Below are positions 1 through 64,000 of a stretch of DNA of 64,000 bases, in pieces; position 1 is the first letter of the stretch, and every line of letters begins with the position of its first letter. Origin of the DNA: a virus; the IMG/VR virus record IMGVR_UViG_3300046005_001569, positions 1-64,000 of that record; one strand, given 5' to 3'. Below the pieces are notes generated by a model. It made no database searches. It was not told the DNA's origin and saw nothing but the letters and a program-made list of their open reading frames with translations. The position numbers and the translations under genes were made by a program.

Positions 1-2430
1 ATCAGTTTTGGTGTTTGTAATTTGTTCGGGCTGTGCGGTGGCTTGTGTGTCGTCTGTTTTTTGGGTGGTGCTTGGTACATCAGTGATTGAATTTCCCTGT
101 CCATCTAGTTCGACCTGTGACGTTTGGTTGGGTGATTGAATCTGTACTTGTCCCGTTTTATCATCGCTTGAGTTGGGAATTGATGCGGTGCTAATTCCTG
201 CATCGCCATTTGAAACCAAAGGATTATTGCTGTCATTTTTTACACCTTGCTGAGTATCTGGGCTATTGCTGTTGCTATCAGTCCGATTGCTGTTACTGAA
301 AATATCGTTAGCAGGCTCATTGCTTGAAACTTCATTTGTCGCCGCTGCTGCATTCTGTTCTGATGTTGTTGTCTTGTTCTCGTTTTGTTTCTCATAGCTA
401 TCCGCGTAAGTGTTTAAAAATTTTGTTCGTTGTTCAATTGGTAAGGATTCGTCCATTGCGAGTTCGTAATGGGTATCTTCATCAACGTAAGGTTTGATGC
501 GCTCCAGTGCGTCACGCAAATCATCTTCTGGTGTGCGTGGTGCATTTGGCTCTTGTTCGAGTGTTCCTGCCTGTGCAATTGCATCGTCAAGTGTTTCTGG
601 CGTTTGCGGTTTTGGTGGCTGCTCGTCGGGGTCGCGCTTAAAAATATCGTCGTAATTGTTTTTGTTTGTACTGTAAATTTGCTTCGGATTTTGACTGCGT
701 AACAAGTCGATAACGTCAGTAACCTTGTCTGAATCTTGCGGCAAGTAACCAAGTTCAACTAACGCTTCGTGCATTTCTCCTAGCGTGCGCCCCTTATCGC
801 CGTTTCTGAAAAGATTGCCTTTGTTGCTGTTGTCAGTCCAAACGCTACCACCATAGATGCCATCGGCATTTTCTTTATTGATGCCGCCCAGCGCGATAAC
901 GGCTTGTGCTAAGTTGTGCTTTTCAGTATCGACAATTCTGCCGCCAACATTTACACGCTTAGGCTGTTCAAATTGCGGTGCGAGGTCATTTCGAGCCTGC
1001 TGCATTTGCTCTGGTGTTGTGTATTCACGAATCGGGAATCCGTTTTTATCAACACGCGCCACCTGTCCGTCTTGTGCAGGCATATTGATTACGTCAGGCG
1101 TTTGAATTGCGCCTGTTGCTCTTTGCAATGGCGAATTTAAAAGCGGCGGCTCTGATGATAAAGAAACATTTTCAAATGGGGTGCTGCTATTTTGTGTTTG
1201 CAATTGTGCAAGTTGTGGGCGCGTTGAAATTCCACCTGACGCAAGGGCGTTATTTAGCGGTGAATTTGGCTTGATTTCGGGTGCTGGTGCTATCGGCGCA
1301 ACTTCCCCTTGTTGATAAGGTGCAACTTCTTTACCCGCTAAATCCATTGTAAAGTTAGGTCGCACAGGTCGCGTTACATCGTCTTGCTGAATGTTACTAG
1401 GGTAAGGCGTTGGCTGTGCTACTTCTGGTTGCGGTGCGTTTGGCTGGGGTTGTGCCGCTAATTCTGGTGGTGGTGTAACAACTGGTACTGGTGCGTTTTT
1501 GTGTAGCACGCCCATTCCACCGCCCATCAATCCCCCAGCAACAAGCCCCATACCCGCAGCATCACCTACGCCCTGCATAATTGGCTTATCTAGCGCGGCA
1601 TTTTGCATGGCTTGTTCCATTGCAGATTGTGGCATTTCTTCCAATCCACCTTCAATTGCAGCACCTTCAATAACTCGACGCGCCAATCCTTTATTCGCCG
1701 TATTTTGCGCCAATCCTTGACCAGCCGATACAGCGTCAATATCGCTAACTCCAAATTGTTTTGCTAACTTGCCGCCTGCCGCGCTAATTCCGCCGCCAAT
1801 CAATCCTGTTCCCAACGCTAATGCGGATTGTTTTGGTGTTGTTAATCCGTCGGCTGTTTGTTGTCTTATATTTTCTTCGGCAGCACCACCCATCATTAAC
1901 CCTTCGCCGATATTGCCAGCATAAGGGGCTAGTTTTGACGCGCCAGCTAACGCCTTTCCTGCTGCGCCACCCGCAAACATTGACGGCATTGATTCAATAA
2001 CTGAATTAACGGCAACAGAAGGGTGTTGCGCCAATGCCTTGATTGTGCCGCCAGCTTCTTGAATTAGGTTCGGATTTTCTCCTGAGTTTTTAACCTTATC
2101 GGATTCGTATTGCGCGTTTTCATATTTCTGTGCATCACTGTAGTTTTCATCAGGGATTTCTTTTGCTTGTTTAGGTCTAAAGCCTACCGCGCCACCTTCA
2201 TTTTCGAGAAACTTACCAACATGACCGCCAGTGACAATATCTGCTAAACCCACAGCCGCTTCGGGTACGCCGATTGCACCTTTTAAGGCTGTAATTCCTA
2301 CGTCCTTAACTGTTCCCGCAAGTGTGCGCTTGGGCTTTTTTTCTTCTTCGGGTGTGAAATCAAATTTTGACCAATCAACAGGTTGTGAATTAGTGGGTGT
2401 ATCGAAGGTAAATTTTGACCAGTCAGTCAT
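1..2430 (-). CDS. Large polyvalent virion protein, N-terminal part (runs off left edge)
   Basis: An uninterrupted reading frame of 810 codons begins at ATG 2430 and is still open at base 1. Residues about 140-300 are Gly/Ala-rich and hydrophobic, as in membrane-active parts of ejected virion proteins. A long Pro/Gln/Asn-rich linker follows. Around residues 510-565 is a small domain (motifs GGIN, GRTLGEMHEAL, GYLPQ) of the kind seen at the front of phage large polyvalent proteins. The C-terminal end in view is Ser/Asn-rich and low in complexity. A late promoter lies 60 bp upstream. It is probably injected with the DNA. The 53297-64000 frame may be its continuation, because codons end exactly at both window edges. 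Family recognised by architecture, not by a catalytic motif. Confidence 0.85.
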   Translation of the reverse strand, partial: MTDWSKFTFDTPTNSQPVDWSKFDFTPEEEKKPKRTLAGTVKDVGITALKGAIGVPEAAVGLADIVTGGHVGKFLENEGGAVGFRPKQAKEIPDENYSDAQKYENAQYESDKVKNSGENPNLIQEAGGTIKALAQHPSVAVNSVIESMPSMFAGGAAGKALAGASKLAPYAGNIGEGLMMGGAAEENIRQQTADGLTTPKQSALALGTGLIGGGISAAGGKLAKQFGVSDIDAVSAGQGLAQNTANKGLARRVIEGAAIEGGLEEMPQSAMEQAMQNAALDKPIMQGVGDAAGMGLVAGGLMGGGMGVLHKNAPVPVVTPPPELAAQPQPNAPQPEVAQPTPYPSNIQQDDVTRPVRPNFTMDLAGKEVAPYQQGEVAPIAPAPEIKPNSPLNNALASGGISTRPQLAQLQTQNSSTPFENVSLSSEPPLLNSPLQRATGAIQTPDVINMPAQDGQVARVDKNGFPIREYTTPEQMQQARNDLAPQFEQPKRVNVGGRIVDTEKHNLAQAVIALGGINKENADGIYGGSVWTDNSNKGNLFRNGDKGRTLGEMHEALVELGYLPQDSDKVTDVIDLLRSQNPKQIYSTNKNNYDDIFKRDPDEQPPKPQTPETLDDAIAQAGTLEQEPNAPRTPEDDLRDALERIKPYVDEDTHYELAMDESLPIEQRTKFLNTYADSYEKQNENKTTTSEQNAAAATNEVSSNEPANDIFSNSNRTDSNSNSPDTQQGVKNDSNNPLVSNGDAGISTASIPNSSDDKTGQVQIQSPNQTSQVELDGQGNSITDVPSTTQKTDDTQATAQPEQITNTKTD

Positions 2431-2462
2431 CGCAGTATCTCGGTGAAATTTTAAATACTGCG

Positions 2463-2519
2463 ATTTTAATGTTGTTGCCGTGTTAGATTTTTTAAACCAA
2501 ATTAGTAAAACGGTTTAAA
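2463..2519 (-). promoter_or_regulatory. Late promoter P1 (palindrome plus -10)
   Basis: Half-sites TTTAAACC (2491-2498) and GGTTTAAA (2512-2519) form a perfect 8-bp dyad around a 13-bp core. On the minus strand the core contains TTACTAATTT. A -10-like TAAAAT occupies 2468-2463, with its first base 37 bp from the dyad centre (2505). No TTGACA-like -35 is present at the usual spacing, so activation by a protein bound at the dyad is inferred. It reads into the giant virion gene starting at 2430. Confidence 0.75.
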
Positions 2520-2521
2520 AT

Positions 2522-2812
2522 TTAGACATCCTTTTGACTGTCACGAAGAAGTGCGAGTTCCGATTGCGCTACTTTGCGCTGCGCCTTAAAAGCCCTAGCC
2601 TTAGCTTTTCCCGATTTTCCGACGTAAATCATTCTCACGATGCGCCCACTTTTGTTTGTAGCACCGCCACGATATACTTTTTTTATTTTTCCGTCTGAAA
2701 TATCAAACTTTGACAAAATCTCTTTAAAATCATCATATTTTGGATACAATTCAAAATCGTGCATCGTAAGATATTCGCGGGTAAGATTTTTACTGCAAAT
2801 CAATTTCCACAT
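2522..2812 (-). CDS. Hypothetical basic protein, 96 aa
   Basis: ATG 2812 follows AAGGA with 7-nt spacing; an internal ATG at codon 17 is possible. The C-terminal half is lysine/arginine-rich (KSGKAKARAFKAQRKV), which would suit nucleic-acid binding. It is the last gene of the left early operon, just downstream of SSB, and ends a few bases before the P1 palindrome. I do not recognise the family. Confidence 0.65.
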   Translation of the reverse strand: MWKLICSKNLTREYLTMHDFELYPKYDDFKEILSKFDISDGKIKKVYRGGATNKSGRIVRMIYVGKSGKAKARAFKAQRKVAQSELALLRDSQKDV

Positions 2813-2833
2813 TTTTTAAATCCTTGTTGTTCG

Positions 2834-3310
2834 TTAAAAAGGAATGTCACTGTCATAAGGCGCGTCACCTTCTGGATAGCCTCTCGCTTGATTATCATGT
2901 GCCGCTACATCGCGTCGATGCTGTTCGTGTGCTGGAACATAGCCGTCTTGTCGCGGTGGGTTTCTTGATGCTGGGGCAGGTTGCGGTGCATCAGAATTTT
3001 TCTTGCCGACCAAATCAAGTACATTCGCATTGAGTTCTAACTGCGTGCGCTTCGTGCCATCGTTTGCAGTGTATTCGCTCATCGTTAATTCACCAGACAC
3101 GAAAACCTGTTGTCCTTTTTTCAAATAATCTTTCAGCGTTCCTTCCGCTTTCTTTCCCCAAAGGATAACGCGCAACCAAACTGTTTGTTGCTTATCACCA
3201 AAGCCAACGTTGTTTGCTACGTTGACATTCAACACAGCCTGACCGCTTGGCAAGTAACGCACTTCTGCATCGCGTCCGACGGTACACACGCCACTAAATA
3301 CATTTGACAT
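2834..3310 (-). CDS. ssb: Single-stranded DNA-binding protein
   Basis: 158 aa. The N-terminal OB fold is typical of bacterial and phage SSB: it starts MSNVFSGVCTVGRDAEVRYL, and WLRVILWGKKAE and VSGELTMSEY follow. The flexible Pro/Gln/Arg-rich tail ends in the acidic tip SDIPF, the usual docking peptide for partner proteins. GGAAGG precedes the start, which overlaps the upstream gene by 17 bp. It should coat ssDNA during replication and serve the RecT/YqaJ recombination system encoded upstream in the same operon. Confidence 0.95.
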   Translation of the reverse strand: MSNVFSGVCTVGRDAEVRYLPSGQAVLNVNVANNVGFGDKQQTVWLRVILWGKKAEGTLKDYLKKGQQVFVSGELTMSEYTANDGTKRTQLELNANVLDLVGKKNSDAPQPAPASRNPPRQDGYVPAHEQHRRDVAAHDNQARGYPEGDAPYDSDIPF

Positions 3311-3866
3311 TTTTTCCTTCCTTTCTCTTTAGATAAATTTCATATTGCATTGCTTTGTAGCCTTCAATGCCGTACTTCTCGATTTGTTTCGCTTTGTGTT
3401 TGTGATACGCGCGTCGATTTTTTTCGATTTTTTTTTGCTTATAAATCGGGTCGTTTTGATAACGTTCAGCACTGCGAAGGCGTTGGCGTGCGTTTCGCGC
3501 CTCACGATTAGCATTCAGCCAGTTCAACTGATAAGCATTGTATTTTTCTCTATTGTTTTCCCGCCATCGTTTCGTGGTTTGCTTGCCGCGTTCAGATTGT
3601 CGATAGGTGCGCCAGTGTCTACGCGCTCTTTCACGGTTGTTTTCAACCCACATTTTCTCGCATTGCGGGTTTTGCATTCGCCATTTTTTGCGCCGCGCTT
3701 GCGCCCGTTGCACGGTATTGAGCTTGGCTTGTAGTCCGATTTGCGATTGCGCCGTGCGTTGTAATTTTTTATAGACTTCCATATCAAAGTCGTCATCAAG
3801 AAAGGCAATAGGCGAAATTCCATTTCGTTTGACTTGCATTTGTTGCACGAATTGCAAAACACTCAT
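3294..3866 (-). CDS. Basic repeat-containing protein, probably nucleic-acid binding
   Basis: 190 aa, very rich in Arg, Lys, Asn, Trp and Tyr. From about residue 70 a loose repeat recurs (NRERARRHW, NREKYNAYQLNW, NREARNARQR), a pattern often seen in phage proteins that carry or once carried HNH/zinc-finger modules. No HNH or zinc ligands remain visible. CGGAG precedes ATG 3866. It lies between SSB and a possible zinc-ribbon peptide. Function unknown; DNA or RNA binding is inferred from charge. Confidence 0.6.
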   Translation of the reverse strand: MSVLQFVQQMQVKRNGISPIAFLDDDFDMEVYKKLQRTAQSQIGLQAKLNTVQRAQARRKKWRMQNPQCEKMWVENNRERARRHWRTYRQSERGKQTTKRWRENNREKYNAYQLNWLNANREARNARQRLRSAERYQNDPIYKQKKIEKNRRAYHKHKAKQIEKYGIEGYKAMQYEIYLKRKEGKNVKCI

Positions 3867-3988
3867 TTTTCACTCCGTAGTTTTGTTGTTGCTGGTGTGT
3901 GAAATGTAACGCTTCCGCATTCATTACAAACCATCACGCTTATATGCGGGTAAGTTGTCCATTTTCTACAAATATGCGGGGCAAACAG
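3863..3988 (-). CDS. Possible zinc-ribbon mini-protein (non-standard start)
   Basis: A frame of 41 codons from CTG 3988, or 23 codons from ATG 3934, ends in a TGA overlapping the next ATG (ATGA junction at 3863-3866). It encodes HICRKW then CNECGSVTFH, a plausible treble-clef or zinc-ribbon pair (H/C..C, CxxC..H). The tight ATGA overlap supports translation. The start is unresolved and there is no strong Shine-Dalgarno at the CTG, so confidence is low. Confidence 0.3.
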   Translation of the reverse strand: MFAPHICRKWTTYPHISVMVCNECGSVTFHTPATTKLRSEK

Positions 3989-3992
3989 ATTT

Positions 3993-4148
3993 TTAATTTT
4001 CGTCTTTATTTTCTTTATCATCCTTCTTTCCTACTTGTGTCAGCAGCTTGATGTAGGCTTTGAATTCCATCGAATCCTGATTTTCAATGTAGTAATTAAA
4101 CAGTTCATCTTTGCTCGAAAATTGCGGCAATTCTTTTTTGTCTATCAT
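3993..4148 (-). CDS. Hypothetical small acidic protein, 51 aa
   Basis: The start was set at ATG 4148 (MIDKKELPQF) because AGGAAA lies 6 nt upstream; the longer frame from 4190 has no such signal. The product is acidic/amphipathic and ends in a Lys/Asp/Glu run. It lies directly after a strong hairpin downstream of the Rha-type regulator. Family not recognised. Confidence 0.5.
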   Translation of the reverse strand: MIDKKELPQFSSKDELFNYYIENQDSMEFKAYIKLLTQVGKKDDKENKDEN

Positions 4149-4203
4149 TTGAATTTCCTGAATCGGCGATTGCTTGTATTTCAAATACAAGCAAAACAGA
4201 AAT

Positions 4204-4228
4204 GATGGCGGCTAATGAAACCGCCATC
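4204..4228 (-). terminator. Hairpin, possible weak minus-strand terminator
   Basis: GATGGCGG (4204-4211) pairs with CCGCCATC (4221-4228) across a 9-nt loop, in the gap after the 555-aa regulator. The minus-strand downstream sequence is only moderately T-rich, so it may attenuate or process rather than fully terminate. Confidence 0.4.
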
Positions 4229-4241
4229 GTTAAAACAATTT

Positions 4242-5909
4242 TTAAATGCCAATCTCTTTAATAATTGATTCGTACCAAAATAACTGCTGAACCGTTCCAG
4301 TTGAGTTCTTCTTATTGGTGTCGGCGACAACAGAAAACGGTTTGCCTTTTTCGGTTGCTGCCCATTTGTCGCCGTTTTTTACTTGATAACCTTTTTCAAG
4401 CAACAAATTATTAAACGCCTGAGCTGTCATTTTGTAATTATCACCGAGCTGGGTTGGTGTGTAATAACGTTCCTGAACAGGTGAAACAATGGCAGACTGA
4501 CCAATCATTTCTAAAATGTTAAAGCCTGTTTCTTGGGCTGCGAGTTTGTTCGCACCTAAAGCAGCTTGATTGCCTTCGACACCTAGCATATTGAAGCCAC
4601 ATAACGCTTCTTTGATGATTGCGTTATTAGTCATTAGCTTTTCAAGCAGGCTGCTTTCTTTTGGTTCGACTTTTGGCTCTGCGTTTCCGCTGGTTAATTT
4701 TTCTTCCAATTCCACCATGCGGTCATAAACGGCTGCCTGCACCTTGTAATTTTCTGACATCACCATCAAATGCGCTTCGCGTTTTGGTAGTGCGTAGCAC
4801 TTACGAGTTGTGCCATCTTTGCCTTTGTAGCTGGCGTTAAATTTTACGGCAGCTTCTTCGCCCAACACTTTCACGACTTTTTTCATAAAGTTGTCGTGAG
4901 TTAAAACCGCTTTGCCTTCTTCACGCATCTTGTTGATGATTTTCACGATTTCAACCGATGACATCACCTGACCAGTTGTTGCTGGCAATTCTAAATCTTC
5001 GGCTTCTTCAATTGGTTCTACTTCGGGTTCAACAACTGGTTCTGCTTCTTGTTCTACTTCTGGTTCAACAACTGGTTCTACAATTGGTTCAACAGGCGGT
5101 ACGGCATCAGCATCTTTTGGATTCTGAATGTTATCTACCCAATGTCTAACAATTTTTGCACGCGCCACTCTGCTGTAATTTACTATTAAAGCAAACATAG
5201 CATCACGGTCGAGCGCATAACATTTAAGCTGCTCACCCGATACGCTAAGATAACTTCTCGATTCGTAAGAAAATTTCAAATTTAATCTTTTCATTTCCTT
5301 AATAGCCGCCTCAATATCGCTCATAATTTCTGAGTGAGGCAGTTCGGCAAACACAGCAATTTCAATCGAGAGTATAACTTTTTGGTTCGTCAAGTCCGCA
5401 CTTTCTGGCGGAATTGTAGAATCTGGCATAACTCCCTCGATTTCAATTTGCACTGTTGGCTGTGCAAAAATTAACAAGCCGTTGCGAGTTTGTTTTTTAT
5501 CGCCGCTCAAAATGTAGTCTGTGGTTGTATTCAAGGTGGCAGCCAAGCCACTTAAATGACGATTGTTTATTTCTAAAAGTCGCCCCGATTCCCAGCGATT
5601 AAACGATGACCGACTGCACTGTACAGCCCTAACTACATCCATGACTGACATTTTGTTTTTCCAGCGCAAAACCTCAATGCGTCCGTGCTGGGTTGTTGTA
5701 TCGGCGAAATCATCAAGGTTGGTTTCGAGCATATCAACCAACCTCATAAACGCTTTAGATGTGTGTTGCTGGGCTGGTTTTGAGCCGTCAAAAATCCAGC
5801 CTCTTAAAGTTGCTAGGTTTGTATCAATTGCTTCTGCGACTTGAGGCAATGTTAAATTGCGTTTGTCGATTTCTGACTTCATTGCGGTGAATAAATTTAA
5901 GTAATTCAT
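4242..5909 (-). CDS. Multidomain phage regulator: two HTH, two Rha-like domains, KilAC-like end
   Basis: 555 aa from ATG 5909, preceded by AGAGGTC. Order of parts: an XRE-like HTH (about 1-60, LTLPQVAEAIDTNLATLRGW); a second HTH (about 80-130, SVMDVVRAVQCSRSSFNRWE); a Rha-like region (about 190-260, CYALDRDAMFALIVNY); an acidic VEP/EPE linker (about 270-315); a second Rha-like region (about 320-420, VEIVKIINKMREEG, then KCYALPKREAHLMVM); and a KilAC-like tail (about 485-555, YTPTQLGDNYKMTAQAFNNL). Rha and KilAC domains are known from phage antirepressors and regulators of growth. It probably binds DNA and modulates the immunity switch or host functions. The duplicated HTH-Rha plan is unusual. 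Confidence 0.75.
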   Translation of the reverse strand: MNYLNLFTAMKSEIDKRNLTLPQVAEAIDTNLATLRGWIFDGSKPAQQHTSKAFMRLVDMLETNLDDFADTTTQHGRIEVLRWKNKMSVMDVVRAVQCSRSSFNRWESGRLLEINNRHLSGLAATLNTTTDYILSGDKKQTRNGLLIFAQPTVQIEIEGVMPDSTIPPESADLTNQKVILSIEIAVFAELPHSEIMSDIEAAIKEMKRLNLKFSYESRSYLSVSGEQLKCYALDRDAMFALIVNYSRVARAKIVRHWVDNIQNPKDADAVPPVEPIVEPVVEPEVEQEAEPVVEPEVEPIEEAEDLELPATTGQVMSSVEIVKIINKMREEGKAVLTHDNFMKKVVKVLGEEAAVKFNASYKGKDGTTRKCYALPKREAHLMVMSENYKVQAAVYDRMVELEEKLTSGNAEPKVEPKESSLLEKLMTNNAIIKEALCGFNMLGVEGNQAALGANKLAAQETGFNILEMIGQSAIVSPVQERYYTPTQLGDNYKMTAQAFNNLLLEKGYQVKNGDKWAATEKGKPFSVVADTNKKNSTGTVQQLFWYESIIKEIGI

Positions 5910-5911
5910 TT

Positions 5912-6136
5912 TTAGACCTCTGCTAGAGCTTTTTTCTTTTGATGATATTCGTGTACTTCTGCCAATGTTGCGCGTTTTGAGAAATCCCAATATATAGTTC
6001 TCTCAATCCCTTCTTCTGCTGATTGACAAAACACAATTCCGACTTCTGATACGACGGCAAGTATGGGACTGCTTAATCGCGCCTTGTAAGTCTTTATCTC
6101 GCCAAGTTCTTCAACTGTTTTAAATTTGGTAGCCAT
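5912..6136 (-). CDS. Hypothetical protein, 74 aa
   Basis: ATG 6136 has only a weak Shine-Dalgarno; a GGGGGAG sits further upstream in a hairpin. The stop is 2 bp before the start of the regulator, and the last sense codons (GAG GTC) form that gene's ribosome-binding site, so the two are translationally linked. Contains an AVVSEVGIVFCQS beta-like segment. Family not recognised. Confidence 0.6.
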   Translation of the reverse strand: MATKFKTVEELGEIKTYKARLSSPILAVVSEVGIVFCQSAEEGIERTIYWDFSKRATLAEVHEYHQKKKALAEV

Positions 6137-6156
6137 TTTATTCTTGTTGTTAAAAC

Positions 6157-6173
6157 TCCCCCGATAAGGGGGA
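6157..6173 (-). other. Short GC-rich hairpin in leader
   Basis: CTCCCCC pairs with GGGGGA around a GATAA loop in the gap between two early genes. On the minus strand it contains the only strong SD-like sequence (GGGGGAG) ahead of ATG 6136, but about 20 nt too far upstream. It could gate translation of that gene or end the upstream message. Confidence 0.35.
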
Positions 6174-6180
6174 ATTAGAT

Positions 6181-6456
6181 TTAGTGTTGATGTTCGTATT
6201 CGGCGACGATTTTTAGCAGTCCGTTTTCGTCATTTGCAAAGCATTCAAAACGATGTTTTATTTCTTCGGCTTTTTGACAAGCGTGAAGCAAGTCTTTTGC
6301 GAATTGACGAGCATCTTCGATACTTGCGAAATTACGACCAGCAGCAAAGATTTTTTCTCGGAACTTTGGCTTCAAATCTACAGGGTCAATGTGTGGTTTT
6401 TCAAAAGAAATTCCGTTGTCGAATGTTTTGTACTGCGAGTATTGCGGTCTATTGCT
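6181..6456 (-). CDS. Hypothetical protein, 91 aa
   Basis: Start assigned to GTG 6456 (VSNRPQYSQY) because it overlaps the end of rdgC by 8 bp and has GGTGG upstream. The longer frame from 6501 lies inside rdgC. The middle reads KFREKIFAAGRNFASIEDARQFAKDLLHAC, which looks helical. No known family recognised; probably a co-translated small partner of the recombination genes. Confidence 0.55.
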   Translation of the reverse strand, partial: SNRPQYSQYKTFDNGISFEKPHIDPVDLKPKFREKIFAAGRNFASIEDARQFAKDLLHACQKAEEIKHRFECFANDENGLLKIVAEYEHQH

Positions 6457-7348
6457 CACGATAACCACCAAGCACTTTAACCAAGTCATCAAGTAGTACA
6501 CGAAATTCGCCCGTCATTAAAATCATGTCAGCAAAGAATTTTTCCAACTCATCGCCTGCATCGAACTCACCGCGTTCTTCCATTGCCAAGTCCAAAAACT
6601 TCACGCGCTTGATGATAAAATCTGAATTAAGGACAAACGACAATCGGTCTTTGTAAGTCAACGCAAGTGAGCGAACCTGCATACCTTGTGAAATGTTTTC
6701 AGTGATTGTGTCCGATGTTACATCGAAATTTTTAACGTTAATAATTGAGCTTTTTTGCTCGGCATCAACAATTCTGCATTCCTCACCAACTACAAAATCT
6801 GTGTGGCAATTAGGGATTGTTACCCATGCTTTCATTACATGAGTGAACTCAATTTTTGTGTCAATTGGCAACGCTGGGAATCCTTCTAACGCCTTACGCA
6901 ATAACGATAAAACATCTTCGGCTTTGGATTGCGACGCGGTATCAATCACGATAAACCCATTTTTCGTGTCAATGTACGCAAACGTTTTTGATTGTCGGAC
7001 GAACGCACGCGGTAAAAATTCCATCGTGACGTAATCTTTGATTTCGGCTTTTTCTTTGCTATAAACGGTTCGCTCTTGTTCTTCTTTGATTGCCGCAATG
7101 CGTTTGGCTACTTCGTCGCTAATCACTGACGACGGCAATACTTTGTCGAACTGTTGAACGCAAAACATCATGCAGTCGTTAGATTCCATAACGAATTCGT
7201 CATCAATTACGGATGCAAAACCTTTTGATTGCGCCATCATTCCTGTCGGTTCAACTACCTTGAACTGCGTTAATTCTCTTACGAGTTCTTCTGCTGTAAG
7301 TTCAAATTTTTCTGTCAATCTGAATGCGGTGATATTTTTAAAAAACAT
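6449..7348 (-). CDS. rdgC: Recombination-associated protein RdgC
   Basis: 299 aa, the normal RdgC length. Family features include the start MFFKNITAFRL, the FLPRAFVRQSKTFAYID core, and the C-terminal LTYKDRLSFVLNSDFIIKRVKFLD. RdgC forms a ring dimer on duplex DNA and restrains RecA; it is known from Beta- and Gammaproteobacteria and some of their phages, which gives a host hint. Here it lies in the left early operon with RecT, YqaJ nuclease and SSB, so it probably steers recombination toward the phage annealing pathway. Confidence 0.9.
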   Translation of the reverse strand: MFFKNITAFRLTEKFELTAEELVRELTQFKVVEPTGMMAQSKGFASVIDDEFVMESNDCMMFCVQQFDKVLPSSVISDEVAKRIAAIKEEQERTVYSKEKAEIKDYVTMEFLPRAFVRQSKTFAYIDTKNGFIVIDTASQSKAEDVLSLLRKALEGFPALPIDTKIEFTHVMKAWVTIPNCHTDFVVGEECRIVDAEQKSSIINVKNFDVTSDTITENISQGMQVRSLALTYKDRLSFVLNSDFIIKRVKFLDLAMEERGEFDAGDELEKFFADMILMTGEFRVLLDDLVKVLGGYREQ

Positions 7349-7350
7349 GA

Positions 7351-7917
7351 TTAAGACCCTGTTAAACAGTGTTGGACGATTGAATCAACGATTTCCAATT
7401 CATTTGCATGATGAATCAAATTATTAAAATCAATTTCGTAAAGCTGTTGAGCTTCTTTTAATTCTTCAAATACTTCATAAAAATGCGCTTGCATTCGTGA
7501 TGCGCTATTCGCAAAAACTACAAGAACCTTAGAGCTTAAAACTATTTCTCGCGGTTCTGCTCCGCCAACTACAATCGTGTCACCCAGCTTGTAAGGTGAG
7601 TAAAAGATTGTTTCATCGAAAACATCTTTTAAATCTTTCTCGCTTTCATCACCTACTTCTTGTTGTTGCTCAATTCCTTTTTTCATGCAGGCATCGTGTG
7701 ACAAGAAATAAGCCTCATTGATATGAATACTCAATTCCTCTATTTCTTCGTACATACCTTGCACTTTGTCATTGATGTTTTCTAGCTCGTGCATAATCAT
7801 CGCAAGTCTTGCAGTAGATTTACTATCAATAATCAAATCTACACTTTCTGTAGTTGAACCATCACAAGTTGTTGTTGTTGTCGTCAGTGGAACTTTGTCA
7901 CCGATTTTTAAATTCAT
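7351..7917 (-). CDS. Hypothetical protein, 188 aa
   Basis: It starts MNLKIGDKVPL, then has a Thr-rich turn and long predicted helices with heptad character (MHELENINDKVQGMYEEIEEL). The second half contains LGDTIVVGGAEPREIVL followed by another helical stretch. It ends 2 bp before rdgC, in the same operon. No enzyme motif seen and family not recognised. Confidence 0.65.
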   Translation of the reverse strand: MNLKIGDKVPLTTTTTTCDGSTTESVDLIIDSKSTARLAMIMHELENINDKVQGMYEEIEELSIHINEAYFLSHDACMKKGIEQQQEVGDESEKDLKDVFDETIFYSPYKLGDTIVVGGAEPREIVLSSKVLVVFANSASRMQAHFYEVFEELKEAQQLYEIDFNNLIHHANELEIVDSIVQHCLTGS

Positions 7918-7945
7918 AATTTTTCTCTCTGTTGTGGTTGTGATA

Positions 7946-7970
7946 CCTGCCCTTCACATCAAAGGGCAGG
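7946..7970. other. Strong intergenic hairpin
   Basis: CCTGCCCTT (7946-7954) pairs perfectly with AAGGGCAGG (7962-7970) in the 66-bp gap between recT and the next gene. It lacks a T-tract on the minus strand, so it is more likely an mRNA-stabilising or processing element than a terminator. Confidence 0.45.
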
Positions 7971-7983
7971 CGTGTTGATTGAT

Positions 7984-9453
7984 TTACCAAGAATCAGGGT
8001 ATCTGTTCATGCTGGCTTCTTCTCGCGCTTGAATAAGCTGCCTCATTTCAGCAATTTCAAGAATGGCTCGCGGCATAGATTTTTTTACTGCTGCGAATTC
8101 CTCCCTTGTATTGCATTTGGTGATTTCGCTTCTCCAGTTGCTAATGTTCTCGTTTATTTTTACCCCTTGTTCTGAAATTTCTTTTTTGAACGTCGTTTTA
8201 TAACCGCTTGGAATTTCGGTTAGCCCTCTCGACAATTCAGCGGGGGTTTGCCAAGACCTAATCATGCTGACCACATTAGCTATCGTTTTATCTTGTTGTG
8301 GTTGTGCGGGTTCTACTTCTGGGATTTGCGCTGTCCCTGTTGATTGCGGCATTAGTTCGCCGACAATCACAGTGGTAGGCGCGTCATCAATAAATTCTGG
8401 TGGCTCTGGTTGGAATTCCCCGAAATCAGGAGCTTCGTCAATTTCTAGTTCTGCCGTAACTGGTTGCTGTGCTGCTACCACTGGCTCTGGCTTTGGTTGA
8501 ACTAATCCGTTTTTGGGTGTTGGTAGCACAACCGCTTCTGATTCGATAATCGTTTCAGCCTGTCCACCAATCAAACTATCAACGCTTGCTTTTGATTTTC
8601 TCGCTGGCTTTGATTCGGTTGCGTCAATGTCGATTACAACACCTGTTTCTGCTGTTTTTTCAAAGTTAATCAACTGATTCATGTCGGCTTTGTCGTCTAC
8701 TGCCAAGCCTAATTCGGCTCTTTTGTCGCCAATTGGCAATAATTTAGCAAGTTTTTTAACTGCTTTTGCTTGCGCCATTTCAACGAACCAATCATTCCAA
8801 ATTCCAATTGGCAATCCAGCATCAAGACGCGCCCTATCTTCTGCCTTTGTGAATTTGGCGGCTTTCTGACTTGGTGAATTCAATCGTAATTTTTCAATTA
8901 CTGCTTTGCTTACAAAAAGGCTGTATTGGTCTTTTGTGTCGGCGTGTCTTGCAACAACATAGATGCCGCGTAAATTTTGATAACACCAATCTCTGTCACC
9001 TTCGTCGCGGTCATCAATGCTTGGGACAAAACTAACTTTTGAATCCCAAGCGTCGTCATCAACAGTCATTTCAAATTTGTCACATTTATAAACGGCGTGT
9101 GTTTTAATCGCCCAGCCTGCGCGAAACAACATTTGTATCATGCCTTTGTAGCTGACTTGCAATTGAGCGGATGTCACACCTGTTTTCCAATCTTTATATG
9201 GAAGTATGTAGCAATGGGCGACATTTTTATCTATGTTCAAATCTAGCATTGCTACACCGATTGTCGCCTGCACAACTGATTCAACTGAGCAATCTTGATA
9301 AACTGGATTACTAAGAACAGCCACAGATGCCGCCAAAAACTTGTCAGTGCGCCCTTCGTCGCCGTCCAATAATTTTGCAATTTGTTTGCGGTACTGTCTA
9401 ACCAATGAATCTTTTACTTGGTGTTGGTAATCTACTAATTGTTGATTGCTCAT
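7984..9453 (-). CDS. recT: RecT-family single-strand annealing protein with long tail
   Basis: 489 aa. Residues about 20-260 match RecT: FLAASVAVLSNP, ATIGVAMLDLNID, QLQVSYKGMIQMLFRAG, and the ending IGIWNDWFVEMAQAKAVKKLAKLLP. RecT anneals complementary ssDNA produced by an exonuclease. The remaining about 225 residues are unusual: a Pro/Glu-rich linker, then a helical end (SNWRSEITKCNTREEFAAVK) of the kind that may contact partners. It overlaps the upstream YqaJ exonuclease gene by 4 bp (ATGA), the usual pairing for this recombination module. Confidence 0.92.
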   Translation of the reverse strand: MSNQQLVDYQHQVKDSLVRQYRKQIAKLLDGDEGRTDKFLAASVAVLSNPVYQDCSVESVVQATIGVAMLDLNIDKNVAHCYILPYKDWKTGVTSAQLQVSYKGMIQMLFRAGWAIKTHAVYKCDKFEMTVDDDAWDSKVSFVPSIDDRDEGDRDWCYQNLRGIYVVARHADTKDQYSLFVSKAVIEKLRLNSPSQKAAKFTKAEDRARLDAGLPIGIWNDWFVEMAQAKAVKKLAKLLPIGDKRAELGLAVDDKADMNQLINFEKTAETGVVIDIDATESKPARKSKASVDSLIGGQAETIIESEAVVLPTPKNGLVQPKPEPVVAAQQPVTAELEIDEAPDFGEFQPEPPEFIDDAPTTVIVGELMPQSTGTAQIPEVEPAQPQQDKTIANVVSMIRSWQTPAELSRGLTEIPSGYKTTFKKEISEQGVKINENISNWRSEITKCNTREEFAAVKKSMPRAILEIAEMRQLIQAREEASMNRYPDSW

Positions 9454-10229
9454 TGTAATTCCCCTGTTTTGTTGGCTTCCGCCATTTCTTGTTGGTTGTG
9501 GATAATGCGGGTATCTGCGTTACTAATTAGGTTGTAGACTTCGTTGCGATATTCAATTGCCTGCTTGATGCGTTTATCTAAGAATTTGATGTCGCTTTCG
9601 TTTCTATAAACAATCATTACTTTCAAGTGCAATTCAGGTGCAAGAAAACGTGGGTCGTAAGAAACAAACAGCCACTTTTCACGCCCCGTAACATACATAC
9701 ATCCTTGAATTTGCCAGTAATACTCAGGCTTTAATTCTTTGAGTTCTTGAATACTTTTAATCAACATATACTTGATATGTGTCGTTGATTCAGGACACTT
9801 CGTTTCAATGCCTGCATCGTCATCAATCAAGCCGTCTGGTGTGCAACCCACATCATCATTGAGTTTGACAAACTCTTGATTGTCGCCGTATTTTTCAACG
9901 ACTAAGCCGTATTTTTGATAAATCATTTCAATCGCTTCGGCTTCGGTGTTGTTGCCCCATTCCATAGCTTTGCTTTTGTAAGTCGGTGTCATGTCTTGCA
10001 CGGTAAGCATTTCAGCCGCTTTTTCGGTAGCGTATGTTTTCGCCCCGTCTGGGAAGTAATCCGTGTCGTAAGTGTCTGGAACTTCTGGGGTGTCAGGTTC
10101 GCCGTTTTTGCCTTTTTTAGCTTTTGTACCTTTGATTAGCTTGCCTTCTGGAAAAGTGCATAATCTGTGAAACTCAGATGCAGTGAACACGCCGCGTCTT
10201 AGCGCGAGCCATTCAAAATCTTCTGCCAT
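9450..10229 (-). CDS. YqaJ/lambda-type exonuclease
   Basis: 259 aa. The PD-(D/E)XK catalytic elements are visible: WGNNTEAEAIE (upstream Glu), GCTPDGLID (Asp) and IETKCP (Glu-x-Lys). QIQGCMYVTGREKWLFVSYDP matches the family's conserved Q-x-Q-like helix. The enzyme degrades one strand of duplex DNA to give ssDNA for RecT, which is encoded immediately downstream with a 4-bp overlap. Confidence 0.92.
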   Translation of the reverse strand: MAEDFEWLALRRGVFTASEFHRLCTFPEGKLIKGTKAKKGKNGEPDTPEVPDTYDTDYFPDGAKTYATEKAAEMLTVQDMTPTYKSKAMEWGNNTEAEAIEMIYQKYGLVVEKYGDNQEFVKLNDDVGCTPDGLIDDDAGIETKCPESTTHIKYMLIKSIQELKELKPEYYWQIQGCMYVTGREKWLFVSYDPRFLAPELHLKVMIVYRNESDIKFLDKRIKQAIEYRNEVYNLISNADTRIIHNQQEMAEANKTGELQ

Positions 10230-10239
10230 AAATCCCTCT

Positions 10240-10620
10240 TTAGTAAAACAACAATCTGCCTATGCGTTTAGCTTTGGCTTTTGTTTGGTATCTGCGACCT
10301 AATTCAAGCGTATTGAAATAGATGTGTTTTTTGCTAATGCCTGCAACGCTAATTTCACTGACACTTTTAGCGAGCTGTTTCGCTTGTTTCCAAGCGGCTT
10401 TGTCGAGTTCGCCGCGTGGATTTGGATTCTTAACGCCATATTTGCGTACCCAGCTAAATTGTTTGTGTTTCGCAACTTCTTTGCAGACGTGCGTGTGATT
10501 CAGTGTCGCGCGGTTTTGCAGGATTTTCATTGCTGCGATTTGCGCGGCAACTTCTTGGTCGCGGGTTTCTCTGTACGAATTAAGGGCAAGACAAAACAAC
10601 GCTGATTTAACCAACATCAT
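10240..10620 (-). CDS. SleB-like cell wall hydrolase
   Basis: 126 aa from ATG 10620, chosen because AGAGGTGG precedes it and the junction overlaps the upstream stop (ATGA). The domain resembles Hydrolase_2 (SleB): LALNSYRETRDQEVAAQIAAMKI is followed by QNRA, HTHVCKEVAKHKQFSWV and GISKKHIYFNT. These enzymes cleave glycan strands of peptidoglycan. No signal peptide is evident. It sits in the early operon next to a one-TM protein, separate from the late lambda-R-like endolysin, so it may have an early or entry-related role. Confidence 0.75.
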   Translation of the reverse strand: MMLVKSALFCLALNSYRETRDQEVAAQIAAMKILQNRATLNHTHVCKEVAKHKQFSWVRKYGVKNPNPRGELDKAAWKQAKQLAKSVSEISVAGISKKHIYFNTLELGRRYQTKAKAKRIGRLLFY

Positions 10621-10796
10621 GTCGCCACCTCTTTGTTCTGTGTCATTGCGTAAAAAAACTTTCCGCGTAGTTTCCACGCGCGTTTTTTGTCGCGTTTTGT
10701 GTTTTTTTGGCTCAAATCGTCCAACAAAAACAAACCCAATGCGCCCAAAATGACGCAAAACAATTTGAGTAAAATCAGTAAATCTTGATGTGACAT
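10617..10796 (-). CDS. Small membrane protein, 59 aa
   Basis: ATG 10796 follows AGAGGGAC. A single transmembrane segment covers about residues 5-25 (LLILLKLFCVILGALGLFLL), followed by a strongly basic tail (KNTKRDKKRAWKLRGK). It overlaps the wall-hydrolase gene by 4 bp. A holin-like or inner-membrane anchoring role for that hydrolase is possible but unproven. Confidence 0.6.
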   Translation of the reverse strand: MSHQDLLILLKLFCVILGALGLFLLDDLSQKNTKRDKKRAWKLRGKFFYAMTQNKEVAT

Positions 10797-10816
10797 AAAT
10801 AGTCCCTCTAAAAAAT

Positions 10817-10860
10817 GCGCGGTACTTAAACCGCGCCGAATGTGCCTTGCGGTGCAAGGC
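10817..10860 (-). other. Two tandem hairpins in operon leader
   Basis: GCGCGGT (10817-10823) pairs with ACCGCGC (10830-10836), and GCCTTGC (10844-10850) with GCAAGGC (10854-10860). Both stems are perfect 7-mers, 7 bp apart, ahead of the small membrane-protein gene. Neither has a T-tract, so RNA processing or control of translation is more likely than termination. Confidence 0.45.
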
Positions 10861-10896
10861 GTGCTTACAGGAGAGTAAGACACAACGAGGATTGTG

Positions 10897-11112
10897 TTAG
10901 TGCGAAAAGATGCGTTCAAAATCTGCATCAAAATCGGTAATTACTTTGCCGTACTCGCTCGGTTTTAATTTGCGAAACGAGAAAACTGCTGTTTGTTTTT
11001 CGTGGCGTGCGATGTCATCAATCTGCGCCATTGCATCAATTAGCGTGTCAGCGACAACGAATTCTGCTGTCATCCCTAACACTGGTACTACTTCAAAAAT
11101 AAGTGCTGGCAT
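10897..11112 (-). CDS. Hypothetical first left-operon protein, 71 aa
   Basis: ATG 11112 has GAGGA upstream. It is the first gene read from the left early promoter after a structured leader of about 230 nt. The sequence reads MPALIFEVVPVLGM with a C-terminal KLKPSEYGKVITDFDADFERIF. No family recognised. First genes of such operons often encode host-takeover or control proteins, but nothing in the sequence shows that here. Confidence 0.6.
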   Translation of the reverse strand: MPALIFEVVPVLGMTAEFVVADTLIDAMAQIDDIARHEKQTAVFSFRKLKPSEYGKVITDFDADFERIFSH

Positions 11113-11149
11113 TTTCTTGTCCTCGTATTTCTTATTGTTAGTTTTGTTC

Positions 11150-11292
11150 GCGGCGTGCTTGCCATTGTGATGTACACGCCGCTTATTGGTTTTACGCCTT
11201 TAGTAATTCCAATCGGTTTGATTCACTGGGAAAAGTATTCGTTATGCGGACGTTACTTTTTTAGTGGATAAAACCAATGAACCAACCGATTG
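11150..11292 (-). other. Structured leader of the left early operon
   Basis: Between the left promoter and the first gene the transcript can form two long-range stems: GCGGCGTG (11150-11157) with CACGCCGC (11175-11182), and a 15-16 bp near-perfect pair of 11210-11225 (CAATCGGTTTGATTCA) with 11278-11292 (TGAACCAACCGATTG), enclosing about 52 nt. An 18-codon frame (MKAESFNRLVHWFYPLKK) runs through the promoter-proximal arm, with a weak Shine-Dalgarno. A nut-like, attenuating or riboregulatory element is possible. Otherwise 11113-11349 holds no gene I can support. Confidence 0.45.
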
Positions 11293-11349
11293 AAACTTTC
11301 TGCTTTCATGTTTTTAAAGAGCTTTCGAGGTTTTGTTTCGATGTGCTAA

Positions 11350-11391
11350 ATTATACCTAAAAGTATATTTTAGTAAATACCTTTTTGTATA
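11350..11391 (-). promoter_or_regulatory. Left early promoter and operators (PL/OL-like)
   Basis: On the minus strand a -35 TTTACT (11377-11372) and a perfect -10 TATAAT (11355-11350) are separated by 16 bp. Two copies of the immunity palindrome overlap them: TATACCTAAAAGTATA at 11352-11367 and AATACCTTTTTGTATA at 11376-11391, exactly 24 bp apart. Repressor bound here would cover both promoter elements. Confidence 0.8.
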
Positions 11392-11430
11392 TTTGTAATC
11401 AATAAAAGCAACCGCCAGAATTAACGGGCA

Positions 11431-11467
11431 AAAAAAAGCCCCGCAGTTGTTAATTGCAGGGCTTTTT
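11431..11467. terminator. Bidirectional rho-independent terminator after repressor
   Basis: AAAAAGCCC (11433-11441) pairs with GGGCTTTTT (11459-11467), with GCA/TGC inner pairs. The T-tract works on either strand. It ends the repressor message (stop at 11496) before it would run into the left promoter region. Confidence 0.8.
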
Positions 11468-11495
11468 GGGGTTGTCGCCTTTCGAGGGTTTGTTT

Positions 11496-11918
11496 TTATG
11501 CGTGGGCGTTTGTGTGTGAATCATAGCGGCTTTTTAATTCAAAATAGTTTTCCATATTTTCATTTTTAAATTCTTTCGCCGATTCAATTAACCTTTTGCG
11601 CTGTTTGGAAGTTAAGTCGCGCAATAAATTTAATAAACACAACTCATCAGGAGCAACCTTAACAGTATTCAATCCATCCAAAACAGCATTTTCCACGCCA
11701 TCACTACTGTCGGCATCAACATCGAGTGAATGCGTTGCTAATCCTAATTTGCCCTCTATTTTTCGAGCGACCTTTTCCCCTATCGTTTTATGCCCTGTCA
11801 ATAAATGACTTGCGTAACCAGCAGTAAAGCCAATAGCGTCGGCTAAATCACATTGCTTTTCATAAGCGTCAGCGATTTTCAATAAATTTTGCCGTCTTAT
11901 TTCAGATTGAGCGTTCAT
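11496..11918 (-). CDS. Immunity repressor, XRE/CI-like
   Basis: 140 aa. The N-terminal HTH is at about residues 15-60 (KQCDLADAIGFTAGYASHLLTGHKTIGEKVARKIEGKLGL). The C-terminal part (VAPDELCLLNLLRDLTSKQRKRLIESAKEF) looks helical. I see no Ser/Lys self-cleavage domain, so induction would not follow the classical RecA autocleavage route. AGGGG precedes ATG 11918. It is divergent from a Cro-like gene, and the two are separated by shared 16-bp palindromes that also occur in front of the left operon. Confidence 0.85.
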   Translation of the reverse strand: MNAQSEIRRQNLLKIADAYEKQCDLADAIGFTAGYASHLLTGHKTIGEKVARKIEGKLGLATHSLDVDADSSDGVENAVLDGLNTVKVAPDELCLLNLLRDLTSKQRKRLIESAKEFKNENMENYFELKSRYDSHTNAHA

Positions 11919-11959
11919 GCTTAAAACCCCTAAGTATATTTTCCTTCATGGTTCGATTT

Positions 11960-12025
11960 TATACCTTTTGGTATAAAAATAAACGACTAAAATGGATTGA
12001 GAAAAACTATACCTTAAAGTATAGT
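11960..12025 (+). promoter_or_regulatory. Right early promoter and operators (PR/OR-like)
   Basis: -35 TTGAGA (11997-12002), a 17-bp spacer, then -10 TATAGT (12020-12025). Operator TATACCTTAAAGTATA (12008-12023) fills the spacer and -10. A perfect palindrome TATACCTTTTGGTATA (11960-11975) lies 48 bp upstream, where it can control leftward repressor transcription. A weaker half-site, AAGTATA, is near 11932-11938 close to the repressor start. Confidence 0.85.
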
Positions 12026-12045
12026 AACAATAGGAGGTTTAACTA

Positions 12046-12288
12046 ATGACTTTAAAAGAATTTTATTCAGCTCTTACACATAAAGAAAAATTAGATTTTG
12101 CAGAAAAAATAGGGGCTTCGTATTACTACCTAAGTCATCTAGCAAATGGGAATAAGGTGGCTGGAACGAAATATCTAACAGCTATACCAAGAGTAACAAA
12201 CGGCTTGGTCACAGAAGAAGAATTGCGACCTGAGTTACACGGGAAAAAATGGGGCGAAATAACGCCAAAACAATTAAGACCGAATTGA
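12046..12288 (+). CDS. Cro-like HTH regulator
   Basis: 80 aa, starting after a perfect AGGAGG. The HTH reads KLDFAEKIGASYYYLSHLANGNKVAG, with the C-terminal VTNGLVTEEELRPELHG typical of YdaS/Cro-type phage proteins. First gene of the right early operon, divergent from the repressor across the operators. It should shut down repressor synthesis and later damp early transcription. Confidence 0.85.
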   Translation: MTLKEFYSALTHKEKLDFAEKIGASYYYLSHLANGNKVAGTKYLTAIPRVTNGLVTEEELRPELHGKKWGEITPKQLRPN

Positions 12289-12301
12289 GGGGATGGCGCA
12301 A

Positions 12302-12526
12302 ATGAGTGATGTGGTAATTTTTTTGTTCATTGCTATTAGCTTTGCGCTAGTGCTTTGGAACAATCATTTAGTGTTAGGAATTGAAGGTCTTGAAATGGAA
12401 ATTTCAATTTTGGAGCTTGAGAAAAGGGCGGTTGCTTCTGATTTCAGGAATTATCGGTTTGAAGTCGAGAAGGCAGTAAAAAACTTTAATGGCGGTATTT
12501 TTAAACTCTCGGACGGTAAGTCTTAG
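12302..12526 (+). CDS. Small membrane protein with helical tail, 74 aa
   Basis: Start assigned to ATG 12302: GAGGGG at 12287-12292 is correctly spaced for it and too close to the ATG at 12293. One N-terminal transmembrane segment (VVIFLFIAISFALVLW) is followed by a charged helix (LEMEISILELEKRAVASDF). It is placed between cro and a terminator, so it is produced early. Superinfection exclusion or another membrane role is possible; family not recognised. Confidence 0.6.
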   Translation: MSDVVIFLFIAISFALVLWNNHLVLGIEGLEMEISILELEKRAVASDFRNYRFEVEKAVKNFNGGIFKLSDGKS

Positions 12527-12537
12527 GGCAATAAAAA

Positions 12538-12583
12538 AGCCCGTTGGTGGTTGTGACACCTTCGGGCTGAGAGCAGTTTTTTT
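12538..12583 (+). terminator. Rho-independent terminator after early leader genes
   Basis: AGCCCG (12538-12543) pairs with CGGGCT (12563-12568), with an inner GGTG/CACC pair, and a T-run follows at 12577-12583. It lies between the cro pair and the replication genes, where lambda has tR1, so antitermination or partial read-through probably regulates replication gene expression. Confidence 0.7.
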
Positions 12584-12627
12584 AATAAAGCGGTGCAATT
12601 ATAACCGCAAATGAACGAGGATTAAAG

Positions 12628-13554
12628 ATGAGTTTTCAAGCAATGACATGGGCAGTAGAACAAGAGCTACCAGCTATGCAAAAGATAGTGCTGTTAATGA
12701 TGGCAAACAGAACAAGCAATGACAACGGTCTTTGCTTTCCAAGCCATGACAAACTAGCTAAAGATTGCGGCATGGAGAAGCGTTCCGTAATTCGCCAGAT
12801 TGAAAAGTTAGAATCTGCGAATTTATTAACGGTAATCCGCTCGGTTGATGAGCGTGGAATGAAGTCGGTCAATAAATACCGATTGCACCTTGATGTTAAG
12901 TATTCTGGTAGTGACACAAAGTCAGTACCTAGTGACACAAAGTCAGTACCTAGTGACACAAAGTCAGTACCTAGTGACACAAAGTCAGTAGGGGGTAGTG
13001 ACACAAAGTCACATAAAACAGTCAATTCTTTTAACCAGTCAATTAACCAGTCAATTAACCAAGAGAGTGACGCTCCACCCAAACCAGAAATTTTGGCAGA
13101 AAAAGAACCCGCTAAAAAATGGGGTTGGGAAACTGATTTTGATTTTACTTTTGCACTTGCATACTTAGTTTCAAAAAATCGCGTAAGCAAAGATTCAACC
13201 GTTGATGGTATCAGCATGGACTTGTGGCACAAATGGATGAAATCACGCAAAGCAAATAAAGCCAAGATGACGCAAACGACATTAACAACCTGCTTGCAAG
13301 ATTTAATCGAAATAAACGAAGCAGGGCTTGATGCTAACGAAGCCATGATTGAGGCTGTAAAACGCGAATGGAAAAGCCTTGATTTTTGGATAGAGAAAAA
13401 GAAAAAAACACCTATTGCCGACAAGAAACAACCGCTAACGAAATTTGAAATCCCCGACGCATGGAAAAACGACGAATCTGTTTTGAATGCTGACGCGATT
13501 GATTCAACAGTAACGCCAGAACCTAGCCTTTTCACACTTTGGAAACCAAGATAA
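12628..13554 (+). CDS. Replication initiator, lambda O-like, with iterons in the gene
   Basis: 308 aa. The N-terminal winged-helix/HTH_36 domain (about 15-85) reads LLMMANRTSNDNGLCFPSHDKLAKDCGMEKRSVIRQIEKLE. Residues 94-128 are a SDTKSVP tandem repeat, encoded by origin iterons rather than selected as protein. The C-terminal region (about 165-240) has a tryptophan-rich DnaT/O-type look (WGWETDFDFTFALAYLVSKNRVS). It should bind its own gene's iterons and recruit helicase through the P-like protein whose gene overlaps its stop (TAATG). Structure and place match lambda O. Confidence 0.85.
   Translation: MSFQAMTWAVEQELPAMQKIVLLMMANRTSNDNGLCFPSHDKLAKDCGMEKRSVIRQIEKLESANLLTVIRSVDERGMKSVNKYRLHLDVKYSGSDTKSVPSDTKSVPSDTKSVPSDTKSVGGSDTKSHKTVNSFNQSINQSINQESDAPPKPEILAEKEPAKKWGWETDFDFTFALAYLVSKNRVSKDSTVDGISMDLWHKWMKSRKANKAKMTQTTLTTCLQDLIEINEAGLDANEAMIEAVKREWKSLDFWIEKKKKTPIADKKQPLTKFEIPDAWKNDESVLNADAIDSTVTPEPSLFTLWKPR
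12909..13056 (+). other. Probable replication origin: 21-bp iterons inside the initiator gene
   Basis: Five copies of core TAGTGACACAAAGTCA begin at 12909, 12930, 12951, 12972 and 12996. The first four are phased at exactly 21 bp; the fifth is 24 bp on. Each contains the dyad TGAC-N5-GTCA. An AT-rich stretch follows with two full AACCAGTCAATT repeats (13033-13044, 13045-13056) and a partial one before them. This mirrors lambda ori (iterons inside O followed by an AT-rich unwinding region). Confidence 0.85.
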
Positions 13555-14363
13555 TGACTAAGCAAGAATTCACAGTATTTGCAAAAATGTGGCAGGGTGT
13601 TCATAGCAACATGAACTTCGGCAAAGTGTACGACCAAGACGGATTGATGTTTGTCTTTGAGATTCTCGAAGAATACCAGCTACAAGCGATTCAACAGGCA
13701 GTGAAAGTTTATGCACGCCAAAACAGTAACGCCCCTCAGCCTAGCGACATTATCAAACTGCTAAACACTGGCAATACTCGGTTATCTGCGTATGAAGTGT
13801 TACCTGAAATGCCGCAGTCCGAAGATGATACCGTCGTGTGGACACCAGAAGCGCAACAGGCATGGGGAGAAGCAAGCAAGCTAAAATCACATTACAGCCG
13901 CGACAAGTCTTTTGTTGAAGCCTACGAGCGGCTTTGCAAGGAATCCGAATTACTGAATCGCCCTATCACTTGGTCTGTATCGCTTGGCGAAAATGTATCT
14001 GGCAGGCAGTCAGTTTTAGAGGCTGCTTATGCCAAAGGGCGCATTACCCTAGTCACGTTACAACATTATTTGCCTGCTCCGAGAAACATAACGATTGAAG
14101 GGCAAGCGTTAATAACGGGTAACGTTGAAAATAAAAAATTGCGGTCTGAGTTTAAAAGCAAGGTATTAGAACTTGTGGCAATGCTCGATAACGCAGACAA
14201 AGATGATAAAGCACGTTTGAACGCTGAAAAACTAGCCAAAGAACAAGCCAAAATCGCGCTAGAGAAAAAAGCGATGGCTTTACTTTCCCCTGACGAACAA
14301 AACGCCTTAGAGAGCAACTTTAAGCGTTATGAAAATTTACCCGCTGACATGATGGTGCATTGA
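13554..14363 (+). CDS. Replication protein P-like helicase loader
   Basis: 269 aa from ATG 13554, overlapping the initiator's stop by 1 bp (TAATG). N-terminal part: FTVFAKMWQGVHSNMNFGKVYDQDG, then QAIQQAVKVYARQNSNAPQPSDIIKLL, the helical pattern of phage loader/P proteins. The C-terminus is a charged coiled coil (NADKDDKARLNAEKLAKEQAKIALEKKAMALLS). It probably brings the host DnaB helicase to the initiator complex. Assigned by position and overall pattern; no single decisive motif. Confidence 0.7.
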   Translation: MTKQEFTVFAKMWQGVHSNMNFGKVYDQDGLMFVFEILEEYQLQAIQQAVKVYARQNSNAPQPSDIIKLLNTGNTRLSAYEVLPEMPQSEDDTVVWTPEAQQAWGEASKLKSHYSRDKSFVEAYERLCKESELLNRPITWSVSLGENVSGRQSVLEAAYAKGRITLVTLQHYLPAPRNITIEGQALITGNVENKKLRSEFKSKVLELVAMLDNADKDDKARLNAEKLAKEQAKIALEKKAMALLSPDEQNALESNFKRYENLPADMMVH

Positions 14364-14518
14364 TGAGTGAGTACACCGAACTCGAATTGCTGCTTCACGC
14401 CAATGGCATTTTAGATGCCGCGCTTGAGCAAGCAGACGCGGTAACAATGAAGATGTTTATTCTTGCCGCGCAACACAAACTTGATTTATTGAAAGAGAGC
14501 CTAGAGGTATTGGAATGA
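14363..14518 (+). CDS. Hypothetical helical protein, 51 aa
   Basis: The ATG overlaps the previous stop (TGATG at 14361-14365), and its own stop overlaps the next gene, so it is translationally coupled. Mostly alpha-helical (ELELLLHANGILDAALEQAD, then MFILAAQHKLDLLKESL). Family not recognised. Confidence 0.6.
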   Translation: MSEYTELELLLHANGILDAALEQADAVTMKMFILAAQHKLDLLKESLEVLE

Positions 14519-14610
14519 GTGTATTTGCAATGATAGGTGTAGGAATGTACAGCATGATTGTCTTGTCATTCGGCTTTTGGGTTGGATATGAAATAGGAAA
14601 AGGAAAATGA
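14515..14610 (+). CDS. Mini membrane protein, 31 aa
   Basis: ATGA overlaps on both sides (14515-14518 and 14607-14610) place it firmly in the operon. A single transmembrane helix (MIVLSFGFWVGYEIG) makes up most of the product. Function unknown. Confidence 0.55.
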   Translation: MSVFAMIGVGMYSMIVLSFGFWVGYEIGKGK

Positions 14611-14924
14611 CAACTAAACACACGCCTGCGCCTTGGTCTTTAGACTTGGGTATAAGAAACGCGGCAATCCTCGATACAAAAGGAAATGAAATTGCATTGG
14701 TTGAAGTTGGAATTCATGACGAAGAAACCGAGCTTGAATTACAAGCAAACGCAAAACTAATCGCCGCTGCGCCTGATATGTACATCGAACTCGAAAAATG
14801 CGCGAAGTTATTACGCAGTTATCAAATCCATCATTTGCAAAAAGGCGACCGTGAAAAAGCCGACAGAAATCGTCGTCGTGCTGAAAATTGCGAAAAGGTT
14901 TTAGCTAAGGCGAGGGGCGAATAA
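14607..14924 (+). CDS. Conserved phage protein, 105 aa
   Basis: It begins MTTKHTPAPWSLD and contains NAKLIAAAPDMYIELEKC, the signature of a widespread family of small phage proteins (HTPGPW / LIAAAPD pattern) with no assigned function. A charged C-terminal helix follows. Coupled by overlap to both neighbours. Confidence 0.75.
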   Translation: MTTKHTPAPWSLDLGIRNAAILDTKGNEIALVEVGIHDEETELELQANAKLIAAAPDMYIELEKCAKLLRSYQIHHLQKGDREKADRNRRRAENCEKVLAKARGE

Positions 14925-15079
14925 TGCAGCAACAAGAACACTACGCGCCGATTCCCGAAGAAAGTGACGACGATTACGAGTTTTTGGAACGTGTCGCAAT
15001 CATGCAATATGACGGCGGATTAACCGAGCAACAGGCTTGGGACGAAGCGGTTGCAATCTATTCAAGCAAAAAGCTGTGA
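14924..15079 (+). CDS. Small acidic phage protein, 51 aa
   Basis: TAATG overlap with the upstream gene. The sequence DDDYEFLERVAIMQYDGGLTEQQAWDEA matches a common small phage motif (ER-x-AI-x-x-x-GG-L-x-x-x-x-A) found in replication/nin regions. Function unknown; probably a small helical hairpin. Confidence 0.6.
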   Translation: MQQQEHYAPIPEESDDDYEFLERVAIMQYDGGLTEQQAWDEAVAIYSSKKL

Positions 15080-15438
15080 ACAAATACAAAAACAAAAAAA
15101 CAATCGTTGACGGTATTACATTTCATTCAAAACTTGAAAGCGACCGTTACGTTTTTTTAAAGCACCTGCAACTAGCGGGTGTGATTGGTGGTCTACAAAT
15201 GCAGGTGCGATTTTCGATATGCGATAAGTTTAAGCGCAATAACAAATCCTACCTGCAATCAAGCTACATTGCTGATTTTACTTATGGTGAGGACGGCAAA
15301 CAGGTCGTAGAAGATGTAAAGGGTTTTTCAACAGATATTTACGAGCTTAAAAAAAAATTAGTGTTAAAAAAATACCCTGACATCGTTTTTCGAGAAGTTA
15401 GGCGTACTGGTAGGAATTGGCAGGTTACTGAATTATGA
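15076..15438 (+). CDS. DUF1064 nuclease-fold protein
   Basis: 120 aa from GTG 15076, overlapping the previous stop (GTGA); the upstream in-frame ATG lies in the previous gene and has no SD. The pattern NKYKNKKTIVDGITFHSKLESDRY, then YIADFTYGEDGKQVVEDVKG (D and E-x-K), then FREVRRTGRNW is characteristic of DUF1064, a PD-(D/E)XK-fold family. Probably cuts branched DNA, as expected for a nin-region recombination gene. Confidence 0.8.
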   Translation: MNKYKNKKTIVDGITFHSKLESDRYVFLKHLQLAGVIGGLQMQVRFSICDKFKRNNKSYLQSSYIADFTYGEDGKQVVEDVKGFSTDIYELKKKLVLKKYPDIVFREVRRTGRNWQVTEL

Positions 15439-15917
15439 GCGAACTTACATCACTAGAAATTATTAGATTCCAAAAACTATGGGATGCTTGTCTTTTGACA
15501 AATTTCTTTCTTCATCCCAATTTCAAAATACTTGGAATCGCAAAATCATTTATTGAAAGGCACGGGATTGAAATTAGCCAATTTTTAATACTAAAGAGAA
15601 CGCCATTTATTTTGGGAGATTTTAAAAATAGGGCTTCACCAGAAGTATATTGCTTCGTTGCTCGAAATATAAAGCCCCTGTACGACTTAATTGATAAGCG
15701 CAATCTTGAAATAGAACACACATTTGAAATCATGGAATATCTGAAAGTGTATGAAATTGACACGATTAGCAAAGTTAAAACCGATTTGGATATAAAAAAA
15801 ATGAAAGCAGAATCAAAGAAATTACATCGCGCATTAAATGATGTGAGGAACGAATACAGGGAAAAATTCGGGCGAGGCAGTCTTTCAAATATGAGTTTTT
15901 TTAAGGCGAAGCGATAA
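15435..15917 (+). CDS. Hypothetical protein, 160 aa
   Basis: ATGA overlap with the DUF1064 gene. A mixed helical sequence rich in Phe and Ile, with a charged coiled-coil-like segment (TKTDLDIKKMKAESKKLHRALND) near the end. Lower G+C than its neighbours, which may mean recent acquisition. No family recognised. Confidence 0.6.
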   Translation: MSELTSLEIIRFQKLWDACLLTNFFLHPNFKILGIAKSFIERHGIEISQFLILKRTPFILGDFKNRASPEVYCFVARNIKPLYDLIDKRNLEIEHTFEIMEYLKVYEIDTISKVKTDLDIKKMKAESKKLHRALNDVRNEYREKFGRGSLSNMSFFKAKR

Positions 15918-15921
15918 AGTT

Positions 15922-16356
15922 ATGAAATTTGTCCTGAACGATTCCAAAGTCCGCGCCGCTTGTGTTGAGCATATTTTGAATGTCGATATTTCAAAAAAGC
16001 CAATTATGATGGTAATTATTGATAAGTTTTCAAAACTAAGAACGATTCCGCAAAACAACTATTATTGGGGTGTTGTTCTAAAAACGATTGTAGACGAAAG
16101 GGGGCTTGACCAAGATGGCGATGAACAATTGCATAACGCTTTTGGCGACGCTTTTTTGGTTATTGAAACAACCGACTTGCACGGATTGTCACTAAAGAAA
16201 AAACTTAGCACAACTAAATTACCATCTTATCACCGCGACCCATTAAGACCAGAAGTACCTAGCTTTTTTGAATACTGCGAATGGATTTGCCAATATGCAG
16301 CAGAAAATATGGCTATCGCAATCCCATTTCCAAACCAAAAGGATTTTGATGTTTGA
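15922..16356 (+). CDS. ninB: NinB / Orf recombination mediator
   Basis: 144 aa, close to the lambda Orf (NinB) length of 146. Family motif region: RTIPQNNYYWGVVLKTIVDE, followed by LSLKKKLSTTKLPSYHRDP and FFEYCEWICQYAAENM. Lambda Orf helps recombination proteins load onto SSB-coated ssDNA. It lies in the nin-like block, next to a branched-DNA nuclease and an HNH protein. Confidence 0.85.
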   Translation: MKFVLNDSKVRAACVEHILNVDISKKPIMMVIIDKFSKLRTIPQNNYYWGVVLKTIVDERGLDQDGDEQLHNAFGDAFLVIETTDLHGLSLKKKLSTTKLPSYHRDPLRPEVPSFFEYCEWICQYAAENMAIAIPFPNQKDFDV

Positions 16357-16639
16357 AATTAAAAAGCCTAAATCCTTCCGCAGTGAAAAATACTTAAATT
16401 TTGTACGTTCAAAACCGTGTTGCGTTTGCATGATGCCTGCACCAAATCACGCGCATCATTTGATTGGTATTGGCAACGGCGTTATGGGTTCAAAAGAATG
16501 CGACGGATTAACAATTCCACTTTGTCATACACACCACAGCGAGGTTCACCATGACATAAACAAGCACGACCAATTGCAGTTATTTGTAAATTTCATCCGT
16601 AACGCATTCAACAATAACGAAATCTTATTAAGTAAATAA
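16349..16639 (+). CDS. HNH/DUF968-type nuclease, 96 aa
   Basis: Start set at ATG 16349, overlapping ninB by 8 bp. Zinc and catalytic pattern: CCVCMMPAPNHAHHLIG, then CDGLTIPLCHTHHSEVHHD. This CxxC...HHxH...CxxHH layout is that of HNH/DUF968 and Ref-like phage recombination nucleases. Probably nicks or resolves DNA intermediates, alongside NinB and the DUF1064 protein. Confidence 0.8.
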   Translation: MFEIKKPKSFRSEKYLNFVRSKPCCVCMMPAPNHAHHLIGIGNGVMGSKECDGLTIPLCHTHHSEVHHDINKHDQLQLFVNFIRNAFNNNEILLSK

Positions 16640-16642
16640 AAA

Positions 16643-17017
16643 ATGTCGAAATCAGAATATATCATTGAGCTTGAACAAGAAGCCGAGCGCACGTTAAAAA
16701 CGTTGGATTTGGGCGAAGAAAAAACAAGTCGGCTGGTTCAATCATTCACAAAAAACATACTGACACGCTGGCGCGGGTTAAACATTTATTTCAAATTGTC
16801 CGAATTCAATGACAGAACAACCCGCGACAAAGCTATCTTGGAAGAACATAAAAGCGGCAAAGGTGCTAGGTTTTTGGCGCAAAAATACGGCGTTTCGCAA
16901 CAGTTTGTTTATAGACTTATCAGTAAGGGTTCACCCGATGACGAAGCCTGCACTCCCGAAGCTGCCAGAAAAAAAGCCGACAACTACGATTGGGTTGACC
17001 ACTTAAATGTTGAATGA
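16643..17017 (+). CDS. Mor-like transcription activator, candidate late regulator
   Basis: 124 aa. The C-terminal DNA-binding part (about 58-95) reads TTRDKAILEEHKSGKGARFLAQKYGVSQQFVYRLISK, matching the Mor pattern RD-x-x-I-(x)n-G-x-x-x-x-x-LA-x-x-YG-V-x-x-x-x-VY-x-x-I. An N-terminal helical dimerisation-like part precedes it. Mu Mor binds a dyad upstream of the middle promoter and recruits RNA polymerase. Here it is the last gene of the right early operon, the position of lambda Q, and the genome has a dyad at each late operon. It overlaps the converging tail gene by 15 bp. Confidence 0.75.
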   Translation: MSKSEYIIELEQEAERTLKTLDLGEEKTSRLVQSFTKNILTRWRGLNIYFKLSEFNDRTTRDKAILEEHKSGKGARFLAQKYGVSQQFVYRLISKGSPDDEACTPEAARKKADNYDWVDHLNVE

Positions 17018-18178
17018 GGCGTTATAAGCCTCGCCCAAATCATCTGTAGCAATTGTTAAGAATTGACTGCCTTCAACGTCCATTGTTGATGTATTACAAC
17101 CAAAACCTGCTGGGATTGAAAAGATACCCTCTGTGACATTTTGAAAGTCGGGGTATTTACACACACCGCGATTCGTCCAAATTAACGCCGAATTGTCGGG
17201 CAATAAACAAATTGGTCGCCCAACAGGCGTGCCGTAGTTCGCTAAACGTTGTAAAGATTCGCCGTCAAAAACAAAAATGGAACGCATACAGGTAATTAAC
17301 AAATGTCCCTTTACTGACATGATTGATGTAATCAAATCAGGAATTTCAATTGCATTTGCTGTTTCAAACAAGTGATAAATGTTTGGCAGGCTAAACGTTA
17401 TCAATGATGTTTTGTTATCTGTGATTGTTGCGACGGCGATTTTGCCAGCATGAAATGTCATTGCGGTAATATCTGTAGGAATGCCCGTCACATCGAAATA
17501 AATGTCGTCAGCGGGTTCGTTTGTGGTCGGGTAGTCAGGAATGATGATAACGTTTTCAAACTCACCGATTAGCACCCACGCGCCTGTCCCTTCAAAAAAT
17601 CCATACAAATTGACGTAATAATCTGCCAGTGGTGGGACTGTTATTAGCAGGCTTGAATTTTCGTCAACGTCAACGATTTGCGGTGTTGATAACGCGCCGC
17701 GCAATCCTGTGGATTTATTGACGTATTGCGCCGACAACCCGATTTTCATTTTGGGTAATTTGCCGACTTTTAATTCAACCGTTGAATCGCTTACAACAGG
17801 AATATCAAGTTCAATAACATCAATGCCGTTTGCAATACCAATAAAGCGTTGCTCCGATTTCAGGAAAACTAAACTCGATGATTCTTCGCACCAGCGAGCT
17901 GTTTCTGTACCAATGCCATCGCAAATAAGTGTGAATGTCACACCGTCGAATAAGTACACACTGCCATCGTCAACAATGTAAATCGCGCTATTATCGCGTG
18001 TGCCATAGCTGCTACTGATTTCACCGCTCGCAATTTTCACATTGCCCTTGCGTCGAATAATTGTGCCGCTGTTATCAATTAGAATGTTGTCTGCGTGTGT
18101 CAATGCGCCTAGCGGCTGACGTTCTTCGCTTACTGTATTTCGCAAGCCTAAAAATTTCTGAATCTCTATCGGTTGCAT
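17003..18178 (-). CDS. Tail protein with beta-propeller-like repeats
   Basis: 391 aa, nearly all beta. The opening ALTHADNILIDNSGTIIRRKG and the repeated short blades (AIYIVDDGSVYLFDG; SSLVFLKSEQRFIGIANG; SIFVFDGESLQRLANYG) resemble propeller-type tail proteins of P22-like and other podoviruses. Starts directly after the previous stop (TAAATG). Likely a tail-hub or tail-needle-associated structural protein. The last 15 bp overlap the converging Mor-like gene. Confidence 0.6.
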   Translation of the reverse strand: MQPIEIQKFLGLRNTVSEERQPLGALTHADNILIDNSGTIIRRKGNVKIASGEISSSYGTRDNSAIYIVDDGSVYLFDGVTFTLICDGIGTETARWCEESSSLVFLKSEQRFIGIANGIDVIELDIPVVSDSTVELKVGKLPKMKIGLSAQYVNKSTGLRGALSTPQIVDVDENSSLLITVPPLADYYVNLYGFFEGTGAWVLIGEFENVIIIPDYPTTNEPADDIYFDVTGIPTDITAMTFHAGKIAVATITDNKTSLITFSLPNIYHLFETANAIEIPDLITSIMSVKGHLLITCMRSIFVFDGESLQRLANYGTPVGRPICLLPDNSALIWTNRGVCKYPDFQNVTEGIFSIPAGFGCNTSTMDVEGSQFLTIATDDLGEAYNASFNI

Positions 18179-18859
18179 TTAGCCGCCCATGTCTATGTAG
18201 TAAAAAGCGATTTGATTTGATATTTCAGGAAAAAAGCTAACTAAGCTGTCCCCGTTGTACGTCCCCGCATATCCACCCTTGATGTAATAAACCATTTTGC
18301 TTGACGCGGCATCATAAGCGCAGCTTGATTGGCGATGGTTGAATATAGGGCTAGGTTCTAATGACGGTGTGATAAAAATATCCTGCACGATACCAACTAT
18401 GTAACCCTCGAATCTAAAGCTGACCGACCCTGCTGGCGGCTTGGTGAACTTTGCAATCGAGTTGTCGGTTTCGTAACTGTCTGTGAGCATACTAAAAAAC
18501 GGTAGGTATCTCTCGGATTTTTGCATCCCTAAATAAAACACCTGTCTTTGCACCTTCTTTTCTTCCCTTCTCAAAAAGTGGTGGTAATCAAACTCAAATA
18601 CGCTAATAGCCGAAAAATTGCATCGCAAATCAACGTAGTCAATGTGGATTGATAGCTGGGATAACACACCCTCGCCTTTGTTAATCAATCCTGCGGAGGG
18701 CTTTATGGCGACTTTAAAATTAGAGAGCTTTGATTCGTGATGAACTTTTTGGCTAATCTCCATTTCGCCATCTTCACTGCAAAGCATTAGTGTAATATCT
18801 GATTTTGACCACCCAAACAAGATGGTCTTGTCCGACATATCGCTTTTTATTGATAGCAT
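18179..18859 (-). CDS. Virion/tail protein, 226 aa
   Basis: Start at ATG 18859, overlapping the previous stop by 1 bp; the SD AAGGAGGTGG lies within the end of the upstream gene (codons for KEVV). Mostly beta-rich, with PPAGSVSFRFEGYIVGIVQDIFITPS and ending in YYIDMGG. Between two tail genes, so structural by context. No family recognised. Confidence 0.6.
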   Translation of the reverse strand: MLSIKSDMSDKTILFGWSKSDITLMLCSEDGEMEISQKVHHESKLSNFKVAIKPSAGLINKGEGVLSQLSIHIDYVDLRCNFSAISVFEFDYHHFLRREEKKVQRQVFYLGMQKSERYLPFFSMLTDSYETDNSIAKFTKPPAGSVSFRFEGYIVGIVQDIFITPSLEPSPIFNHRQSSCAYDAASSKMVYYIKGGYAGTYNGDSLVSFFPEISNQIAFYYIDMGG

Positions 18860-20502
18860 TAAACCACCTCCTTCCAATTTATTTGCGTTCTGTAGTCGAA
18901 TGCTTCTCTAAACGTAAATCCGTACACGGTTTCGCTGTCAATCTTTGCTGATAACCACATTGGCTTGTCGCCGACCAATTCCGCAAACAAAAAGGCGTTG
19001 TCTGTTTTTAGTCTGCCTCTATTTACATAGATTTCCGTGCGGATACCGTGCAAAGACCCAAACCATGTAACATCCTCGAATAATCGCAAGTCGCCATATC
19101 TGCCCCCCTCATCACCCGAACCGTCGTCATCAGCTCCGCGCCACAAAATCATTTCGCACGCTGGAAAATACTTTGATGTTTCGTGTGAAAGCGAATAAGA
19201 AAAATTTTCTACGCCAGTAAGGCTAAATGTCGCAAATCCAAAGCAAGACGGCAATAATGTTTTGACATTAAAATACAATTGGTTTTTATATTGAATTGTT
19301 CGCGCCTCAAAGCCTATGTGTAGTAACACTTTTGTTAAGTCAAATGAAAAACTAGCCCTGTAGTTTGGCATGAAATACCCTGATTTAATCCCCTCTATCT
19401 TGGAGTTTAAATAGCGTCTAAATCCATTTTTTTTATAAGAGTGTTGCCAGCTAGTGCAGCCGTTCTTTGCGATAATAGCCAAATCATGCTCCCGTAGAGC
19501 GTCATCAGACATTCCCCTAATGGCATTATCTTGAACAGTCCTGTCTAGGCTTTTAATGATGTTGCCAATTGCAAGCGGTTCGTCTGCTGGCGCATTGGCA
19601 TACCAGTTGAAAACCTTGTCAATGTTTTCCAATCCGCCGCCACCTGATTTTATTTTTGCAATAACTGAATCGACCTCTGCATCTGCCTCCTCAAGCGTCA
19701 TTGATATACCTAGTTCAAAAAAATGTACCTTGCCGTTGACAATGGAATACTGCCCCTCTGCCCTAAACGCTTGGAAAATACTTGATTCTGCCATCGCTTT
19801 TTCATAATTATCTGTTGCCGCCTTGTTTTGAGCGTAAATGGCATCGAATGCCGTACCCTCTGTTGTCGCGGTTTCATTTTCTATGGCTTGTCTTTGCGCT
19901 TCTAATTCGCTTATCTGTTCGCTGTCCACAGGCAAAGTTATTGGAATTTCTTTGCGTTTCGTAACGCTGTCATCGTTGTTGATTTGGTACTCACAAAAAA
20001 CCGCAACGCCATCGGTACAATGAATTGCTAGTATGACACCCTTGTTTAACGCAGCTCCTAATATCGGTCTGCCTAAGTCGTAAAAGCCACCGCTGACCAT
20101 TACAAGCGTAGAGCTTGAAATACCTGTGTTATTTTCGTTTGAAATCCAACTTATCATGCTGCCATCAACGCCTTGCCAATTTGCGTTAAATTGCACGGGG
20201 TCTGGCAGGTCTGGTTCTGGTGGTGTAAGTTCGCTGGGTGCTTCTGCTGTTCCGAATGTAACGCCAAAGTAATCACATTCGCCAACAGCGTAATTTTTAT
20301 AAGCAAATTTAGGGGTTGGCGATTGAATACCTAAAAACAAATTGCCGCTTACGATAACGGTTTCGTTAGTCCAATCGTAAATGAAGTCGCCGATAGTGCA
20401 GGAAAAGTTTTGTCCGTCAAAAGTTCGCCAGACATAATCATTCTCAAGAATATAATTGTAAGCGTATGACGGAATGCCCGTTCTTGAAACGATGTGATAC
20501 AT
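18859..20502 (-). CDS. Large tail protein, 547 aa
   Basis: An N-terminal beta region (about 1-175), a helical, charged middle (about 195-300, EISELEAQRQAIENETATTEG-like), and a C-terminal beta part containing GGRYGDLRLFEDVTW and GFTFREAFDYRTQINW. It lies between a terminator and two tail genes. Probably part of the tail tube/tip; no enzymatic motif seen. Family not recognised. Confidence 0.6.
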   Translation of the reverse strand: MYHIVSRTGIPSYAYNYILENDYVWRTFDGQNFSCTIGDFIYDWTNETVIVSGNLFLGIQSPTPKFAYKNYAVGECDYFGVTFGTAEAPSELTPPEPDLPDPVQFNANWQGVDGSMISWISNENNTGISSSTLVMVSGGFYDLGRPILGAALNKGVILAIHCTDGVAVFCEYQINNDDSVTKRKEIPITLPVDSEQISELEAQRQAIENETATTEGTAFDAIYAQNKAATDNYEKAMAESSIFQAFRAEGQYSIVNGKVHFFELGISMTLEEADAEVDSVIAKIKSGGGGLENIDKVFNWYANAPADEPLAIGNIIKSLDRTVQDNAIRGMSDDALREHDLAIIAKNGCTSWQHSYKKNGFRRYLNSKIEGIKSGYFMPNYRASFSFDLTKVLLHIGFEARTIQYKNQLYFNVKTLLPSCFGFATFSLTGVENFSYSLSHETSKYFPACEMILWRGADDDGSGDEGGRYGDLRLFEDVTWFGSLHGIRTEIYVNRGRLKTDNAFLFAELVGDKPMWLSAKIDSETVYGFTFREAFDYRTQINWKEVV

Positions 20503-20513
20503 AGATACCCTAT

Positions 20514-20550
20514 AAAAAAAGCCGCCTCGCCATTCAATGACAAGGCGGCT
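20514..20550 (-). terminator. Rho-independent terminator inside the tail operon
   Basis: On the minus strand AGCCGCCT pairs with AGGCGGCT (20520-20527 and 20543-20550) and a T7 tract follows. It stands between the 252-aa fibre-like gene and the 547-aa gene, so downstream tail genes are read through at reduced level or from an unseen promoter. Confidence 0.75.
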
Positions 20551-20581
20551 AGTTCCTTACAACAAAACCGTTACAGCGTGA

Positions 20582-21340
20582 TTAGCCACCGAGCGCAGTG
20601 CGAATATCGCTGCCGCTTTCAAAATAAGTATATTGCACATAAAGACGAACACCATCGAGCGTATTCCCCAAGTCATTCCATTGTGCTGCATCAAGGTCTA
20701 ACCCGTGAGTGCTAATTTCAACTTCAACCGTTAAACCAGCAGGAGTAGTTAAACGCGCTCTGCCGTAATTCAAAATCATACCAACTTCATATCCCCCAAA
20801 TACCCAGTCATGGAATGAGATTGTACCGTTACCCGCAGCCTCAAATAGACCTTCGTCGTAATTATCGACGTGAGCGTCCCAATCCGAACCAATAATTCTA
20901 TTGCAAGTGCCAAATTTTTCGGTTTGACCAACGATTGCATCCAAATACGTTTTTTCAGCAGTAACTACCGCTGTCAAATCAGTAACAGCTTGTTGAGCCG
21001 CTGCAATTGCCGCGTTAATTGCATCAGCAACGTTGGCTTCTGGGTTGACCGAAATGTAATCAGCAATTTCTTTTAATGTGTTTAACGCTTCTGGTGCAGA
21101 ACCAATTACGTCAGCAATCGCTTTGCGGAATGAACCATTAACAGTTGAATCGCCATTAACTGTGTCTAACAAGTTGCTGATTGTGGTATCAGCCGCTTGA
21201 CGCGCTGCAATTTCAGCGTTGATTGCTGTAGTTAATGCAGTTGAACCAGCAGAACCTTGTGCGTTTAATTGCGCTAATAACGCAGCTAATGCTTCTGGCA
21301 AACCTTGAATACTTTTTTGACTAAATTTAATTTGTGACAT
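20582..21340 (-). CDS. Fibre-like protein with helical shaft
   Basis: 252 aa. Residues about 10-130 are Ala-rich helix with collar-type phrases (AINAEIAARQAADTTISNLL; NTLKEIADYISVNPEANVADAINAAI), common in trimeric phage fibres. The C-terminal 100 residues are beta-rich (FGTCNRIIGSDWDAHVDNYD to the end). The leader contains the self-complementary GGAGTTCTCC next to the start. Probably a small tail spike/fibre or tail-needle-type component. Confidence 0.65.
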   Translation of the reverse strand: MSQIKFSQKSIQGLPEALAALLAQLNAQGSAGSTALTTAINAEIAARQAADTTISNLLDTVNGDSTVNGSFRKAIADVIGSAPEALNTLKEIADYISVNPEANVADAINAAIAAAQQAVTDLTAVVTAEKTYLDAIVGQTEKFGTCNRIIGSDWDAHVDNYDEGLFEAAGNGTISFHDWVFGGYEVGMILNYGRARLTTPAGLTVEVEISTHGLDLDAAQWNDLGNTLDGVRLYVQYTYFESGSDIRTALGG

Positions 21341-21375
21341 GAGGAGAACTCCAAAAATATAATAAAATGACGGTG

Positions 21376-21600
21376 TTACTTAGTCCGACAACTGAGAGTA
21401 GCATTCGCTGAATCAGCGACTAGGCGGTTTAATTTTTTTACACGATTTGCCACTGTGGCAAACGTTGTTTTTCTATATTCTTTCAATAATTTATCTAATG
21501 TTTGCGTATCAACATCTAAGTGAAGAATTCCATTTGATATTGAAAAAGGTGTTTTTTCTTCAATAGCCCATGCAGCAAAAGCAAAATTTCTAACTATCAT
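21376..21600 (-). CDS. Hypothetical protein, 74 aa
   Basis: ATGA overlap with the upstream 106-aa gene. Ala/Thr/Val-rich, with a basic helix (LDKLLKEYRKTTFATVANRVKKLN). In the tail-connector operon, so probably structural or an assembly aid. Family not recognised. Confidence 0.55.
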   Translation of the reverse strand: MIVRNFAFAAWAIEEKTPFSISNGILHLDVDTQTLDKLLKEYRKTTFATVANRVKKLNRLVADSANATLSCRTK

Positions 21601-21917
21601 TCTGTTACCTGCGATAAGTAAGAAACAACACCATGACAGCCATTAACTTCTTCGCATTCACCAAAATAAGCGTAAAATTTTCCATCTTCTTCAATCGCAT
21701 TTGCATCATAAATTTCAGCAACATTATCAGCGTCATAAACCATAGCGATATTTAAAACTAACGCGCCATCTGGTTTATTCGGCAATAACATTTTGCAGCT
21801 TTCAATTAAAATTTTTTCAGTTGTAAAAAGTTCGGCTTGACGTAAAAAATCTATTTCTTTTTCTACTTTTGTTACATCTTGCTGTAACGCAGGTGTTGCA
21901 AATAAATTACGTTTCAT
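21597..21917 (-). CDS. Hypothetical protein, 106 aa
   Basis: Coupled by 4-bp overlaps to both neighbours. An N-terminal helix (ALQQDVTKVEKEIDFLRQAELF) precedes a beta part (ALVLNIAMVYDADNVAEIYDA, YAYFGECEEVNGCHGV). In the connector-tail stretch; family not recognised. Confidence 0.55.
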   Translation of the reverse strand: MKRNLFATPALQQDVTKVEKEIDFLRQAELFTTEKILIESCKMLLPNKPDGALVLNIAMVYDADNVAEIYDANAIEEDGKFYAYFGECEEVNGCHGVVSYLSQVTE

Positions 21918-22570
21918 TTTTTAGGTGTTCCCGCAGGGCGATTAACTTGTCCAAATTCATACTTTTGCATCGCGCCTTTTTGCATTGCTGCTTCATTCTC
22001 AAGGTCTGCGCGTGTGCCAAAGCTACCGATAAATGAAGCTAAGAAATTTTCCGCTTTAACAGAATCATAAATAATCGAATCCTTTTTACTGTAAAGACGA
22101 TACAAAGCCCAATCACATAATGCCAAGTGATAACGCCCGTTAATTTCCAAAAGCATTGCAGGTGTTCTCGACGCTGTAATTTGAAGTTTGTCGTCGTGGC
22201 TAAATTTTGGATAAACCGACAAGTGCGCCGTCTTTTGGTCAACGAAATAATACGTTGGCTCTGTCGGCAATTGGTTTTCCCAACCTGCGTTGTAGATGTC
22301 GAGTTCACGAATCGTTGTTTGATAAAGCGAGTTGTTTTGAGAATGTACTTTTACTCGCGTAATCGCAACGATATTTTTCGGTAATTCGATTTTGCAATCT
22401 TCATTTTTAACATCTAATTCAAGTACGTCAACAAGTAACGCCTGACGACGACACGCTTCGTTTTCGGCTTCCTTTATGTAAAAGGTGATGAATCCATCAG
22501 AAAACAAAAACGGTTCGATTATATCGTCAGTTTGAAATCGGATGTGTTCAATTAACGTTTCGATACTCAT
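21914..22570 (-). CDS. Head-tail connector-type protein, 218 aa
   Basis: Opening helices ETLIEHIRFQTDDIIEPFLFSDGFITFYIKEAENEACRR, a central beta sandwich (IVAITRVKVHSQ, LSVYPKFSHDDKLQITAS), then a helical end (HLALCDWALYRLYSKKDSIIYD). This helix-beta-helix order matches podovirus/siphovirus head-completion and tail-adaptor proteins (the DUF6682-like class). It follows a related 203-aa gene with overlapping start and stop. Confidence 0.6.
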   Translation of the reverse strand: MSIETLIEHIRFQTDDIIEPFLFSDGFITFYIKEAENEACRRQALLVDVLELDVKNEDCKIELPKNIVAITRVKVHSQNNSLYQTTIRELDIYNAGWENQLPTEPTYYFVDQKTAHLSVYPKFSHDDKLQITASRTPAMLLEINGRYHLALCDWALYRLYSKKDSIIYDSVKAENFLASFIGSFGTRADLENEAAMQKGAMQKYEFGQVNRPAGTPKK

Positions 22571-23181
22571 TAGAAGTACGCCGACCGTGTTTCAAATATC
22601 GCACTCGAAAAGCCGTGTGCCGCTTCTGACCTAGCGCAGTCTTGTGCGTGTCTAAAATCTTCTCGGTACTGCTTTGCCATTCCGAAGTCACTAAACGGTC
22701 TGCCTACCATTGCACACAGATTGCCTAACGCACCGTAACTGATTGCTTCTGCGTAGTGCGTGAATAAAATATCTGGTACTTCCATTGCTGTATAGCTTGG
22801 CATCAACGCAACGCGAATTTTTAATCCTGCTGGTACGTTTGCCATTGGTGTTTTTACAAGGTCAATTTCTTTGCTCGCAACGTGAGAAACATAATAAGGC
22901 GCGTAACCAAATGACATCCCTACTGTATCGTTAATTGCGGTGTACTCGTCATCAATAACAACAACGCGCATAACACGCACTAATTCAGCGTTTTCGGGAA
23001 TCGCTAACGCATAAGTGTTTTGCTTATCGTGTAAATCCATAGGCTCTAAATCGACCTGCCAAACAAATGTGTTACGGCAGAAATCGACACAAGCGCGGCG
23101 CGTATGCGATACAAACTCCATGTCCGATACTTCGGGCAAGGCAGGATATATGAACGGCGAGAATTTAACTAAGTCAATCAT
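22570..23181 (-). CDS. Head-tail adaptor, 203 aa
   Basis: Start set at ATG 23181 (MIDLVKFSPF), overlapping the DUF2829 gene's stop (ATGA). Layout like P22 gp4-class adaptors: helix (EFVSHTRRACVDFCRNTFVW), beta core (YALAIPENAELVRVMRVVV, LKIRVALMPSYTAMEVPDILF), helix bundle (YAEAISYGALGNLCAMVGRPFSD). It should extend the portal ring to join the tail. Confidence 0.65.
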   Translation of the reverse strand: MIDLVKFSPFIYPALPEVSDMEFVSHTRRACVDFCRNTFVWQVDLEPMDLHDKQNTYALAIPENAELVRVMRVVVIDDEYTAINDTVGMSFGYAPYYVSHVASKEIDLVKTPMANVPAGLKIRVALMPSYTAMEVPDILFTHYAEAISYGALGNLCAMVGRPFSDFGMAKQYREDFRHAQDCARSEAAHGFSSAIFETRSAYF

Positions 23182-23441
23182 GCAACAACTGTCCAATCTT
23201 CGCCAAGCATATCTGTTTGTGAAGCAAGCCACGGCACTCTTGCATCTTTGTGATTTGCGGGGGCTGTTTCGCTTGCTGGTGTGCTTGGGTACGCCATAAA
23301 GATGTACGGCAATGTCATCTTGCTATGTTCGTCTGGCACTTGAAGCTCAAGCCACAAACCTTTTCCATTCCAACCCGCACGCGCAACTTTTTTACCTTGC
23401 TTTAACGCTTCAATCGCTTGACCAAAATTTAACCCACTCAT
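23178..23441 (-). CDS. DUF2829 / Tad2-like anti-Thoeris protein
   Basis: 87 aa from ATG 23441 (GAAGG, 8-nt spacing). The family pattern is clear: LNFGQAIEALKQGKKVARAGW, NGKGLWLELQVPDE, PYIFMAYP, then RVPWLASQTDMLGEDW. DUF2829 includes Tad2, shown to sequester the cyclic nucleotide-like signal made by Thoeris defence. A sponge role here is inferred from family. It sits, unusually, within the head-tail operon and is coupled by overlap to the adaptor gene. Confidence 0.8.
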   Translation of the reverse strand: MSGLNFGQAIEALKQGKKVARAGWNGKGLWLELQVPDEHSKMTLPYIFMAYPSTPASETAPANHKDARVPWLASQTDMLGEDWTVVA

Positions 23442-23442
23442 T

Positions 23443-23829
23443 TTATGCACCTTCGTGTAATTTTTGTTTCAACAAGTACCCTTCCAACGCCCAGATTTTT
23501 TGCACTGCATTACCGCGAGCAATCTTACGACCCAATTCAGCATCAAAGTTTTCTGGACTTGCACAGGCAGATTCACCAGTAATAACAAATCCATTTTTAA
23601 GCACAAGAACGCAAAACGTGAGCAAGTTAAGTGGTTTTAAATCTGCATCATCTTCTTCTGGCTTATGCCGACCTACATACGTTTCTTTTACTATTGCTCC
23701 ATCAATGCCGTCGCGTGCAGTAAAGAAACTTTCCGAAACAATTACGCTTTCGATTGCGTCTGGCGTAATGCGTGGTGCAGTCAAACCTTTTTCAACAATT
23801 TCTTTTTCGATTTCTTTGTCAAAGCTCAT
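23443..23829 (-). CDS. N4 Gp49 / Sf6 gene 66 family protein
   Basis: 128 aa. The signature is complete: LLTFCVLVLKNGFVITGESACASPENFDAELGRKIARGNAV then WALEGYLLKQKL. This family (Phage_gp49_66) is widespread in podoviruses and lambdoids; its molecular role is not established. It lies directly upstream of the Tad2-like gene, with 1 bp between the stop and the next ATG. Confidence 0.9.
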   Translation of the reverse strand: MSFDKEIEKEIVEKGLTAPRITPDAIESVIVSESFFTARDGIDGAIVKETYVGRHKPEEDDADLKPLNLLTFCVLVLKNGFVITGESACASPENFDAELGRKIARGNAVQKIWALEGYLLKQKLHEGA

Positions 23830-23830
23830 C

Positions 23831-24070
23831 TTAGTTTTCCTGTTTATTTAATTCTTGATAGATTTCGTCTTGATAAGAAAGTGTTTTTTGTAATTCAAAT
23901 TGAAAGACCAATTCGTCAATCATTTGTTGCAAGGATAAGTCTAGTGCTGGCTTGCCCATAACGCGGACATATTCGTCATACAAACCTTGCTGGGTTAGGT
24001 GCGAATAAGGTGTGCCGCTTGGCATAACTTTTTCGACTTCGATTTCTTTTTTGATGGTTTTGGCTGCCAC
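23831..24070 (-). CDS. Hypothetical first gene of the connector operon, 79 aa
   Basis: GTG start at 24070, with ACGGAG upstream. It follows late promoter P2 by about 25 bp from the predicted transcript start. Sequence: MPSGTPYSHLTQQGLYDEYVRVMGKP, then two helices (LQQMIDELVFQFELQKTLSYQDEIYQELN). Resembles small head-completion proteins in size and helix content; family not recognised. Confidence 0.6.
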   Translation of the reverse strand: MAAKTIKKEIEVEKVMPSGTPYSHLTQQGLYDEYVRVMGKPALDLSLQQMIDELVFQFELQKTLSYQDEIYQELNKQEN

Positions 24071-24098
24071 GTTTTAATCGCTCCGTAAATTTTTGCAA

Positions 24099-24155
24099 AT
24101 TGTAATCAATGACGTGATTCAATTGCTTTAAACTAAATTAGTAATTTAGTTGAAA
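24099..24155 (-). promoter_or_regulatory. Late promoter P2 (palindrome plus -10)
   Basis: TTTAAACT (24127-24134) and AGTTGAAA (24148-24155) flank the core; the inner AACTAAATTA/TAATTTAGTT (24131-24151) is a perfect 10-bp dyad around one base. The minus-strand -10 TACAAT (24104-24099) starts 37 bp from the centre at 24141. No -35 hexamer. Drives the connector-tail operon. Confidence 0.75.
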
Positions 24156-24184
24156 AATTCCCGCGCCAAATTTTCAGCGCGGGA
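24153..24184 (-). terminator. Rho-independent terminator of capsid operon
   Basis: On the minus strand TCCCGCGC pairs with GCGCGGGA (24159-24166 with 24177-24184), followed by ATTTTTC. It ends the scaffold-capsid message just before late promoter P2, overlapping P2's outer edge. Confidence 0.7.
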
Positions 24185-24199
24185 TAATTCATTAGGGTG

Positions 24200-24673
24200 T
24201 TAAGCCCCGTCTGATTTTCCAAGCAACCGAAGATAGAATTCACCGACAGTTTTCTTTACTTGTTCGCCAGAAGCACCGCTGAATCGCAATTGCACTACGG
24301 CATTAAGCGAGAAGTGCATTGGTGATACAAGTTTCAATCCACTACCCGCAACGCTTACATCTTGCGCCGTAATGAATGCTGTTGTTGAAGGCATTTCACT
24401 TCCTTCGGGGATTGTTTGTTTAGTGTCCTCGTAGCGAAAACCTACATCGACCTTGCAACCCGCCGAATAAGGCTTGTTCACAAATCCAATTTCACTAACT
24501 GTCGTTCCCGCAGGTAAGCGAATGAAGTCAATAATGACGACATCACCTGTTTTTGAAGTTAATCCGACGCAGCCACCAACAGGGAGTTCTGAATCCCAAA
24601 TTGCTGTATTGCCATACTGACCACCGTGTTGCATATCTTTTAACGATGGTGCGCGATAAGTTAAATTAGCCAT
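24200..24673 (-). CDS. Capsid-associated (decoration-type) protein, 157 aa
   Basis: Beta-rich, starting with YRAPSLKDMQHGGQYGNTAIWDSELP, then VGLTSKTGDVVIIDFIRLPAGTTV and ending EFYLRLLGKSDGA. GGAG precedes the start. Directly downstream of the major capsid gene, the usual place for a head-stabilising protein in phages with N4-type capsids. Role inferred from position. Confidence 0.6.
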   Translation of the reverse strand: MANLTYRAPSLKDMQHGGQYGNTAIWDSELPVGGCVGLTSKTGDVVIIDFIRLPAGTTVSEIGFVNKPYSAGCKVDVGFRYEDTKQTIPEGSEMPSTTAFITAQDVSVAGSGLKLVSPMHFSLNAVVQLRFSGASGEQVKKTVGEFYLRLLGKSDGA

Positions 24674-24688
24674 TTCATTTGCTCCATC

Positions 24689-25969
24689 TTACGGTAATTT
24701 TTTAGCAGCATTCCACTCTGCCGAGTTCATCGGCGGAGCATAGCTATCAATAACGGCAACACCAAAGTCGGTGTCTGCCCCTTTCATTCTAAAACGAATT
24801 TTTGATGCACCTTCAACGACGGACATTGATTGTTCAAGTCTGTTGTCGTGGTCGCCCAAAGTTTCAAAATACTTCCACGATTGCGCCGCGCCACTACCAC
24901 CAGAACCGTAGGCTTTCATCAACGCGGATGCGCCGACTAAAATCGCACGGTCAATATGGAAGTTATTGCTGATAGCTGGAATCGTATCAAATACTTCATT
25001 GTAGGTTTTTCCGTCAACGCCGCCGTCATCAACGATAACGTTGTCGTTTGGTAAAAAGCGGATGGCGTATCTGTCCATTGGTTTGACTAAAATACCATTC
25101 CAAACAATACCTTCGCCTGTAAATAATGGATGTGCTTTTGCACCTTCGTAACGCTTCATCGCATTAGTGACAGCAGTATTCCAATCAATAGCCGCAGTAG
25201 GACGTTTGATAAGCTCCCATTGACGACGCGATACCCACAAAATATAAAGCGGTTTATTAGCCGCCCACATATCCGCTTCAAACGTTGCGGAGCGCATAGG
25301 AATTTCTGATTCCATAAGCATCGCACCAAGCGTACCAATGTCATCTAAGCCCAAAACGTCAGTGATTGTTAAATCGGATAATTTTGTTTTGCCACCTGCA
25401 AAGAAATGGCGGTTTTTTGTCGGGGCTAAAACTGGGTTCACCATGATTTGCTTGAACTTAGGCGACGTATGAAACGGTACTGCCCAATCCGCTAAATCTT
25501 GCGAACCTCTAGCTCCTGCCATGTGAACTAAACAACGTTGGTTTTCAAGACGCGCCGAAATCGCCGACAATCCATCTAAACCAATTTTGCGTAAATCGTG
25601 TGGTGTTCTAAAGCCCGTCATCTTTGTTGATTCAATCGCAAAACGCGATTGGTCAATTCTGACTTCTTGATGGCTTTGTGTTGTTGACATGAACTTACCC
25701 TGTAAGTTTTCGTCGCCCATAATCGGGTTGCCTTCAAAAATATCGACAAGTGAGAAACGAATGGTATCGGCAATGCCTTTGCCTAAGTCGGTACTGACTA
25801 CAATCGGCGCACCTGAATTGGATTGCGCTGTTTGATTTTGGTCAGAAATTTTCGGTGGCGTTCCAGTGTTCATTTTCATAAACCCTAAATCGGATTGCAC
25901 ACCTTTAAACAAATAAGGCGAATAGACTTTTGTTGCAGCCTTATCGCCTGCTGGGATAATTACAGCCAT
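24689..25969 (-). CDS. Major capsid protein, N4 gp56/DUF4043-type
   Basis: 426 aa from ATG 25969 (MAVIIPAGDKAATKVYSPYL), with AGAAGG upstream. Pattern of the N4-type capsid family: MMGDENLQG-like loop (NPIMGDENLQGKFMSTTQSHQEVRIDQSRFAI), LANQR-type helix with ARGSQDLADW, then WVSRRQWELIK and KPMDRYAIRF, and the C-terminal TDFGVAVIDSYAP. The scaffold gene precedes it, a decoration gene follows. The leader carries two hairpins with the motif GTCGTGATGA. Confidence 0.85.
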   Translation of the reverse strand: MAVIIPAGDKAATKVYSPYLFKGVQSDLGFMKMNTGTPPKISDQNQTAQSNSGAPIVVSTDLGKGIADTIRFSLVDIFEGNPIMGDENLQGKFMSTTQSHQEVRIDQSRFAIESTKMTGFRTPHDLRKIGLDGLSAISARLENQRCLVHMAGARGSQDLADWAVPFHTSPKFKQIMVNPVLAPTKNRHFFAGGKTKLSDLTITDVLGLDDIGTLGAMLMESEIPMRSATFEADMWAANKPLYILWVSRRQWELIKRPTAAIDWNTAVTNAMKRYEGAKAHPLFTGEGIVWNGILVKPMDRYAIRFLPNDNVIVDDGGVDGKTYNEVFDTIPAISNNFHIDRAILVGASALMKAYGSGGSGAAQSWKYFETLGDHDNRLEQSMSVVEGASKIRFRMKGADTDFGVAVIDSYAPPMNSAEWNAAKKLP

Positions 25970-25989
25970 AAATAAAATTCCTTCTACGC

Positions 25990-26039
25990 ACGTCATCACG
26001 ACGTTCTGGTGGGATTAGGCACTATCATCACGACAGTGC
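25990..26039 (-). promoter_or_regulatory. Leader hairpins upstream of major capsid gene
   Basis: On the minus strand ACGTC-GTGAT-GACGT (26004-25990) sits just before AGAAGG, and a second hairpin, GCACT...AGTGC (26039-26019), carries GTCGTGATGA in its loop. Nineteen bases, CAGAACGTCGTGATGACGT (26008-25990), recur exactly in the leader of the first plus-strand cassette gene. Suggests an RNA element that tunes translation or stability of capsid mRNA. Confidence 0.55.
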
Positions 26040-26054
26040 AATTCTTGTTACTTC

Positions 26055-26906
26055 TTAGCCAAAAGCACTGGGTAAATCATCGTAATCATGTGTTTCAAAC
26101 CACTTTTGCAATTCAAACGATGACATTTCCTCAATGGATTTCGAGCCTGTTTTTTCAGACGGTATAACGCCGCTGCCTAAATCGCTCAAACTAAACGGCA
26201 TCTGAGCTTGGGGAGCTACGGCTGGCGGTGTTGCTTTCGTCTGCGGTTGTGCTGGTACACCTAACATCGCTGTCATAACTTGGTTTAACTTCGCAATTTT
26301 CTCGGATTCGGGTAGTTGCGCTGTTACAGGGTTTTCGTAAAAGGAATCGTAAATCTTTCCAGCTTGCGCCCATGTTTCAGGGTCTTGTTGCATTGCCTTC
26401 AAGTTCGGATAACTTTCAATGATTGCCTGTTGTTGTGCCTCAGCTTGTGCAGCCGTTTGTTGCTGTTTAGCAAGTTCAGCCTGTTCAAACTGTGCTGCTC
26501 GCGCTGCGGCGGTGGCTAATTCGTTCAAGGTTTTCTCGAAAACGATTGCAGCCTCCTCGTCGTACTCTTTCAACTCAGCTAATTTGTCGAGAGCCTCTTG
26601 CGAAATAACGGGGGTAGCTACGCCCTGTCCGTTCTTAAAGGCTTCGATTTGACTAACTAAATTTTGATACTTTTGCTCAATTTCGATTTTGTCGTTTAGA
26701 GCATCTTTAAGTACCTTGAAGGGAATTTTGCGCTGGTCATCAGGTGTTGCGATATATTTTTCAGAATCATCAATTTCACCTTTAGGCACACTTCCTTTTT
26801 CTCCCGCTGGTGATTCGACGGCTGCCGATTGCTCGTCGGTGGTAACGGCTGATTGTTCTTCTGGGTCTAAGATTAGTTTGTCGTAATCACTGATTTCTTC
26901 GCTCAT
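26055..26906 (-). CDS. Scaffolding protein
   Basis: 283 aa from ATG 26906, chosen over the 5' ATG at 26960 because AAGGAAA stands just upstream. Acidic, Gln/Ala-rich and strongly helical (about 75-190: KYQNLVSQIEAFKNGQ; FEQAELAKQQQTAAQAEAQQQ), with a basic-aromatic C-terminus (SSFELQKWFETHDYDD) suited to capsid contact. Directly upstream of the major capsid gene. No protease domain is visible. Confidence 0.75.
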   Translation of the reverse strand: MSEEISDYDKLILDPEEQSAVTTDEQSAAVESPAGEKGSVPKGEIDDSEKYIATPDDQRKIPFKVLKDALNDKIEIEQKYQNLVSQIEAFKNGQGVATPVISQEALDKLAELKEYDEEAAIVFEKTLNELATAAARAAQFEQAELAKQQQTAAQAEAQQQAIIESYPNLKAMQQDPETWAQAGKIYDSFYENPVTAQLPESEKIAKLNQVMTAMLGVPAQPQTKATPPAVAPQAQMPFSLSDLGSGVIPSEKTGSKSIEEMSSFELQKWFETHDYDDLPSAFG

Positions 26907-26982
26907 AATTTCCTTTTCTATTTGACGCATAGGTGCGAAAGTTAAAGTAGGTTTTGCCATTTAACGCATGACTGCGAAATCT

Positions 26983-28914
26983 TTAATCAACTGGAACTGG
27001 CATACCGCGAACTATCTTTACTTTTTTTCCAGTTGTTTTATCTATTCCAATTGAGCCTTCTGGTGCAGGCGCATCGCCAGTAGTTCTTTGTTCGCCTCTG
27101 TTGTAAATTTGCCCCGTAATCGGATTGCCAAAGACTTCTTGCTCTGCAAGTGGCAAGCTGGTTGTAGGGTCAAATGTTTTTGTTTTTAATTTCTCAAGAG
27201 GTGTTGGAGCAAGTGCAGCTAATTGCGCTAAACCTTGCCTACCCTGTTCCGATTCAGTGGGGTCTTTGCTTGCTGCCATCATTTCAAGTTTTGCTTTATG
27301 TTCGGCAAGTAACTGAATTGGATTGTTTCTCGCGTATTGTGTCTGCTCATTTTGTATGTCTTGTTGTGTTTTTTGCTGTGCAAGTAAATCTTGTCGGCGT
27401 TGCTCTGTTTGAGCCGCTGAAATATCTCCTTTTCCTGCTGCCAATTGCACTACTGCTTGTGCGCGTTGTTCGGGTGGTAACTTTTGAATTGCATCAAATT
27501 GAGCTTGCTCTTGATGTTGCGCGTAGATTTGACCTGCTTGTGCGGCGGTAATTGCACCAGAAGCACGTTGCGCCTCTAATCTATCAAGTACATTAACGTC
27601 CATGCGATTGTCAGAAATAGTAGGCATCGACAATCCGCGTTGTGGTGTTCGTTGCTTCCCATCGCTACCCATCATGCCGTTTTCATTTTGAACAAATCCC
27701 ATACCTTTATCGAATAAAGGATTGTGATTTGCGGCAATGCTACCGTCAGTATTTTTGCTGGCTTTAATAAATCCCGTGCCACTTGTCACATCATTCATTG
27801 ATGTTGGCATCTTGGATTGTGTGGGCGATTGACCGTTTAGCAAGATTTCTGCATGGGTTGTTTGTGGCTTTCTTGGGTCAGCCAAGCTGTAATTTGGAGG
27901 CGTGCGATTAGTATTTATTTGTTCGTTATTTACAACAGCCTGTGGTGTCGCTTGATTTACAGGTGCGACGACGGGCTTTTGTGGGTGGCTTGCCATATAT
28001 TGCGTGTAAGCAGGATTCGTAATCTTGCCAGCGCGACTGTTTATAAATTGCTCTGGTGGCTCAGTAACGGCGAATCCACGACCGCCTTGTATTGGTGCAT
28101 TTGATGTTGGTTTTGCTAATGGCGTTTGTGTTCGTGAAAAACTTTTTTGTGGTGCATCGCCCATCAATTCATTACCAAAATTCGGGTCGGCAATTGAACC
28201 TGCATGAATGTTTTTAGCAAAATTAGCCTCTTGATTCATTATGTTGCTGGCGTTCATGCCTGCTTGAATGGCTGGCATTGATGACGCTAATTTACTCGCC
28301 CCACTAGCAAGTCTTGATGTAATGCTTTGCGCTGGCGGTGCTGCTCCAACTCCGCCACCTGCATTACCCGTAGGCGGTTGTGCCATTTGCGTAAGCGATT
28401 GGGTTGTACCTGAACTTACTGCATTCATTGTTTGTTGCGCCCCCATCATTGGGCGTGAAACCTGTCCCTCAATAATCGAGCCTTGAGCGGTTGCAGCAGG
28501 TTTAAATGTTGCAGGATTTTGTGCAAGCAAATCGCCGCTTAGTGCCGAACTTGATGTTGAGCCTAGGGGTGCTGGCTTTATCGGGTTATTTACTGTTGCA
28601 ACAGGACGCGAAACTTGACCGTCAATAATTGGATTCTGAACGGCTGGTGTTGGCTTAAAGTTAGCTGGTGATTGAGTGAATAATTCACCATTCAGGGTAT
28701 TAGGTTTAGGTAGTGCTTGCTGTGTCTGCGCTATTTGTGGGTTCGGTCTGCCAACGGATGTACTTGCTTTTTGTCCATCAATAAACGTTTCATTCGGCAA
28801 TGCTTTAGGCTTGGTGTATTTGTCAGGCGTAGGCGTAACTAATTCGCCTTGCACGGCATTACTGCCTGCCAAACGTTTTCTTTTGGAATTAAAGTTGTCG
28901 TCTAAATAATCCAC
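26983..28914 (-). CDS. Pro/Gln-rich virion protein with N-terminal repeats, 643 aa
   Basis: GTG start at 28914 with AGGAGGAG upstream; first gene on the minus side of the divergent late promoter. Three N-terminal repeats of about 31-45 residues share G(E/D)L, then (F/Y)(K/T)KP or FKP, then I(D/E)GQ...RP (about residues 20-60, 74-106, 126-157). The middle is Gly/Ala-rich and low complexity; a helical Gln-rich part follows (about 450-570). Upstream of scaffold and capsid. Could be an internal head/ejection protein. No family recognised. Confidence 0.65.
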   Translation of the reverse strand: MDYLDDNFNSKRKRLAGSNAVQGELVTPTPDKYTKPKALPNETFIDGQKASTSVGRPNPQIAQTQQALPKPNTLNGELFTQSPANFKPTPAVQNPIIDGQVSRPVATVNNPIKPAPLGSTSSSALSGDLLAQNPATFKPAATAQGSIIEGQVSRPMMGAQQTMNAVSSGTTQSLTQMAQPPTGNAGGGVGAAPPAQSITSRLASGASKLASSMPAIQAGMNASNIMNQEANFAKNIHAGSIADPNFGNELMGDAPQKSFSRTQTPLAKPTSNAPIQGGRGFAVTEPPEQFINSRAGKITNPAYTQYMASHPQKPVVAPVNQATPQAVVNNEQINTNRTPPNYSLADPRKPQTTHAEILLNGQSPTQSKMPTSMNDVTSGTGFIKASKNTDGSIAANHNPLFDKGMGFVQNENGMMGSDGKQRTPQRGLSMPTISDNRMDVNVLDRLEAQRASGAITAAQAGQIYAQHQEQAQFDAIQKLPPEQRAQAVVQLAAGKGDISAAQTEQRRQDLLAQQKTQQDIQNEQTQYARNNPIQLLAEHKAKLEMMAASKDPTESEQGRQGLAQLAALAPTPLEKLKTKTFDPTTSLPLAEQEVFGNPITGQIYNRGEQRTTGDAPAPEGSIGIDKTTGKKVKIVRGMPVPVD

Positions 28915-28947
28915 ACCAAGCTCCTCCTACGCTAAAAATATGGAACA

Positions 28948-29032
28948 ATCTTATTTCGTTTAGTCGAGCTGTTTTTTTAAACTGTTTTACTAATTTAGTT
29001 TAAAAAAACATATCGCCAACCTTATGTAACTT
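28948..29032. promoter_or_regulatory. Divergent late promoter P3 (shared palindrome)
   Basis: TTTAAACT (28976-28983) and AGTTTAAA (28997-29004) form a dyad centred at 28990. Minus-strand -10 TAAGAT (28953-28948) and plus-strand TAACTT (29027-29032) each start exactly 37 bp from the centre. One site therefore can serve both the scaffold-capsid operon and the inverted cassette. The asymmetric core (TTACTAATTT) faces the plus-strand side. An alternative plus-strand -10, TATAGC at 29032, is possible. Confidence 0.75.
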
Positions 29033-29047
29033 ATAGCCTCCGAAAAT

Positions 29048-29066
29048 CAGAACGTCGTGATGACGT
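29048..29066 (+). promoter_or_regulatory. Leader element shared with capsid gene
   Basis: CAGAACGTCGTGATGACGT is identical to the minus-strand leader of the major capsid gene, and in both cases AGAAGG and the start codon follow within 25 bp. It folds as ACGTC-GTGAT-GACGT. Identity between two divergent leaders indicates selection or a duplicated leader. Confidence 0.55.
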
Positions 29067-29080
29067 ACAGAAGGTTAAAA

Positions 29081-29539
29081 ATGGCTTACAACTACTCAAC
29101 AGGGTTTATCAATAAAACCCTTGAATCAATCGCGGCTGACCTAGATGGTGGCTGTATTGAAATCTATACGGGGTCGCGTCCGACAAACGCCGATGCGCCA
29201 ATTAAAGGCACATTGCTAGGTATCGTTACCGCTGGCGGCTTGCCGTTCACAGCAGGTAATCCAGCAAACGGTTTGAAGTTCGCAACCGTTGCCGCCGACA
29301 AAACAATCGACAAAGACAGTACGCAAGTTTGGCAATTCAAGGCACTTGAAACAGGTGTTGCAGGTTGGTTGCGTCTTAAAGCAAATGCTGTTGATGCGGG
29401 TGGAAATTCAACGGACGCACTAAGAATTGACGGCTCGATTGCCGCATTCGGTGGCGATGCGACGATTGAAGGCAGCGCAAACATCGAAAAGGACAAGATT
29501 TACACCCTCAACAAATGCACGATAAATTGGGCGGTGTAA
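29081..29539 (+). CDS. Virion-surface protein, 152 aa
   Basis: ATG 29081 follows AGAAGG. The product (STGFINKTLESIAADLDGGC, EIYTGSRPTNADAPIKGTLLG, GWLRLKANAV, ALRIDGSIAAFGG) is a compact beta domain of about 150 residues. A homologous domain forms the C-terminus of the 1348-aa protein in this cassette (SGGSIEFYTGSRPHSAN, KLLGVITG, GWFRIKSD). Probably a decoration or fibre-attachment module. First gene of the inverted operon. Confidence 0.65.
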   Translation: MAYNYSTGFINKTLESIAADLDGGCIEIYTGSRPTNADAPIKGTLLGIVTAGGLPFTAGNPANGLKFATVAADKTIDKDSTQVWQFKALETGVAGWLRLKANAVDAGGNSTDALRIDGSIAAFGGDATIEGSANIEKDKIYTLNKCTINWAV

Positions 29540-29540
29540 C

Positions 29541-30356
29541 ATGGCTGTCCAACAAGCGTTTTTCACTAACGAAGGTGAGGCTTTGTTTGCCTCGATGCTG
29601 TTCAAAAATGACAGTTCTGTTCGTCCTGCAAATTTAGAATTGCTTTTATTTACAAATTTAACTGTAAGCGAAGCAACAAAATATACAGATTTGACCGAAC
29701 CAACAGGCGGTAGTTACGCTCGCAAAACATTAGTTGATGCGAACTGGACAATTGCAAACGGTGTCTTTTCTTACCCTCAACAAACCTTTACGCCAATCGG
29801 CGCGAGCTACACGGGTGCAATTCAAGGTGCGGCAATCGTAACGAAAGGTTCAAGTCCAAAAGTATTGTTTATCGTAACCGACCCTGTAGCACCCATTACC
29901 TTAACCGCTGGCACACCTTACATTGTGGCGGCAAATGTTGCGTGTAATCCCGTAACAAAAGGCAACACTGAGTTTTTCTTGAGCTTACTTTTGAAGAATG
30001 AAATGTCATCGCGTGGAACAGGATTGCAAGCAGTCTTATTCACGAACCCTACCAACATAACAGCCAAACTTTTAGCGGACATATCGCAACCAACAAGTGT
30101 GGGCGGCTATTTGGCAGAAGATATTTTGGATAGTGCTTGGTCAATTGTTACAACAACAGGCGATGCTGTTGCAAATTGCCCTGCCATTTCATTTACGCCA
30201 ACAGGCGAGTTGTTTTCTAGTGATGTAGTGGGCTATGCAATTACGACAAAGACAGCACCTAATTATGTTGTAAGTATTGAAGCTGACCCAGCATCGCCCG
30301 TATCACTACCACTAAACACGCCGTATATCATTACGCCGTCAATCAAAATCATGTAA
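29541..30356 (+). CDS. Virion protein with two tandem beta domains, 271 aa
   Basis: Two copies of one domain: EGEALFASMLFKNDSSVRPANLELLLFTN... at about 10-130 and NTEFFLSLLLKNEMSSRGTGLQAVLFTNPT... at about 140-265, each ending in a PVxxPITL/PVSLPxNTPYI phrase. Internal duplication is typical of phage surface and decoration proteins. Starts 1 bp after the previous stop. Function inferred from cassette. Confidence 0.65.
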   Translation: MAVQQAFFTNEGEALFASMLFKNDSSVRPANLELLLFTNLTVSEATKYTDLTEPTGGSYARKTLVDANWTIANGVFSYPQQTFTPIGASYTGAIQGAAIVTKGSSPKVLFIVTDPVAPITLTAGTPYIVAANVACNPVTKGNTEFFLSLLLKNEMSSRGTGLQAVLFTNPTNITAKLLADISQPTSVGGYLAEDILDSAWSIVTTTGDAVANCPAISFTPTGELFSSDVVGYAITTKTAPNYVVSIEADPASPVSLPLNTPYIITPSIKIM

Positions 30357-30371
30357 TTGGAGTTTTTCAAA

Positions 30372-31511
30372 ATGGCTAACAAAGTTCAACTTTTTCGTTC
30401 TGACGATACAGGCGCACCACAATTAACTAATGCAATCGGTAGCTTAATTGGTGTTTTCGATGCTTGCTTAATCAACGGTTATGGCACACGGGACAGTACA
30501 AAAATCTCGTCAGTAACATCTGTAAGTGACGTTGCAACAATCACATTTAATATGGCTCACGGTTTTCGTGAATTGCAGCGTTTGGAAGTTGTATTGCCTG
30601 ACGAACAATACACAGGCGTGTTTGATGTTACCAGTGTTACCGCAAACAGCTTAACGATAAAACTTAATGGCATTCCCACGTCAGCAACTTGTACGCCTGA
30701 CGCGAGTTCGCTTGTTAAGGTTGCAGGCGCAAAGTGGGTAAAGGAATTTACCGAAGCCAATAAAGCGGCTTATCGCCCAGCGTTAAATACTGCAAACCGC
30801 TGTTATTTGTCTGTCGATGATTCATTGACAACAATTACCAATGGCATTGCAAACGTGCGTGGATTTGAAGCCATGACAGGCGCGACAACAGGGGAGCGAG
30901 CGTTTCCAACAACTGTTCAGCAGGCTGCCTGCAACATTCCAAAATCGTCCGACGCAAATCCCAAAAATTGGATTTTGGTTGCTGACGGCGATATGTTTTA
31001 TTTCTTCGTCAATCCATCAGTAACGTCAACGTACAGCTATTTTGGTTTTGCATTCGGTTATCCAAAATCAAAAATGACACTTGAAGATACATTTGGCTGC
31101 ATTTTGATTGCGTCAAGCGGTACAAATAGCACAACAGCGGTGGGCTTTAAAACCAATATGGGTAGTGCTTTAGGCTGGTTTGCTCGCTCGTTCACTCAAA
31201 TTGGTGGGGCTGTTACATTTAGCTTGTTTGGTTCTGGGATTTCAACAGGGTTTGGCAATGGCGGTGATAGCTTTCCATCGCCGATTGATAATTCACTTAA
31301 CGTATCGCCTGTTTATATTTATCAAAACGGTACGCGCGGAATTTTGCAGGGCATTTTACAGCCGCTACATAACAGACCGATAGGACATGGTTCATATTAC
31401 AAAGGCTTGGCGGAATTTCCTAACCAAACAGTCTTATCAATTGGGTTAGCTGATTCTGGTAATGCGGCAATCAATGGTGAGTTACATATTATCGTCGAGG
31501 GGCTTTGGTAA
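30372..31511 (+). CDS. Virion/fibre-associated protein, 379 aa
   Basis: ATG 30372 (MANKVQLFRSDD) has GGAG at -12; the upstream in-frame TTG is too close to it. Beta-rich with VSDVATITFNMAHGFRELQ, FDVTSVTANSLTIKLNG and a C-terminal domain (PVYIYQNGTRGILQGILQP). Phrases such as MAHGF..L..V.V of this type occur in phage receptor-binding and baseplate-like surface proteins. Family not recognised with certainty. Confidence 0.6.
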   Translation: MANKVQLFRSDDTGAPQLTNAIGSLIGVFDACLINGYGTRDSTKISSVTSVSDVATITFNMAHGFRELQRLEVVLPDEQYTGVFDVTSVTANSLTIKLNGIPTSATCTPDASSLVKVAGAKWVKEFTEANKAAYRPALNTANRCYLSVDDSLTTITNGIANVRGFEAMTGATTGERAFPTTVQQAACNIPKSSDANPKNWILVADGDMFYFFVNPSVTSTYSYFGFAFGYPKSKMTLEDTFGCILIASSGTNSTTAVGFKTNMGSALGWFARSFTQIGGAVTFSLFGSGISTGFGNGGDSFPSPIDNSLNVSPVYIYQNGTRGILQGILQPLHNRPIGHGSYYKGLAEFPNQTVLSIGLADSGNAAINGELHIIVEGLW

Positions 31512-32119
31512 TGCCTGCCGAGATTGTTGTTGCTAATTATTCAGCACGCATTCTTAACACGCGCTATCGAAAATCAGGTAGCGCATTGAATTCGATTGTC
31601 GGCAAATCTGCCAAACGCATTATTCCCGCAAAAATAAAATGCGGTTCAACGTCAAAAACAAAGCTAATGCTTTCAAAAAATTTGCTGCAATTGCAGGCAA
31701 ATCATGGCGTTCCTACTATGCGTTTTTTGCTGGTATCAAAATTACCAATGCGCTTATTTGGTGACAATGGTTCACTGCGTTTTACGATGACTTCGCAGCA
31801 TAAATGCCTTGTTAATGGCGGTTACACTGGCGAAGTTCAAAAAAAATTGCCGCAACGTGTTGGTGCTACGCCTGTTGAATTGATTGTTCCAAACGGGAAT
31901 GCAACCGTATCGGGTACAACAAAAGAAGGCAAAGTACCCGTATCGCGCAAAGTTCGCTTGTATCGCAAAGACAACGGCAAGCTGGTTGATGAAGTTAAGA
32001 GCGATGCGGTCGGTCGTTATCAGTTTGCAAATCTACCTGCTGGGTTCAATTTCTTTGTTGTTTCACATGATAGCAATGGTATCTACAACGCCGCCATTTC
32101 TGACAATATCACTGCTTAG
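31511..32119 (+). CDS. Surface protein with carboxypeptidase-regulatory/Ig-like end, 202 aa
   Basis: TAATG overlap with the previous gene; ATG 31511. The first 115 residues are basic and unrecognised. Residues about 125-200 match a CarboxypepD_reg-like/Ig fold: ATVSGTTKEGKVPVSRKVRLY, then GRYQFANLPAGFNFFVVSHD. Such modules decorate phage particles and bind surfaces weakly. Structural by context. Confidence 0.65.
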   Translation: MPAEIVVANYSARILNTRYRKSGSALNSIVGKSAKRIIPAKIKCGSTSKTKLMLSKNLLQLQANHGVPTMRFLLVSKLPMRLFGDNGSLRFTMTSQHKCLVNGGYTGEVQKKLPQRVGATPVELIVPNGNATVSGTTKEGKVPVSRKVRLYRKDNGKLVDEVKSDAVGRYQFANLPAGFNFFVVSHDSNGIYNAAISDNITA

Positions 32120-32130
32120 AGTTTAAAAAA

Positions 32131-35100
32131 ATGACTGACATTATCTTTAATACCACTTACGCACAACCCGCCTCCAATGTTGCTGATTTGAATTTTGTTG
32201 ATAATGTCATCAATTTTAAAGTTGTTAGTGCAATCGGCATTGAACCCAAAACCGCATTCCAAAAATTACCAGCGCGAAACTTCAAAAGCACAATTGCAAT
32301 TGACGTGCTAGGTAAATTTGAAAACCCAACACCACACTTTAAAGCCGAATCTATAGATGTTATTTCCATAGTTCCCGCGATAGGATTTCATGTTGTTCAC
32401 GATAAAGGTGACGGCGACACGTTGTTTGATAAAACTCAATTCCTTTGCCATTTTATAGGTGATGAAACGGGTATCGAGATTCGCAACAAAGCGAACAATG
32501 AAAAAGGAATTTTTTATACGGGCGGCGTAACTAACGGCATACAAGATACTAGACTAAGTTCTTACAAGCCAAACGATGACGCATTTGAAGGCTTTGTTCA
32601 CCAAGAAAAAGGAGGTGAATATACTGGTTTCAGATTTAAGGATTTTGGAAGGAATCTTAGTGTTCGCGGTAATGATTGGTGTTTTGAAGCAAGAGTGAAA
32701 TTTCCCGAAGGATTAAATTTGGACGAAGTTGGCGGCTCGTATCAGTTATTTTCAAATTGGCAAATTAAGGTATTGGTAGGGTTGAACTCCGAGGATAAAA
32801 GGCTGTCATCAATCACGTTAGAAACAGGAAAAGGCAATAATCTTTTTCTGCTTAACAAAAATTTTTACTTTTATTGGAACTTGTACGAAAAAGAAATTGA
32901 TATAGTCGATTCATTTGCAGCTATAAAACTGCTTTGCGTAGATGGGAATTTCGAGCTTTGGATAAATGGCGTAGTTATGGCAGCCCCCAAAGTCCCTGTT
33001 GCACAAATTTTTATAAGTGGCACGTTTAATCTTCCAACGTATCATTTATTAGATGTTCCTGTTGTCAATTATCCGAAAGATAACCTTTTTTCAGAAACCA
33101 CAAAAGCAGTTCCCGTTACACCAGAAGTATTGGCAGGTATTGAATCCATGTCAAACCTAATGGAAATAAAAAGCAATAAAACACATAAATTTTATCGCTC
33201 AAAAACTAGGATGCTAACAATTGACAATGATAGTTTCAGGTTGAACGGTCACAATTACGCAGTTGATTTGAAGTATGTCTATGGCTTAAAGAAAATTGTT
33301 GTTGCGCCAAATTACATGGATATATTTTTTAATACCAATGTAATTGCTGAAACCAGCATTAGAGTTGATTTTCCGAAGCCTTTGTACGTTTGGTTTTATT
33401 TGGATGTCGATGTAAAAGCGGGGGAAACAAATACATTCACACCCGTTAATTATCAAGGAAATTATCTTAATAACATCAATAGTAAAATCCTTGATAAAAC
33501 CAAAGTTTTTGGCTACAACAAACTTCCTGTGGAAGCGAGGGGGTCTTTTTTGCGACTTGAAATGATTGATAGTGTTTTAAATGTCACGCTTCATTTCTAT
33601 GAAAACACCAACTTCGTTACAAAATCAGTGCGCTTAGAAAGTGCCACAGAATTTCCATTGGCAAACTTTTGTTTCGACGCGCCACCATTTGAAACAATTA
33701 ACGACACGACATCATTTGTTATTGATGTGGATTCATTGTATTTATTCGGTACGCCATATAGCGACGCTAAATTAAGTACCATTGAGTTATCGTATTCCGT
33801 TTGGGGTTATTACGAGGGAAAGAGAGTTGACGGCACTGATAATTTCTTGGAACACACAATAATAAGCGACGTTACGGATAATTTAACTGGTACTACTGAG
33901 CGGTATGACTATTTGCGACCGCTAGGCGAATTTACAAATAGAATAACTAATCAGGCGCAGCGTGATGAATTAAAAGCGATTTTCGACAATCGTGATAACT
34001 TTGAATATATCGGCGAATCAAATCTAGTTACATACACTTCTCGCACGGACATAGGCAAAAATCCGCACTATTGCTATGGTGTTGATAGATTTATTGTGAA
34101 TGAAGATTACGTTGAAATTATTTTTGACGATACATTTATCGAGGATTCGCATAAATTTTACACGCCATTTAAGTTGAAAAACTATTATAGGGATTTAGTA
34201 GGGACGCAAAATAATTACGAAGTTTATTTTGAAATCCGAAATAATAAATTTACTTGCGTGCTATATGAAGTCTTTTATGTTACCAACAGTTCTTCGGTAG
34301 CGACCTATAGCTATGACAAAGTTAAAACATTAAGACTAAATCAAGAATTTACAGCGACTTACAAGCAAAAAGATTTAACAATTTACGATGGTAGCGTTCA
34401 TTTTGGCTTGTATGGCGAACTTGAATATAGAAATGAAAACGCCATTGATATTAGCGCAAAACTACTTTTAGACGAGGCGCGTTTTACGATAGGCGATGCA
34501 CGCTATAGAGATAGTGAAATCGTACCCACCGAACCATTCCCTGATTACCTTCAAAATGTAATTGAAATTCAGCCAAATTTTGGGCTGTCTGCAATCTACG
34601 AGTTTGGTTCAAACAACACAATTGCTTTTGATGCAAAGGCAGCGTTCAGGGGTTACACGAAGAAATCTAAGGTAACTACGCCAACCGACCCTAACGTAAT
34701 AGTTCCTGTTGAATATCGCGCCGAATCCATAATTGGATTAACGCCAGTATTTGAGATTTCAAGGGAGGTTTTCTTGAATGACATCAATGAAATTTCAATT
34801 GTTGGAAACTCCATGTTTGCCACTGCTCGTAACGTTGAATTCAATCTTGAGCTGTCTGTTGTTTCAAATTCATCATTTTTATTATCGACACCGATTCTAG
34901 CTTGCGACCCGTTATTTGAAAGTGTTGTTTTATTGATGCCGTGTGACAGCTATCCTTTGGTTGATATTATCGGACATACAGTAACCAGTGGCAGTAGCGT
35001 GACCGTAGGCGACACGAAGGCTGTATTCAATGAAAAGTCGTTGAACATTGTTAGCGACATAAACAGCTTGGTCGAAGTGTCCAGCTCCGATTTCGGGCTT

Positions 35101-36177
35101 ACAAAAGATTCAATTTTTTGCATTGAGTTTTGGTTTTATCCTACTTCCGACACCAACTACATTTCAATAATGCAGTTCGGTTCAAAATACGTTGACAGTT
35201 ATGGTGCAGCAACACAGTACAACTGGCAATTTATTACCAGTGCTGGGAATGTTGCGTTTGGAATCGGGAATACAAAAACACCTACAACCTTCGGCTCAAG
35301 GGCTACGTCAACAAACAAGTTCAACTTGAATAAATGGAATCATGTAAAAGCAACTAACGAAAAATGCTTTTTAAATGGGGTTGAGTTTGGTGTTGATTAC
35401 ATATCAAAAATATCAGCTACATTCTTTAATTTCTTGCCAACGGACGTTTTGACAATCGGTAACAAACGCTGGTGGAATTCGTCGTACCCAACTCTAAAGT
35501 TAAGCGATATTCGCATAACGATTGGCAGTAACCGTTCAACTGAAAAGACACCGCCAGAAACACCCTATTTTAGAGTTTCTTGTATTAAACACGAAATAAC
35601 GCCTGTTAATTTCTTTAGCAATTCCGTTATTGATTTCTCAATAAGCGCAGATATGAAGTCGTACCCGCCTATTGCGTTTTCACACGAATCCGAAATAAAC
35701 GTCGGGGCTGAATTGGTGTTTAGACAAATAAAGACTGAAATTGTGTACTTGCCAGTAGAAAACAAATCAAAAGTTTCGACGGGGTTTGTTGATATGTTGT
35801 TGGGCGGTTTTGGTGTGTCAGAAACGCTTAGTGGCGGCTCAATTGAGTTTTACACGGGTTCACGTCCCCATTCTGCAAACCACGCCGTAACAGGCAAATT
35901 GCTTGGTGTTATTACAGGCATTCAGTTTGGTATTCCAGCCAACAGGGTGATTAGCAAATCAACAACCGAACTTTGGAACTTCACGGGATTGGCGACAGGC
36001 AAGATAGGCTGGTTCAGGATTAAGTCGGATTCATCTTTTACCGATTACGGGCAGGATTCCGTGCGCGAAGTAAGGATTGATGGCGAGGCGGGTGTTGATG
36101 CCATATCGTCGAATTTTGACGTTGTTATAGGCAATCAGTATTTCATTGATAAGTTCTATATCGCATGGAGTAACTGA
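32131..36177 (+). CDS. Giant fibre-like protein with concanavalin/LamG-type domains, 1348 aa
   Basis: Three or more stretches resemble LamG/concanavalin-like jelly rolls: about 80-300 (FLCHFIGDETGIEI, NDWCFEARVKFPEG, FELWINGVV), a second near 560-815 (YEVYFEIRNNK, LLLDEARFTIGDARY), and a third at about 925-1130 (VVLLMPCDSYPL, IFCIEFWFYPTSDTNYISIMQF, LSDIRITIGSNR). The last 135 residues are a copy of the 152-aa domain encoded by the first cassette gene. Probably a receptor- or glycan-binding tail fibre. Its stop overlaps the next gene's upstream region closely. Confidence 0.75.
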   Translation: MTDIIFNTTYAQPASNVADLNFVDNVINFKVVSAIGIEPKTAFQKLPARNFKSTIAIDVLGKFENPTPHFKAESIDVISIVPAIGFHVVHDKGDGDTLFDKTQFLCHFIGDETGIEIRNKANNEKGIFYTGGVTNGIQDTRLSSYKPNDDAFEGFVHQEKGGEYTGFRFKDFGRNLSVRGNDWCFEARVKFPEGLNLDEVGGSYQLFSNWQIKVLVGLNSEDKRLSSITLETGKGNNLFLLNKNFYFYWNLYEKEIDIVDSFAAIKLLCVDGNFELWINGVVMAAPKVPVAQIFISGTFNLPTYHLLDVPVVNYPKDNLFSETTKAVPVTPEVLAGIESMSNLMEIKSNKTHKFYRSKTRMLTIDNDSFRLNGHNYAVDLKYVYGLKKIVVAPNYMDIFFNTNVIAETSIRVDFPKPLYVWFYLDVDVKAGETNTFTPVNYQGNYLNNINSKILDKTKVFGYNKLPVEARGSFLRLEMIDSVLNVTLHFYENTNFVTKSVRLESATEFPLANFCFDAPPFETINDTTSFVIDVDSLYLFGTPYSDAKLSTIELSYSVWGYYEGKRVDGTDNFLEHTIISDVTDNLTGTTERYDYLRPLGEFTNRITNQAQRDELKAIFDNRDNFEYIGESNLVTYTSRTDIGKNPHYCYGVDRFIVNEDYVEIIFDDTFIEDSHKFYTPFKLKNYYRDLVGTQNNYEVYFEIRNNKFTCVLYEVFYVTNSSSVATYSYDKVKTLRLNQEFTATYKQKDLTIYDGSVHFGLYGELEYRNENAIDISAKLLLDEARFTIGDARYRDSEIVPTEPFPDYLQNVIEIQPNFGLSAIYEFGSNNTIAFDAKAAFRGYTKKSKVTTPTDPNVIVPVEYRAESIIGLTPVFEISREVFLNDINEISIVGNSMFATARNVEFNLELSVVSNSSFLLSTPILACDPLFESVVLLMPCDSYPLVDIIGHTVTSGSSVTVGDTKAVFNEKSLNIVSDINSLVEVSSSDFGLTKDSIFCIEFWFYPTSDTNYISIMQFGSKYVDSYGAATQYNWQFITSAGNVAFGIGNTKTPTTFGSRATSTNKFNLNKWNHVKATNEKCFLNGVEFGVDYISKISATFFNFLPTDVLTIGNKRWWNSSYPTLKLSDIRITIGSNRSTEKTPPETPYFRVSCIKHEITPVNFFSNSVIDFSISADMKSYPPIAFSHESEINVGAELVFRQIKTEIVYLPVENKSKVSTGFVDMLLGGFGVSETLSGGSIEFYTGSRPHSANHAVTGKLLGVITGIQFGIPANRVISKSTTELWNFTGLATGKIGWFRIKSDSSFTDYGQDSVREVRIDGEAGVDAISSNFDVVIGNQYFIDKFYIAWSN

Positions 36178-36178
36178 C

Positions 36179-38026
36179 ATGGATTTCTCCGCGAAGCTGC
36201 ACATAAAAGGCTATTCAACCTTTACGCTTGAAAGCAATTACAACACTTACGATTCCGATTTTGACAAGGTTCAGTTGTTATTGCATTTTAACGATGCAAG
36301 CGGAACTAAGCAGGTCAATGATGTCAAAGGACATTATCCTGTTGGGTTGAAGCAAACCGCTGTCAAGCAAGGTGCTTTTGGCGAAAAAAGAGAATCCGTT
36401 ATTTTTCTTGATGGTGCTAATTGGGGTGGCATCGAGATTAGCCCTAACAATAGGTTTGGCGCGTTAAGCAGCTTCAATTTGTTCCAAGACGTTGACGGAA
36501 TTTCCCGCGCGGCTGACGTTGATTGGTGTTTCGAGTGTTTCATTTCTGACACGGTTCAAACGGGTAGCGCGTGGACAACAGGCGGCTACATTGCGTCAAA
36601 CAGCTACTATCCAAACATTGAAAATGATTACAACACGGGCGTTGATTGGGGCGTTAGATTAGAGCTTGGAAAAATTATCGTCGTTATTGGTGACGTGGAT
36701 TACGCTTTTGATATTCCTTCTGGCTATTCTTTTTCAAGCTGGGATTTCTTGCGCGTTCAACGTGAATCGAATGTACTTACTTGTTGGCTAAACACGGACT
36801 TTTTGGGATTTCACGAAAATGTTATTGTCCAAGAAAAGCGTTACCACAGCTATTTTAAGATAGGCAGGGCAAGCGAAAGGCAATCGTTACGCACTGCACT
36901 TGACGAGGTTCGATTTACAATCGGCACTGCGAGAACGGGCGATAACGGAACAATTCCAACAAAACCGTTTCCAAATATCGGGGATTTAGAAGGTCGCCCC
37001 AAGATAGTGATTGATGCGGCGGCTTCTTTTTCACAACAAAGCGATGTGCCTGTATCAACAGGGCAGAGTTTGTCAGTTAATATACCAATTGACATTGACC
37101 TTGATGTTTCGCTTGTTTTGAACAAGGACGAAATAAATTTTGTCATTCCCGCGCCAACCTTTGAAATTTCAATACAAAAATCGGTTTTTATTTCAGCGAA
37201 TTTTGAAATTTACAATCCGCTGAAATTTCTAATTAACATTTCGGATAGCGGCGCATCGACCACGATAACAATTCCAAGCCCCACGTTATCAATCTCAATT
37301 TCGCGTGACACAACGCTTGGAATCGCAATCACACTGCCTTCACTTGCAATTGATACAGTCATTAAAGAGGCTGCGCTTATTGATATTGGTGTTGTGATAC
37401 CCGACCCTTCAACGCCGATAGCCCCGCCGTCTTTGGTAACGTTGCAACCAATAACGCTTCCGAATCCGACAATTACCATCGAGTTAGGAATTGAGCCGAT
37501 TATATCAATAAGCGCATTCTTACCCGCGCCAACCCTTGTTATATCCGCTTATACAACGTCGCTTGAATGGAATATACCGATTGTAAGCGTGCCAAAATTC
37601 AATGTGAGTATTACGCCGCCATTCGACTTATCAATTTTAATTCCATTGCCTAGCATCGAATTGTATTTGCCTAATCCAACAACGCCACTGCCGCCAACGT
37701 CACAATGGTTTGACGTGCTGCTACCTGATTTCATAGATGATTGGTACACGGAGCTGCAAAACGTCGTCAATGTAATTCTTCCTGCACCAAAGATAACATT
37801 GAAGATGTCGGTCAATCAGGACATTTCAACGGTAATCAAATTACCAAAACTTCAAATTGCGACCGCTATATCGCTCGACAATCACATGAAAAACGATATT
37901 GGCGTTGATATTTACTTGCCGCTATTAAAAATTGATGGCTTCACGAATAGGGATTTGAGTATGTCGCTCGATATAAAACAACCGTTTATAAACATTGAAC
38001 TATTAACATCGGACGACTTCTTATGA
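36179..38026 (+). CDS. LamG-type domain plus Pro-punctuated beta-repeat protein, 615 aa
   Basis: ATG 36179, 1 bp after the upstream stop. Residues about 20-255 form a LamG-like domain (DKVQLLLHFNDASGTKQVNDVKG, DWCFECFISDTVQ, ALDEVRFTIGTARTG). Residues about 290-610 are short beta repeats each opened by a Pro motif: IPAPTFEISI, IPSPTLSISI, LPNPTITIEL, LPAPTLVISA, IPLPSIELYL, LPAPKITLKM, LPKLQIATAI. This predicts a long beta solenoid or fibrous rod carrying a lectin-like head. Family not recognised. Confidence 0.7.
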   Translation: MDFSAKLHIKGYSTFTLESNYNTYDSDFDKVQLLLHFNDASGTKQVNDVKGHYPVGLKQTAVKQGAFGEKRESVIFLDGANWGGIEISPNNRFGALSSFNLFQDVDGISRAADVDWCFECFISDTVQTGSAWTTGGYIASNSYYPNIENDYNTGVDWGVRLELGKIIVVIGDVDYAFDIPSGYSFSSWDFLRVQRESNVLTCWLNTDFLGFHENVIVQEKRYHSYFKIGRASERQSLRTALDEVRFTIGTARTGDNGTIPTKPFPNIGDLEGRPKIVIDAAASFSQQSDVPVSTGQSLSVNIPIDIDLDVSLVLNKDEINFVIPAPTFEISIQKSVFISANFEIYNPLKFLINISDSGASTTITIPSPTLSISISRDTTLGIAITLPSLAIDTVIKEAALIDIGVVIPDPSTPIAPPSLVTLQPITLPNPTITIELGIEPIISISAFLPAPTLVISAYTTSLEWNIPIVSVPKFNVSITPPFDLSILIPLPSIELYLPNPTTPLPPTSQWFDVLLPDFIDDWYTELQNVVNVILPAPKITLKMSVNQDISTVIKLPKLQIATAISLDNHMKNDIGVDIYLPLLKIDGFTNRDLSMSLDIKQPFINIELLTSDDFL

Positions 38027-38457
38027 GTACATTTAATTTAAACATAGCCAACCAAGCCCTAACCAAATCAACAGGAAACGTTTTTTTACGCCAGTTTCGT
38101 ATTGGTTCAAAAAACTATGGGATTGATACGTCAGGGGTTTATTTGATTGAAGGTGATTTAGATAATGGTGACGGTTTTGATACGTTCATAAAAACAACCG
38201 CGAATTCCTTTGGCGAAGTATCAAAGAAGCGATTGCCAGAATTGAGAGCAGAAAAAACAGGCTTGTTAAGTGTCGCTGTTATTTACGATGGTGAATTATC
38301 GGGTAGTGGCGTTGAACATGGTGATAGCGGTTTCGTCCGTTTTGGTAAAGGTGGTGGCGGTAAGCTGGTTTCATTGATTATGCACAGTGACGACGAAAAC
38401 TTACAACTACGCAGTATCAAAATGATGCCGCAACAAATAGGCGTGGGGGCGTTATGA
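38023..38457 (+). CDS. Hypothetical virion protein, 144 aa
   Basis: ATGA overlaps at both ends (38023-38026, 38454-38457). A beta-rich protein with a Gly-rich loop (GDSGFVRFGKGGGGKLVSLIM). Tightly coupled between the solenoid-like protein and the first 11-mer-repeat protein, so possibly the joint between them. Family not recognised. Confidence 0.6.
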   Translation: MSTFNLNIANQALTKSTGNVFLRQFRIGSKNYGIDTSGVYLIEGDLDNGDGFDTFIKTTANSFGEVSKKRLPELRAEKTGLLSVAVIYDGELSGSGVEHGDSGFVRFGKGGGGKLVSLIMHSDDENLQLRSIKMMPQQIGVGAL

Positions 38458-40592
38458 TTCCCGTCGAAATAACTGCTTTCATTAACGACGTTACCGACAA
38501 CATTGATTTAGATACAGCGGATTTAAAAGGTGCTGTTAAATCAATTTTGGCAGCAGGCGCAACACAAGCGATAGCCGCCAAAAACAACTTGGTTCGACAA
38601 TCGCGTTACATTTCAGCCAATAAAGGATTCACAAGGCTATCACCGATTTTGTCACAAGGAATTAGCAGTGCAAGCGAGGCGTATCTCGATGCAATCAATA
38701 AAGCCGCCGACAATGCGATTCAGTTCGCAGAAAGCGCACAAACGCAACAGGCGCAGGCAATAGGAGCGTTGATACCACAACAACTACGCTCTGACGTTGA
38801 AAAGGCGGTCAATCAAATTGAGCTTGATAGCAAATTAAAGGTCAACTTAATTGGGTTGGAAACACAACGCGGATTAGCCGATATTGAAATGCAAACTGCA
38901 ATAGGCGTTAGTGCGATTGCCAAAGATTTCAAGCGCAAGGTTAGTCGAATTGATATTGACGGGACGATTGCAAGTAAGCGTATTGATGCAAGCAACGAAA
39001 TAATGACCATGATGGACGTTAATGAAATCAAGGTTAAGAACGCGCTTGATGTCGGAATAATTAAACGTAATGCCTTGTTGGTCGCTCAATCAATCGGATT
39101 CGACAAAGAAATTGAGGCAAAAACAAAAACGACTGACGCAAGGATAAATGCGTCAAAGGCTATGTCGGGCGCGAGAAACAGCGCGGAGCTAAACAAAGCC
39201 CAAGCAAGGTATGACGGTTCTGTTTTGGTTGGCAGTTCAAGGCTTTCGGCTGCACAGAAAATAGGGGATTCTGAAATAAAACGAGCCGACGCAATAGGAC
39301 AGGCGCGGGTACTCACACATGAAAAAGAAGGCGGCGCAAAAAGAGAGGCGTTTTCAATCACATCGTCTGCGAGAAACGACGCTTTAATAACGACAACAGG
39401 CGCACGCTTAACAGCACAAGAAATAACAACCAATGCACGAATTGAAGCAAATAAAACTGACCTTGATGCACACATAAAAGCATCGACCATTGCGATAAAT
39501 GCCAAGTCCGAAGCGTCTGGCATCTTGATAAATTCACGCAAAAACGCCTTTGCTATCGAACTCGAAGGCACGGTACAGGGCAGGGGAATAACACACGAGC
39601 AGGACAAATTAAACGATGCCGCTGAGTTCGCCTTGAAATCCGCATTAAAGACAGCAAGCACCGACAAGCAAATCGCACAAAAAACAAATGAGTTTGCCGC
39701 CCGTGTTAGTGGCATTAACGAAAGGTTTAACGCTTCTCGAACAGCAAACCTAAATGAAGTAAGCGAATCGTTATCTTCTGAAACCAAAAAGAATTTGGCA
39801 CAACAAGCCTCGATATTGGAGCGTAGCAACGCCAACACCTACGCATTAGGAAAAGAAAATTTAGGACGTGAGTACAACATGACCAAATCATTCCTAACCA
39901 AAAAAGAAATTGAAGCCCAGCGTATCGGAATGGAATCTGAAATTACAAACAATGAAGTGGTATCTAAGATTGCCTTACAAGATGAAGATTTCTTATCTCG
40001 CATTAAATCCGCCCAAGCGCGTGCATTAGAGCGACGCAAGGCAGCATTCGATAAAAACTTGGCGCAACAAGAAGCAATCATATTGAAAACGACAACACGC
40101 GCCGAAGAAATTACAAACAAAACGGCTGCCAATATCGGAGCGGCAAACACTGAAAACGCGGCTAGTATCGCTGTATTGAATGACGAACTAAAAAGCCGTT
40201 CAGACATTGAATTAAACGAACTCGCGGAACGTTTAGCCGCCGCTGCCAGTGAAGAAGAAGCCTATATTGCCTATCTCAAAGCATCCGCCGCCAATAAAAA
40301 CAAATACGAGCGAGAAATTGACGATGCAAAAATCGAATCCGATAAACAGATATTTGAGGCGCAATCAAAAGCACTCGATATGCAGGTCGCGCAAAACGCC
40401 TATGTGCAGAAAAAACAAGACGATACCCGCTATAAAATTGCAAAAGATAGCTTGGCATTCGATTTAAGCACGAAGGCTAGACACGCTTATTACGAAACAT
40501 GGCTAGACATTGCCGCTGCAATTTCTAAACGCGATTTGGCAGAAGCAAACCAAGTACAGGTACACAACATTGTAGAGTTGAAGGGTGACTAA
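38454..40592 (+). CDS. Hendecad-repeat (11-residue) long-helix protein A, 712 aa
   Basis: After a short N-terminal region, residues 122-376 read without phase change as 23 blocks of 11 (for example IELDSKLKVNL, IGLETQRGLAD, IEMQTAIGVSA; later TTDARINA, ITTNARIEA, DLDAHIKA endings recur every 11). The pattern continues with minor changes almost to the C-terminus. Hendecads form right-handed coiled coils or amphipathic membrane-lying helices. No globular domain or enzyme motif is visible. Encodes a paralogous neighbour directly downstream. Probably a very long virion rod or internal protein; role unknown. Confidence 0.7.
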   Translation: MIPVEITAFINDVTDNIDLDTADLKGAVKSILAAGATQAIAAKNNLVRQSRYISANKGFTRLSPILSQGISSASEAYLDAINKAADNAIQFAESAQTQQAQAIGALIPQQLRSDVEKAVNQIELDSKLKVNLIGLETQRGLADIEMQTAIGVSAIAKDFKRKVSRIDIDGTIASKRIDASNEIMTMMDVNEIKVKNALDVGIIKRNALLVAQSIGFDKEIEAKTKTTDARINASKAMSGARNSAELNKAQARYDGSVLVGSSRLSAAQKIGDSEIKRADAIGQARVLTHEKEGGAKREAFSITSSARNDALITTTGARLTAQEITTNARIEANKTDLDAHIKASTIAINAKSEASGILINSRKNAFAIELEGTVQGRGITHEQDKLNDAAEFALKSALKTASTDKQIAQKTNEFAARVSGINERFNASRTANLNEVSESLSSETKKNLAQQASILERSNANTYALGKENLGREYNMTKSFLTKKEIEAQRIGMESEITNNEVVSKIALQDEDFLSRIKSAQARALERRKAAFDKNLAQQEAIILKTTTRAEEITNKTAANIGAANTENAASIAVLNDELKSRSDIELNELAERLAAAASEEEAYIAYLKASAANKNKYEREIDDAKIESDKQIFEAQSKALDMQVAQNAYVQKKQDDTRYKIAKDSLAFDLSTKARHAYYETWLDIAAAISKRDLAEANQVQVHNIVELKGD

Positions 40593-40593
40593 A

Positions 40594-42759
40594 ATGAAAA
40601 TACTCGATAAGTTTAAATCAACGGTTGGCGCGTCGCCTTACGTTTCGGATGTTACAAAATTCATTACCGATTCATATAGCGGTAACGATTTGTCTAACGA
40701 AAAGCTAACAGAAAATTCATCTTTGTTAGGTGTAATGCAGCGACAATCCACTGTTAAGTTGCGTGATGCCATTTCAAACGTAATTGTGCAGGATGCGTCT
40801 GCAACGTTTTTGCGCCAAAGCGTGCTTACTGGAACGGTCGGCGAACTTGTTGGTCTTGAAAATAGAATCATTATTGCGGAACTAAACAAGGTTCAAGCCG
40901 AAGAAATTGCAAAACTCGAACAATCGGGGCGTTATGACGTTGCGAACTTGCAGGGCGAACTAAAGAAAGAGCTAACCACAATCGACGGTCAAATTGATGT
41001 TGAAATGGCTATAGTCAATGCCGAAGCAAAAGTGCTGCTTGCAACCGAAGTAGGCACGGCAATTCACGACGGCAAAGTGGACATTGAAAAGCAAACATCG
41101 AGAAACAACATTGAGTTAGCTAATATCGACGGAATGAACGATGTGAAAATTGCCGAAATTAAAGGCAATAACATCGTGAAAATGGGTGTGATTGATGCCG
41201 CCGTAATTAAGGCTGAATCCGATATTGATGTGGCTGGTGTTAAATCCGCTAGTGATATTGCTGTCTTTGGTATTGCACGAGAGGCGGATTACGATGCTAA
41301 CTTTATAAAATTGCAGGCTATTAACGAGGCTAAATTAAAAGATATTGCTACCGTCCATGAAGTTCAAAACATTGCGACAATGGGCGATTCAGAAGTGTCG
41401 CTAACACACGCAATGGCAATAAGTGAAAAAGGTGTCACCGAAGTTTCTGCAAAAATTGAATCCACTGCAATCAAATCAATTGCAGGCGGCGAGGCTAAAT
41501 CAATTGCAGAAATGGCAGCCGCTAAAGCAAGTGCAACAGAAAGCAATGCAAACATTGATGCTACCTTTACGCGCTTATCCGCAGTCCAAGACGGCGCGGC
41601 AAATGAAAGCATGGCAACAATGAAAAAAGGGGCGACGATTACCGAAGCGATTGCTAACGCTGACTACTCCGCAAGCCGCAGTCAATTGAAGCAGGGCGAA
41701 ATGAGAAACGATGCCACGTTATCCGATAGCATTTCGTTAGCCCTTAGCAACGCTGAAATCGCAAACATTAAGACTGTGAACGCCGCTGAAACTGAAAACA
41801 TCGTTATTACAGGCAAGGATAAGGTTGAATCAATTAAAAACTTATCGACTGTCCAAATTGAAAACATCAAGTCTATATCGGTAATTGAACGCGATACAAT
41901 CAAAGCTAACGCCGACACTCGTTTGGAATTCACGAAACAAGCCGCCGATTTTGATGCCGAAAACGACGCAGCACTGTTTAGTATTGAAAAAGAGCGACGC
42001 ATAAGTGTTTCAAAGATTACATTAGCAGGCGATACCAAAATCGGCGAAAACAGGATAAAGATGCAAGCCGAAATAGATGCTGTTGAAACAAACGAAATCA
42101 AATTGTTATCCGATAATGACATAGCCACGATTAGACAAATGGCAAAGGTTGACGCGGATTCTGAAATTAAATTAACGGCTGTTGAAATAAACGCAATCAA
42201 TCAACTGGCAGCACAACGCGCCAACAGCATCAAAACAAAGAGTTCGGTTGCAATGGCGAATGAAAGGTTTTTAAGCGAAACCGTAAAGATACCAAGTATC
42301 AAATCTTTTTCAGCTTTGAAAATCAAGGAGTACAGCGATAGAGGTGATATTGAAAATCAAACTAATGATTCAATGTTGCCTGAACGTTTGCGTGTTATCA
42401 ATGTTGGTCGTGACTTGCGTGTAAATCAAATTATCAAAGATGCAACGGTACGCGATAAAGCTGCACGCACAGAAGCCGATACGACAACCGCTGCACAAGA
42501 GGCGAATTCAAAAGATTCGATTGATATGCAAAACAAATTCCTTGATTACCTTGAAAGAATCAAAATTTTGTCAGGTATTGATAAGTCCTTGTTGGCGGAG
42601 GAGGCGGGTTATTATGCCGCCAATACAGTCCATAAAACTATCAAATACAAAACTGACTTTAATCTGCCGCTCGGTGGCATGAATTCAAGAAAGCCTCGGT
42701 TTGGCAGTACAAGCGTTGAACCACCACCCGACTTTCAAAAAAAACCTGATTTCATGTAA
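40594..42759 (+). CDS. Hendecad-repeat long-helix protein B, 721 aa
   Basis: ATG 40594, with AAGG spaced 9 nt; a GTG 9 bp upstream is too near the SD. Residues 411-553 are 13 perfect-phase 11-mers (VESIKNLSTVQ, IENIKSISVIE, RDTIKANADTR and so on to ANSIKTKSSVA). Much of the rest is similar, and the C-terminal 60 residues (MNSRKPRFGSTSVEPP) are Pro-rich. Same architecture as the preceding gene, from which it is separated by 1 bp. Last gene before a strong terminator. Function unknown. Confidence 0.7.
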   Translation: MKILDKFKSTVGASPYVSDVTKFITDSYSGNDLSNEKLTENSSLLGVMQRQSTVKLRDAISNVIVQDASATFLRQSVLTGTVGELVGLENRIIIAELNKVQAEEIAKLEQSGRYDVANLQGELKKELTTIDGQIDVEMAIVNAEAKVLLATEVGTAIHDGKVDIEKQTSRNNIELANIDGMNDVKIAEIKGNNIVKMGVIDAAVIKAESDIDVAGVKSASDIAVFGIAREADYDANFIKLQAINEAKLKDIATVHEVQNIATMGDSEVSLTHAMAISEKGVTEVSAKIESTAIKSIAGGEAKSIAEMAAAKASATESNANIDATFTRLSAVQDGAANESMATMKKGATITEAIANADYSASRSQLKQGEMRNDATLSDSISLALSNAEIANIKTVNAAETENIVITGKDKVESIKNLSTVQIENIKSISVIERDTIKANADTRLEFTKQAADFDAENDAALFSIEKERRISVSKITLAGDTKIGENRIKMQAEIDAVETNEIKLLSDNDIATIRQMAKVDADSEIKLTAVEINAINQLAAQRANSIKTKSSVAMANERFLSETVKIPSIKSFSALKIKEYSDRGDIENQTNDSMLPERLRVINVGRDLRVNQIIKDATVRDKAARTEADTTTAAQEANSKDSIDMQNKFLDYLERIKILSGIDKSLLAEEAGYYAANTVHKTIKYKTDFNLPLGGMNSRKPRFGSTSVEPPPDFQKKPDFM

Positions 42760-42767
42760 CAGGTGTT

Positions 42768-42797
42768 AAAGGGTGTCGTGAAACGCGACACCCTTTT
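42768..42797. terminator. Bidirectional terminator between cassette and portal
   Basis: AAAGGGTGTCG (42768-42778) pairs perfectly with CGACACCCTTT (42786-42796) around a 7-nt loop, with A/T tracts on both sides. It separates the converging cassette and portal genes. Confidence 0.9.
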
Positions 42798-42803
42798 AAG
42801 CGT

Positions 42804-45035
42804 TTAATCGTTTTCGGGTGTTTCAATACCTTGATTAACACCAGCAAGGGGCGACTTTGGTTTTGCAGGTAAGTTAGGGCTGGTACTTACGGGCATTTGT
42901 TCCGCCGCTTCTTCTTGTGGATTGTCTACGGGTTCAGCTAATTCTTCGGCAGGCGAATCAATTTGTTGTTCTGGTGCTTGAATTAGTGGCGCGTCGTTAA
43001 AGTCTTTGCCGCCTGCACTGGTAAAAATTGAATCCGCGACGGGTACAATTGCGGGTGTTGCTGCTACCAATTGCGCTGCCTGTGTTGCTGCAAATAATGC
43101 CTCAACATTCTTAACGGTCGTTTGCGCGTTCACAAATTCAACGTCAGCGGATAGTTTTTGTAATTGCGCCTGTTGCAACTGATTAGCCATTTCTTGCGCC
43201 TGTTGCTGTGCTTGCGCCTGTGCTTGTTGTTCTGGCGTTTGCTCGTCGTCACTTGATTGACCTGTTGCCTTGCGAATCAAATCAGCCATTTCCTTTTTAT
43301 CCTGCAAATCACTTTGTTCAATAACGAAAGGAATTAGCAACGCCTGCAATTCTGGCGGCAATGTTTTAATCATGTCGGTTAATTGTTGCTGTTGTTGTGC
43401 TTTATATGTCGGTGTTGATGGTACTTCGCCCAACACCACGCCTACATTTATTTTGTTCACGTCGTTCATTATCACGATTTCGCCCGTTATCGGGTCTTGA
43501 ACTTCTTGATTTAAAACAAGTGTATCGCCTTCAATTCGTTTTTCTTCTTCCGTGCCGACAACATAGTTCTTTTGTTGTCCCAAATCTTCGAGTAAAAGCG
43601 ATAACAGTTGCTCACCTATCAGTTGGCGTGCAAATTCTGCATTGTCGTTAGGTTCTGCAAGTGTGACGTTACCTTGTTCAACCAAGATACCCGCGTGGAC
43701 ACCACTTGTTGAATCGTCCTGACTGCCTAGCATGGACTGATAAACGCCCATAACTTCATTGATTGTCTTTTTATGGTCTAAGTAGATTTCCATTTGTTCG
43801 CGTGCAATCGGCGTACCGTCTTGAATATCGAACCTTGCGCCCTGCATTGCCATTGCCTTAGCATTGAGTTCAATCATTGCCGTAGGGCTTGAGGCTTGTT
43901 GTCGTACCTTGTTGGGGTCAGTAATAACGCCCTGTGTGTAAATAATAGACTTTGAACCTAACAAGTGATTCATTTTGAATAGTCTATCGTTAATGTTGTC
44001 TTGTTGCGGTATCGCCGATTGAATCAATCCATAAGGTGCAAAACTCGCGTCATCAACAAAGCAAACCATTTTGATGTAAGGTAGCATTCGATGTTTGTAT
44101 GGTGTTGGTTCATCTAGCACCATTTGCGAGGCTACCCAAATTGAGCGACGCACTGCCATATAATTAGCATTTCTAACCTGCACGCCTTGTTGAACCAATG
44201 CCAAGTGTTCAGGATTGTCCTTTTCAAATTCAACAGTTTTACCCATTGGTATTTTAATGACGTTGCCGTTCACGATTTCACGATACCAAATTTCATAAAT
44301 CGGAACAGTTTTGCGATTGACACTAGCCATTTCAAAGTCGTCAAACGTTAGCCAATTGTTTAAAGCCTCAACGCCGCCCGTCGTGTGAATGTTTGTATCG
44401 CGTCGAATATCCCAAATTTGCCCTCTATCATAGTTTGTGAAGCGGTCAATTTCTGCCTTAGCTTGCGGGAATATCGCCTTAGCCGTGTCTATATCGTATC
44501 TGCGACGGCGCACAACATAACGGCAGTCACTCATATCTTGTTGGCGGGTTCTAAAATCCCAAAACATTTCATTCCTGTGAATAAACTCGACGCGGTAAGG
44601 TGAACCAAACGGGTCTGCATTGCGCCCAACATGAACCCAACCGATACCCGCCTTAATCATTGAGGCGTAAGCGTCGCTAAATGCACGGTCGGCGCGGGTT
44701 TCCTTTTCTGCTTTATGTAGTTCAATGTTGATTGCGATTGCTAAATCCGTTGCAACGTCGTTCATTTCGGATTGCACAAGCCAATCGCGTCGCCCTTTCG
44801 CCTCCATGCCTAGAACCATGTTGATAATGGGTTTGATTAGGTTTTGAATGCTGGGTTCTTGCCCCCGCTCTCTTAGAATTCGAGCCTTTTCGGGACTGCA
44901 TTGGCGGTCATCGTAATACGCCACGCATTTATTCATTTGTGTTCTAAATTCGGGCTGTTGCTGTATTTCATAAAGAAATTGCTGCAATGAATCTTTATTT
45001 TTAAGTGCTGCGTTTGTGCTGTTATTTGTCGTCAT
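42804..45035 (-). CDS. Portal protein, P22-like
   Basis: 743 aa, similar in size to P22 gp1. Conserved stretches: YYDDRQCSPEKARILRERGQEP, NLIKPIINMVLGMEAKGRRDW, ASMIKAGIGWVHVGRNADPFG, PQQDNINDRLFKMNHLLGSK, and the helical barrel/Gln-rich C-terminus (QAQAQQQAQEMANQLQQAQLQ). It forms the dodecameric DNA gate of the head and binds the terminase. Follows terminase genes. The leader hairpin places the SD in its loop. Confidence 0.9.
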   Translation of the reverse strand: MTTNNSTNAALKNKDSLQQFLYEIQQQPEFRTQMNKCVAYYDDRQCSPEKARILRERGQEPSIQNLIKPIINMVLGMEAKGRRDWLVQSEMNDVATDLAIAINIELHKAEKETRADRAFSDAYASMIKAGIGWVHVGRNADPFGSPYRVEFIHRNEMFWDFRTRQQDMSDCRYVVRRRRYDIDTAKAIFPQAKAEIDRFTNYDRGQIWDIRRDTNIHTTGGVEALNNWLTFDDFEMASVNRKTVPIYEIWYREIVNGNVIKIPMGKTVEFEKDNPEHLALVQQGVQVRNANYMAVRRSIWVASQMVLDEPTPYKHRMLPYIKMVCFVDDASFAPYGLIQSAIPQQDNINDRLFKMNHLLGSKSIIYTQGVITDPNKVRQQASSPTAMIELNAKAMAMQGARFDIQDGTPIAREQMEIYLDHKKTINEVMGVYQSMLGSQDDSTSGVHAGILVEQGNVTLAEPNDNAEFARQLIGEQLLSLLLEDLGQQKNYVVGTEEEKRIEGDTLVLNQEVQDPITGEIVIMNDVNKINVGVVLGEVPSTPTYKAQQQQQLTDMIKTLPPELQALLIPFVIEQSDLQDKKEMADLIRKATGQSSDDEQTPEQQAQAQAQQQAQEMANQLQQAQLQKLSADVEFVNAQTTVKNVEALFAATQAAQLVAATPAIVPVADSIFTSAGGKDFNDAPLIQAPEQQIDSPAEELAEPVDNPQEEAAEQMPVSTSPNLPAKPKSPLAGVNQGIETPEND

Positions 45036-45039
45036 TATT

Positions 45040-45054
45040 ACGTCCTCTCGACGT
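45040..45054 (-). promoter_or_regulatory. Leader hairpin containing the portal ribosome-binding site
   Basis: On the minus strand ACGTC-GAGAG-GACGT pairs its 5-bp arms, placing AGAGGA at the loop/3' arm, 5 nt before ATG 45035. The same ACGTC...GACGT arms occur in the capsid and cassette leaders, with another loop. Confidence 0.45.
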
Positions 45055-45067
45055 TAAAGTTTTAATT

Positions 45068-45280
45068 TTATTTTTGTGGCAGTCTTATAAGTTCAGCAAA
45101 ATTTCTTAAAGATAGTATGAATTCTTCTAATTCTTCTTTGCTTGAGATAAAAAAACGACCAGCCGTTTCATTCTCATTAACATAAAAATCAATACATGGG
45201 CTGCCATCATCTATTGACGATTCGCATATATTTAATGTGCAATCATCGTGTTCAAACTCAACGCCTAATTTTTTATTCAT
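45068..45280 (-). CDS. Hypothetical protein, 70 aa
   Basis: Between terminase and portal. Acidic, with beta-type phrases (VEFEHDDCTLNICESSIDDG, DFYVNENETAGRFFISS) and a terminal helix (LEEFILSLRNFAELIRLP). Family not recognised; AGGAAA-like SD weak. Confidence 0.55.
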   Translation of the reverse strand: MNKKLGVEFEHDDCTLNICESSIDDGSPCIDFYVNENETAGRFFISSKEELEEFILSLRNFAELIRLPQK

Positions 45281-45295
45281 TTCTTATTTTCCAGT

Positions 45296-46585
45296 TTATT
45301 GCGCCCAATAAGGTATCGGTTCGTCGTTTAGTGGCACGGTTTCAATCGGTGTTGACCAGCTTTGTGCAAACTGCCTGAAAGCGTCTGAACCGTTTGAAGC
45401 GTGATTGTGTAATGGTTTGTCGCGCTTGTAACTCATTAGTTTATCGTCGTATTCATATTGATAAGACTTGAGCGCACGCAATCCTAACGCGCATTTCTCC
45501 TTGTCAAACCAGCATTGCTTTAAAATATGCCGTGTTGCGTCGATGCCTGTTGCGATTTCCTTCACTCTCGGTACGGTTACAATGTTTGTTAAGCCGTATT
45601 CCACAAGCGCGTCATGTCGTGTAATGCCTGCAATCAATTCTGAAACTTGCACGTCATGCGGTAAATAGTGTTCATCGTATTCGTAACCGTCGCTTTCAAC
45701 CTTATCAATAATCAATTTGGCGTAATGTCGCAAGTCCTTACCTGTGTTTTCGTAATAGTCGATTACTCGATGTTCTTCACCTTGCGCGTGTTGAATGAAC
45801 CATATTGCCGTCGCGTCGCGTTTTCCTAAGTCCCAATAAGTGTTGACCTGTAATAATGGTTCGTGTGGCAACACTGTTATTCTGTTTCCAGCCTCAAGAT
45901 ATGCAAGTTCATCTTGATAGATTGCGCCCTCAATTGCCGCCCTGCATTTACCGCCCCAAACGTTCTCCGCCGCTGCGTGGTCGCGGCTGTAGTCGTCATC
46001 CTTTTGTTGTAATAACGTTTTTGAAATAAACGGGTTATCGTACCAATTGATATTGATAACAATTGAATCACTGGGCGTGTACTTGATAAAGCGTTGATAA
46101 CAGTCGTCAGTTTCTAAAATTGGATTGAATAGTACCCACACTTCGCTATTTTCCTCGCGGATTGTCGGCAATAGCACTTTAAAACTCGATTCACTGACAT
46201 ATTGACCTTCTTCAACAATACAAATCGTCACGCCTTCGATTGATTTAATGTTGCCGATATTGTGATGCAAGCCTTTAAAAATAAACTCCGTCCCGTTTCT
46301 GCCTACAATTGTCTTTTCTGTAACTATGTAAAACCAACCTAAACCCAACTCGTCAATCGTATCGGATAACAGTTTGTGTATTGAATCCTTGATACTTACT
46401 TGAAATTCGCGGGTACATAAGATTCGATGTTTTCTTTTCATTCCCTGCATTAACGCGGCTTGTGCAACGGTCGTTGATTTACCGCCGCCTCTACCACCAT
46501 ACATAATGAAATAGCGATACCGCCTTTTATCAAAAAGCGGCAATAGCTTTTTAGGTATCTTTAGGCGCGATTTTGCTTTAGTCAC
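45296..46585 (-). CDS. terL: Terminase large subunit, PBSX/Terminase_3 type
   Basis: 429 aa. Walker A GGRGGGKST (about 28-36), CTREFQVSIKDSIHKLL, Walker B-like ICIVEEGQY (about 132-140), and the motor's coupling phrase VLFNP. The nuclease half opens with NTYWDLGKRDATAIWF. It packages DNA, and its P22/PBSX-like form suggests headful packaging and therefore circularly permuted ends. Overlaps terS by 8 bp. Confidence 0.93.
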   Translation of the reverse strand: MTKAKSRLKIPKKLLPLFDKRRYRYFIMYGGRGGGKSTTVAQAALMQGMKRKHRILCTREFQVSIKDSIHKLLSDTIDELGLGWFYIVTEKTIVGRNGTEFIFKGLHHNIGNIKSIEGVTICIVEEGQYVSESSFKVLLPTIREENSEVWVLFNPILETDDCYQRFIKYTPSDSIVININWYDNPFISKTLLQQKDDDYSRDHAAAENVWGGKCRAAIEGAIYQDELAYLEAGNRITVLPHEPLLQVNTYWDLGKRDATAIWFIQHAQGEEHRVIDYYENTGKDLRHYAKLIIDKVESDGYEYDEHYLPHDVQVSELIAGITRHDALVEYGLTNIVTVPRVKEIATGIDATRHILKQCWFDKEKCALGLRALKSYQYEYDDKLMSYKRDKPLHNHASNGSDAFRQFAQSWSTPIETVPLNDEPIPYWAQ

Positions 46586-47123
46586 TGTTCAATGCGTGCG
46601 GTGATTCAACGGGTAGGATTTCCCAATTAAATGCGTCCATGTCCACAACTTCACCATCAATAACGTTTTGTTGTGCAATTGTGTTTGTTATCGTCGCCGC
46701 GCTTGCGTGCATTGCGTCTAAGCCTGTTACGATTCGCCCCGTTTTTAAGGTTTCCATCGTGTTTTTTGCGTTGTATGTGCTGGGTTCGCTCCGTAGTGCA
46801 TCAAGTGCAATGTCTAACACTTCTAAGCCTGCATTGTGAAAATAGTTAGCTAATGCGAGTTTGTCCAGCGTCGAGGCTTCAACAATTGCGCGTCCCTGTG
46901 GCGGTAATGCGTCTATTCTTTCTTCAATCTCTTTTTTTTCGATAATGTTCGCAACTCTATCGCTTGCAAGCTGCTCGTATAAATTAGCCCTCCATTCCTC
47001 TTTTTTAGCACGCTTTGCAATTCCCCCAAACGATATGCCTGTCTGCTTTTCAATTTCTCTTAACGCGACACCTCTCTCAAATAGTGTCCGCGCCTCCCTC
47101 CATTGAGTGTTTGAGTAAGCCAT
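46578..47123 (-). CDS. terS: Terminase small subunit
   Basis: 181 aa. N-terminal HTH (about 5-45: WREARTLFERGVALREIEKQTGISFGGIAKRAKKEEW), a central helical oligomerisation region, and a C-terminal segment that would meet TerL. It recognises the pac site. Position upstream of terL with an overlapping start confirms the call. Confidence 0.85.
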   Translation of the reverse strand: MAYSNTQWREARTLFERGVALREIEKQTGISFGGIAKRAKKEEWRANLYEQLASDRVANIIEKKEIEERIDALPPQGRAIVEASTLDKLALANYFHNAGLEVLDIALDALRSEPSTYNAKNTMETLKTGRIVTGLDAMHASAATITNTIAQQNVIDGEVVDMDAFNWEILPVESPHALNSD

Positions 47124-47125
47124 TG

Positions 47126-47380
47126 TTAGCCCTCCGTCGCCACGTTATGCACGCCATACAAACACAAAACGCCCGTAACTACATCAATTGCAGTTTGCGG
47201 GTCGAGCTTGAAGTATCTAACAATTAGAATAGGCAATAACAACGTCAAGCCTCGCTGCGTGCCTTGTTCGCTTAACTTGCGCTGAATTGCATTTAAAAAG
47301 CGGTTCTTGGGTTTCGGTTTGTTAAGCCGTGCATCAATTGCCGCGTCTATCAAGTCATCTAATTCATCTTGCGTCATCAT
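47126..47380 (-). CDS. Holin-like membrane protein, 84 aa
   Basis: Two hydrophobic segments (GLTLLLPILIVRYFKL; AIDVVTGVLCLYGVHNV) after a basic helix. The pattern R-G-L-T-x-LL...x-x-P-x-x-A-I-x-x-V...G..G is that of small phage holin-candidate proteins. It lies two genes downstream of the endolysin, in one block with a TM/coiled-coil protein; together they make a lysis module. Confidence 0.6.
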   Translation of the reverse strand: MMTQDELDDLIDAAIDARLNKPKPKNRFLNAIQRKLSEQGTQRGLTLLLPILIVRYFKLDPQTAIDVVTGVLCLYGVHNVATEG

Positions 47381-47853
47381 TTTTTATCTCTAAACATTTG
47401 GTAGGTACGTTCATCGAGTTTTGAATCTACTTTTTTTTCAAGTCTAAGCAGCGATTCTTCTGTCCGTCGCAAGTCCTCTTTTTCTTTCGTCGCCGTCTGT
47501 ATGACGACTTCTCTAATTTTTTGAATCATTGTCCTAATGCGTTGAAACTCAATGTCTATTTTTGACACTTGCTCAACTGACACGGATTTTTCTCTAATCG
47601 TGCTAATGTCTTTTTGAAGCACTGCGATTTCGTCGTCCATTTTGGCAATCTGTTCGGGTGGTACAACGCTTTCGCTGATTTCCCGTAGCTCGATACGCAT
47701 TTCAGTTATGCTTTTTTCAAGTCGTTCAAGCCATGACTTCAAATGCTCTTTGTGCTGTGTGTCGTTATGACGCAACAATCCCCAAAACGCCCCAACAATA
47801 GCCATGATTACGCCGATTTCAGCGTCAAAGTGTTCTTCTACAAAGTTACTCAT
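47377..47853 (-). CDS. Spanin- or holin-like TM/coiled-coil protein, 158 aa
   Basis: One N-terminal transmembrane helix (EIGVIMAIVGAFWGLL) followed by about 125 residues of charged coiled coil (SWLERLEKSITEMRIELREI; VEQVSKIDIEFQRIRTMIQKIR). This is the layout of an inner-membrane spanin or a membrane-bound helper of lysis. It overlaps the endolysin and the holin-like gene by 4 bp each. No nested outer spanin gene is evident. Confidence 0.55.
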   Translation of the reverse strand: MSNFVEEHFDAEIGVIMAIVGAFWGLLRHNDTQHKEHLKSWLERLEKSITEMRIELREISESVVPPEQIAKMDDEIAVLQKDISTIREKSVSVEQVSKIDIEFQRIRTMIQKIREVVIQTATKEKEDLRRTEESLLRLEKKVDSKLDERTYQMFRDKK

Positions 47854-48299
47854 GCGACACTTCCCCCAGCTTCACGATAAGCCGATACTAAAAATGATAT
47901 TGAATGTTCGCGTTGACCGTAACCTGCGCCGCTTAGACTTGCCCAGCGTGAATTACATTTGATGATTGCCTTTTCGATGTTGCCGTTCTCAATGTCATCA
48001 ACCGCGCGGCATTCTTTAATTAGCTGCAATGCAATCTTATCTTGTGAGGCAGGGCTAAAGTCTGGCAAGTTTAATTGTTTTTTGTATGCGTCGTAATAGC
48101 GTGCAAGGATTTGATAACGTCCCGCCGCTGTTGACTTGATGCCTAGCTTCGGTAAATCGACTTTAACGCGCGGGTGGTCATCGTAACCGTTGAATAACTT
48201 GCCGCCACACAACACGTCATAGCCGTCGTGTCCTTTGCCCCAAGTACCTTCTGAACGCGCAATCATGTCTAAGAATGCACGCATATTTTTTGAACTCAT
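47850..48299 (-). CDS. R: Endolysin, lambda R-like transglycosylase
   Basis: 149 aa from ATG 48299 (GGAG SD, 10-nt spacing; the 5' frame to 48332 lacks one). Strong likeness to lambda R: AFLDMIARSEGTWG with catalytic-type Glu in SEGT, GYDVLCGGKLFNGYDDHPR, KSTAAGRYQILARYYDAYKKQL, SRWASLSGAGYGQ and FREAGG-like SAYREAGGS. It cuts the glycan strand by lytic transglycosylation. No signal peptide, so it needs a holin. First gene after late promoter P4. Confidence 0.9.
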   Translation of the reverse strand: MSSKNMRAFLDMIARSEGTWGKGHDGYDVLCGGKLFNGYDDHPRVKVDLPKLGIKSTAAGRYQILARYYDAYKKQLNLPDFSPASQDKIALQLIKECRAVDDIENGNIEKAIIKCNSRWASLSGAGYGQREHSISFLVSAYREAGGSVA

Positions 48300-48334
48300 T
48301 GCCAATACTCCAAGTTGATAGAAAATTGGCAATG

Positions 48335-48391
48335 ATTTTATGAATAAAACGAACTACATATTTTTAAACTAAATTAGTAAAACAGTTTAAT
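48335..48391 (-). promoter_or_regulatory. Late promoter P4 (palindrome plus -10)
   Basis: TTTAAACT (48363-48370) and AGTTTAAT (48384-48391) form the dyad, centred at 48377. The minus-strand -10 TAAAAT (48340-48335) starts 37 bp away. The 29-bp site matches the P3 site except for its last base. It drives endolysin, terminase and portal. The translation start at 48299 fits the predicted transcript start. Confidence 0.75.
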
Positions 48392-49131
48392 TATTTACGC
48401 GGGTACATTTGTGCGTTGATTTGGGCAATACATTCTTTTAACACTGTGATTTTAATGTTCGGTGCGATTTTGTGATTGTCCAAAATAAACGTTAAATCAA
48501 ATAGAAGGCTCTCGCGCTGTTCGTTATAATCCGCGCCTTGTTGTGTAGCTGGTTCGACGGGTTCAACATTGGCGACGGGTAATAATGCTGGTGGTGCAAT
48601 TGGTTCGACTTGTGTCGGCTGTACTTGTTGCACTGGTGTTGGTGCTGGTGTTGGTATCGGCTGTTCTACTGACGTTGCCAAGTTCGATGTGCCTGCAACA
48701 CCTTTCTTTAATGCGATTTGTCGCTTCACTTCGGCGACGGGTAAATTCTTTAGCAATGCGTAACTGTAGATTTCACTAGCAATATCGGCGTTTTGCGGCG
48801 CGGCTATTTCATAAGCTGCCGTTATTGAAATTCCCGTCATGTCTTTATTTTTAAAAAATCGTGCAAGATTCATATAGTTTGCATTGCTGTATCGGCTACT
48901 GTTGAATAATTCCACAGTAGAAATCCATTGTCCAAACTCTTTGTCAGATTTAAAACGTTCTCGTGCCTCCAGCAATATCAAGCCTTTGAATAATTGCGAT
49001 TGTTGGTCGATTTGATTGTAACGCTCAACAAGCTGATTGAGCGACAACACGGTTAAATCGTTTGTTTCTGCTCTCTCAATAAATTGTTGTTGGTCGTTTG
49101 CGTGTTCCAATACTGCGCGTGGTTTAATCAT
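48391..49131 (-). CDS. DUF3102-like protein, candidate partition partner
   Basis: 246 aa. Residues about 20-150 show the DUF3102-like helical phrase LFKGLILLEARERFKSDKEFGQWI, then NANYMNLARFF and NLPVAEVKRQIALKKG. A long Pro/Gln/Val linker (about 155-210) and a terminal helix follow. It overlaps parA by 4 bp (ATGA). I see no classical ParB box. By position it could bind the repeats upstream of parA, but that is inference. Confidence 0.55.
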   Translation of the reverse strand: MIKPRAVLEHANDQQQFIERAETNDLTVLSLNQLVERYNQIDQQSQLFKGLILLEARERFKSDKEFGQWISTVELFNSSRYSNANYMNLARFFKNKDMTGISITAAYEIAAPQNADIASEIYSYALLKNLPVAEVKRQIALKKGVAGTSNLATSVEQPIPTPAPTPVQQVQPTQVEPIAPPALLPVANVEPVEPATQQGADYNEQRESLLFDLTFILDNHKIAPNIKITVLKECIAQINAQMYPRK

Positions 49132-49757
49132 TGTAAAATTTCCTGTGTGAATCGTGTTATTTCGTCTGTTGCTTTTTCGTTATCGAGTTCGACAACGCCG
49201 CGCCCCATGCTTGCCGCGTCCCTATATGCTTTCCTATCGTTGATAATTGTATTGAGCAATGCAATCGCTGGATAAGCTGCAAAGTAATCTTGCGCCTGTT
49301 TGAGTTCGTTTATCTGCGGATTCGTCGGCGACATGGTAATGATAGCAAAAGATTTTAAATTGCTGTTGTAATCACGCGCTTCATTTAAAACTTGCATCAT
49401 GTATGGCAGCGTGTCTAAATCCCATTGCGACGGACGAAAAGGAGTTACAGCAATATCGGCTGCAAGCAATCCCGTTCTAAGCTCTCTTGAATCCCTGCCT
49501 TGACAATCTACCACAACATAATCAAATAGCGGTTTAAGCGTCAAAAGCGTTTCTTTGATGTTGTCGTATTGTCTAACACAGCTTACCTTTGGCAGTTCTG
49601 TTGCCTGTCTGTCCTGCGCCCAATTCGCGCTAGTGCTTTGTCTATCAGCATCAACTAGCATAACGTTTTTATTTTGCGTGGCTAACAATGCAGATAAATT
49701 TGTAGCAAGCGTTGATTTACCTACGCCGCCTTTTTCTGAACCTATTAAAATTATCAT
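49128..49757 (-). CDS. parA: ParA-type partition ATPase
   Basis: 209 aa from ATG 49757 (AGGGGA SD); upstream in-frame codons are encoded by the repeats. Deviant Walker A KGGVGKST (about 9-16), Walker A' LVDADRQSTSANW (about 40), and FDYVVVDCQGRDSREL (about 82-97, Walker B). Small type Ib ParA without its own HTH. It segregates low-copy plasmids, so the prophage state is probably extrachromosomal. Repeats upstream probably act as centromere and operator. Confidence 0.9.
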   Translation of the reverse strand: MIILIGSEKGGVGKSTLATNLSALLATQNKNVMLVDADRQSTSANWAQDRQATELPKVSCVRQYDNIKETLLTLKPLFDYVVVDCQGRDSRELRTGLLAADIAVTPFRPSQWDLDTLPYMMQVLNEARDYNSNLKSFAIITMSPTNPQINELKQAQDYFAAYPAIALLNTIINDRKAYRDAASMGRGVVELDNEKATDEITRFTQEILQ

Positions 49758-49768
49758 CTTGTGTCCCC

Positions 49769-49892
49769 TTGTGTACTTTTTTGTGTACTTCCTATTGTGC
49801 GCGTGTACTTTTTTAAATGCAAAAAAATAACTATTCATTTTTATTCAAATAGTTATAGCTGTTTTATTGTGTACTTTTTGTTGTGTACTTTT
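49769..49892. repeat. Centromere-like repeats upstream of parA
   Basis: Five direct copies of GTGTACTT begin at 49771, 49783, 49803, 49869 and 49883, most preceded by TT. Between them is a perfect 9-bp inverted repeat, ATAACTATT (49827-49835) and AATAGTTAT (49848-49856). The array occupies the parA promoter region, as in type Ib systems where the centromere also represses the operon. Confidence 0.75.
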
Positions 49893-49907
49893 ACTTAATT
49901 GCAGGCA

Positions 49908-49933
49908 TAAAAAAACCCGCTGTTACACGGGTT
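49908..49933 (-). terminator. Rho-independent terminator after HTH gene
   Basis: On the minus strand AACCCG pairs with CGGGTT (49914-49919 with 49928-49933), followed by a T-tract. It separates the 58-aa HTH gene from the partition operon. Confidence 0.8.
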
Positions 49934-49943
49934 CTTCTTATTC

Positions 49944-50120
49944 TTATTTTTTCTTTTGTTTGTCGGCTTGTATTCCTAGGAGTACAAGCCTTAAAAGTTC
50001 AGGTCGTTCTTTAAGCCACTTTTGCAAACCTGCGCGGCTCATTCCTGTCGCTTCGATAACCTCTTTTACTTCAAAGATTCCGTAATTTCTTACGGTTTCT
50101 AGTAGCGTTTTTTCTGCCAA
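49944..50120 (-). CDS. Small HTH protein, TTG start, 58 aa
   Basis: TTG 50120 follows AGGAGAGG. It encodes TLLETVRNYGIFEVKEVIEA then TGMSRAGLQKWLKERPELLRLV, a compact helix-turn-helix (about 18-45), and ends KQKKK. It lies just upstream of the centromere-like repeats. It could control the partition operon or the accessory block; no specific family recognised. Confidence 0.6.
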   Translation of the reverse strand: MAEKTLLETVRNYGIFEVKEVIEATGMSRAGLQKWLKERPELLRLVLLGIQADKQKKK

Positions 50121-50176
50121 TTTCCTCTCCTTTCGTTATCACTATACAAATTGCAATGGTAACAATAAAAACAATG

Positions 50177-50395
50177 CTAATCATCAGCCCCCCCGTTATT
50201 CATCGCAACAACAAAGAATTGTTCAGAAAAATGCTTTTCTGAAACATCCAAGTAACCGCCGCCCGTGCTGATAACTTTGCGGCTGTAATCGTCGAGCGGT
50301 TTCAAGTGATACTGCAAGTGTGTTTTGATACTGAACATAAACACATTGAATAACGCGCCTTTCGCGTTTGATACTGTAACGCCTAAGTTAATCAT
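50177..50395 (-). CDS. Hypothetical protein, 72 aa
   Basis: ATGA overlap with the gene upstream (50392-50395). Beta/helix mix (KGALFNVFMFSIKTHLQYHLKPLDDYSRK), ending in Asn/Asp-rich NNGGADD. In the accessory block; family not recognised. Confidence 0.5.
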   Translation of the reverse strand: MINLGVTVSNAKGALFNVFMFSIKTHLQYHLKPLDDYSRKVISTGGGYLDVSEKHFSEQFFVVAMNNGGADD

Positions 50396-50616
50396 TTTAT
50401 TTCCTCGATTTGATTGAACATCACTAAATCAATTTGTCTTTGAGTGCCAAAACGTTTGATGTACTCGCATAAAAAAACAACATCAAAAAAGTATTCTGTT
50501 GGATAAGGTCTTGAAATACTCGCGCCGTGCCAGTTGAGCGTAATCGTAAAGCCTTTTTGTTTCCCGCATTTTGTAAATTTTGCGGTTCTTGTCGCTTTGT
50601 TGATGATAACGTCCAT
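50392..50616 (-). CDS. Hypothetical protein, 74 aa, possible paralogue of the 85-aa protein at 52839
   Basis: Overlaps both neighbours by 1-4 bp. FTKCGKQKGFTITLNW and CEYIKRFGTQRQIDLV line up with FKAKGARGFSIQL and CEFVIKHGTTKQQSFV of the 85-aa protein at the head of this operon. A small beta-helix fold repeated in accessory genes is suggested. Function unknown. Confidence 0.5.
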   Translation of the reverse strand: MDVIINKATRTAKFTKCGKQKGFTITLNWHGASISRPYPTEYFFDVVFLCEYIKRFGTQRQIDLVMFNQIEEIK

Positions 50617-51299
50617 TAGATTACGCCTCCATCCTCGTCAAAAGTGTATTCGTTAGCGTCACACATTTCGCTTACACTTTCATCGCTGCTTTGATGTTCC
50701 CAATCAGCGTACAAACCGCTTTTGATTTCGTTGCAAGCGTCGTTAATCCATTCGTTTAAATCATCTTCGACAAAATCAAAATCGTAGTGCATATCGCAAC
50801 GCGCTCTGTCGCGGTTGTTTGTCTTTACCTTGCCGCGCATTCTGTAGAATGAACGCGCATAGATGCCGCGCAATTGAATTGCAAGTTTATGAAACTCGCT
50901 ATCTTTGCCAAAATTACGTTCAACTGTTTTAACAAAACCTTTTTCATAATCAAATTGGCAGCTTTCAAACGCTACATAATCGGACTGCGAATAACAAACA
51001 GAATAATATAGTTTAGGTTCAGCAAATCCACACATTGTTAAAAAATCGGTGTAGTTTTCTGTCCATAACTCAATGCCTTCACAATGCCAGTTACGAACGC
51101 GGTCTTTTGCGCGGTCGCTTTCGAGTTCAGAAAATTTGAACGCTGTTTTTTTGCGGTCGATTTCGTTGCCGTTTTCGTCAAACATGATGCAGTTGTTGTA
51201 AGCGTGCATCGCTTGGCGTGCGCTGTTCATGTCTAAAGTGATAATGCGTGTGTTTGCGCCTGCACCTGCTTCGGTGCTTTTAACTGTATAGTAAGCCAT
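50616..51299 (-). CDS. Conserved phage protein, 227 aa
   Basis: Contains YSVCYSQSDYVAFESCQF and ends with SDESVSEMCDANEYTFDEDGGV, the recurring pattern of a phage family sometimes loosely labelled antitoxin of a toxin-antitoxin system. No toxin gene is adjacent, so I do not adopt that name. Mostly helical middle with basic stretch KTNNRDRAR. Overlaps the next gene by 1 bp. Confidence 0.6.
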   Translation of the reverse strand: MAYYTVKSTEAGAGANTRIITLDMNSARQAMHAYNNCIMFDENGNEIDRKKTAFKFSELESDRAKDRVRNWHCEGIELWTENYTDFLTMCGFAEPKLYYSVCYSQSDYVAFESCQFDYEKGFVKTVERNFGKDSEFHKLAIQLRGIYARSFYRMRGKVKTNNRDRARCDMHYDFDFVEDDLNEWINDACNEIKSGLYADWEHQSSDESVSEMCDANEYTFDEDGGVI

Positions 51300-51322
51300 G
51301 ATAAACCTCTTTTTAAATTGAA

Positions 51323-51931
51323 TTATTTTTTTACTTCACGAATGATTTTGATGCCGTTTTGTGTGTAGCAAATTCGACACTCATTGCACGACTGATAGCA
51401 ATTTATCACCGTGTCATTTTTCTTTAGATAGTCCCGCGTGAATACCGCAAACACTTTGTCAAAATGGCGTGGCACGCGCTTGGGTTCTGAATCTAAAGCC
51501 AATGTGCTAAAGACTAGAATTAAGTTTGCAGGATTAACGGCGAGTTGCAAATCAAATACTTTGTGAACGATATTCGCCCGTTTCGTCCATAGTGCAAAAG
51601 TTGTGTCTGGATTGTGATTACAAATAGCAATCAAATTCAAAAAGTGTTGAATGTTGTGAAGTTCTCCAAAACTGTCAAAGCGAAAAAACAAGCTGTTAAT
51701 AATTGGCGTTTCACGAATCGTCAAAGGTCTTTCGACGATAAACATATTTTTTTCTAACGCAACGGGTAATGCAGGACGCATCTTTTCAAGTTTTAGCGAG
51801 TAGCAAAACCCGCAAACTGCGTCTTTAATTTTGTTCACTTTTAAGCAGAAATCGTTTATTGAAGCAGGTGTGTTGATTGACATGATACCCTTTAATTTCC
51901 CGCTGCCCTGTGTAATATGAACTACTGGCAT
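51323..51931 (-). CDS. Cysteine-rich protein resembling the phage GP88 family
   Basis: 202 aa. The N-terminal ITQGSGKLKGIMSIN, then CGFCYSLKLEKMRP, the central FRFDSFGELHNIQHFLN and FALWTKRANIV resemble phage GP88-type proteins. The C-terminus adds a Cys cluster (CYQSCNECRICY), suggesting bound zinc or an iron-sulphur cluster. AGAGGA precedes the start. Role unknown; a nucleic-acid or cofactor-modifying activity is possible. Confidence 0.55.
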   Translation of the reverse strand: MPVVHITQGSGKLKGIMSINTPASINDFCLKVNKIKDAVCGFCYSLKLEKMRPALPVALEKNMFIVERPLTIRETPIINSLFFRFDSFGELHNIQHFLNLIAICNHNPDTTFALWTKRANIVHKVFDLQLAVNPANLILVFSTLALDSEPKRVPRHFDKVFAVFTRDYLKKNDTVINCYQSCNECRICYTQNGIKIIREVKK

Positions 51932-52021
51932 GATAGAATCCTCTTGTTGTTTGCCGCGCTCTCGTCGAAAAGTAACGCGGCTAAATGATTGTTGTTTGCC
52001 GTTGCCTTTTGGTGGCGGCTT

Positions 52022-52447
52022 TTACCATTCGGCGCAGTATCTCGCGTAATTGCTGCGATAAACTGCCGTGATAAATTCGCGGCTGTAGCCTTTGCCGTCG
52101 AGTGCGTCAACTGTATCTTCGATGTCGCCGACATAAAAAGCCTCGTGATTTGCCAGCTCATAAAGCACCTCGCTTTCCTCCAGCTTGTACTTTTTGATTT
52201 GTCCCCTTTCGTTGGCGCAAATTGCCTTTTCAGCTGCGATAAAAGCATTTACTTTTGATGCTGCGATAAAGCCACCGCCCCACATTTTTTCAAGGTAATC
52301 ATCAGCCGCAAGCGTTACTTTGCTTGCACCTTCGTTGAATTGTTCTTGATTGAATGCAAAGAAAATTCCCATTTCTTCAATTAGCGCGTTTCTTGCTGTT
52401 TCAGTTTCGCGGCGTACTTCGCCGTAAGTTTTTGCTTGTTCTGCCAT
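52022..52447 (-). CDS. Conserved hypothetical protein, 141 aa
   Basis: Opens AEQAKTYGEVRRETETARNALIEEMGIFFAFN and contains DDYLEKMWGGGFIAASKVNAFIAAE; largely helical, of a kind frequent in phage and plasmid accessory regions (DUF7659-like). Downstream, 51932-52021 has a hairpin (GCCGCG/CGCGGC) but no gene I can support. Confidence 0.55.
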   Translation of the reverse strand: MAEQAKTYGEVRRETETARNALIEEMGIFFAFNQEQFNEGASKVTLAADDYLEKMWGGGFIAASKVNAFIAAEKAICANERGQIKKYKLEESEVLYELANHEAFYVGDIEDTVDALDGKGYSREFITAVYRSNYARYCAEW

Positions 52448-52451
52448 TGTC

Positions 52452-52715
52452 TTATACTCCTAATACTTCGTTAATGATTTTTGTAGCGCGTTTTCTAAAC
52501 GTCGCTACTGTTTGTGCTACTGCGACTAAATCGCCGTTTTTGTTCAGTGAATAAAAATGCTCGTCTGTTTCGTAGTTGCTGTGTAAGTAAAGCGAAAAAC
52601 TAACAGGCTTTTTGCCGTGAATCATAAAGCTGATTGATTCCCCGTTGTCTAGTGCATCAACCTCTTTTACGCTTAAACTGAACCTTACGCCGTCTTTTGT
52701 GTTTTTGAGTGCCAT
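52452..52715 (-). CDS. Hypothetical protein, 87 aa
   Basis: ATG 52715 (MALKNTKDGVRFSLS) has AAGGGGG upstream; the longer frame runs through the next small gene. Beta segments (DGVRFSLSVKEVDALDNGESISFMIHG; EHFYSLNKNGDLVAVAQTV) are followed by a basic helix. Family not recognised. Confidence 0.55.
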   Translation of the reverse strand: MALKNTKDGVRFSLSVKEVDALDNGESISFMIHGKKPVSFSLYLHSNYETDEHFYSLNKNGDLVAVAQTVATFRKRATKIINEVLGV

Positions 52716-52725
52716 AAAATCCCCC

Positions 52726-52830
52726 TTAAAACTTGATTTGATAAAAACTTGATTTAACAATGCCGCGTGCAACATTTGTAACGCCTGCGACGATTGCACA
52801 AAGCACAACGACTGCGATTAAACCACTCAT
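52726..52830 (-). CDS. Mini membrane protein, 34 aa
   Basis: ATG 52830 follows GGGGGA. A single transmembrane helix (LIAVVVLCAIVAGVTNVA) and a short basic tail. Its stop lies just before the next gene's SD. Function unknown. Confidence 0.5.
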   Translation of the reverse strand: MSGLIAVVVLCAIVAGVTNVARGIVKSSFYQIKF

Positions 52831-52838
52831 AAATCCCC

Positions 52839-53096
52839 CTATTGATTCCACAAAGTCCACGCGAAAAACTCGCGTACAAATGATTGTTGTTTTGTTGTTC
52901 CGTGTTTGATTACAAACTCACAAAGAGCAACTTTAAAGCAAGGGTTTATTATTTCCTCCCCTTTGTTGTATTCCCGCGCAATGCTTGAAAGTTCAGCGTT
53001 TTGCATTAACTGAATGCTAAAACCTCTCGCGCCTTTTGCTTTAAAAACTGCCGTGCTGTTGCCGTTGGTATCACGACCTTTTGTAATTGTTGCCAT
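52839..53096 (-). CDS. Hypothetical first gene of accessory operon, 85 aa
   Basis: MATITKGRDTNGNSTAVFKA, then RGFSIQLMQNAELSSIAREY and CEFVIKHGTTKQQSFVREFF. Similar over two blocks to the 74-aa protein at 50392. It is read from a strong sigma70-type promoter 60 bp upstream. Function unknown. Confidence 0.55.
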   Translation of the reverse strand: MATITKGRDTNGNSTAVFKAKGARGFSIQLMQNAELSSIAREYNKGEEIINPCFKVALCEFVIKHGTTKQQSFVREFFAWTLWNQ

Positions 53097-53155
53097 TTTA
53101 AAATCCTCTAATTTTTGGTTTCTGGTTTCGTCCCCTGTCGCTGAACTTGTGCCAA

Positions 53156-53183
53156 ATTATAAGCACAATGTTTTTATTGTCAA
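53156..53183 (-). promoter_or_regulatory. Strong sigma70 promoter with repeated ACATTGTG
   Basis: On the minus strand a perfect -35 TTGACA (53183-53178), a 16-bp spacer and a perfect -10 TATAAT (53161-53156). ACATTGTG occurs twice, once just upstream of the -35 and once in the spacer, and ATTGTC/GACAAT flank the region. The repeats look like an operator for a regulator not identified. Confidence 0.75.
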
Positions 53184-53207
53184 CACAATGTTTCTATCAT
53201 TAGACAA

Positions 53208-53242
53208 TAAAAAAACCCGCTAGGCTATAAGCTGTGCGGGTT
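53208..53242 (-). terminator. Rho-independent terminator after giant gene
   Basis: On the minus strand AACCCGC pairs with GCGGGTT (53214-53220 with 53236-53242), followed by seven T. It ends the giant gene's message. A second hairpin (CCGCA-ATAAG-TGCGG near 53272-53286, flanked by AGACACA/TGTGTCT) lies between it and the stop codon. Confidence 0.85.
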
Positions 53243-53296
53243 GTAGCGATTTACAGACACATTTTAAATCACCGCAATAAGTGCGGATTGTGTCTT

Positions 53297-56200
53297 TTAT
53301 CGTGCATACATTGCGTTAAATCTCGCTAAAAGCTGACGTTCCTGCGCTTCAATTGATGCCGTGCTGCTGCCATTGGCTCGCGCTATGTCCTCGCGGTCGC
53401 GTAATGCCTGCAACTGTTTCTTTGTTGCTGTGACCTGCTTATTAAGTGCAATCAATTTTCCTTTTTCGGCGTAAAGCTCTCTAAACTCCGTCGCGTTACG
53501 TTCTTTTTTATAAGCCTGCAACTGTTCAACTACTTTCGTCACATCGTCGGACTGAGCATAAAATCTGCGTCTGTAATCGTCAATTGATTCACTCTTATAA
53601 AACGATTTCATAATCGGCGTATTTTCGAGTTTAAACGCCTCGTCGTTGAATGGAGTTGTCGTTAGTGCGCTTGCATCGGTCAAGAATCTACCCGCGCCTC
53701 CAGCAATGTAGTTGATAGTGTTCTTGATTGTTTCGGGGCTAACATCAATCCAGCCACTTGTCGCACTATCACCGCCTGTAATCGAGTTCAAGCCTTTTGC
53801 TATGTCCTCGTAACCTGTCCCGCGTGTTTTTCTGTAAATCTTTTCACTGTCTGGCTGGTTCGGCTTGAATGGTGACACGGGCATTAAAGGCGTACCAAAC
53901 GCGCCCTTGTTCACTGTTGGCATAACAAACGGTTTTGTTACAGTCGGTGCAAAAGCTACGAGCGCGTTATCACTTGAAAACTCCCCGTTTGGAATGGGGT
54001 TGCCAATTGGTGAGAAATTCCCCAAGAACGACGATGTAAGTTTTTTACTGATTTTTTCAGCGTCGCCGCCGTTTGCGATTTGTGCAAAGGCTCTGCCAAT
54101 GTCTTTAAAGAAACTCCAGCCGTAGGCAACTGGTATTGTAATTCGCGTGCCGCCGCCTATGTCGATGCTAATGTTGCGTTCTTTTTCGTAATCACTAACT
54201 AAATCGTCCTCTCCGTCATCACCGCCCATCATTGCTGCCATAAACGAAAGCGTAACAATTCCCCCGACAATTCCCCACGCTTGCCCTTTATAATTCGATT
54301 CGGTCAACGTTTTAAAAATGTTCGCCGTTCCTTGTATGTTGGCGTTAGCAAAAAGATACATTGCGCCTAGCTGCTGACCAAGTTCACCGCGTTTCGTGAA
54401 ATTAACCGTTACATTAGATGATAGGCTTGCGGCTTGCATATCGCTGTAACCGCTATCAACGGCAGCTTTAAACGTGGCTAAACGGGTTGCGCCTTCAAAG
54501 GCGGTATTTAAGTGTTCAATCAAATCAAATAAACGATTGTTCAACACGCTAAACGCGGCGGACTGCATCGCCTTTTTATATTCACCTGCTTTTATCAGCG
54601 ATTGGAATGTTTCCCCGCCGTGTCGTGCTAATGCGTGGTGCAAGTCGTCCCCTGCTTTTTCCAAACTTGAAATATAAGCTGTTCCAATACTGCCGCCACT
54701 TTCACGATAACGCTTTAAAATGTCGCGTTCTTCTGCTGTCAATTTGCTTTCTGTTTCTGTGGCATGACGCGCCATTGTTGCCCACGAACTGCGCCAATTT
54801 TTCATCGCCTTCGCGGCTAACTTCACGCCGCCTTCACCTGTCAAAACCACTGCGGCGGTTTGAATATCTCGAATCGGGTTGATTAAGAAAAAAGCAGGGT
54901 TCTTTTGTGTCCACATTTGACGCAAATATCGGTTTAATTCTGCTGACGCGGCAAAAACGCCGTTCAAGTTCGATTCTCCCAAACGGTTGTAAGACTGTAA
55001 AAGTAGGTCATCATTAAGCTGTATTCTGACTTCTTTACCGTCGCGCAAAAAACGTATTTCTGTTTCTGCGTCAAAAGGTGCTGGCGTTGATGTAACTTGC
55101 GTTACCAGTTTTTTCTTGATTTTTACGTTTGCGCCGTCCATTGCGTGTTCGATTTCGTCTTTTCTTAAAATAGCTTCGTCCATCGAATCAACAACGGCAT
55201 ATTCTTCACCGTCTGCGGCATCAACAAGGGCGAACTTTAATTTTTTACCCGCCACTGGCTTCAGCGGTATCTTTTGAACCGTGCCAATGGTGTCGGGGTT
55301 GTCGTTGATTAACTTTTCAACAACTGCCCCGACTTCCGCCTTGCCTTGCCAAACAATAGCCCTTTCGTGGTCGCGGATAATGTTCTCTAAAATCTGCCCT
55401 GCTCTCGATTCACGACCTAGCGCACGCTTACCGAATTTTTTGGCAGTTGAATTGCCTAAGCCGTTTCCGTTTCCGCGATTGCCTTTTTCGTCTAACACTT
55501 CAAAACCTTTCAACGGCACATAGCTTTTGTAAGTATCTTTATATCGGGCAGCTTCTTCGCTACTAATTGCGCCTGACTGCTCCAACAATTGTGCGGTTTG
55601 CTGCGTAATAGCTTGAAAGTCTTTTGCAATCGCTTCAAACGTGGCGTAATCCGCGCCATATTTCGCTTTGAGTTTTTGAATCTCAAGTTTTGCATCGGCA
55701 TCCGTCATGCCTGAACCGTTGCCATTTTTAAAACGCGGGTTAATTTTCTGCATTTCGGCGTTACGTTCTGGGGCGTGCATCGCATAAAGCAGCGTAGCAA
55801 TGTCATCAAAATTTGTTTTAGCACGCGCCACACGCTCAATTAACGGGTTCAATGTTTCGCGTTTAAAATCCGTAATCCGTTCTGCGGCAATATGCGGCAT
55901 TCTTTCAAGAGCATCATAAACGTTATTGCTTTCGTTAATTTTGCCGCCCATTGCTTTAATGGTGTTAATTGCCGTTGTCCATCGGTTGTGCATATCCTGC
56001 CATAAACGTTGCTGTTTCTGCGGCATCGTTTCTTCTGGAATTTCAAAGTCATTCGACGGCTGCGTTTTGCTGAATTTAACCGTTTCACTATTGATTAAAT
56101 CTTTTTCAGTTATATAATTGTACTTAGAGCCTTGTTTGGGAAAAGCACCCATCGGGTATTGTACCCTTTCTGATTGCGCCCATTTTCGGCTCTTTTCTTC

Positions 56201-59200
56201 GTTTATATATCTTGCATTACCATTTTTAGCCAAATTTACAAAATAGCTGCTATCTTTTCTGCCATAAACACTAGCAATTCTATTTACCGATACATAGTTC
56301 ACTTGTTTATCAAGATGCAATGAAATCATTACAGGTCTGTTACTACTATCCTTGTATTCACTTAGAATAATTAAACCTCCATCTTTGCTTGGTGAATCTA
56401 AAACCATAACTGGATTGGCTAAAATATCGGGGATTTTTTCGATTACGCTCATTGGCGTATCATGCCCTTCTTTTTTTAAATTGGTCGCTTTCAACACAGT
56501 GTCTTTGCTAATAATAATCGGCAAATTCGGTACACCAACGGCTTTTAAAATATAAGATGGTTCTTCGCTAACTGTAATAGGTTGCGGTCTACTAACTAAG
56601 CTATTGTTCATCAGCTTATCTAACGCCGCTTTAAACTTCGCCGCCTGTTCAGCAATCGGTTTGAAAATATCACTAACCGTTGTTTTACTCGCAAGCAAAT
56701 TCGCACTGTCCTCCTCATCGGGGTCGAATGCCGCAAAAATTGAACGGATATTTTCTGGTTGGTATGCAATGAAGTTTAATGTGTCCTGCTCTGTGGCATA
56801 AGCACCTTCAAAACCACGATATTCGTAAAAATCAGTACCATCTAACTTACGTTTTAAATCATGTTCGATAATCCCCCAGTAGCCTCTCTCTAAGTCTTTA
56901 AGAAGCTCTAGCTTGTTGTGTGCATCATATTTTGGGTTTGCATCTGTTGGGTGTTCTTTCCAGTAGTCCATAAGCCATTCTGCGGCTTCATTAAGATGCT
57001 TTTTATTTCTAAAGTCGAATGCGTTTTTTGTTTTAATGAAAACAGGTAAAACGTGAGAAGTACCGTTTTCTTTTCCTTCAACAGAATTTGCATAGCGACT
57101 AGCGAAATCTGGGCTTGATGAAAAAGATATTGATTCGTCACCACTTGTTCTACGTTTTTCGTACTGACGTTGTGCGTGTTTGCTAAACTCATTAAACGCT
57201 TTGTTTGATGTTCCGTGATACCACTTCTGCTCAACATCAAAGCCCATATCCTTAGCTCGCTGCATTCTCGCTGCGTGTGACATATCAAGACCTTTCGCAA
57301 CAGCATTTAACCATTCTTTAGCCTCTCCAGCATCTTTACCTTTGTAGCCTTCTTTGCTTGCCTTTACGATTGCTTCACTGTCTGTCGGGTCGTTAAAAAT
57401 CAACTCATCTGGTGCTTTTCTCAACGCTTCACGCGCCATTTCGTGCAATTCTGCTGGGTCAAATTGGTAATTGCCCGTTAATTTAGCAATCATTTTTTTG
57501 AACCACGCAACGATTCTATCGGTCAATTTGTGCTTAGGATTCTTCTCTACAAAATAGCCTAATGCTTCTTCTGTCATGTTTTCGGCAGACGTTCCAGCGC
57601 GTTCAGCGGCGGCAAACGCCTCATCAACAGCGGCATTCTTACCGCGCATAGCTTCAATTTGTTTGAGAATTGATTGAAAACCTGCATCGTCTTTACCCAT
57701 TTTAAGCGCGTGTACGCCGATTTCGTGTTTTAACAATCCAATCAAATCCGTTTTCGCTGCAATACCATCTGCGACAAAATAGGTCGTTCCATTGTGATAA
57801 AACGCTTGCACGCCTGTTTCACTTGTGAACGCCTTAACTTCATTGCTATCAATGATTTTGAACTTACCTGTCGCAATCAAGCGATTAAACCAGCCCTTAC
57901 CAAACGCACTATCAGCGGCATTTTTTAACGCCGATTCAAGCGATTCTTTTGTATAAGCGTTGGCGTTTGATTGAGTTTTACTTGGGTTTATTCTCGCGCC
58001 ACGCCCTGACTGAGCATGAAAATCGGCTAACTGCTCATCTTTTGATTTGCCGCCGATTAAATCAACAACAGGCTTTGAATCGACTATACGCTTGAATGTG
58101 TCGTTGTTGTCTGTGGGAATAAAGAAACGGTCTACCCATGCAATGCGCTCATGGAAAACGCCCTGCGATTTTAAGATGGCTTGCTCTGGCGTAGAAAACC
58201 CGCTTGTCTTAGTTGGCTTAATTTCAATACGCTTTTCGCCGTTCACAGTGGCGGTGAAAATCTCCCAGCCGTTAGCGAGTACAGCTTTTGCGCCGCTTCT
58301 GATTTGCTTCAACATTTCAACAGGCGTTAATTTTGCCGCGCTCGAATCAAGCCCTAAATTTTTCAAAATTGCAGCCGAATCTTTTGCAGATACCATGCGC
58401 CCCAACAATTGCTCGCCGTCGTCGGTTTGCATTCGCATGATTTTTTCTGAACCTTGTAACCTATCCCAAATCGGCAAAATAACGCCAACAATCATGCGTT
58501 CCGTTTTGGTTTCTGTTTTGGGGGCTGCGGCTATTTGCGCCTCCCACATAGCTTTTGCATCGGCTTCGTCAATCTGCTTTGATATTTCGATTTTTTCTAC
58601 TCTTTTAGTCGTTGCGTTCCATTCGTTTTTAAAGCCCTGTTTCAATATATCTGCGCTATCAATGTAAGACGGTGAACCCTGACGAATGCCATATAACGCG
58701 CCACGATGCACTTCTTGACCTTGTGCGTTTAAGCGAGTGCCATTATCTGAAAGCAAAATAATCTGCCCTGCTCTCACGCCTCGCGTTAATTGATAAAAGC
58801 CACCGTATTTATTGCTCTTTTTGAGCATATCAATCGTTTGTTTTACCTGATTCCAATCGGAATAATTCACGTCATTTTCAACACTTAATTCAACGTAACG
58901 GGTCGTCGCGCCTGTTTTTGAATCAGTATGTGCAACATCGTCGCGGGTCTTTTTAATGCTGTTAGCTTTTAATGTTTGCACGCCTTCATCATAAGTGCCG
59001 CGCTGTTTTGCATATTCAACAGCGTCGTTAATGCGCTCCTCAAATTCTTCAAAAACTTGGTCTTGTCGTGTATCGGTAAGCGATAACAAACGATTCAAAA
59101 ACTGCGGGATTGTCGGGATTTTACTTTCGCTAAAATTGCCGTCTGAATCGAATAAATTTAGCCCTAACTCCGTTGCTGTTTCGTGAAAATTTAACTGTGT

Positions 59201-62200
59201 TCTGCCTACATACATATCTTTAAATAAGACGTGCAACGCCTCTAAAGCGTAATCGCTCTCAAGGTTATCTGCGGCGGTGAACATACCTTGACTTGTTGTC
59301 TGGCGTTGTCCTTTTGTCATTGCGCCCAATTGGTCAAGACGACGCGCGATTGACGACACGAAACGTTTTTGCGCTTTTAAATGCGTCATTGGCAAAACGT
59401 AATGCGGTGGCTGTGCTTGGTTTGAACGATGTGAACGCCCAAAACCTTGAACGGCAGCATCGGCTTTCCAACCTGCTTGCATGATGTAATGAATGCGTTT
59501 GCGTTTATTTACGGCGGTGTTATCGGCGTGAAAGCTATAACCCGTACCGCCTGCACCTGAGAAAATAAGAATTTTCTTTTTATCGTCTTGGTAGGCTTTC
59601 GCGTCGGCTTGTGACGATGTTTTTGAGCGTTTTTGTTCAACAACTTTGATTTCGCCGTCGTCGTTACGAGTTTGAACAAATCGCCGTCCCCGTCCTGTTA
59701 CTTCGGCAACTGCATCAGTACCAAACGCATTGATGATTGAATCAATGGGGTTTTCTGGTACGCGAATTTGTTGCAATGTATTGAGCAAATTGTCACGCAT
59801 AGCAATCGCTTCTTTGTCGAAAACAGGATTGCCGTTTGAATCTCTAACGGGTACTTTATGAAGATTACCTCCCTCATCTTCCATGTCTTGATATGCTTGA
59901 ACAGGAAAGCTATTGCGAATGTAAGACATAAGCATTTCACGCGGCGTAAAATCTAAATCTTCTAAATCTGTGCCGTCGGATTTTGCCTGTGCGACCATTC
60001 TTTCTTGCGTTGCTTCATTGGTGTTCACGATTTGAACCAAAACAGCCTCGCCGTTATCAAGGCGTTTTTGAATGTCATCAATCACGGCAGGCGTTTGCAA
60101 TGCAGTGATAACCTGTGAAAAGAAACGTTGTTGACTGCCCCAAAATGCTGACATTGCGCTACTTTTTGCCGCGCCATTTTCTGCTCCACCTGTTTTTTCA
60201 AGTGCTGCATTCACGTTTTGTAAAACCGTCTGCCACGCCTTTGCAAGTTCGTTGTAAATATCAATTTGCAATGGTGTCATCTGTGCGTCTAAGCGTTCAT
60301 AAGACACGCCGTCATAAGAAATTGAACGGCTGATATACATACCTAACGCTTTCATATCTCGGCTGACAAGTTCCATTGCCGCAATGCCGCCTTGCGATAC
60401 CTTTTGAATAAAGTCCTTACTGTTTGCAAATGGTGTACCTTCGCCCCACAAACCTAAGCGCGTTGCATACGCAAGGTTGCTAAGTTCGGTTGCGCCCGTT
60501 GCTGACACATAAACGATTCGCGCTTTTGGCAGTGCTTTTTGTAAATTGATACCCGCGATTGCTTGTTGTGACGGCTTGCTTGTCCCGCGCTTACCTTTAA
60601 TTGGTTCGGCATTACCCATTTTGTGCGCTTCATCAAAGGCAATTACGCCGTCAAAATCAGCACCTAACCAGTTAATAATTTGTTCTAAACGCGATTGACC
60701 TTTTTCTTGTCCTAAGTCGTTTGCTTGTTGTTTGCTGCCGCTGGCAACGGTTGTATAAGAAGTGAATAAAATACCGTCTTTGGCTTGAATGCTATCTTTT
60801 GGCTTGGTCTTTCCCTGAAAAAAGATTTTGTCAGAATTTCCACCCACGCCTTCATAATCGCGTTTAGCGTCATTCATCAAACCTTCATTAAACGATACCC
60901 AAACAGCTTTTTTCTTGCCTTGATTCATGTTATCAAGGATAACGCCTGAAATTTCGCGCCCTTTACCAACACCTGTATTGTCGCCAATAAAGAAACCTTT
61001 GCGTTCACCATTTGGCAAAATTTCACTGTGCGCTTGCCCTGCATAAACAACTGCCTCTAATTGCGCGATTGATAGCTTGCCTTCGGTGATAACTTCTTTC
61101 GGTAAAGTTGGTGAATACGTCGGCGTAGGGGGTTCAACGGCTGCCATTGCCGCCGATTGAACTAATTGCGCTGGGTGCGGTTTTGCACCTGCAATATGAA
61201 GTTTTTGCGGGGTGTAATTCGAGAAAATTGAATCAGTGAAATCGTCATTAGATTTATTTTCAGTTGCACTAATGTCTAGCGTATCTTTTTTATCATTGGT
61301 ATTAGTGCTGGTGTTTGTTGTTCCGATGCCTGTGAAAAGCTCTTTTGAGAATTTCACCCACGCTACAACGTTATTGCCGTAGTGTTCCCCGTTACTTGTT
61401 TTGAGAACTTCTGACTTGTCGCCATTTATAACAGCGTGATAGCCAACCCTCTCTCCATCGAGCGTTGTTAAATTACCCTGCTTATCAACGGCTGCGTTGT
61501 ATTTGCTTATTTGCTTGTTTATGCTCTTTAAAACATCAGCATCTATCTCACTAGAACCGTCTGATTGCCTTTCATTTGCAGGTTGTTTAGTGTTTCCTGC
61601 AATATCTCCGCTGCTGCTTCCGCTACCTGCGTTGGTAGCTTTATTGTCGCTAGAGCTGTTTGCTCCTCCTTGTTTCCGACCATTATCTTCATTGCCGTTT
61701 CTGGTTTCCTCATCAGTTGATTCAGCCAATCCATTGTCAGCGTTGAATCCTCCCCGTCTATCGTTATTAGGTTTTTGTCCAGTGCTTGAATCACTAGCAT
61801 TAACGCCGCTATTTCCGTTTTCGGATTGAATTGTATTTTGTTGGCTTTGAGAATTTTTGCCGCCTGTTTGTTGAGCGGGTGTAAATTGACGTTCATTTCT
61901 TATGCTCTCCAAAAGTGCAGGTAATTCGGCAACTGATTCAACTTTGCCCGTTAAAATTGGCTGCGTTGTCGCGCCTGTTTTGTCAAAAACTAAAATCTGA
62001 TTATCAAACGTTGTGCCGTATTTTGCATATTCTTTGCCCGATATGCCAATGTTTGCACGCACGTTGTACTTTTTGCTTATATCGTTCCACCAATTTTTAA
62101 ATGCGGGTCTATCCGCTGCCATTCCATTGCCGACAATCGCAACTAAACGCCCACCATCTTGCAAACGTGCTAACGCTTGTTCAATGTGTTTCGCGCCGTT

Positions 62201-64000
62201 CATGGTGTTGTTTTTACTGGTTGTTGCTGACGATGAAAAAGGCGGATTCATAACGACAACGGTAGGGATGGCATCGTTAGGCAATACGTTATTTAGCTGT
62301 TCGCCGTTCTCTTTGAACAGTTGCGCTTTAGGAAATAACGCTCGCAAAATCTCTAATCGACGCGGTGAAATTTCATTAAGTAGGATTTTTGCGCCTGCAA
62401 TTTTTGACCAAATCGCTAAGTCGCCCGTGCCTGCACTGGGTTCAAGCATCGTATCTTTATCGGTAACATTTGCCACCCAATTTGCCACAAATGAAAGTGC
62501 TGGTGGTGTACTAAATTGTTGCAGGTTATCTTTTTCTGCATCGCGTACCGTTTGCGTTGGCAAGGCTTGAATCCGCTTTGTAAGCTCCTTCACTTTTATT
62601 TTTGCTTCGTGAGCGTCAAATTTAGTCCAATCCTTACCTGACCTTCCCTCTGTTTGTTGCAGGTGCAAATTAAACGCTGCCTCAAGCGCGTCCGTTGCAT
62701 CGTTTGTTGAATACGCGCCTTGTGCTTGTGTTCCGCCGAATGCGTCTTTGGCTAAATCGTGAAGCGTTTTTTTATCAATCGCGCCTTCTTTATTACCCAA
62801 TTCCATTGTGAGTGAACCGACTAATTTTACGGATGGAATATCTCCTTTTGGCTGTTCCGTATTACTTGTATTTGAAATACGAGCAATCTTTTCAGTCGGT
62901 TCTTCCTTGCCTTTAATCTCTGCAATCGTTTTTGGTGTCCAATGTAAATCGAGTTCAACTTTGTTGTCTGTCGCTAATTCAACAAGTGAAATGTAACCCA
63001 TTTCGCCAAAACCATCGTGGAAGTCTGCGTAACCAAACGCTTGATGTTGCGTTGTATTTTTATCTTTTTCTGTAATGTACCAATCTTGGCTACCTGTGAA
63101 GTAGTGCAAATGTGCAACGGCTTTGTCACCTAAACCGTCTTGCTCATACGTTTTTGGCATTTCATTAAATTGCTTTGCAAGGTCGATAATCAGGTTTTTA
63201 AAATGCAATCCTTCTTCGCCGCGTGTTGCGCTGCCAATGGTGTCAATTTGATGTATTGGCACAAATGCTCTAATTGCTTTTACCGCGCTTAAAACTTCGT
63301 CGCTTGTTGGTGATTTGGTTTCTGGTGTGTCTGTGGCTGCGTCTTTGGCGGCTTTCGATTCGGACTGCTCTTTTAGATACTCTGCCTCTTTTTTATACAA
63401 TTTAAAGTTTGAAACATCAAAGTGTGCGCCTTTTCCAGCTACTTTTATTGAGTTGCTAACACCATTTCTATGCTCAACTCTAAGTGGTTCAGTGCCAAAA
63501 ATATCTCTATCTCTTATTGCGACAACATAATCACCTATCGCCAAATCCTCAAGTTTTAATGGTGCTTCCTTCTCAGTTGTCGAGTTTTTCTCGGTATCTG
63601 CTTTTGCTTCAAACAGTTTTTTCAATTCTGCTTTCACTGTATCTGGGCTGTCCATGTCATCAACATTTTCGCCAAAATCTTCAAGCATATCGCGTGCGCC
63701 GTTGTACCAAGAACGCAAGAACGGCTTTAATTTGTCTAATGACGTATCAAGGTCGCTCGCTAACTGTTGTGCCAAATCAGCAAATTTTCTCACGCCTGCT
63801 TCAATGTGAAATACGGCAAGCTCTGTACCCATTGCAACCATTTCAGGGTCGATACCTGAGTTTAACTGCCCTAATTTTGCCTTTAATTTTGCGCGTAATT
63901 CATCAGCGCGGGATTGAGTGACGTATTTGTTGCTTGCGCCGTAATCGGCTGGTTTTTCTAACTTGTCGATTTTTTCATCTTTTTTCGACACATCATCGGC
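53297..64000 (-). CDS. Giant polyvalent protein: methyltransferase, helicase, peptidase, ART-like, nuclease-like, LPD38-like
   Basis: Open at the right edge: the codons before GTG 63991 continue in frame (ADD...). Numbered from that GTG, 3564 residues. Order: conserved helical start (about 20-100); DUF2958-like (about 285-365); N6-adenine methyltransferase with EPSAGTGD and NPPF (about 580); disordered Asn/Ser linker (about 710-830); strawberry-notch helicase with GVGKG (about 1007), FDEAHKM (about 1117) and GRSHRS (about 1515); zincin-like HEIGVH (about 2086); ADP-ribosyltransferase-like WYHGTS (about 2254); PBECR-like nuclease region (about 2430-2600); LPD38-like C-terminus with one hydrophobic segment near 3245. 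Resembles phage DarB-like and ejected polyvalent proteins; likely injected to protect phage DNA and act on host targets. Domain names rest on motifs only. Confidence 0.9.
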   Translation of the reverse strand, partial: ADDVSKKDEKIDKLEKPADYGASNKYVTQSRADELRAKLKAKLGQLNSGIDPEMVAMGTELAVFHIEAGVRKFADLAQQLASDLDTSLDKLKPFLRSWYNGARDMLEDFGENVDDMDSPDTVKAELKKLFEAKADTEKNSTTEKEAPLKLEDLAIGDYVVAIRDRDIFGTEPLRVEHRNGVSNSIKVAGKGAHFDVSNFKLYKKEAEYLKEQSESKAAKDAATDTPETKSPTSDEVLSAVKAIRAFVPIHQIDTIGSATRGEEGLHFKNLIIDLAKQFNEMPKTYEQDGLGDKAVAHLHYFTGSQDWYITEKDKNTTQHQAFGYADFHDGFGEMGYISLVELATDNKVELDLHWTPKTIAEIKGKEEPTEKIARISNTSNTEQPKGDIPSVKLVGSLTMELGNKEGAIDKKTLHDLAKDAFGGTQAQGAYSTNDATDALEAAFNLHLQQTEGRSGKDWTKFDAHEAKIKVKELTKRIQALPTQTVRDAEKDNLQQFSTPPALSFVANWVANVTDKDTMLEPSAGTGDLAIWSKIAGAKILLNEISPRRLEILRALFPKAQLFKENGEQLNNVLPNDAIPTVVVMNPPFSSSATTSKNNTMNGAKHIEQALARLQDGGRLVAIVGNGMAADRPAFKNWWNDISKKYNVRANIGISGKEYAKYGTTFDNQILVFDKTGATTQPILTGKVESVAELPALLESIRNERQFTPAQQTGGKNSQSQQNTIQSENGNSGVNASDSSTGQKPNNDRRGGFNADNGLAESTDEETRNGNEDNGRKQGGANSSSDNKATNAGSGSSSGDIAGNTKQPANERQSDGSSEIDADVLKSINKQISKYNAAVDKQGNLTTLDGERVGYHAVINGDKSEVLKTSNGEHYGNNVVAWVKFSKELFTGIGTTNTSTNTNDKKDTLDISATENKSNDDFTDSIFSNYTPQKLHIAGAKPHPAQLVQSAAMAAVEPPTPTYSPTLPKEVITEGKLSIAQLEAVVYAGQAHSEILPNGERKGFFIGDNTGVGKGREISGVILDNMNQGKKKAVWVSFNEGLMNDAKRDYEGVGGNSDKIFFQGKTKPKDSIQAKDGILFTSYTTVASGSKQQANDLGQEKGQSRLEQIINWLGADFDGVIAFDEAHKMGNAEPIKGKRGTSKPSQQAIAGINLQKALPKARIVYVSATGATELSNLAYATRLGLWGEGTPFANSKDFIQKVSQGGIAAMELVSRDMKALGMYISRSISYDGVSYERLDAQMTPLQIDIYNELAKAWQTVLQNVNAALEKTGGAENGAAKSSAMSAFWGSQQRFFSQVITALQTPAVIDDIQKRLDNGEAVLVQIVNTNEATQERMVAQAKSDGTDLEDLDFTPREMLMSYIRNSFPVQAYQDMEDEGGNLHKVPVRDSNGNPVFDKEAIAMRDNLLNTLQQIRVPENPIDSIINAFGTDAVAEVTGRGRRFVQTRNDDGEIKVVEQKRSKTSSQADAKAYQDDKKKILIFSGAGGTGYSFHADNTAVNKRKRIHYIMQAGWKADAAVQGFGRSHRSNQAQPPHYVLPMTHLKAQKRFVSSIARRLDQLGAMTKGQRQTTSQGMFTAADNLESDYALEALHVLFKDMYVGRTQLNFHETATELGLNLFDSDGNFSESKIPTIPQFLNRLLSLTDTRQDQVFEEFEERINDAVEYAKQRGTYDEGVQTLKANSIKKTRDDVAHTDSKTGATTRYVELSVENDVNYSDWNQVKQTIDMLKKSNKYGGFYQLTRGVRAGQIILLSDNGTRLNAQGQEVHRGALYGIRQGSPSYIDSADILKQGFKNEWNATTKRVEKIEISKQIDEADAKAMWEAQIAAAPKTETKTERMIVGVILPIWDRLQGSEKIMRMQTDDGEQLLGRMVSAKDSAAILKNLGLDSSAAKLTPVEMLKQIRSGAKAVLANGWEIFTATVNGEKRIEIKPTKTSGFSTPEQAILKSQGVFHERIAWVDRFFIPTDNNDTFKRIVDSKPVVDLIGGKSKDEQLADFHAQSGRGARINPSKTQSNANAYTKESLESALKNAADSAFGKGWFNRLIATGKFKIIDSNEVKAFTSETGVQAFYHNGTTYFVADGIAAKTDLIGLLKHEIGVHALKMGKDDAGFQSILKQIEAMRGKNAAVDEAFAAAERAGTSAENMTEEALGYFVEKNPKHKLTDRIVAWFKKMIAKLTGNYQFDPAELHEMAREALRKAPDELIFNDPTDSEAIVKASKEGYKGKDAGEAKEWLNAVAKGLDMSHAARMQRAKDMGFDVEQKWYHGTSNKAFNEFSKHAQRQYEKRRTSGDESISFSSSPDFASRYANSVEGKENGTSHVLPVFIKTKNAFDFRNKKHLNEAAEWLMDYWKEHPTDANPKYDAHNKLELLKDLERGYWGIIEHDLKRKLDGTDFYEYRGFEGAYATEQDTLNFIAYQPENIRSIFAAFDPDEEDSANLLASKTTVSDIFKPIAEQAAKFKAALDKLMNNSLVSRPQPITVSEEPSYILKAVGVPNLPIIISKDTVLKATNLKKEGHDTPMSVIEKIPDILANPVMVLDSPSKDGGLIILSEYKDSSNRPVMISLHLDKQVNYVSVNRIASVYGRKDSSYFVNLAKNGNARYINEEKSRKWAQSERVQYPMGAFPKQGSKYNYITEKDLINSETVKFSKTQPSNDFEIPEETMPQKQQRLWQDMHNRWTTAINTIKAMGGKINESNNVYDALERMPHIAAERITDFKRETLNPLIERVARAKTNFDDIATLLYAMHAPERNAEMQKINPRFKNGNGSGMTDADAKLEIQKLKAKYGADYATFEAIAKDFQAITQQTAQLLEQSGAISSEEAARYKDTYKSYVPLKGFEVLDEKGNRGNGNGLGNSTAKKFGKRALGRESRAGQILENIIRDHERAIVWQGKAEVGAVVEKLINDNPDTIGTVQKIPLKPVAGKKLKFALVDAADGEEYAVVDSMDEAILRKDEIEHAMDGANVKIKKKLVTQVTSTPAPFDAETEIRFLRDGKEVRIQLNDDLLLQSYNRLGESNLNGVFAASAELNRYLRQMWTQKNPAFFLINPIRDIQTAAVVLTGEGGVKLAAKAMKNWRSSWATMARHATETESKLTAEERDILKRYRESGGSIGTAYISSLEKAGDDLHHALARHGGETFQSLIKAGEYKKAMQSAAFSVLNNRLFDLIEHLNTAFEGATRLATFKAAVDSGYSDMQAASLSSNVTVNFTKRGELGQQLGAMYLFANANIQGTANIFKTLTESNYKGQAWGIVGGIVTLSFMAAMMGGDDGEDDLVSDYEKERNISIDIGGGTRITIPVAYGWSFFKDIGRAFAQIANGGDAEKISKKLTSSFLGNFSPIGNPIPNGEFSSDNALVAFAPTVTKPFVMPTVNKGAFGTPLMPVSPFKPNQPDSEKIYRKTRGTGYEDIAKGLNSITGGDSATSGWIDVSPETIKNTINYIAGGAGRFLTDASALTTTPFNDEAFKLENTPIMKSFYKSESIDDYRRRFYAQSDDVTKVVEQLQAYKKERNATEFRELYAEKGKLIALNKQVTATKKQLQALRDREDIARANGSSTASIEAQERQLLARFNAMYAR

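Follow-up and report, generated by a model that had tools for sequence, protein, structure and literature searches.

Genes A and B are two adjacent late genes of a phage that, by its sequence, is F116/8P-like with a P22-type portal, and their products look, by prediction, almost wholly built of 11-residue repeats (hendecads) in the form of very long α-helices. In these proteins we observed an 11-residue period, two hydrophobic seams, and a conserved face that recurs every 3.67 residues, as well as conservation of A and B as a pair and a late-gene neighborhood. From these features we infer, tentatively and with confidence a little short of even, that A and B are putative virion proteins that would form oligomeric multi-helix tubes or bundles for phage DNA delivery.

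An orphan gene pair at the end of a late block

The window that we analyzed comprises 64,000 nucleotides, namely positions 1-64,000 of the 65,728-base virus record IMGVR_UViG_3300046005_001569. The P22-type portal protein (42804-45035, minus strand; PF16510, phrog_156) shares 31-32% identity with the portals of F116-like phages and of phage 8P, and the major capsid protein (24689-25999, minus strand; phrog_334) matches the F116-like/8P group as well. The tail is probably short; phiC725A, an F116-like phage, is a podovirus with long fibers (PMC5217972). The genes for RecT, an antirepressor, an O-like replication protein, and ParA point, by sequence, to a temperate and perhaps plasmid-like phage. 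A giant polyvalent DarB-like gene on the minus strand (window positions 53297-63991 and 1-2430) straddles the two ends of the record (record end 65728), and joining end to start yields a single open frame of 4,981 residues, which makes it probable that the record is complete and either circular or circularly permuted. A 3,564-aa part of this protein carries helicase, MuF_C, and LPD38 domains. Neither Rfam matches nor tRNA genes were found in the window. The large terminase ORF (45296-46585, minus strand) encodes 429 aa, compared with roughly 520-570 aa in relatives, and its N-terminal part may be absent, split, or differently encoded.

A and B close a plus-strand late block (29057-42759), and the two tandem ORFs of 712 and 721 aa at 38454-42759 described in the original prediction were confirmed. 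Gene A (38454-40592, plus strand; 712 aa) starts in an overlap with the preceding stop codon (ATGA), and gene B (40594-42759, plus strand) encodes 721 aa, including a Pro-rich C-terminal tail, from an ATG. A GTG at 40585 would give 724 aa; an AAGGG ahead of the ATG at 40594, together with the alignment to the start of the homolog B', makes this ATG the best start. Upstream in the same block are (i) a 384-aa tail assembly-like protein (30357-31511, plus strand; phrog_9998/9600), a homolog of 8P_014; (ii) a 1348-aa protein (32131-36177, plus strand; phrog_3758) with a LamG-like lectin domain (PF13385), which is a probable receptor-binding fiber; (iii) a fiber-associated 626-aa protein (36146-38026, plus strand), whose N-terminal part resembles the 1348-aa protein and whose remainder is Ile/Pro-rich; and (iv) a 144-aa protein (38023-38457, plus strand) of the "virion structural protein" family phrog_26502, which also matches 8P_020, the protein directly preceding the coil protein 8P_021 in phage 8P. 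No homology was detected between the 626-aa protein and the N terminus of 8P_021. Downstream, the portal gene is convergent with B at a distance of 44 bases. Farther off on the minus strand are a 643-aa Pro/Gln-rich, probably disordered protein (26983-28914) and a 301-aa protein (26055-26960; phrog_479), a probable scaffold by its position before the capsid gene. Promoter and terminator scans around A and B returned fewer sites than in shuffles.

The sole homologous pair, A'/B', lies on a 9,948-base IMG/VR contig (L004/L013) and is 42-44% identical to A/B, with A' being partial. The genes of this contig run in one direction in the order A', B', a 615-aa disordered protein (the homolog of the 643-aa protein), a probable scaffold, and the capsid gene. 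The fiber/A/B block is inverted relative to the portal and capsid genes in the window, whereas A'-B' run capsid-wise in L004, a difference that may reflect inversion of the module in one of the lineages. In three further near relatives (L017-L019), the sequence stops short of the A-B region and has no bearing on the presence of A and B. Substitution rates between B and B' (dN 0.56; dS 3.4, which is saturated) indicate, at the sequence level, purifying selection.

Beyond this pair, no relatives of A or B were found in PHROGs, Pfam, NCBIfam, or PDB sequences, and the profile searches thus returned none of the family matches that would have contradicted the original prediction. The same was true of tblastn searches of phages with A, B, and B' and of plasmids with B; genome contigs searched with an alignment of A yielded no A relatives and no capsid relative either. 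Hendecad-preserving permutation tests gave no secure homology between A and B themselves (best p=0.025), and detected none between A or B and the 8P_021 family, the phiX174 pilot protein H, or the tape measure protein (TMP) of TP901-1; profile comparison with the 8P_021 family (phrog_10969) likewise gave no match. Judged by their sequences, the A and B families are orphans, and their period is unusually pure. One other ORF, at 19515-21416 of contig L006, initially scored as 11-periodic and was rejected, being a Gly-rich tail fiber with a different repeat.

Hendecad arrays with two seams and one conserved face

BLOSUM-based autocorrelation against shuffles gave z values of 9.8, 6.7, 5.9, and 4.2 for A, and of 7.6, 6.0, 5.8, and 5.2 for B, at lags 11, 22, 33, and 44, respectively. 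A, B, A', and B' all had very strong lag-11 self-similarity, and none of them had any at lag 7. Consistent with this, a period-11 cyclic hidden Markov model (HMM) scored 197 nats for each of A and B, while refitted shuffles scored 109±6 (A) and 115±8 (B), which places the period ∼10-14 SD over chance. The long hendecad arrays proposed in the original prediction, and the 11-residue period to be sought as their signature, are thus real. The blocks had been placed at residues 122-376 of A and 411-553 of B, each in one phase; arrays are indeed present there, but they extend farther, and the single phase does not hold across 122-376 of A. According to the cyclic HMM, the A array spans residues ∼109-664, shifts phase near residues 175 and 216, and then keeps a single phase for ∼449 residues (216-664), the B array covers 372 residues (195-566 in the 724-aa numbering) with no phase change, and the A' array has 306 residues in one phase. 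This amounts to about 34-41 in-phase hendecads in A/B. At 0.15 nm per residue, straight helices would give in-phase stretches of about 67 nm in A and about 56 nm in B; rods tens of nanometers long are therefore possible.

The indel that separates B from B' is exactly 11 residues long, that is, one hendecad. At the DNA level there is no array, just a small 33-nt excess, which suggests that the repeats are ancient. A and B together contain a single Trp, and no other Pro- and Gly-poor proteins >230 aa are encoded in the window. AF2 monomer models of A and B are helical nearly throughout, at low confidence (pLDDT 42 and 56, respectively).

Within the arrays, hydrophobicity power was strong at 5.5, 2.75, and 2.2 residues. 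At 3.67 residues, where the original prediction expected the hydrophobicity peak, it was weak in the A array (p=0.017) and not significant in the B, A', and B' arrays; the 3.67-residue period shows up instead in the conservation between homologs. In an 11/3 helix, a 2.2-residue period arises from two opposed stripes (twice 3 is 6, equivalent to 5 modulo 11), and direct counting indeed found two 3-4-4 stripes of Ala, Ile, Leu, Met, Val, and Phe on each helix (p<0.001 for the score of the top two stripes in each of A, A', B, and B'). The stripes are separated by 164° in A/A' and by 131° in B/B', values that are merely indicative, as the homologs are non-independent and the angles come in steps of 33°. 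A and B thus combine both features by which hendecad coiled coils are recognized, namely an 11-residue period without a 7-residue period and a 3-4-4 core spacing with a face of period 11/3.

Identity between the homologs showed one sharp peak at 3.67 residues, with a power of 18.0 for B/B' and of 13.7 for A/A', while 99% of shuffles were at or below about 10. No such peak was seen in pairs from the 8P_021 family, nor outside the array in B (residues 42-148 and 567-655). The column of B with the highest conservation (73%, mostly Asp/Glu) lies midway between the seams, and the side facing away is variable (18-32%), so that the conserved half consists of both seams and the mostly acidic column between them. 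Independently of composition, the conservation peak supports a model of 11/3 α-helices with one conserved side that would be buried or face inward. The 3.67-residue periodicity of conservation also offers a practical detector of hendecad helices that hydrophobicity analysis misses.

A putative DNA-delivery tube or bundle and its alternatives

We propose that A and B would each form long, right-handed or straight 11/3 α-helices, whose two hydrophobic hendecad seams would contact two different neighbors; helices packed side by side in this way would build a multi-helix tube or bundle, to be used for DNA delivery in the manner of ejection or pilot proteins. Since each two-seamed helix would pack on at least two others, tubes or large bundles suit the sequences better than dimeric or trimeric fiber shafts, and it is the two-seam packing together with the genomic position of A and B that favors a pilot- or ejection-like role. 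Further points in its favor are that (i) the phage yardsticks with a strong lag-11 signal, phiX174 H and the TP901-1 TMP, serve DNA delivery; (ii) the record looks complete, and A and B are its window's only long Pro- and Gly-poor proteins; and (iii) the AF2 models, despite their low confidence, are helical almost throughout. Against it count the lack of an 11-residue period in the T7 and P22 ejection proteins; the lack of any TM-like segment in A and B, which would leave the crossing of membranes to another protein; the position of A and B behind fiber genes, which fits fiber parts equally well; the occurrence of two-faced helices in monomeric helical-hairpin bundles, which are not tubes; and the reliance on a single homolog pair, with A' partial and stripe angles coarse.

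Helices of the apolipoprotein, LEA, and synuclein type typically carry 11-residue repeats, and the original prediction had suggested that A and B might line membranes during entry. Arrays that coat or line membranes as lipid-binding amphipathic helices would need one dominant apolar face and strong 3.67-residue power, where we found power at 5.5, 2.75, and 2.2 residues, no TM-like segment, and, on the conserved side of B, a column of charged residues between the two seams; we consider this reading extremely unlikely. The main rival, which we regard as somewhat unlikely, holds that A and B are the shafts of long tail fibers or whiskers, that is, outward-pointing coiled-coil rods that hold the lectin receptor-binding proteins encoded upstream. 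Indeed, the late operon that closes with A and B also encodes the 1348-aa LamG protein and its shorter paralog, the T7 fiber gp17 gives a coiled-coil signal at both 7 and 11, and the thin, 66-nm tail-like structure of phiC725A has been interpreted as long fibers packed tightly together (PMC5217972). However, dimeric and trimeric shafts are normally single-striped, with a hydrophobicity peak at ∼3.5-3.67 residues, of which A shows little and B nothing; two conserved stripes point to contacts with more than one neighbor, and neither A nor B has a recognizable receptor-binding or other known domain.

That A and B are tape-measure-type proteins, by which a long tail or tail extension would be sized, is very unlikely, even though a subset of TMPs is defined by 11-residue repeats (PMC3271669), the TP901-1 TMP has an equal lag-11 score, and the indel between B and B' is one whole hendecad. 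The structural module is podovirus-like, with its P22-type portal and an Hc3-type head-closure gene (17003-18178); tail-tube, chaperone, and terminator families had no match among the late genes searched; the TP901-1 TMP mixes periods of 7 and 11, which A and B do not; and A and B have neither TMP homology, a TMP PHROG match, nor a TM-like segment. A late operon encoding long, soluble, helical proteins would also suit non-virion products of late infection, such as an assembly scaffold or a cytoplasmic filament. This we judge improbable, because the syntenic 8P gene is annotated as structural, and because in JC1, a Bcep22-like phage, the proteins encoded at the corresponding place just before the DarB-like one were detected in virions by mass spectrometry (PMC9144972); these proteins need not be homologs of A and B.

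If A and B do form tubes for DNA delivery, they would be a natural case of long multi-helix assemblies of hendecads with a geometry readable from sequence, would help to explain how podoviruses with unrecognizable ejection proteins cross the envelope, and would be useful for α-barrel engineering. A bolder version of the proposal, which we consider rather doubtful, is that two orphan, two-seamed hendecad proteins make up the DNA-delivery tube of this phage as independently evolved barrels of the phiX174 H type, several times longer than H and with a helix number set by the seam angle. For the 131° of B, a simple ring would contain about seven helices.

Comparison with known phage proteins

The original prediction knew of no phage protein family with such arrays, which is contradicted by the TMP subset (PMC3271669) and by phiX174 H, whose hendecads belong to a decameric α-helical tube (PMC7354561); what is new here is the purity of the period, the two-seam pattern, and the absence of homology. 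Both H and the TP901-1 TMP have a part in DNA delivery (PMC7354561, PMC5099701). Like A and B, H has hendecads in a long α-helical domain (with a modest lag-11 z of 4.2 and a lag-7 z of 1.5), and its DNA-delivery tube of many side-by-side helices is what the putative A/B tubes would resemble; unlike them, it has three hendecads followed by heptads, is 328 aa long, belongs to an ssDNA microvirus, and lines its lumen mostly with Asn, Gln, and Arg. The TMPs with 11-residue repeats share with A and B long arrays whose unit number differs among phages (PMC3271669), and the lag-11 z of 9.8 for the TP901-1 TMP is comparable, but this protein has a lag-7 signal too, and TMP repeats differ in their Trp/Phe markers, their mixed 7/11/18 spacing, and their occurrence in long-tailed phages.

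The podovirus ejection proteins (T7 gp14-16, P22 gp7/20/16, and DEV gp71-73) are helical and are expelled to lengthen a short tail so that it spans the envelope (PMC8954989, PMC10925440). They are like A and B in the proposed role only, as the autocorrelation found no 11-residue period in those of T7 and P22, and neither the PHROG ejection families nor ejection proteins among PDB sequences matched A or B. Ejection proteins are known to diverge past recognition (PMC8954989).

The closest positional counterpart is the 8P_021/phrog_10969 coil family, with members in 8P (where it is annotated "structural protein"), F116, Y11, Y7, MW202615, AP1, and pANC7919.1. In 8P and pANC7919.1, the gene order is fiber-like, phrog_26502-like, coil protein, and disordered protein, with the giant polyvalent protein next or farther on; the same order in Y11, Y7, and F116 was taken from annotation order. 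A and B stand to the phrog_26502 gene as the coil protein does, and the relation to the disordered protein is matched in L004, where it directly follows B'. Members of this family thus share with A and B the late-region place and a long helical domain, but differ by Pro-rich N-terminal segments and mostly mixed periods of 7, 11, and 18. The most hendecad-like member is the 450-aa "structural protein" of Acidovorax phage AP1 (L023, 9803-11155; lag-11 z 6.4, lag-18 z 5.3), while the coil protein of the Acinetobacter phage-plasmid pANC7919.1 (L034, 28274-30796; lag-18 z 8.9) has 18-residue repeats (7+11) and is, by its sequence, a natural heptad/hendecad hybrid. The coil proteins of Y11 (L020, 10119-12824) and Y7 (L021, 2443-5124) are ∼270 residues longer than 8P_021, partly through a long insert within the coil region, apparently an internal duplication.

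Taken by analogy, A and B look like counterparts, though unrelated ones, of the DNA-delivery proteins that form tubes or tapes in other phages, and they may work in the manner of phiX174 H or of podoviral periplasmic-tunnel proteins while being homologous to neither.
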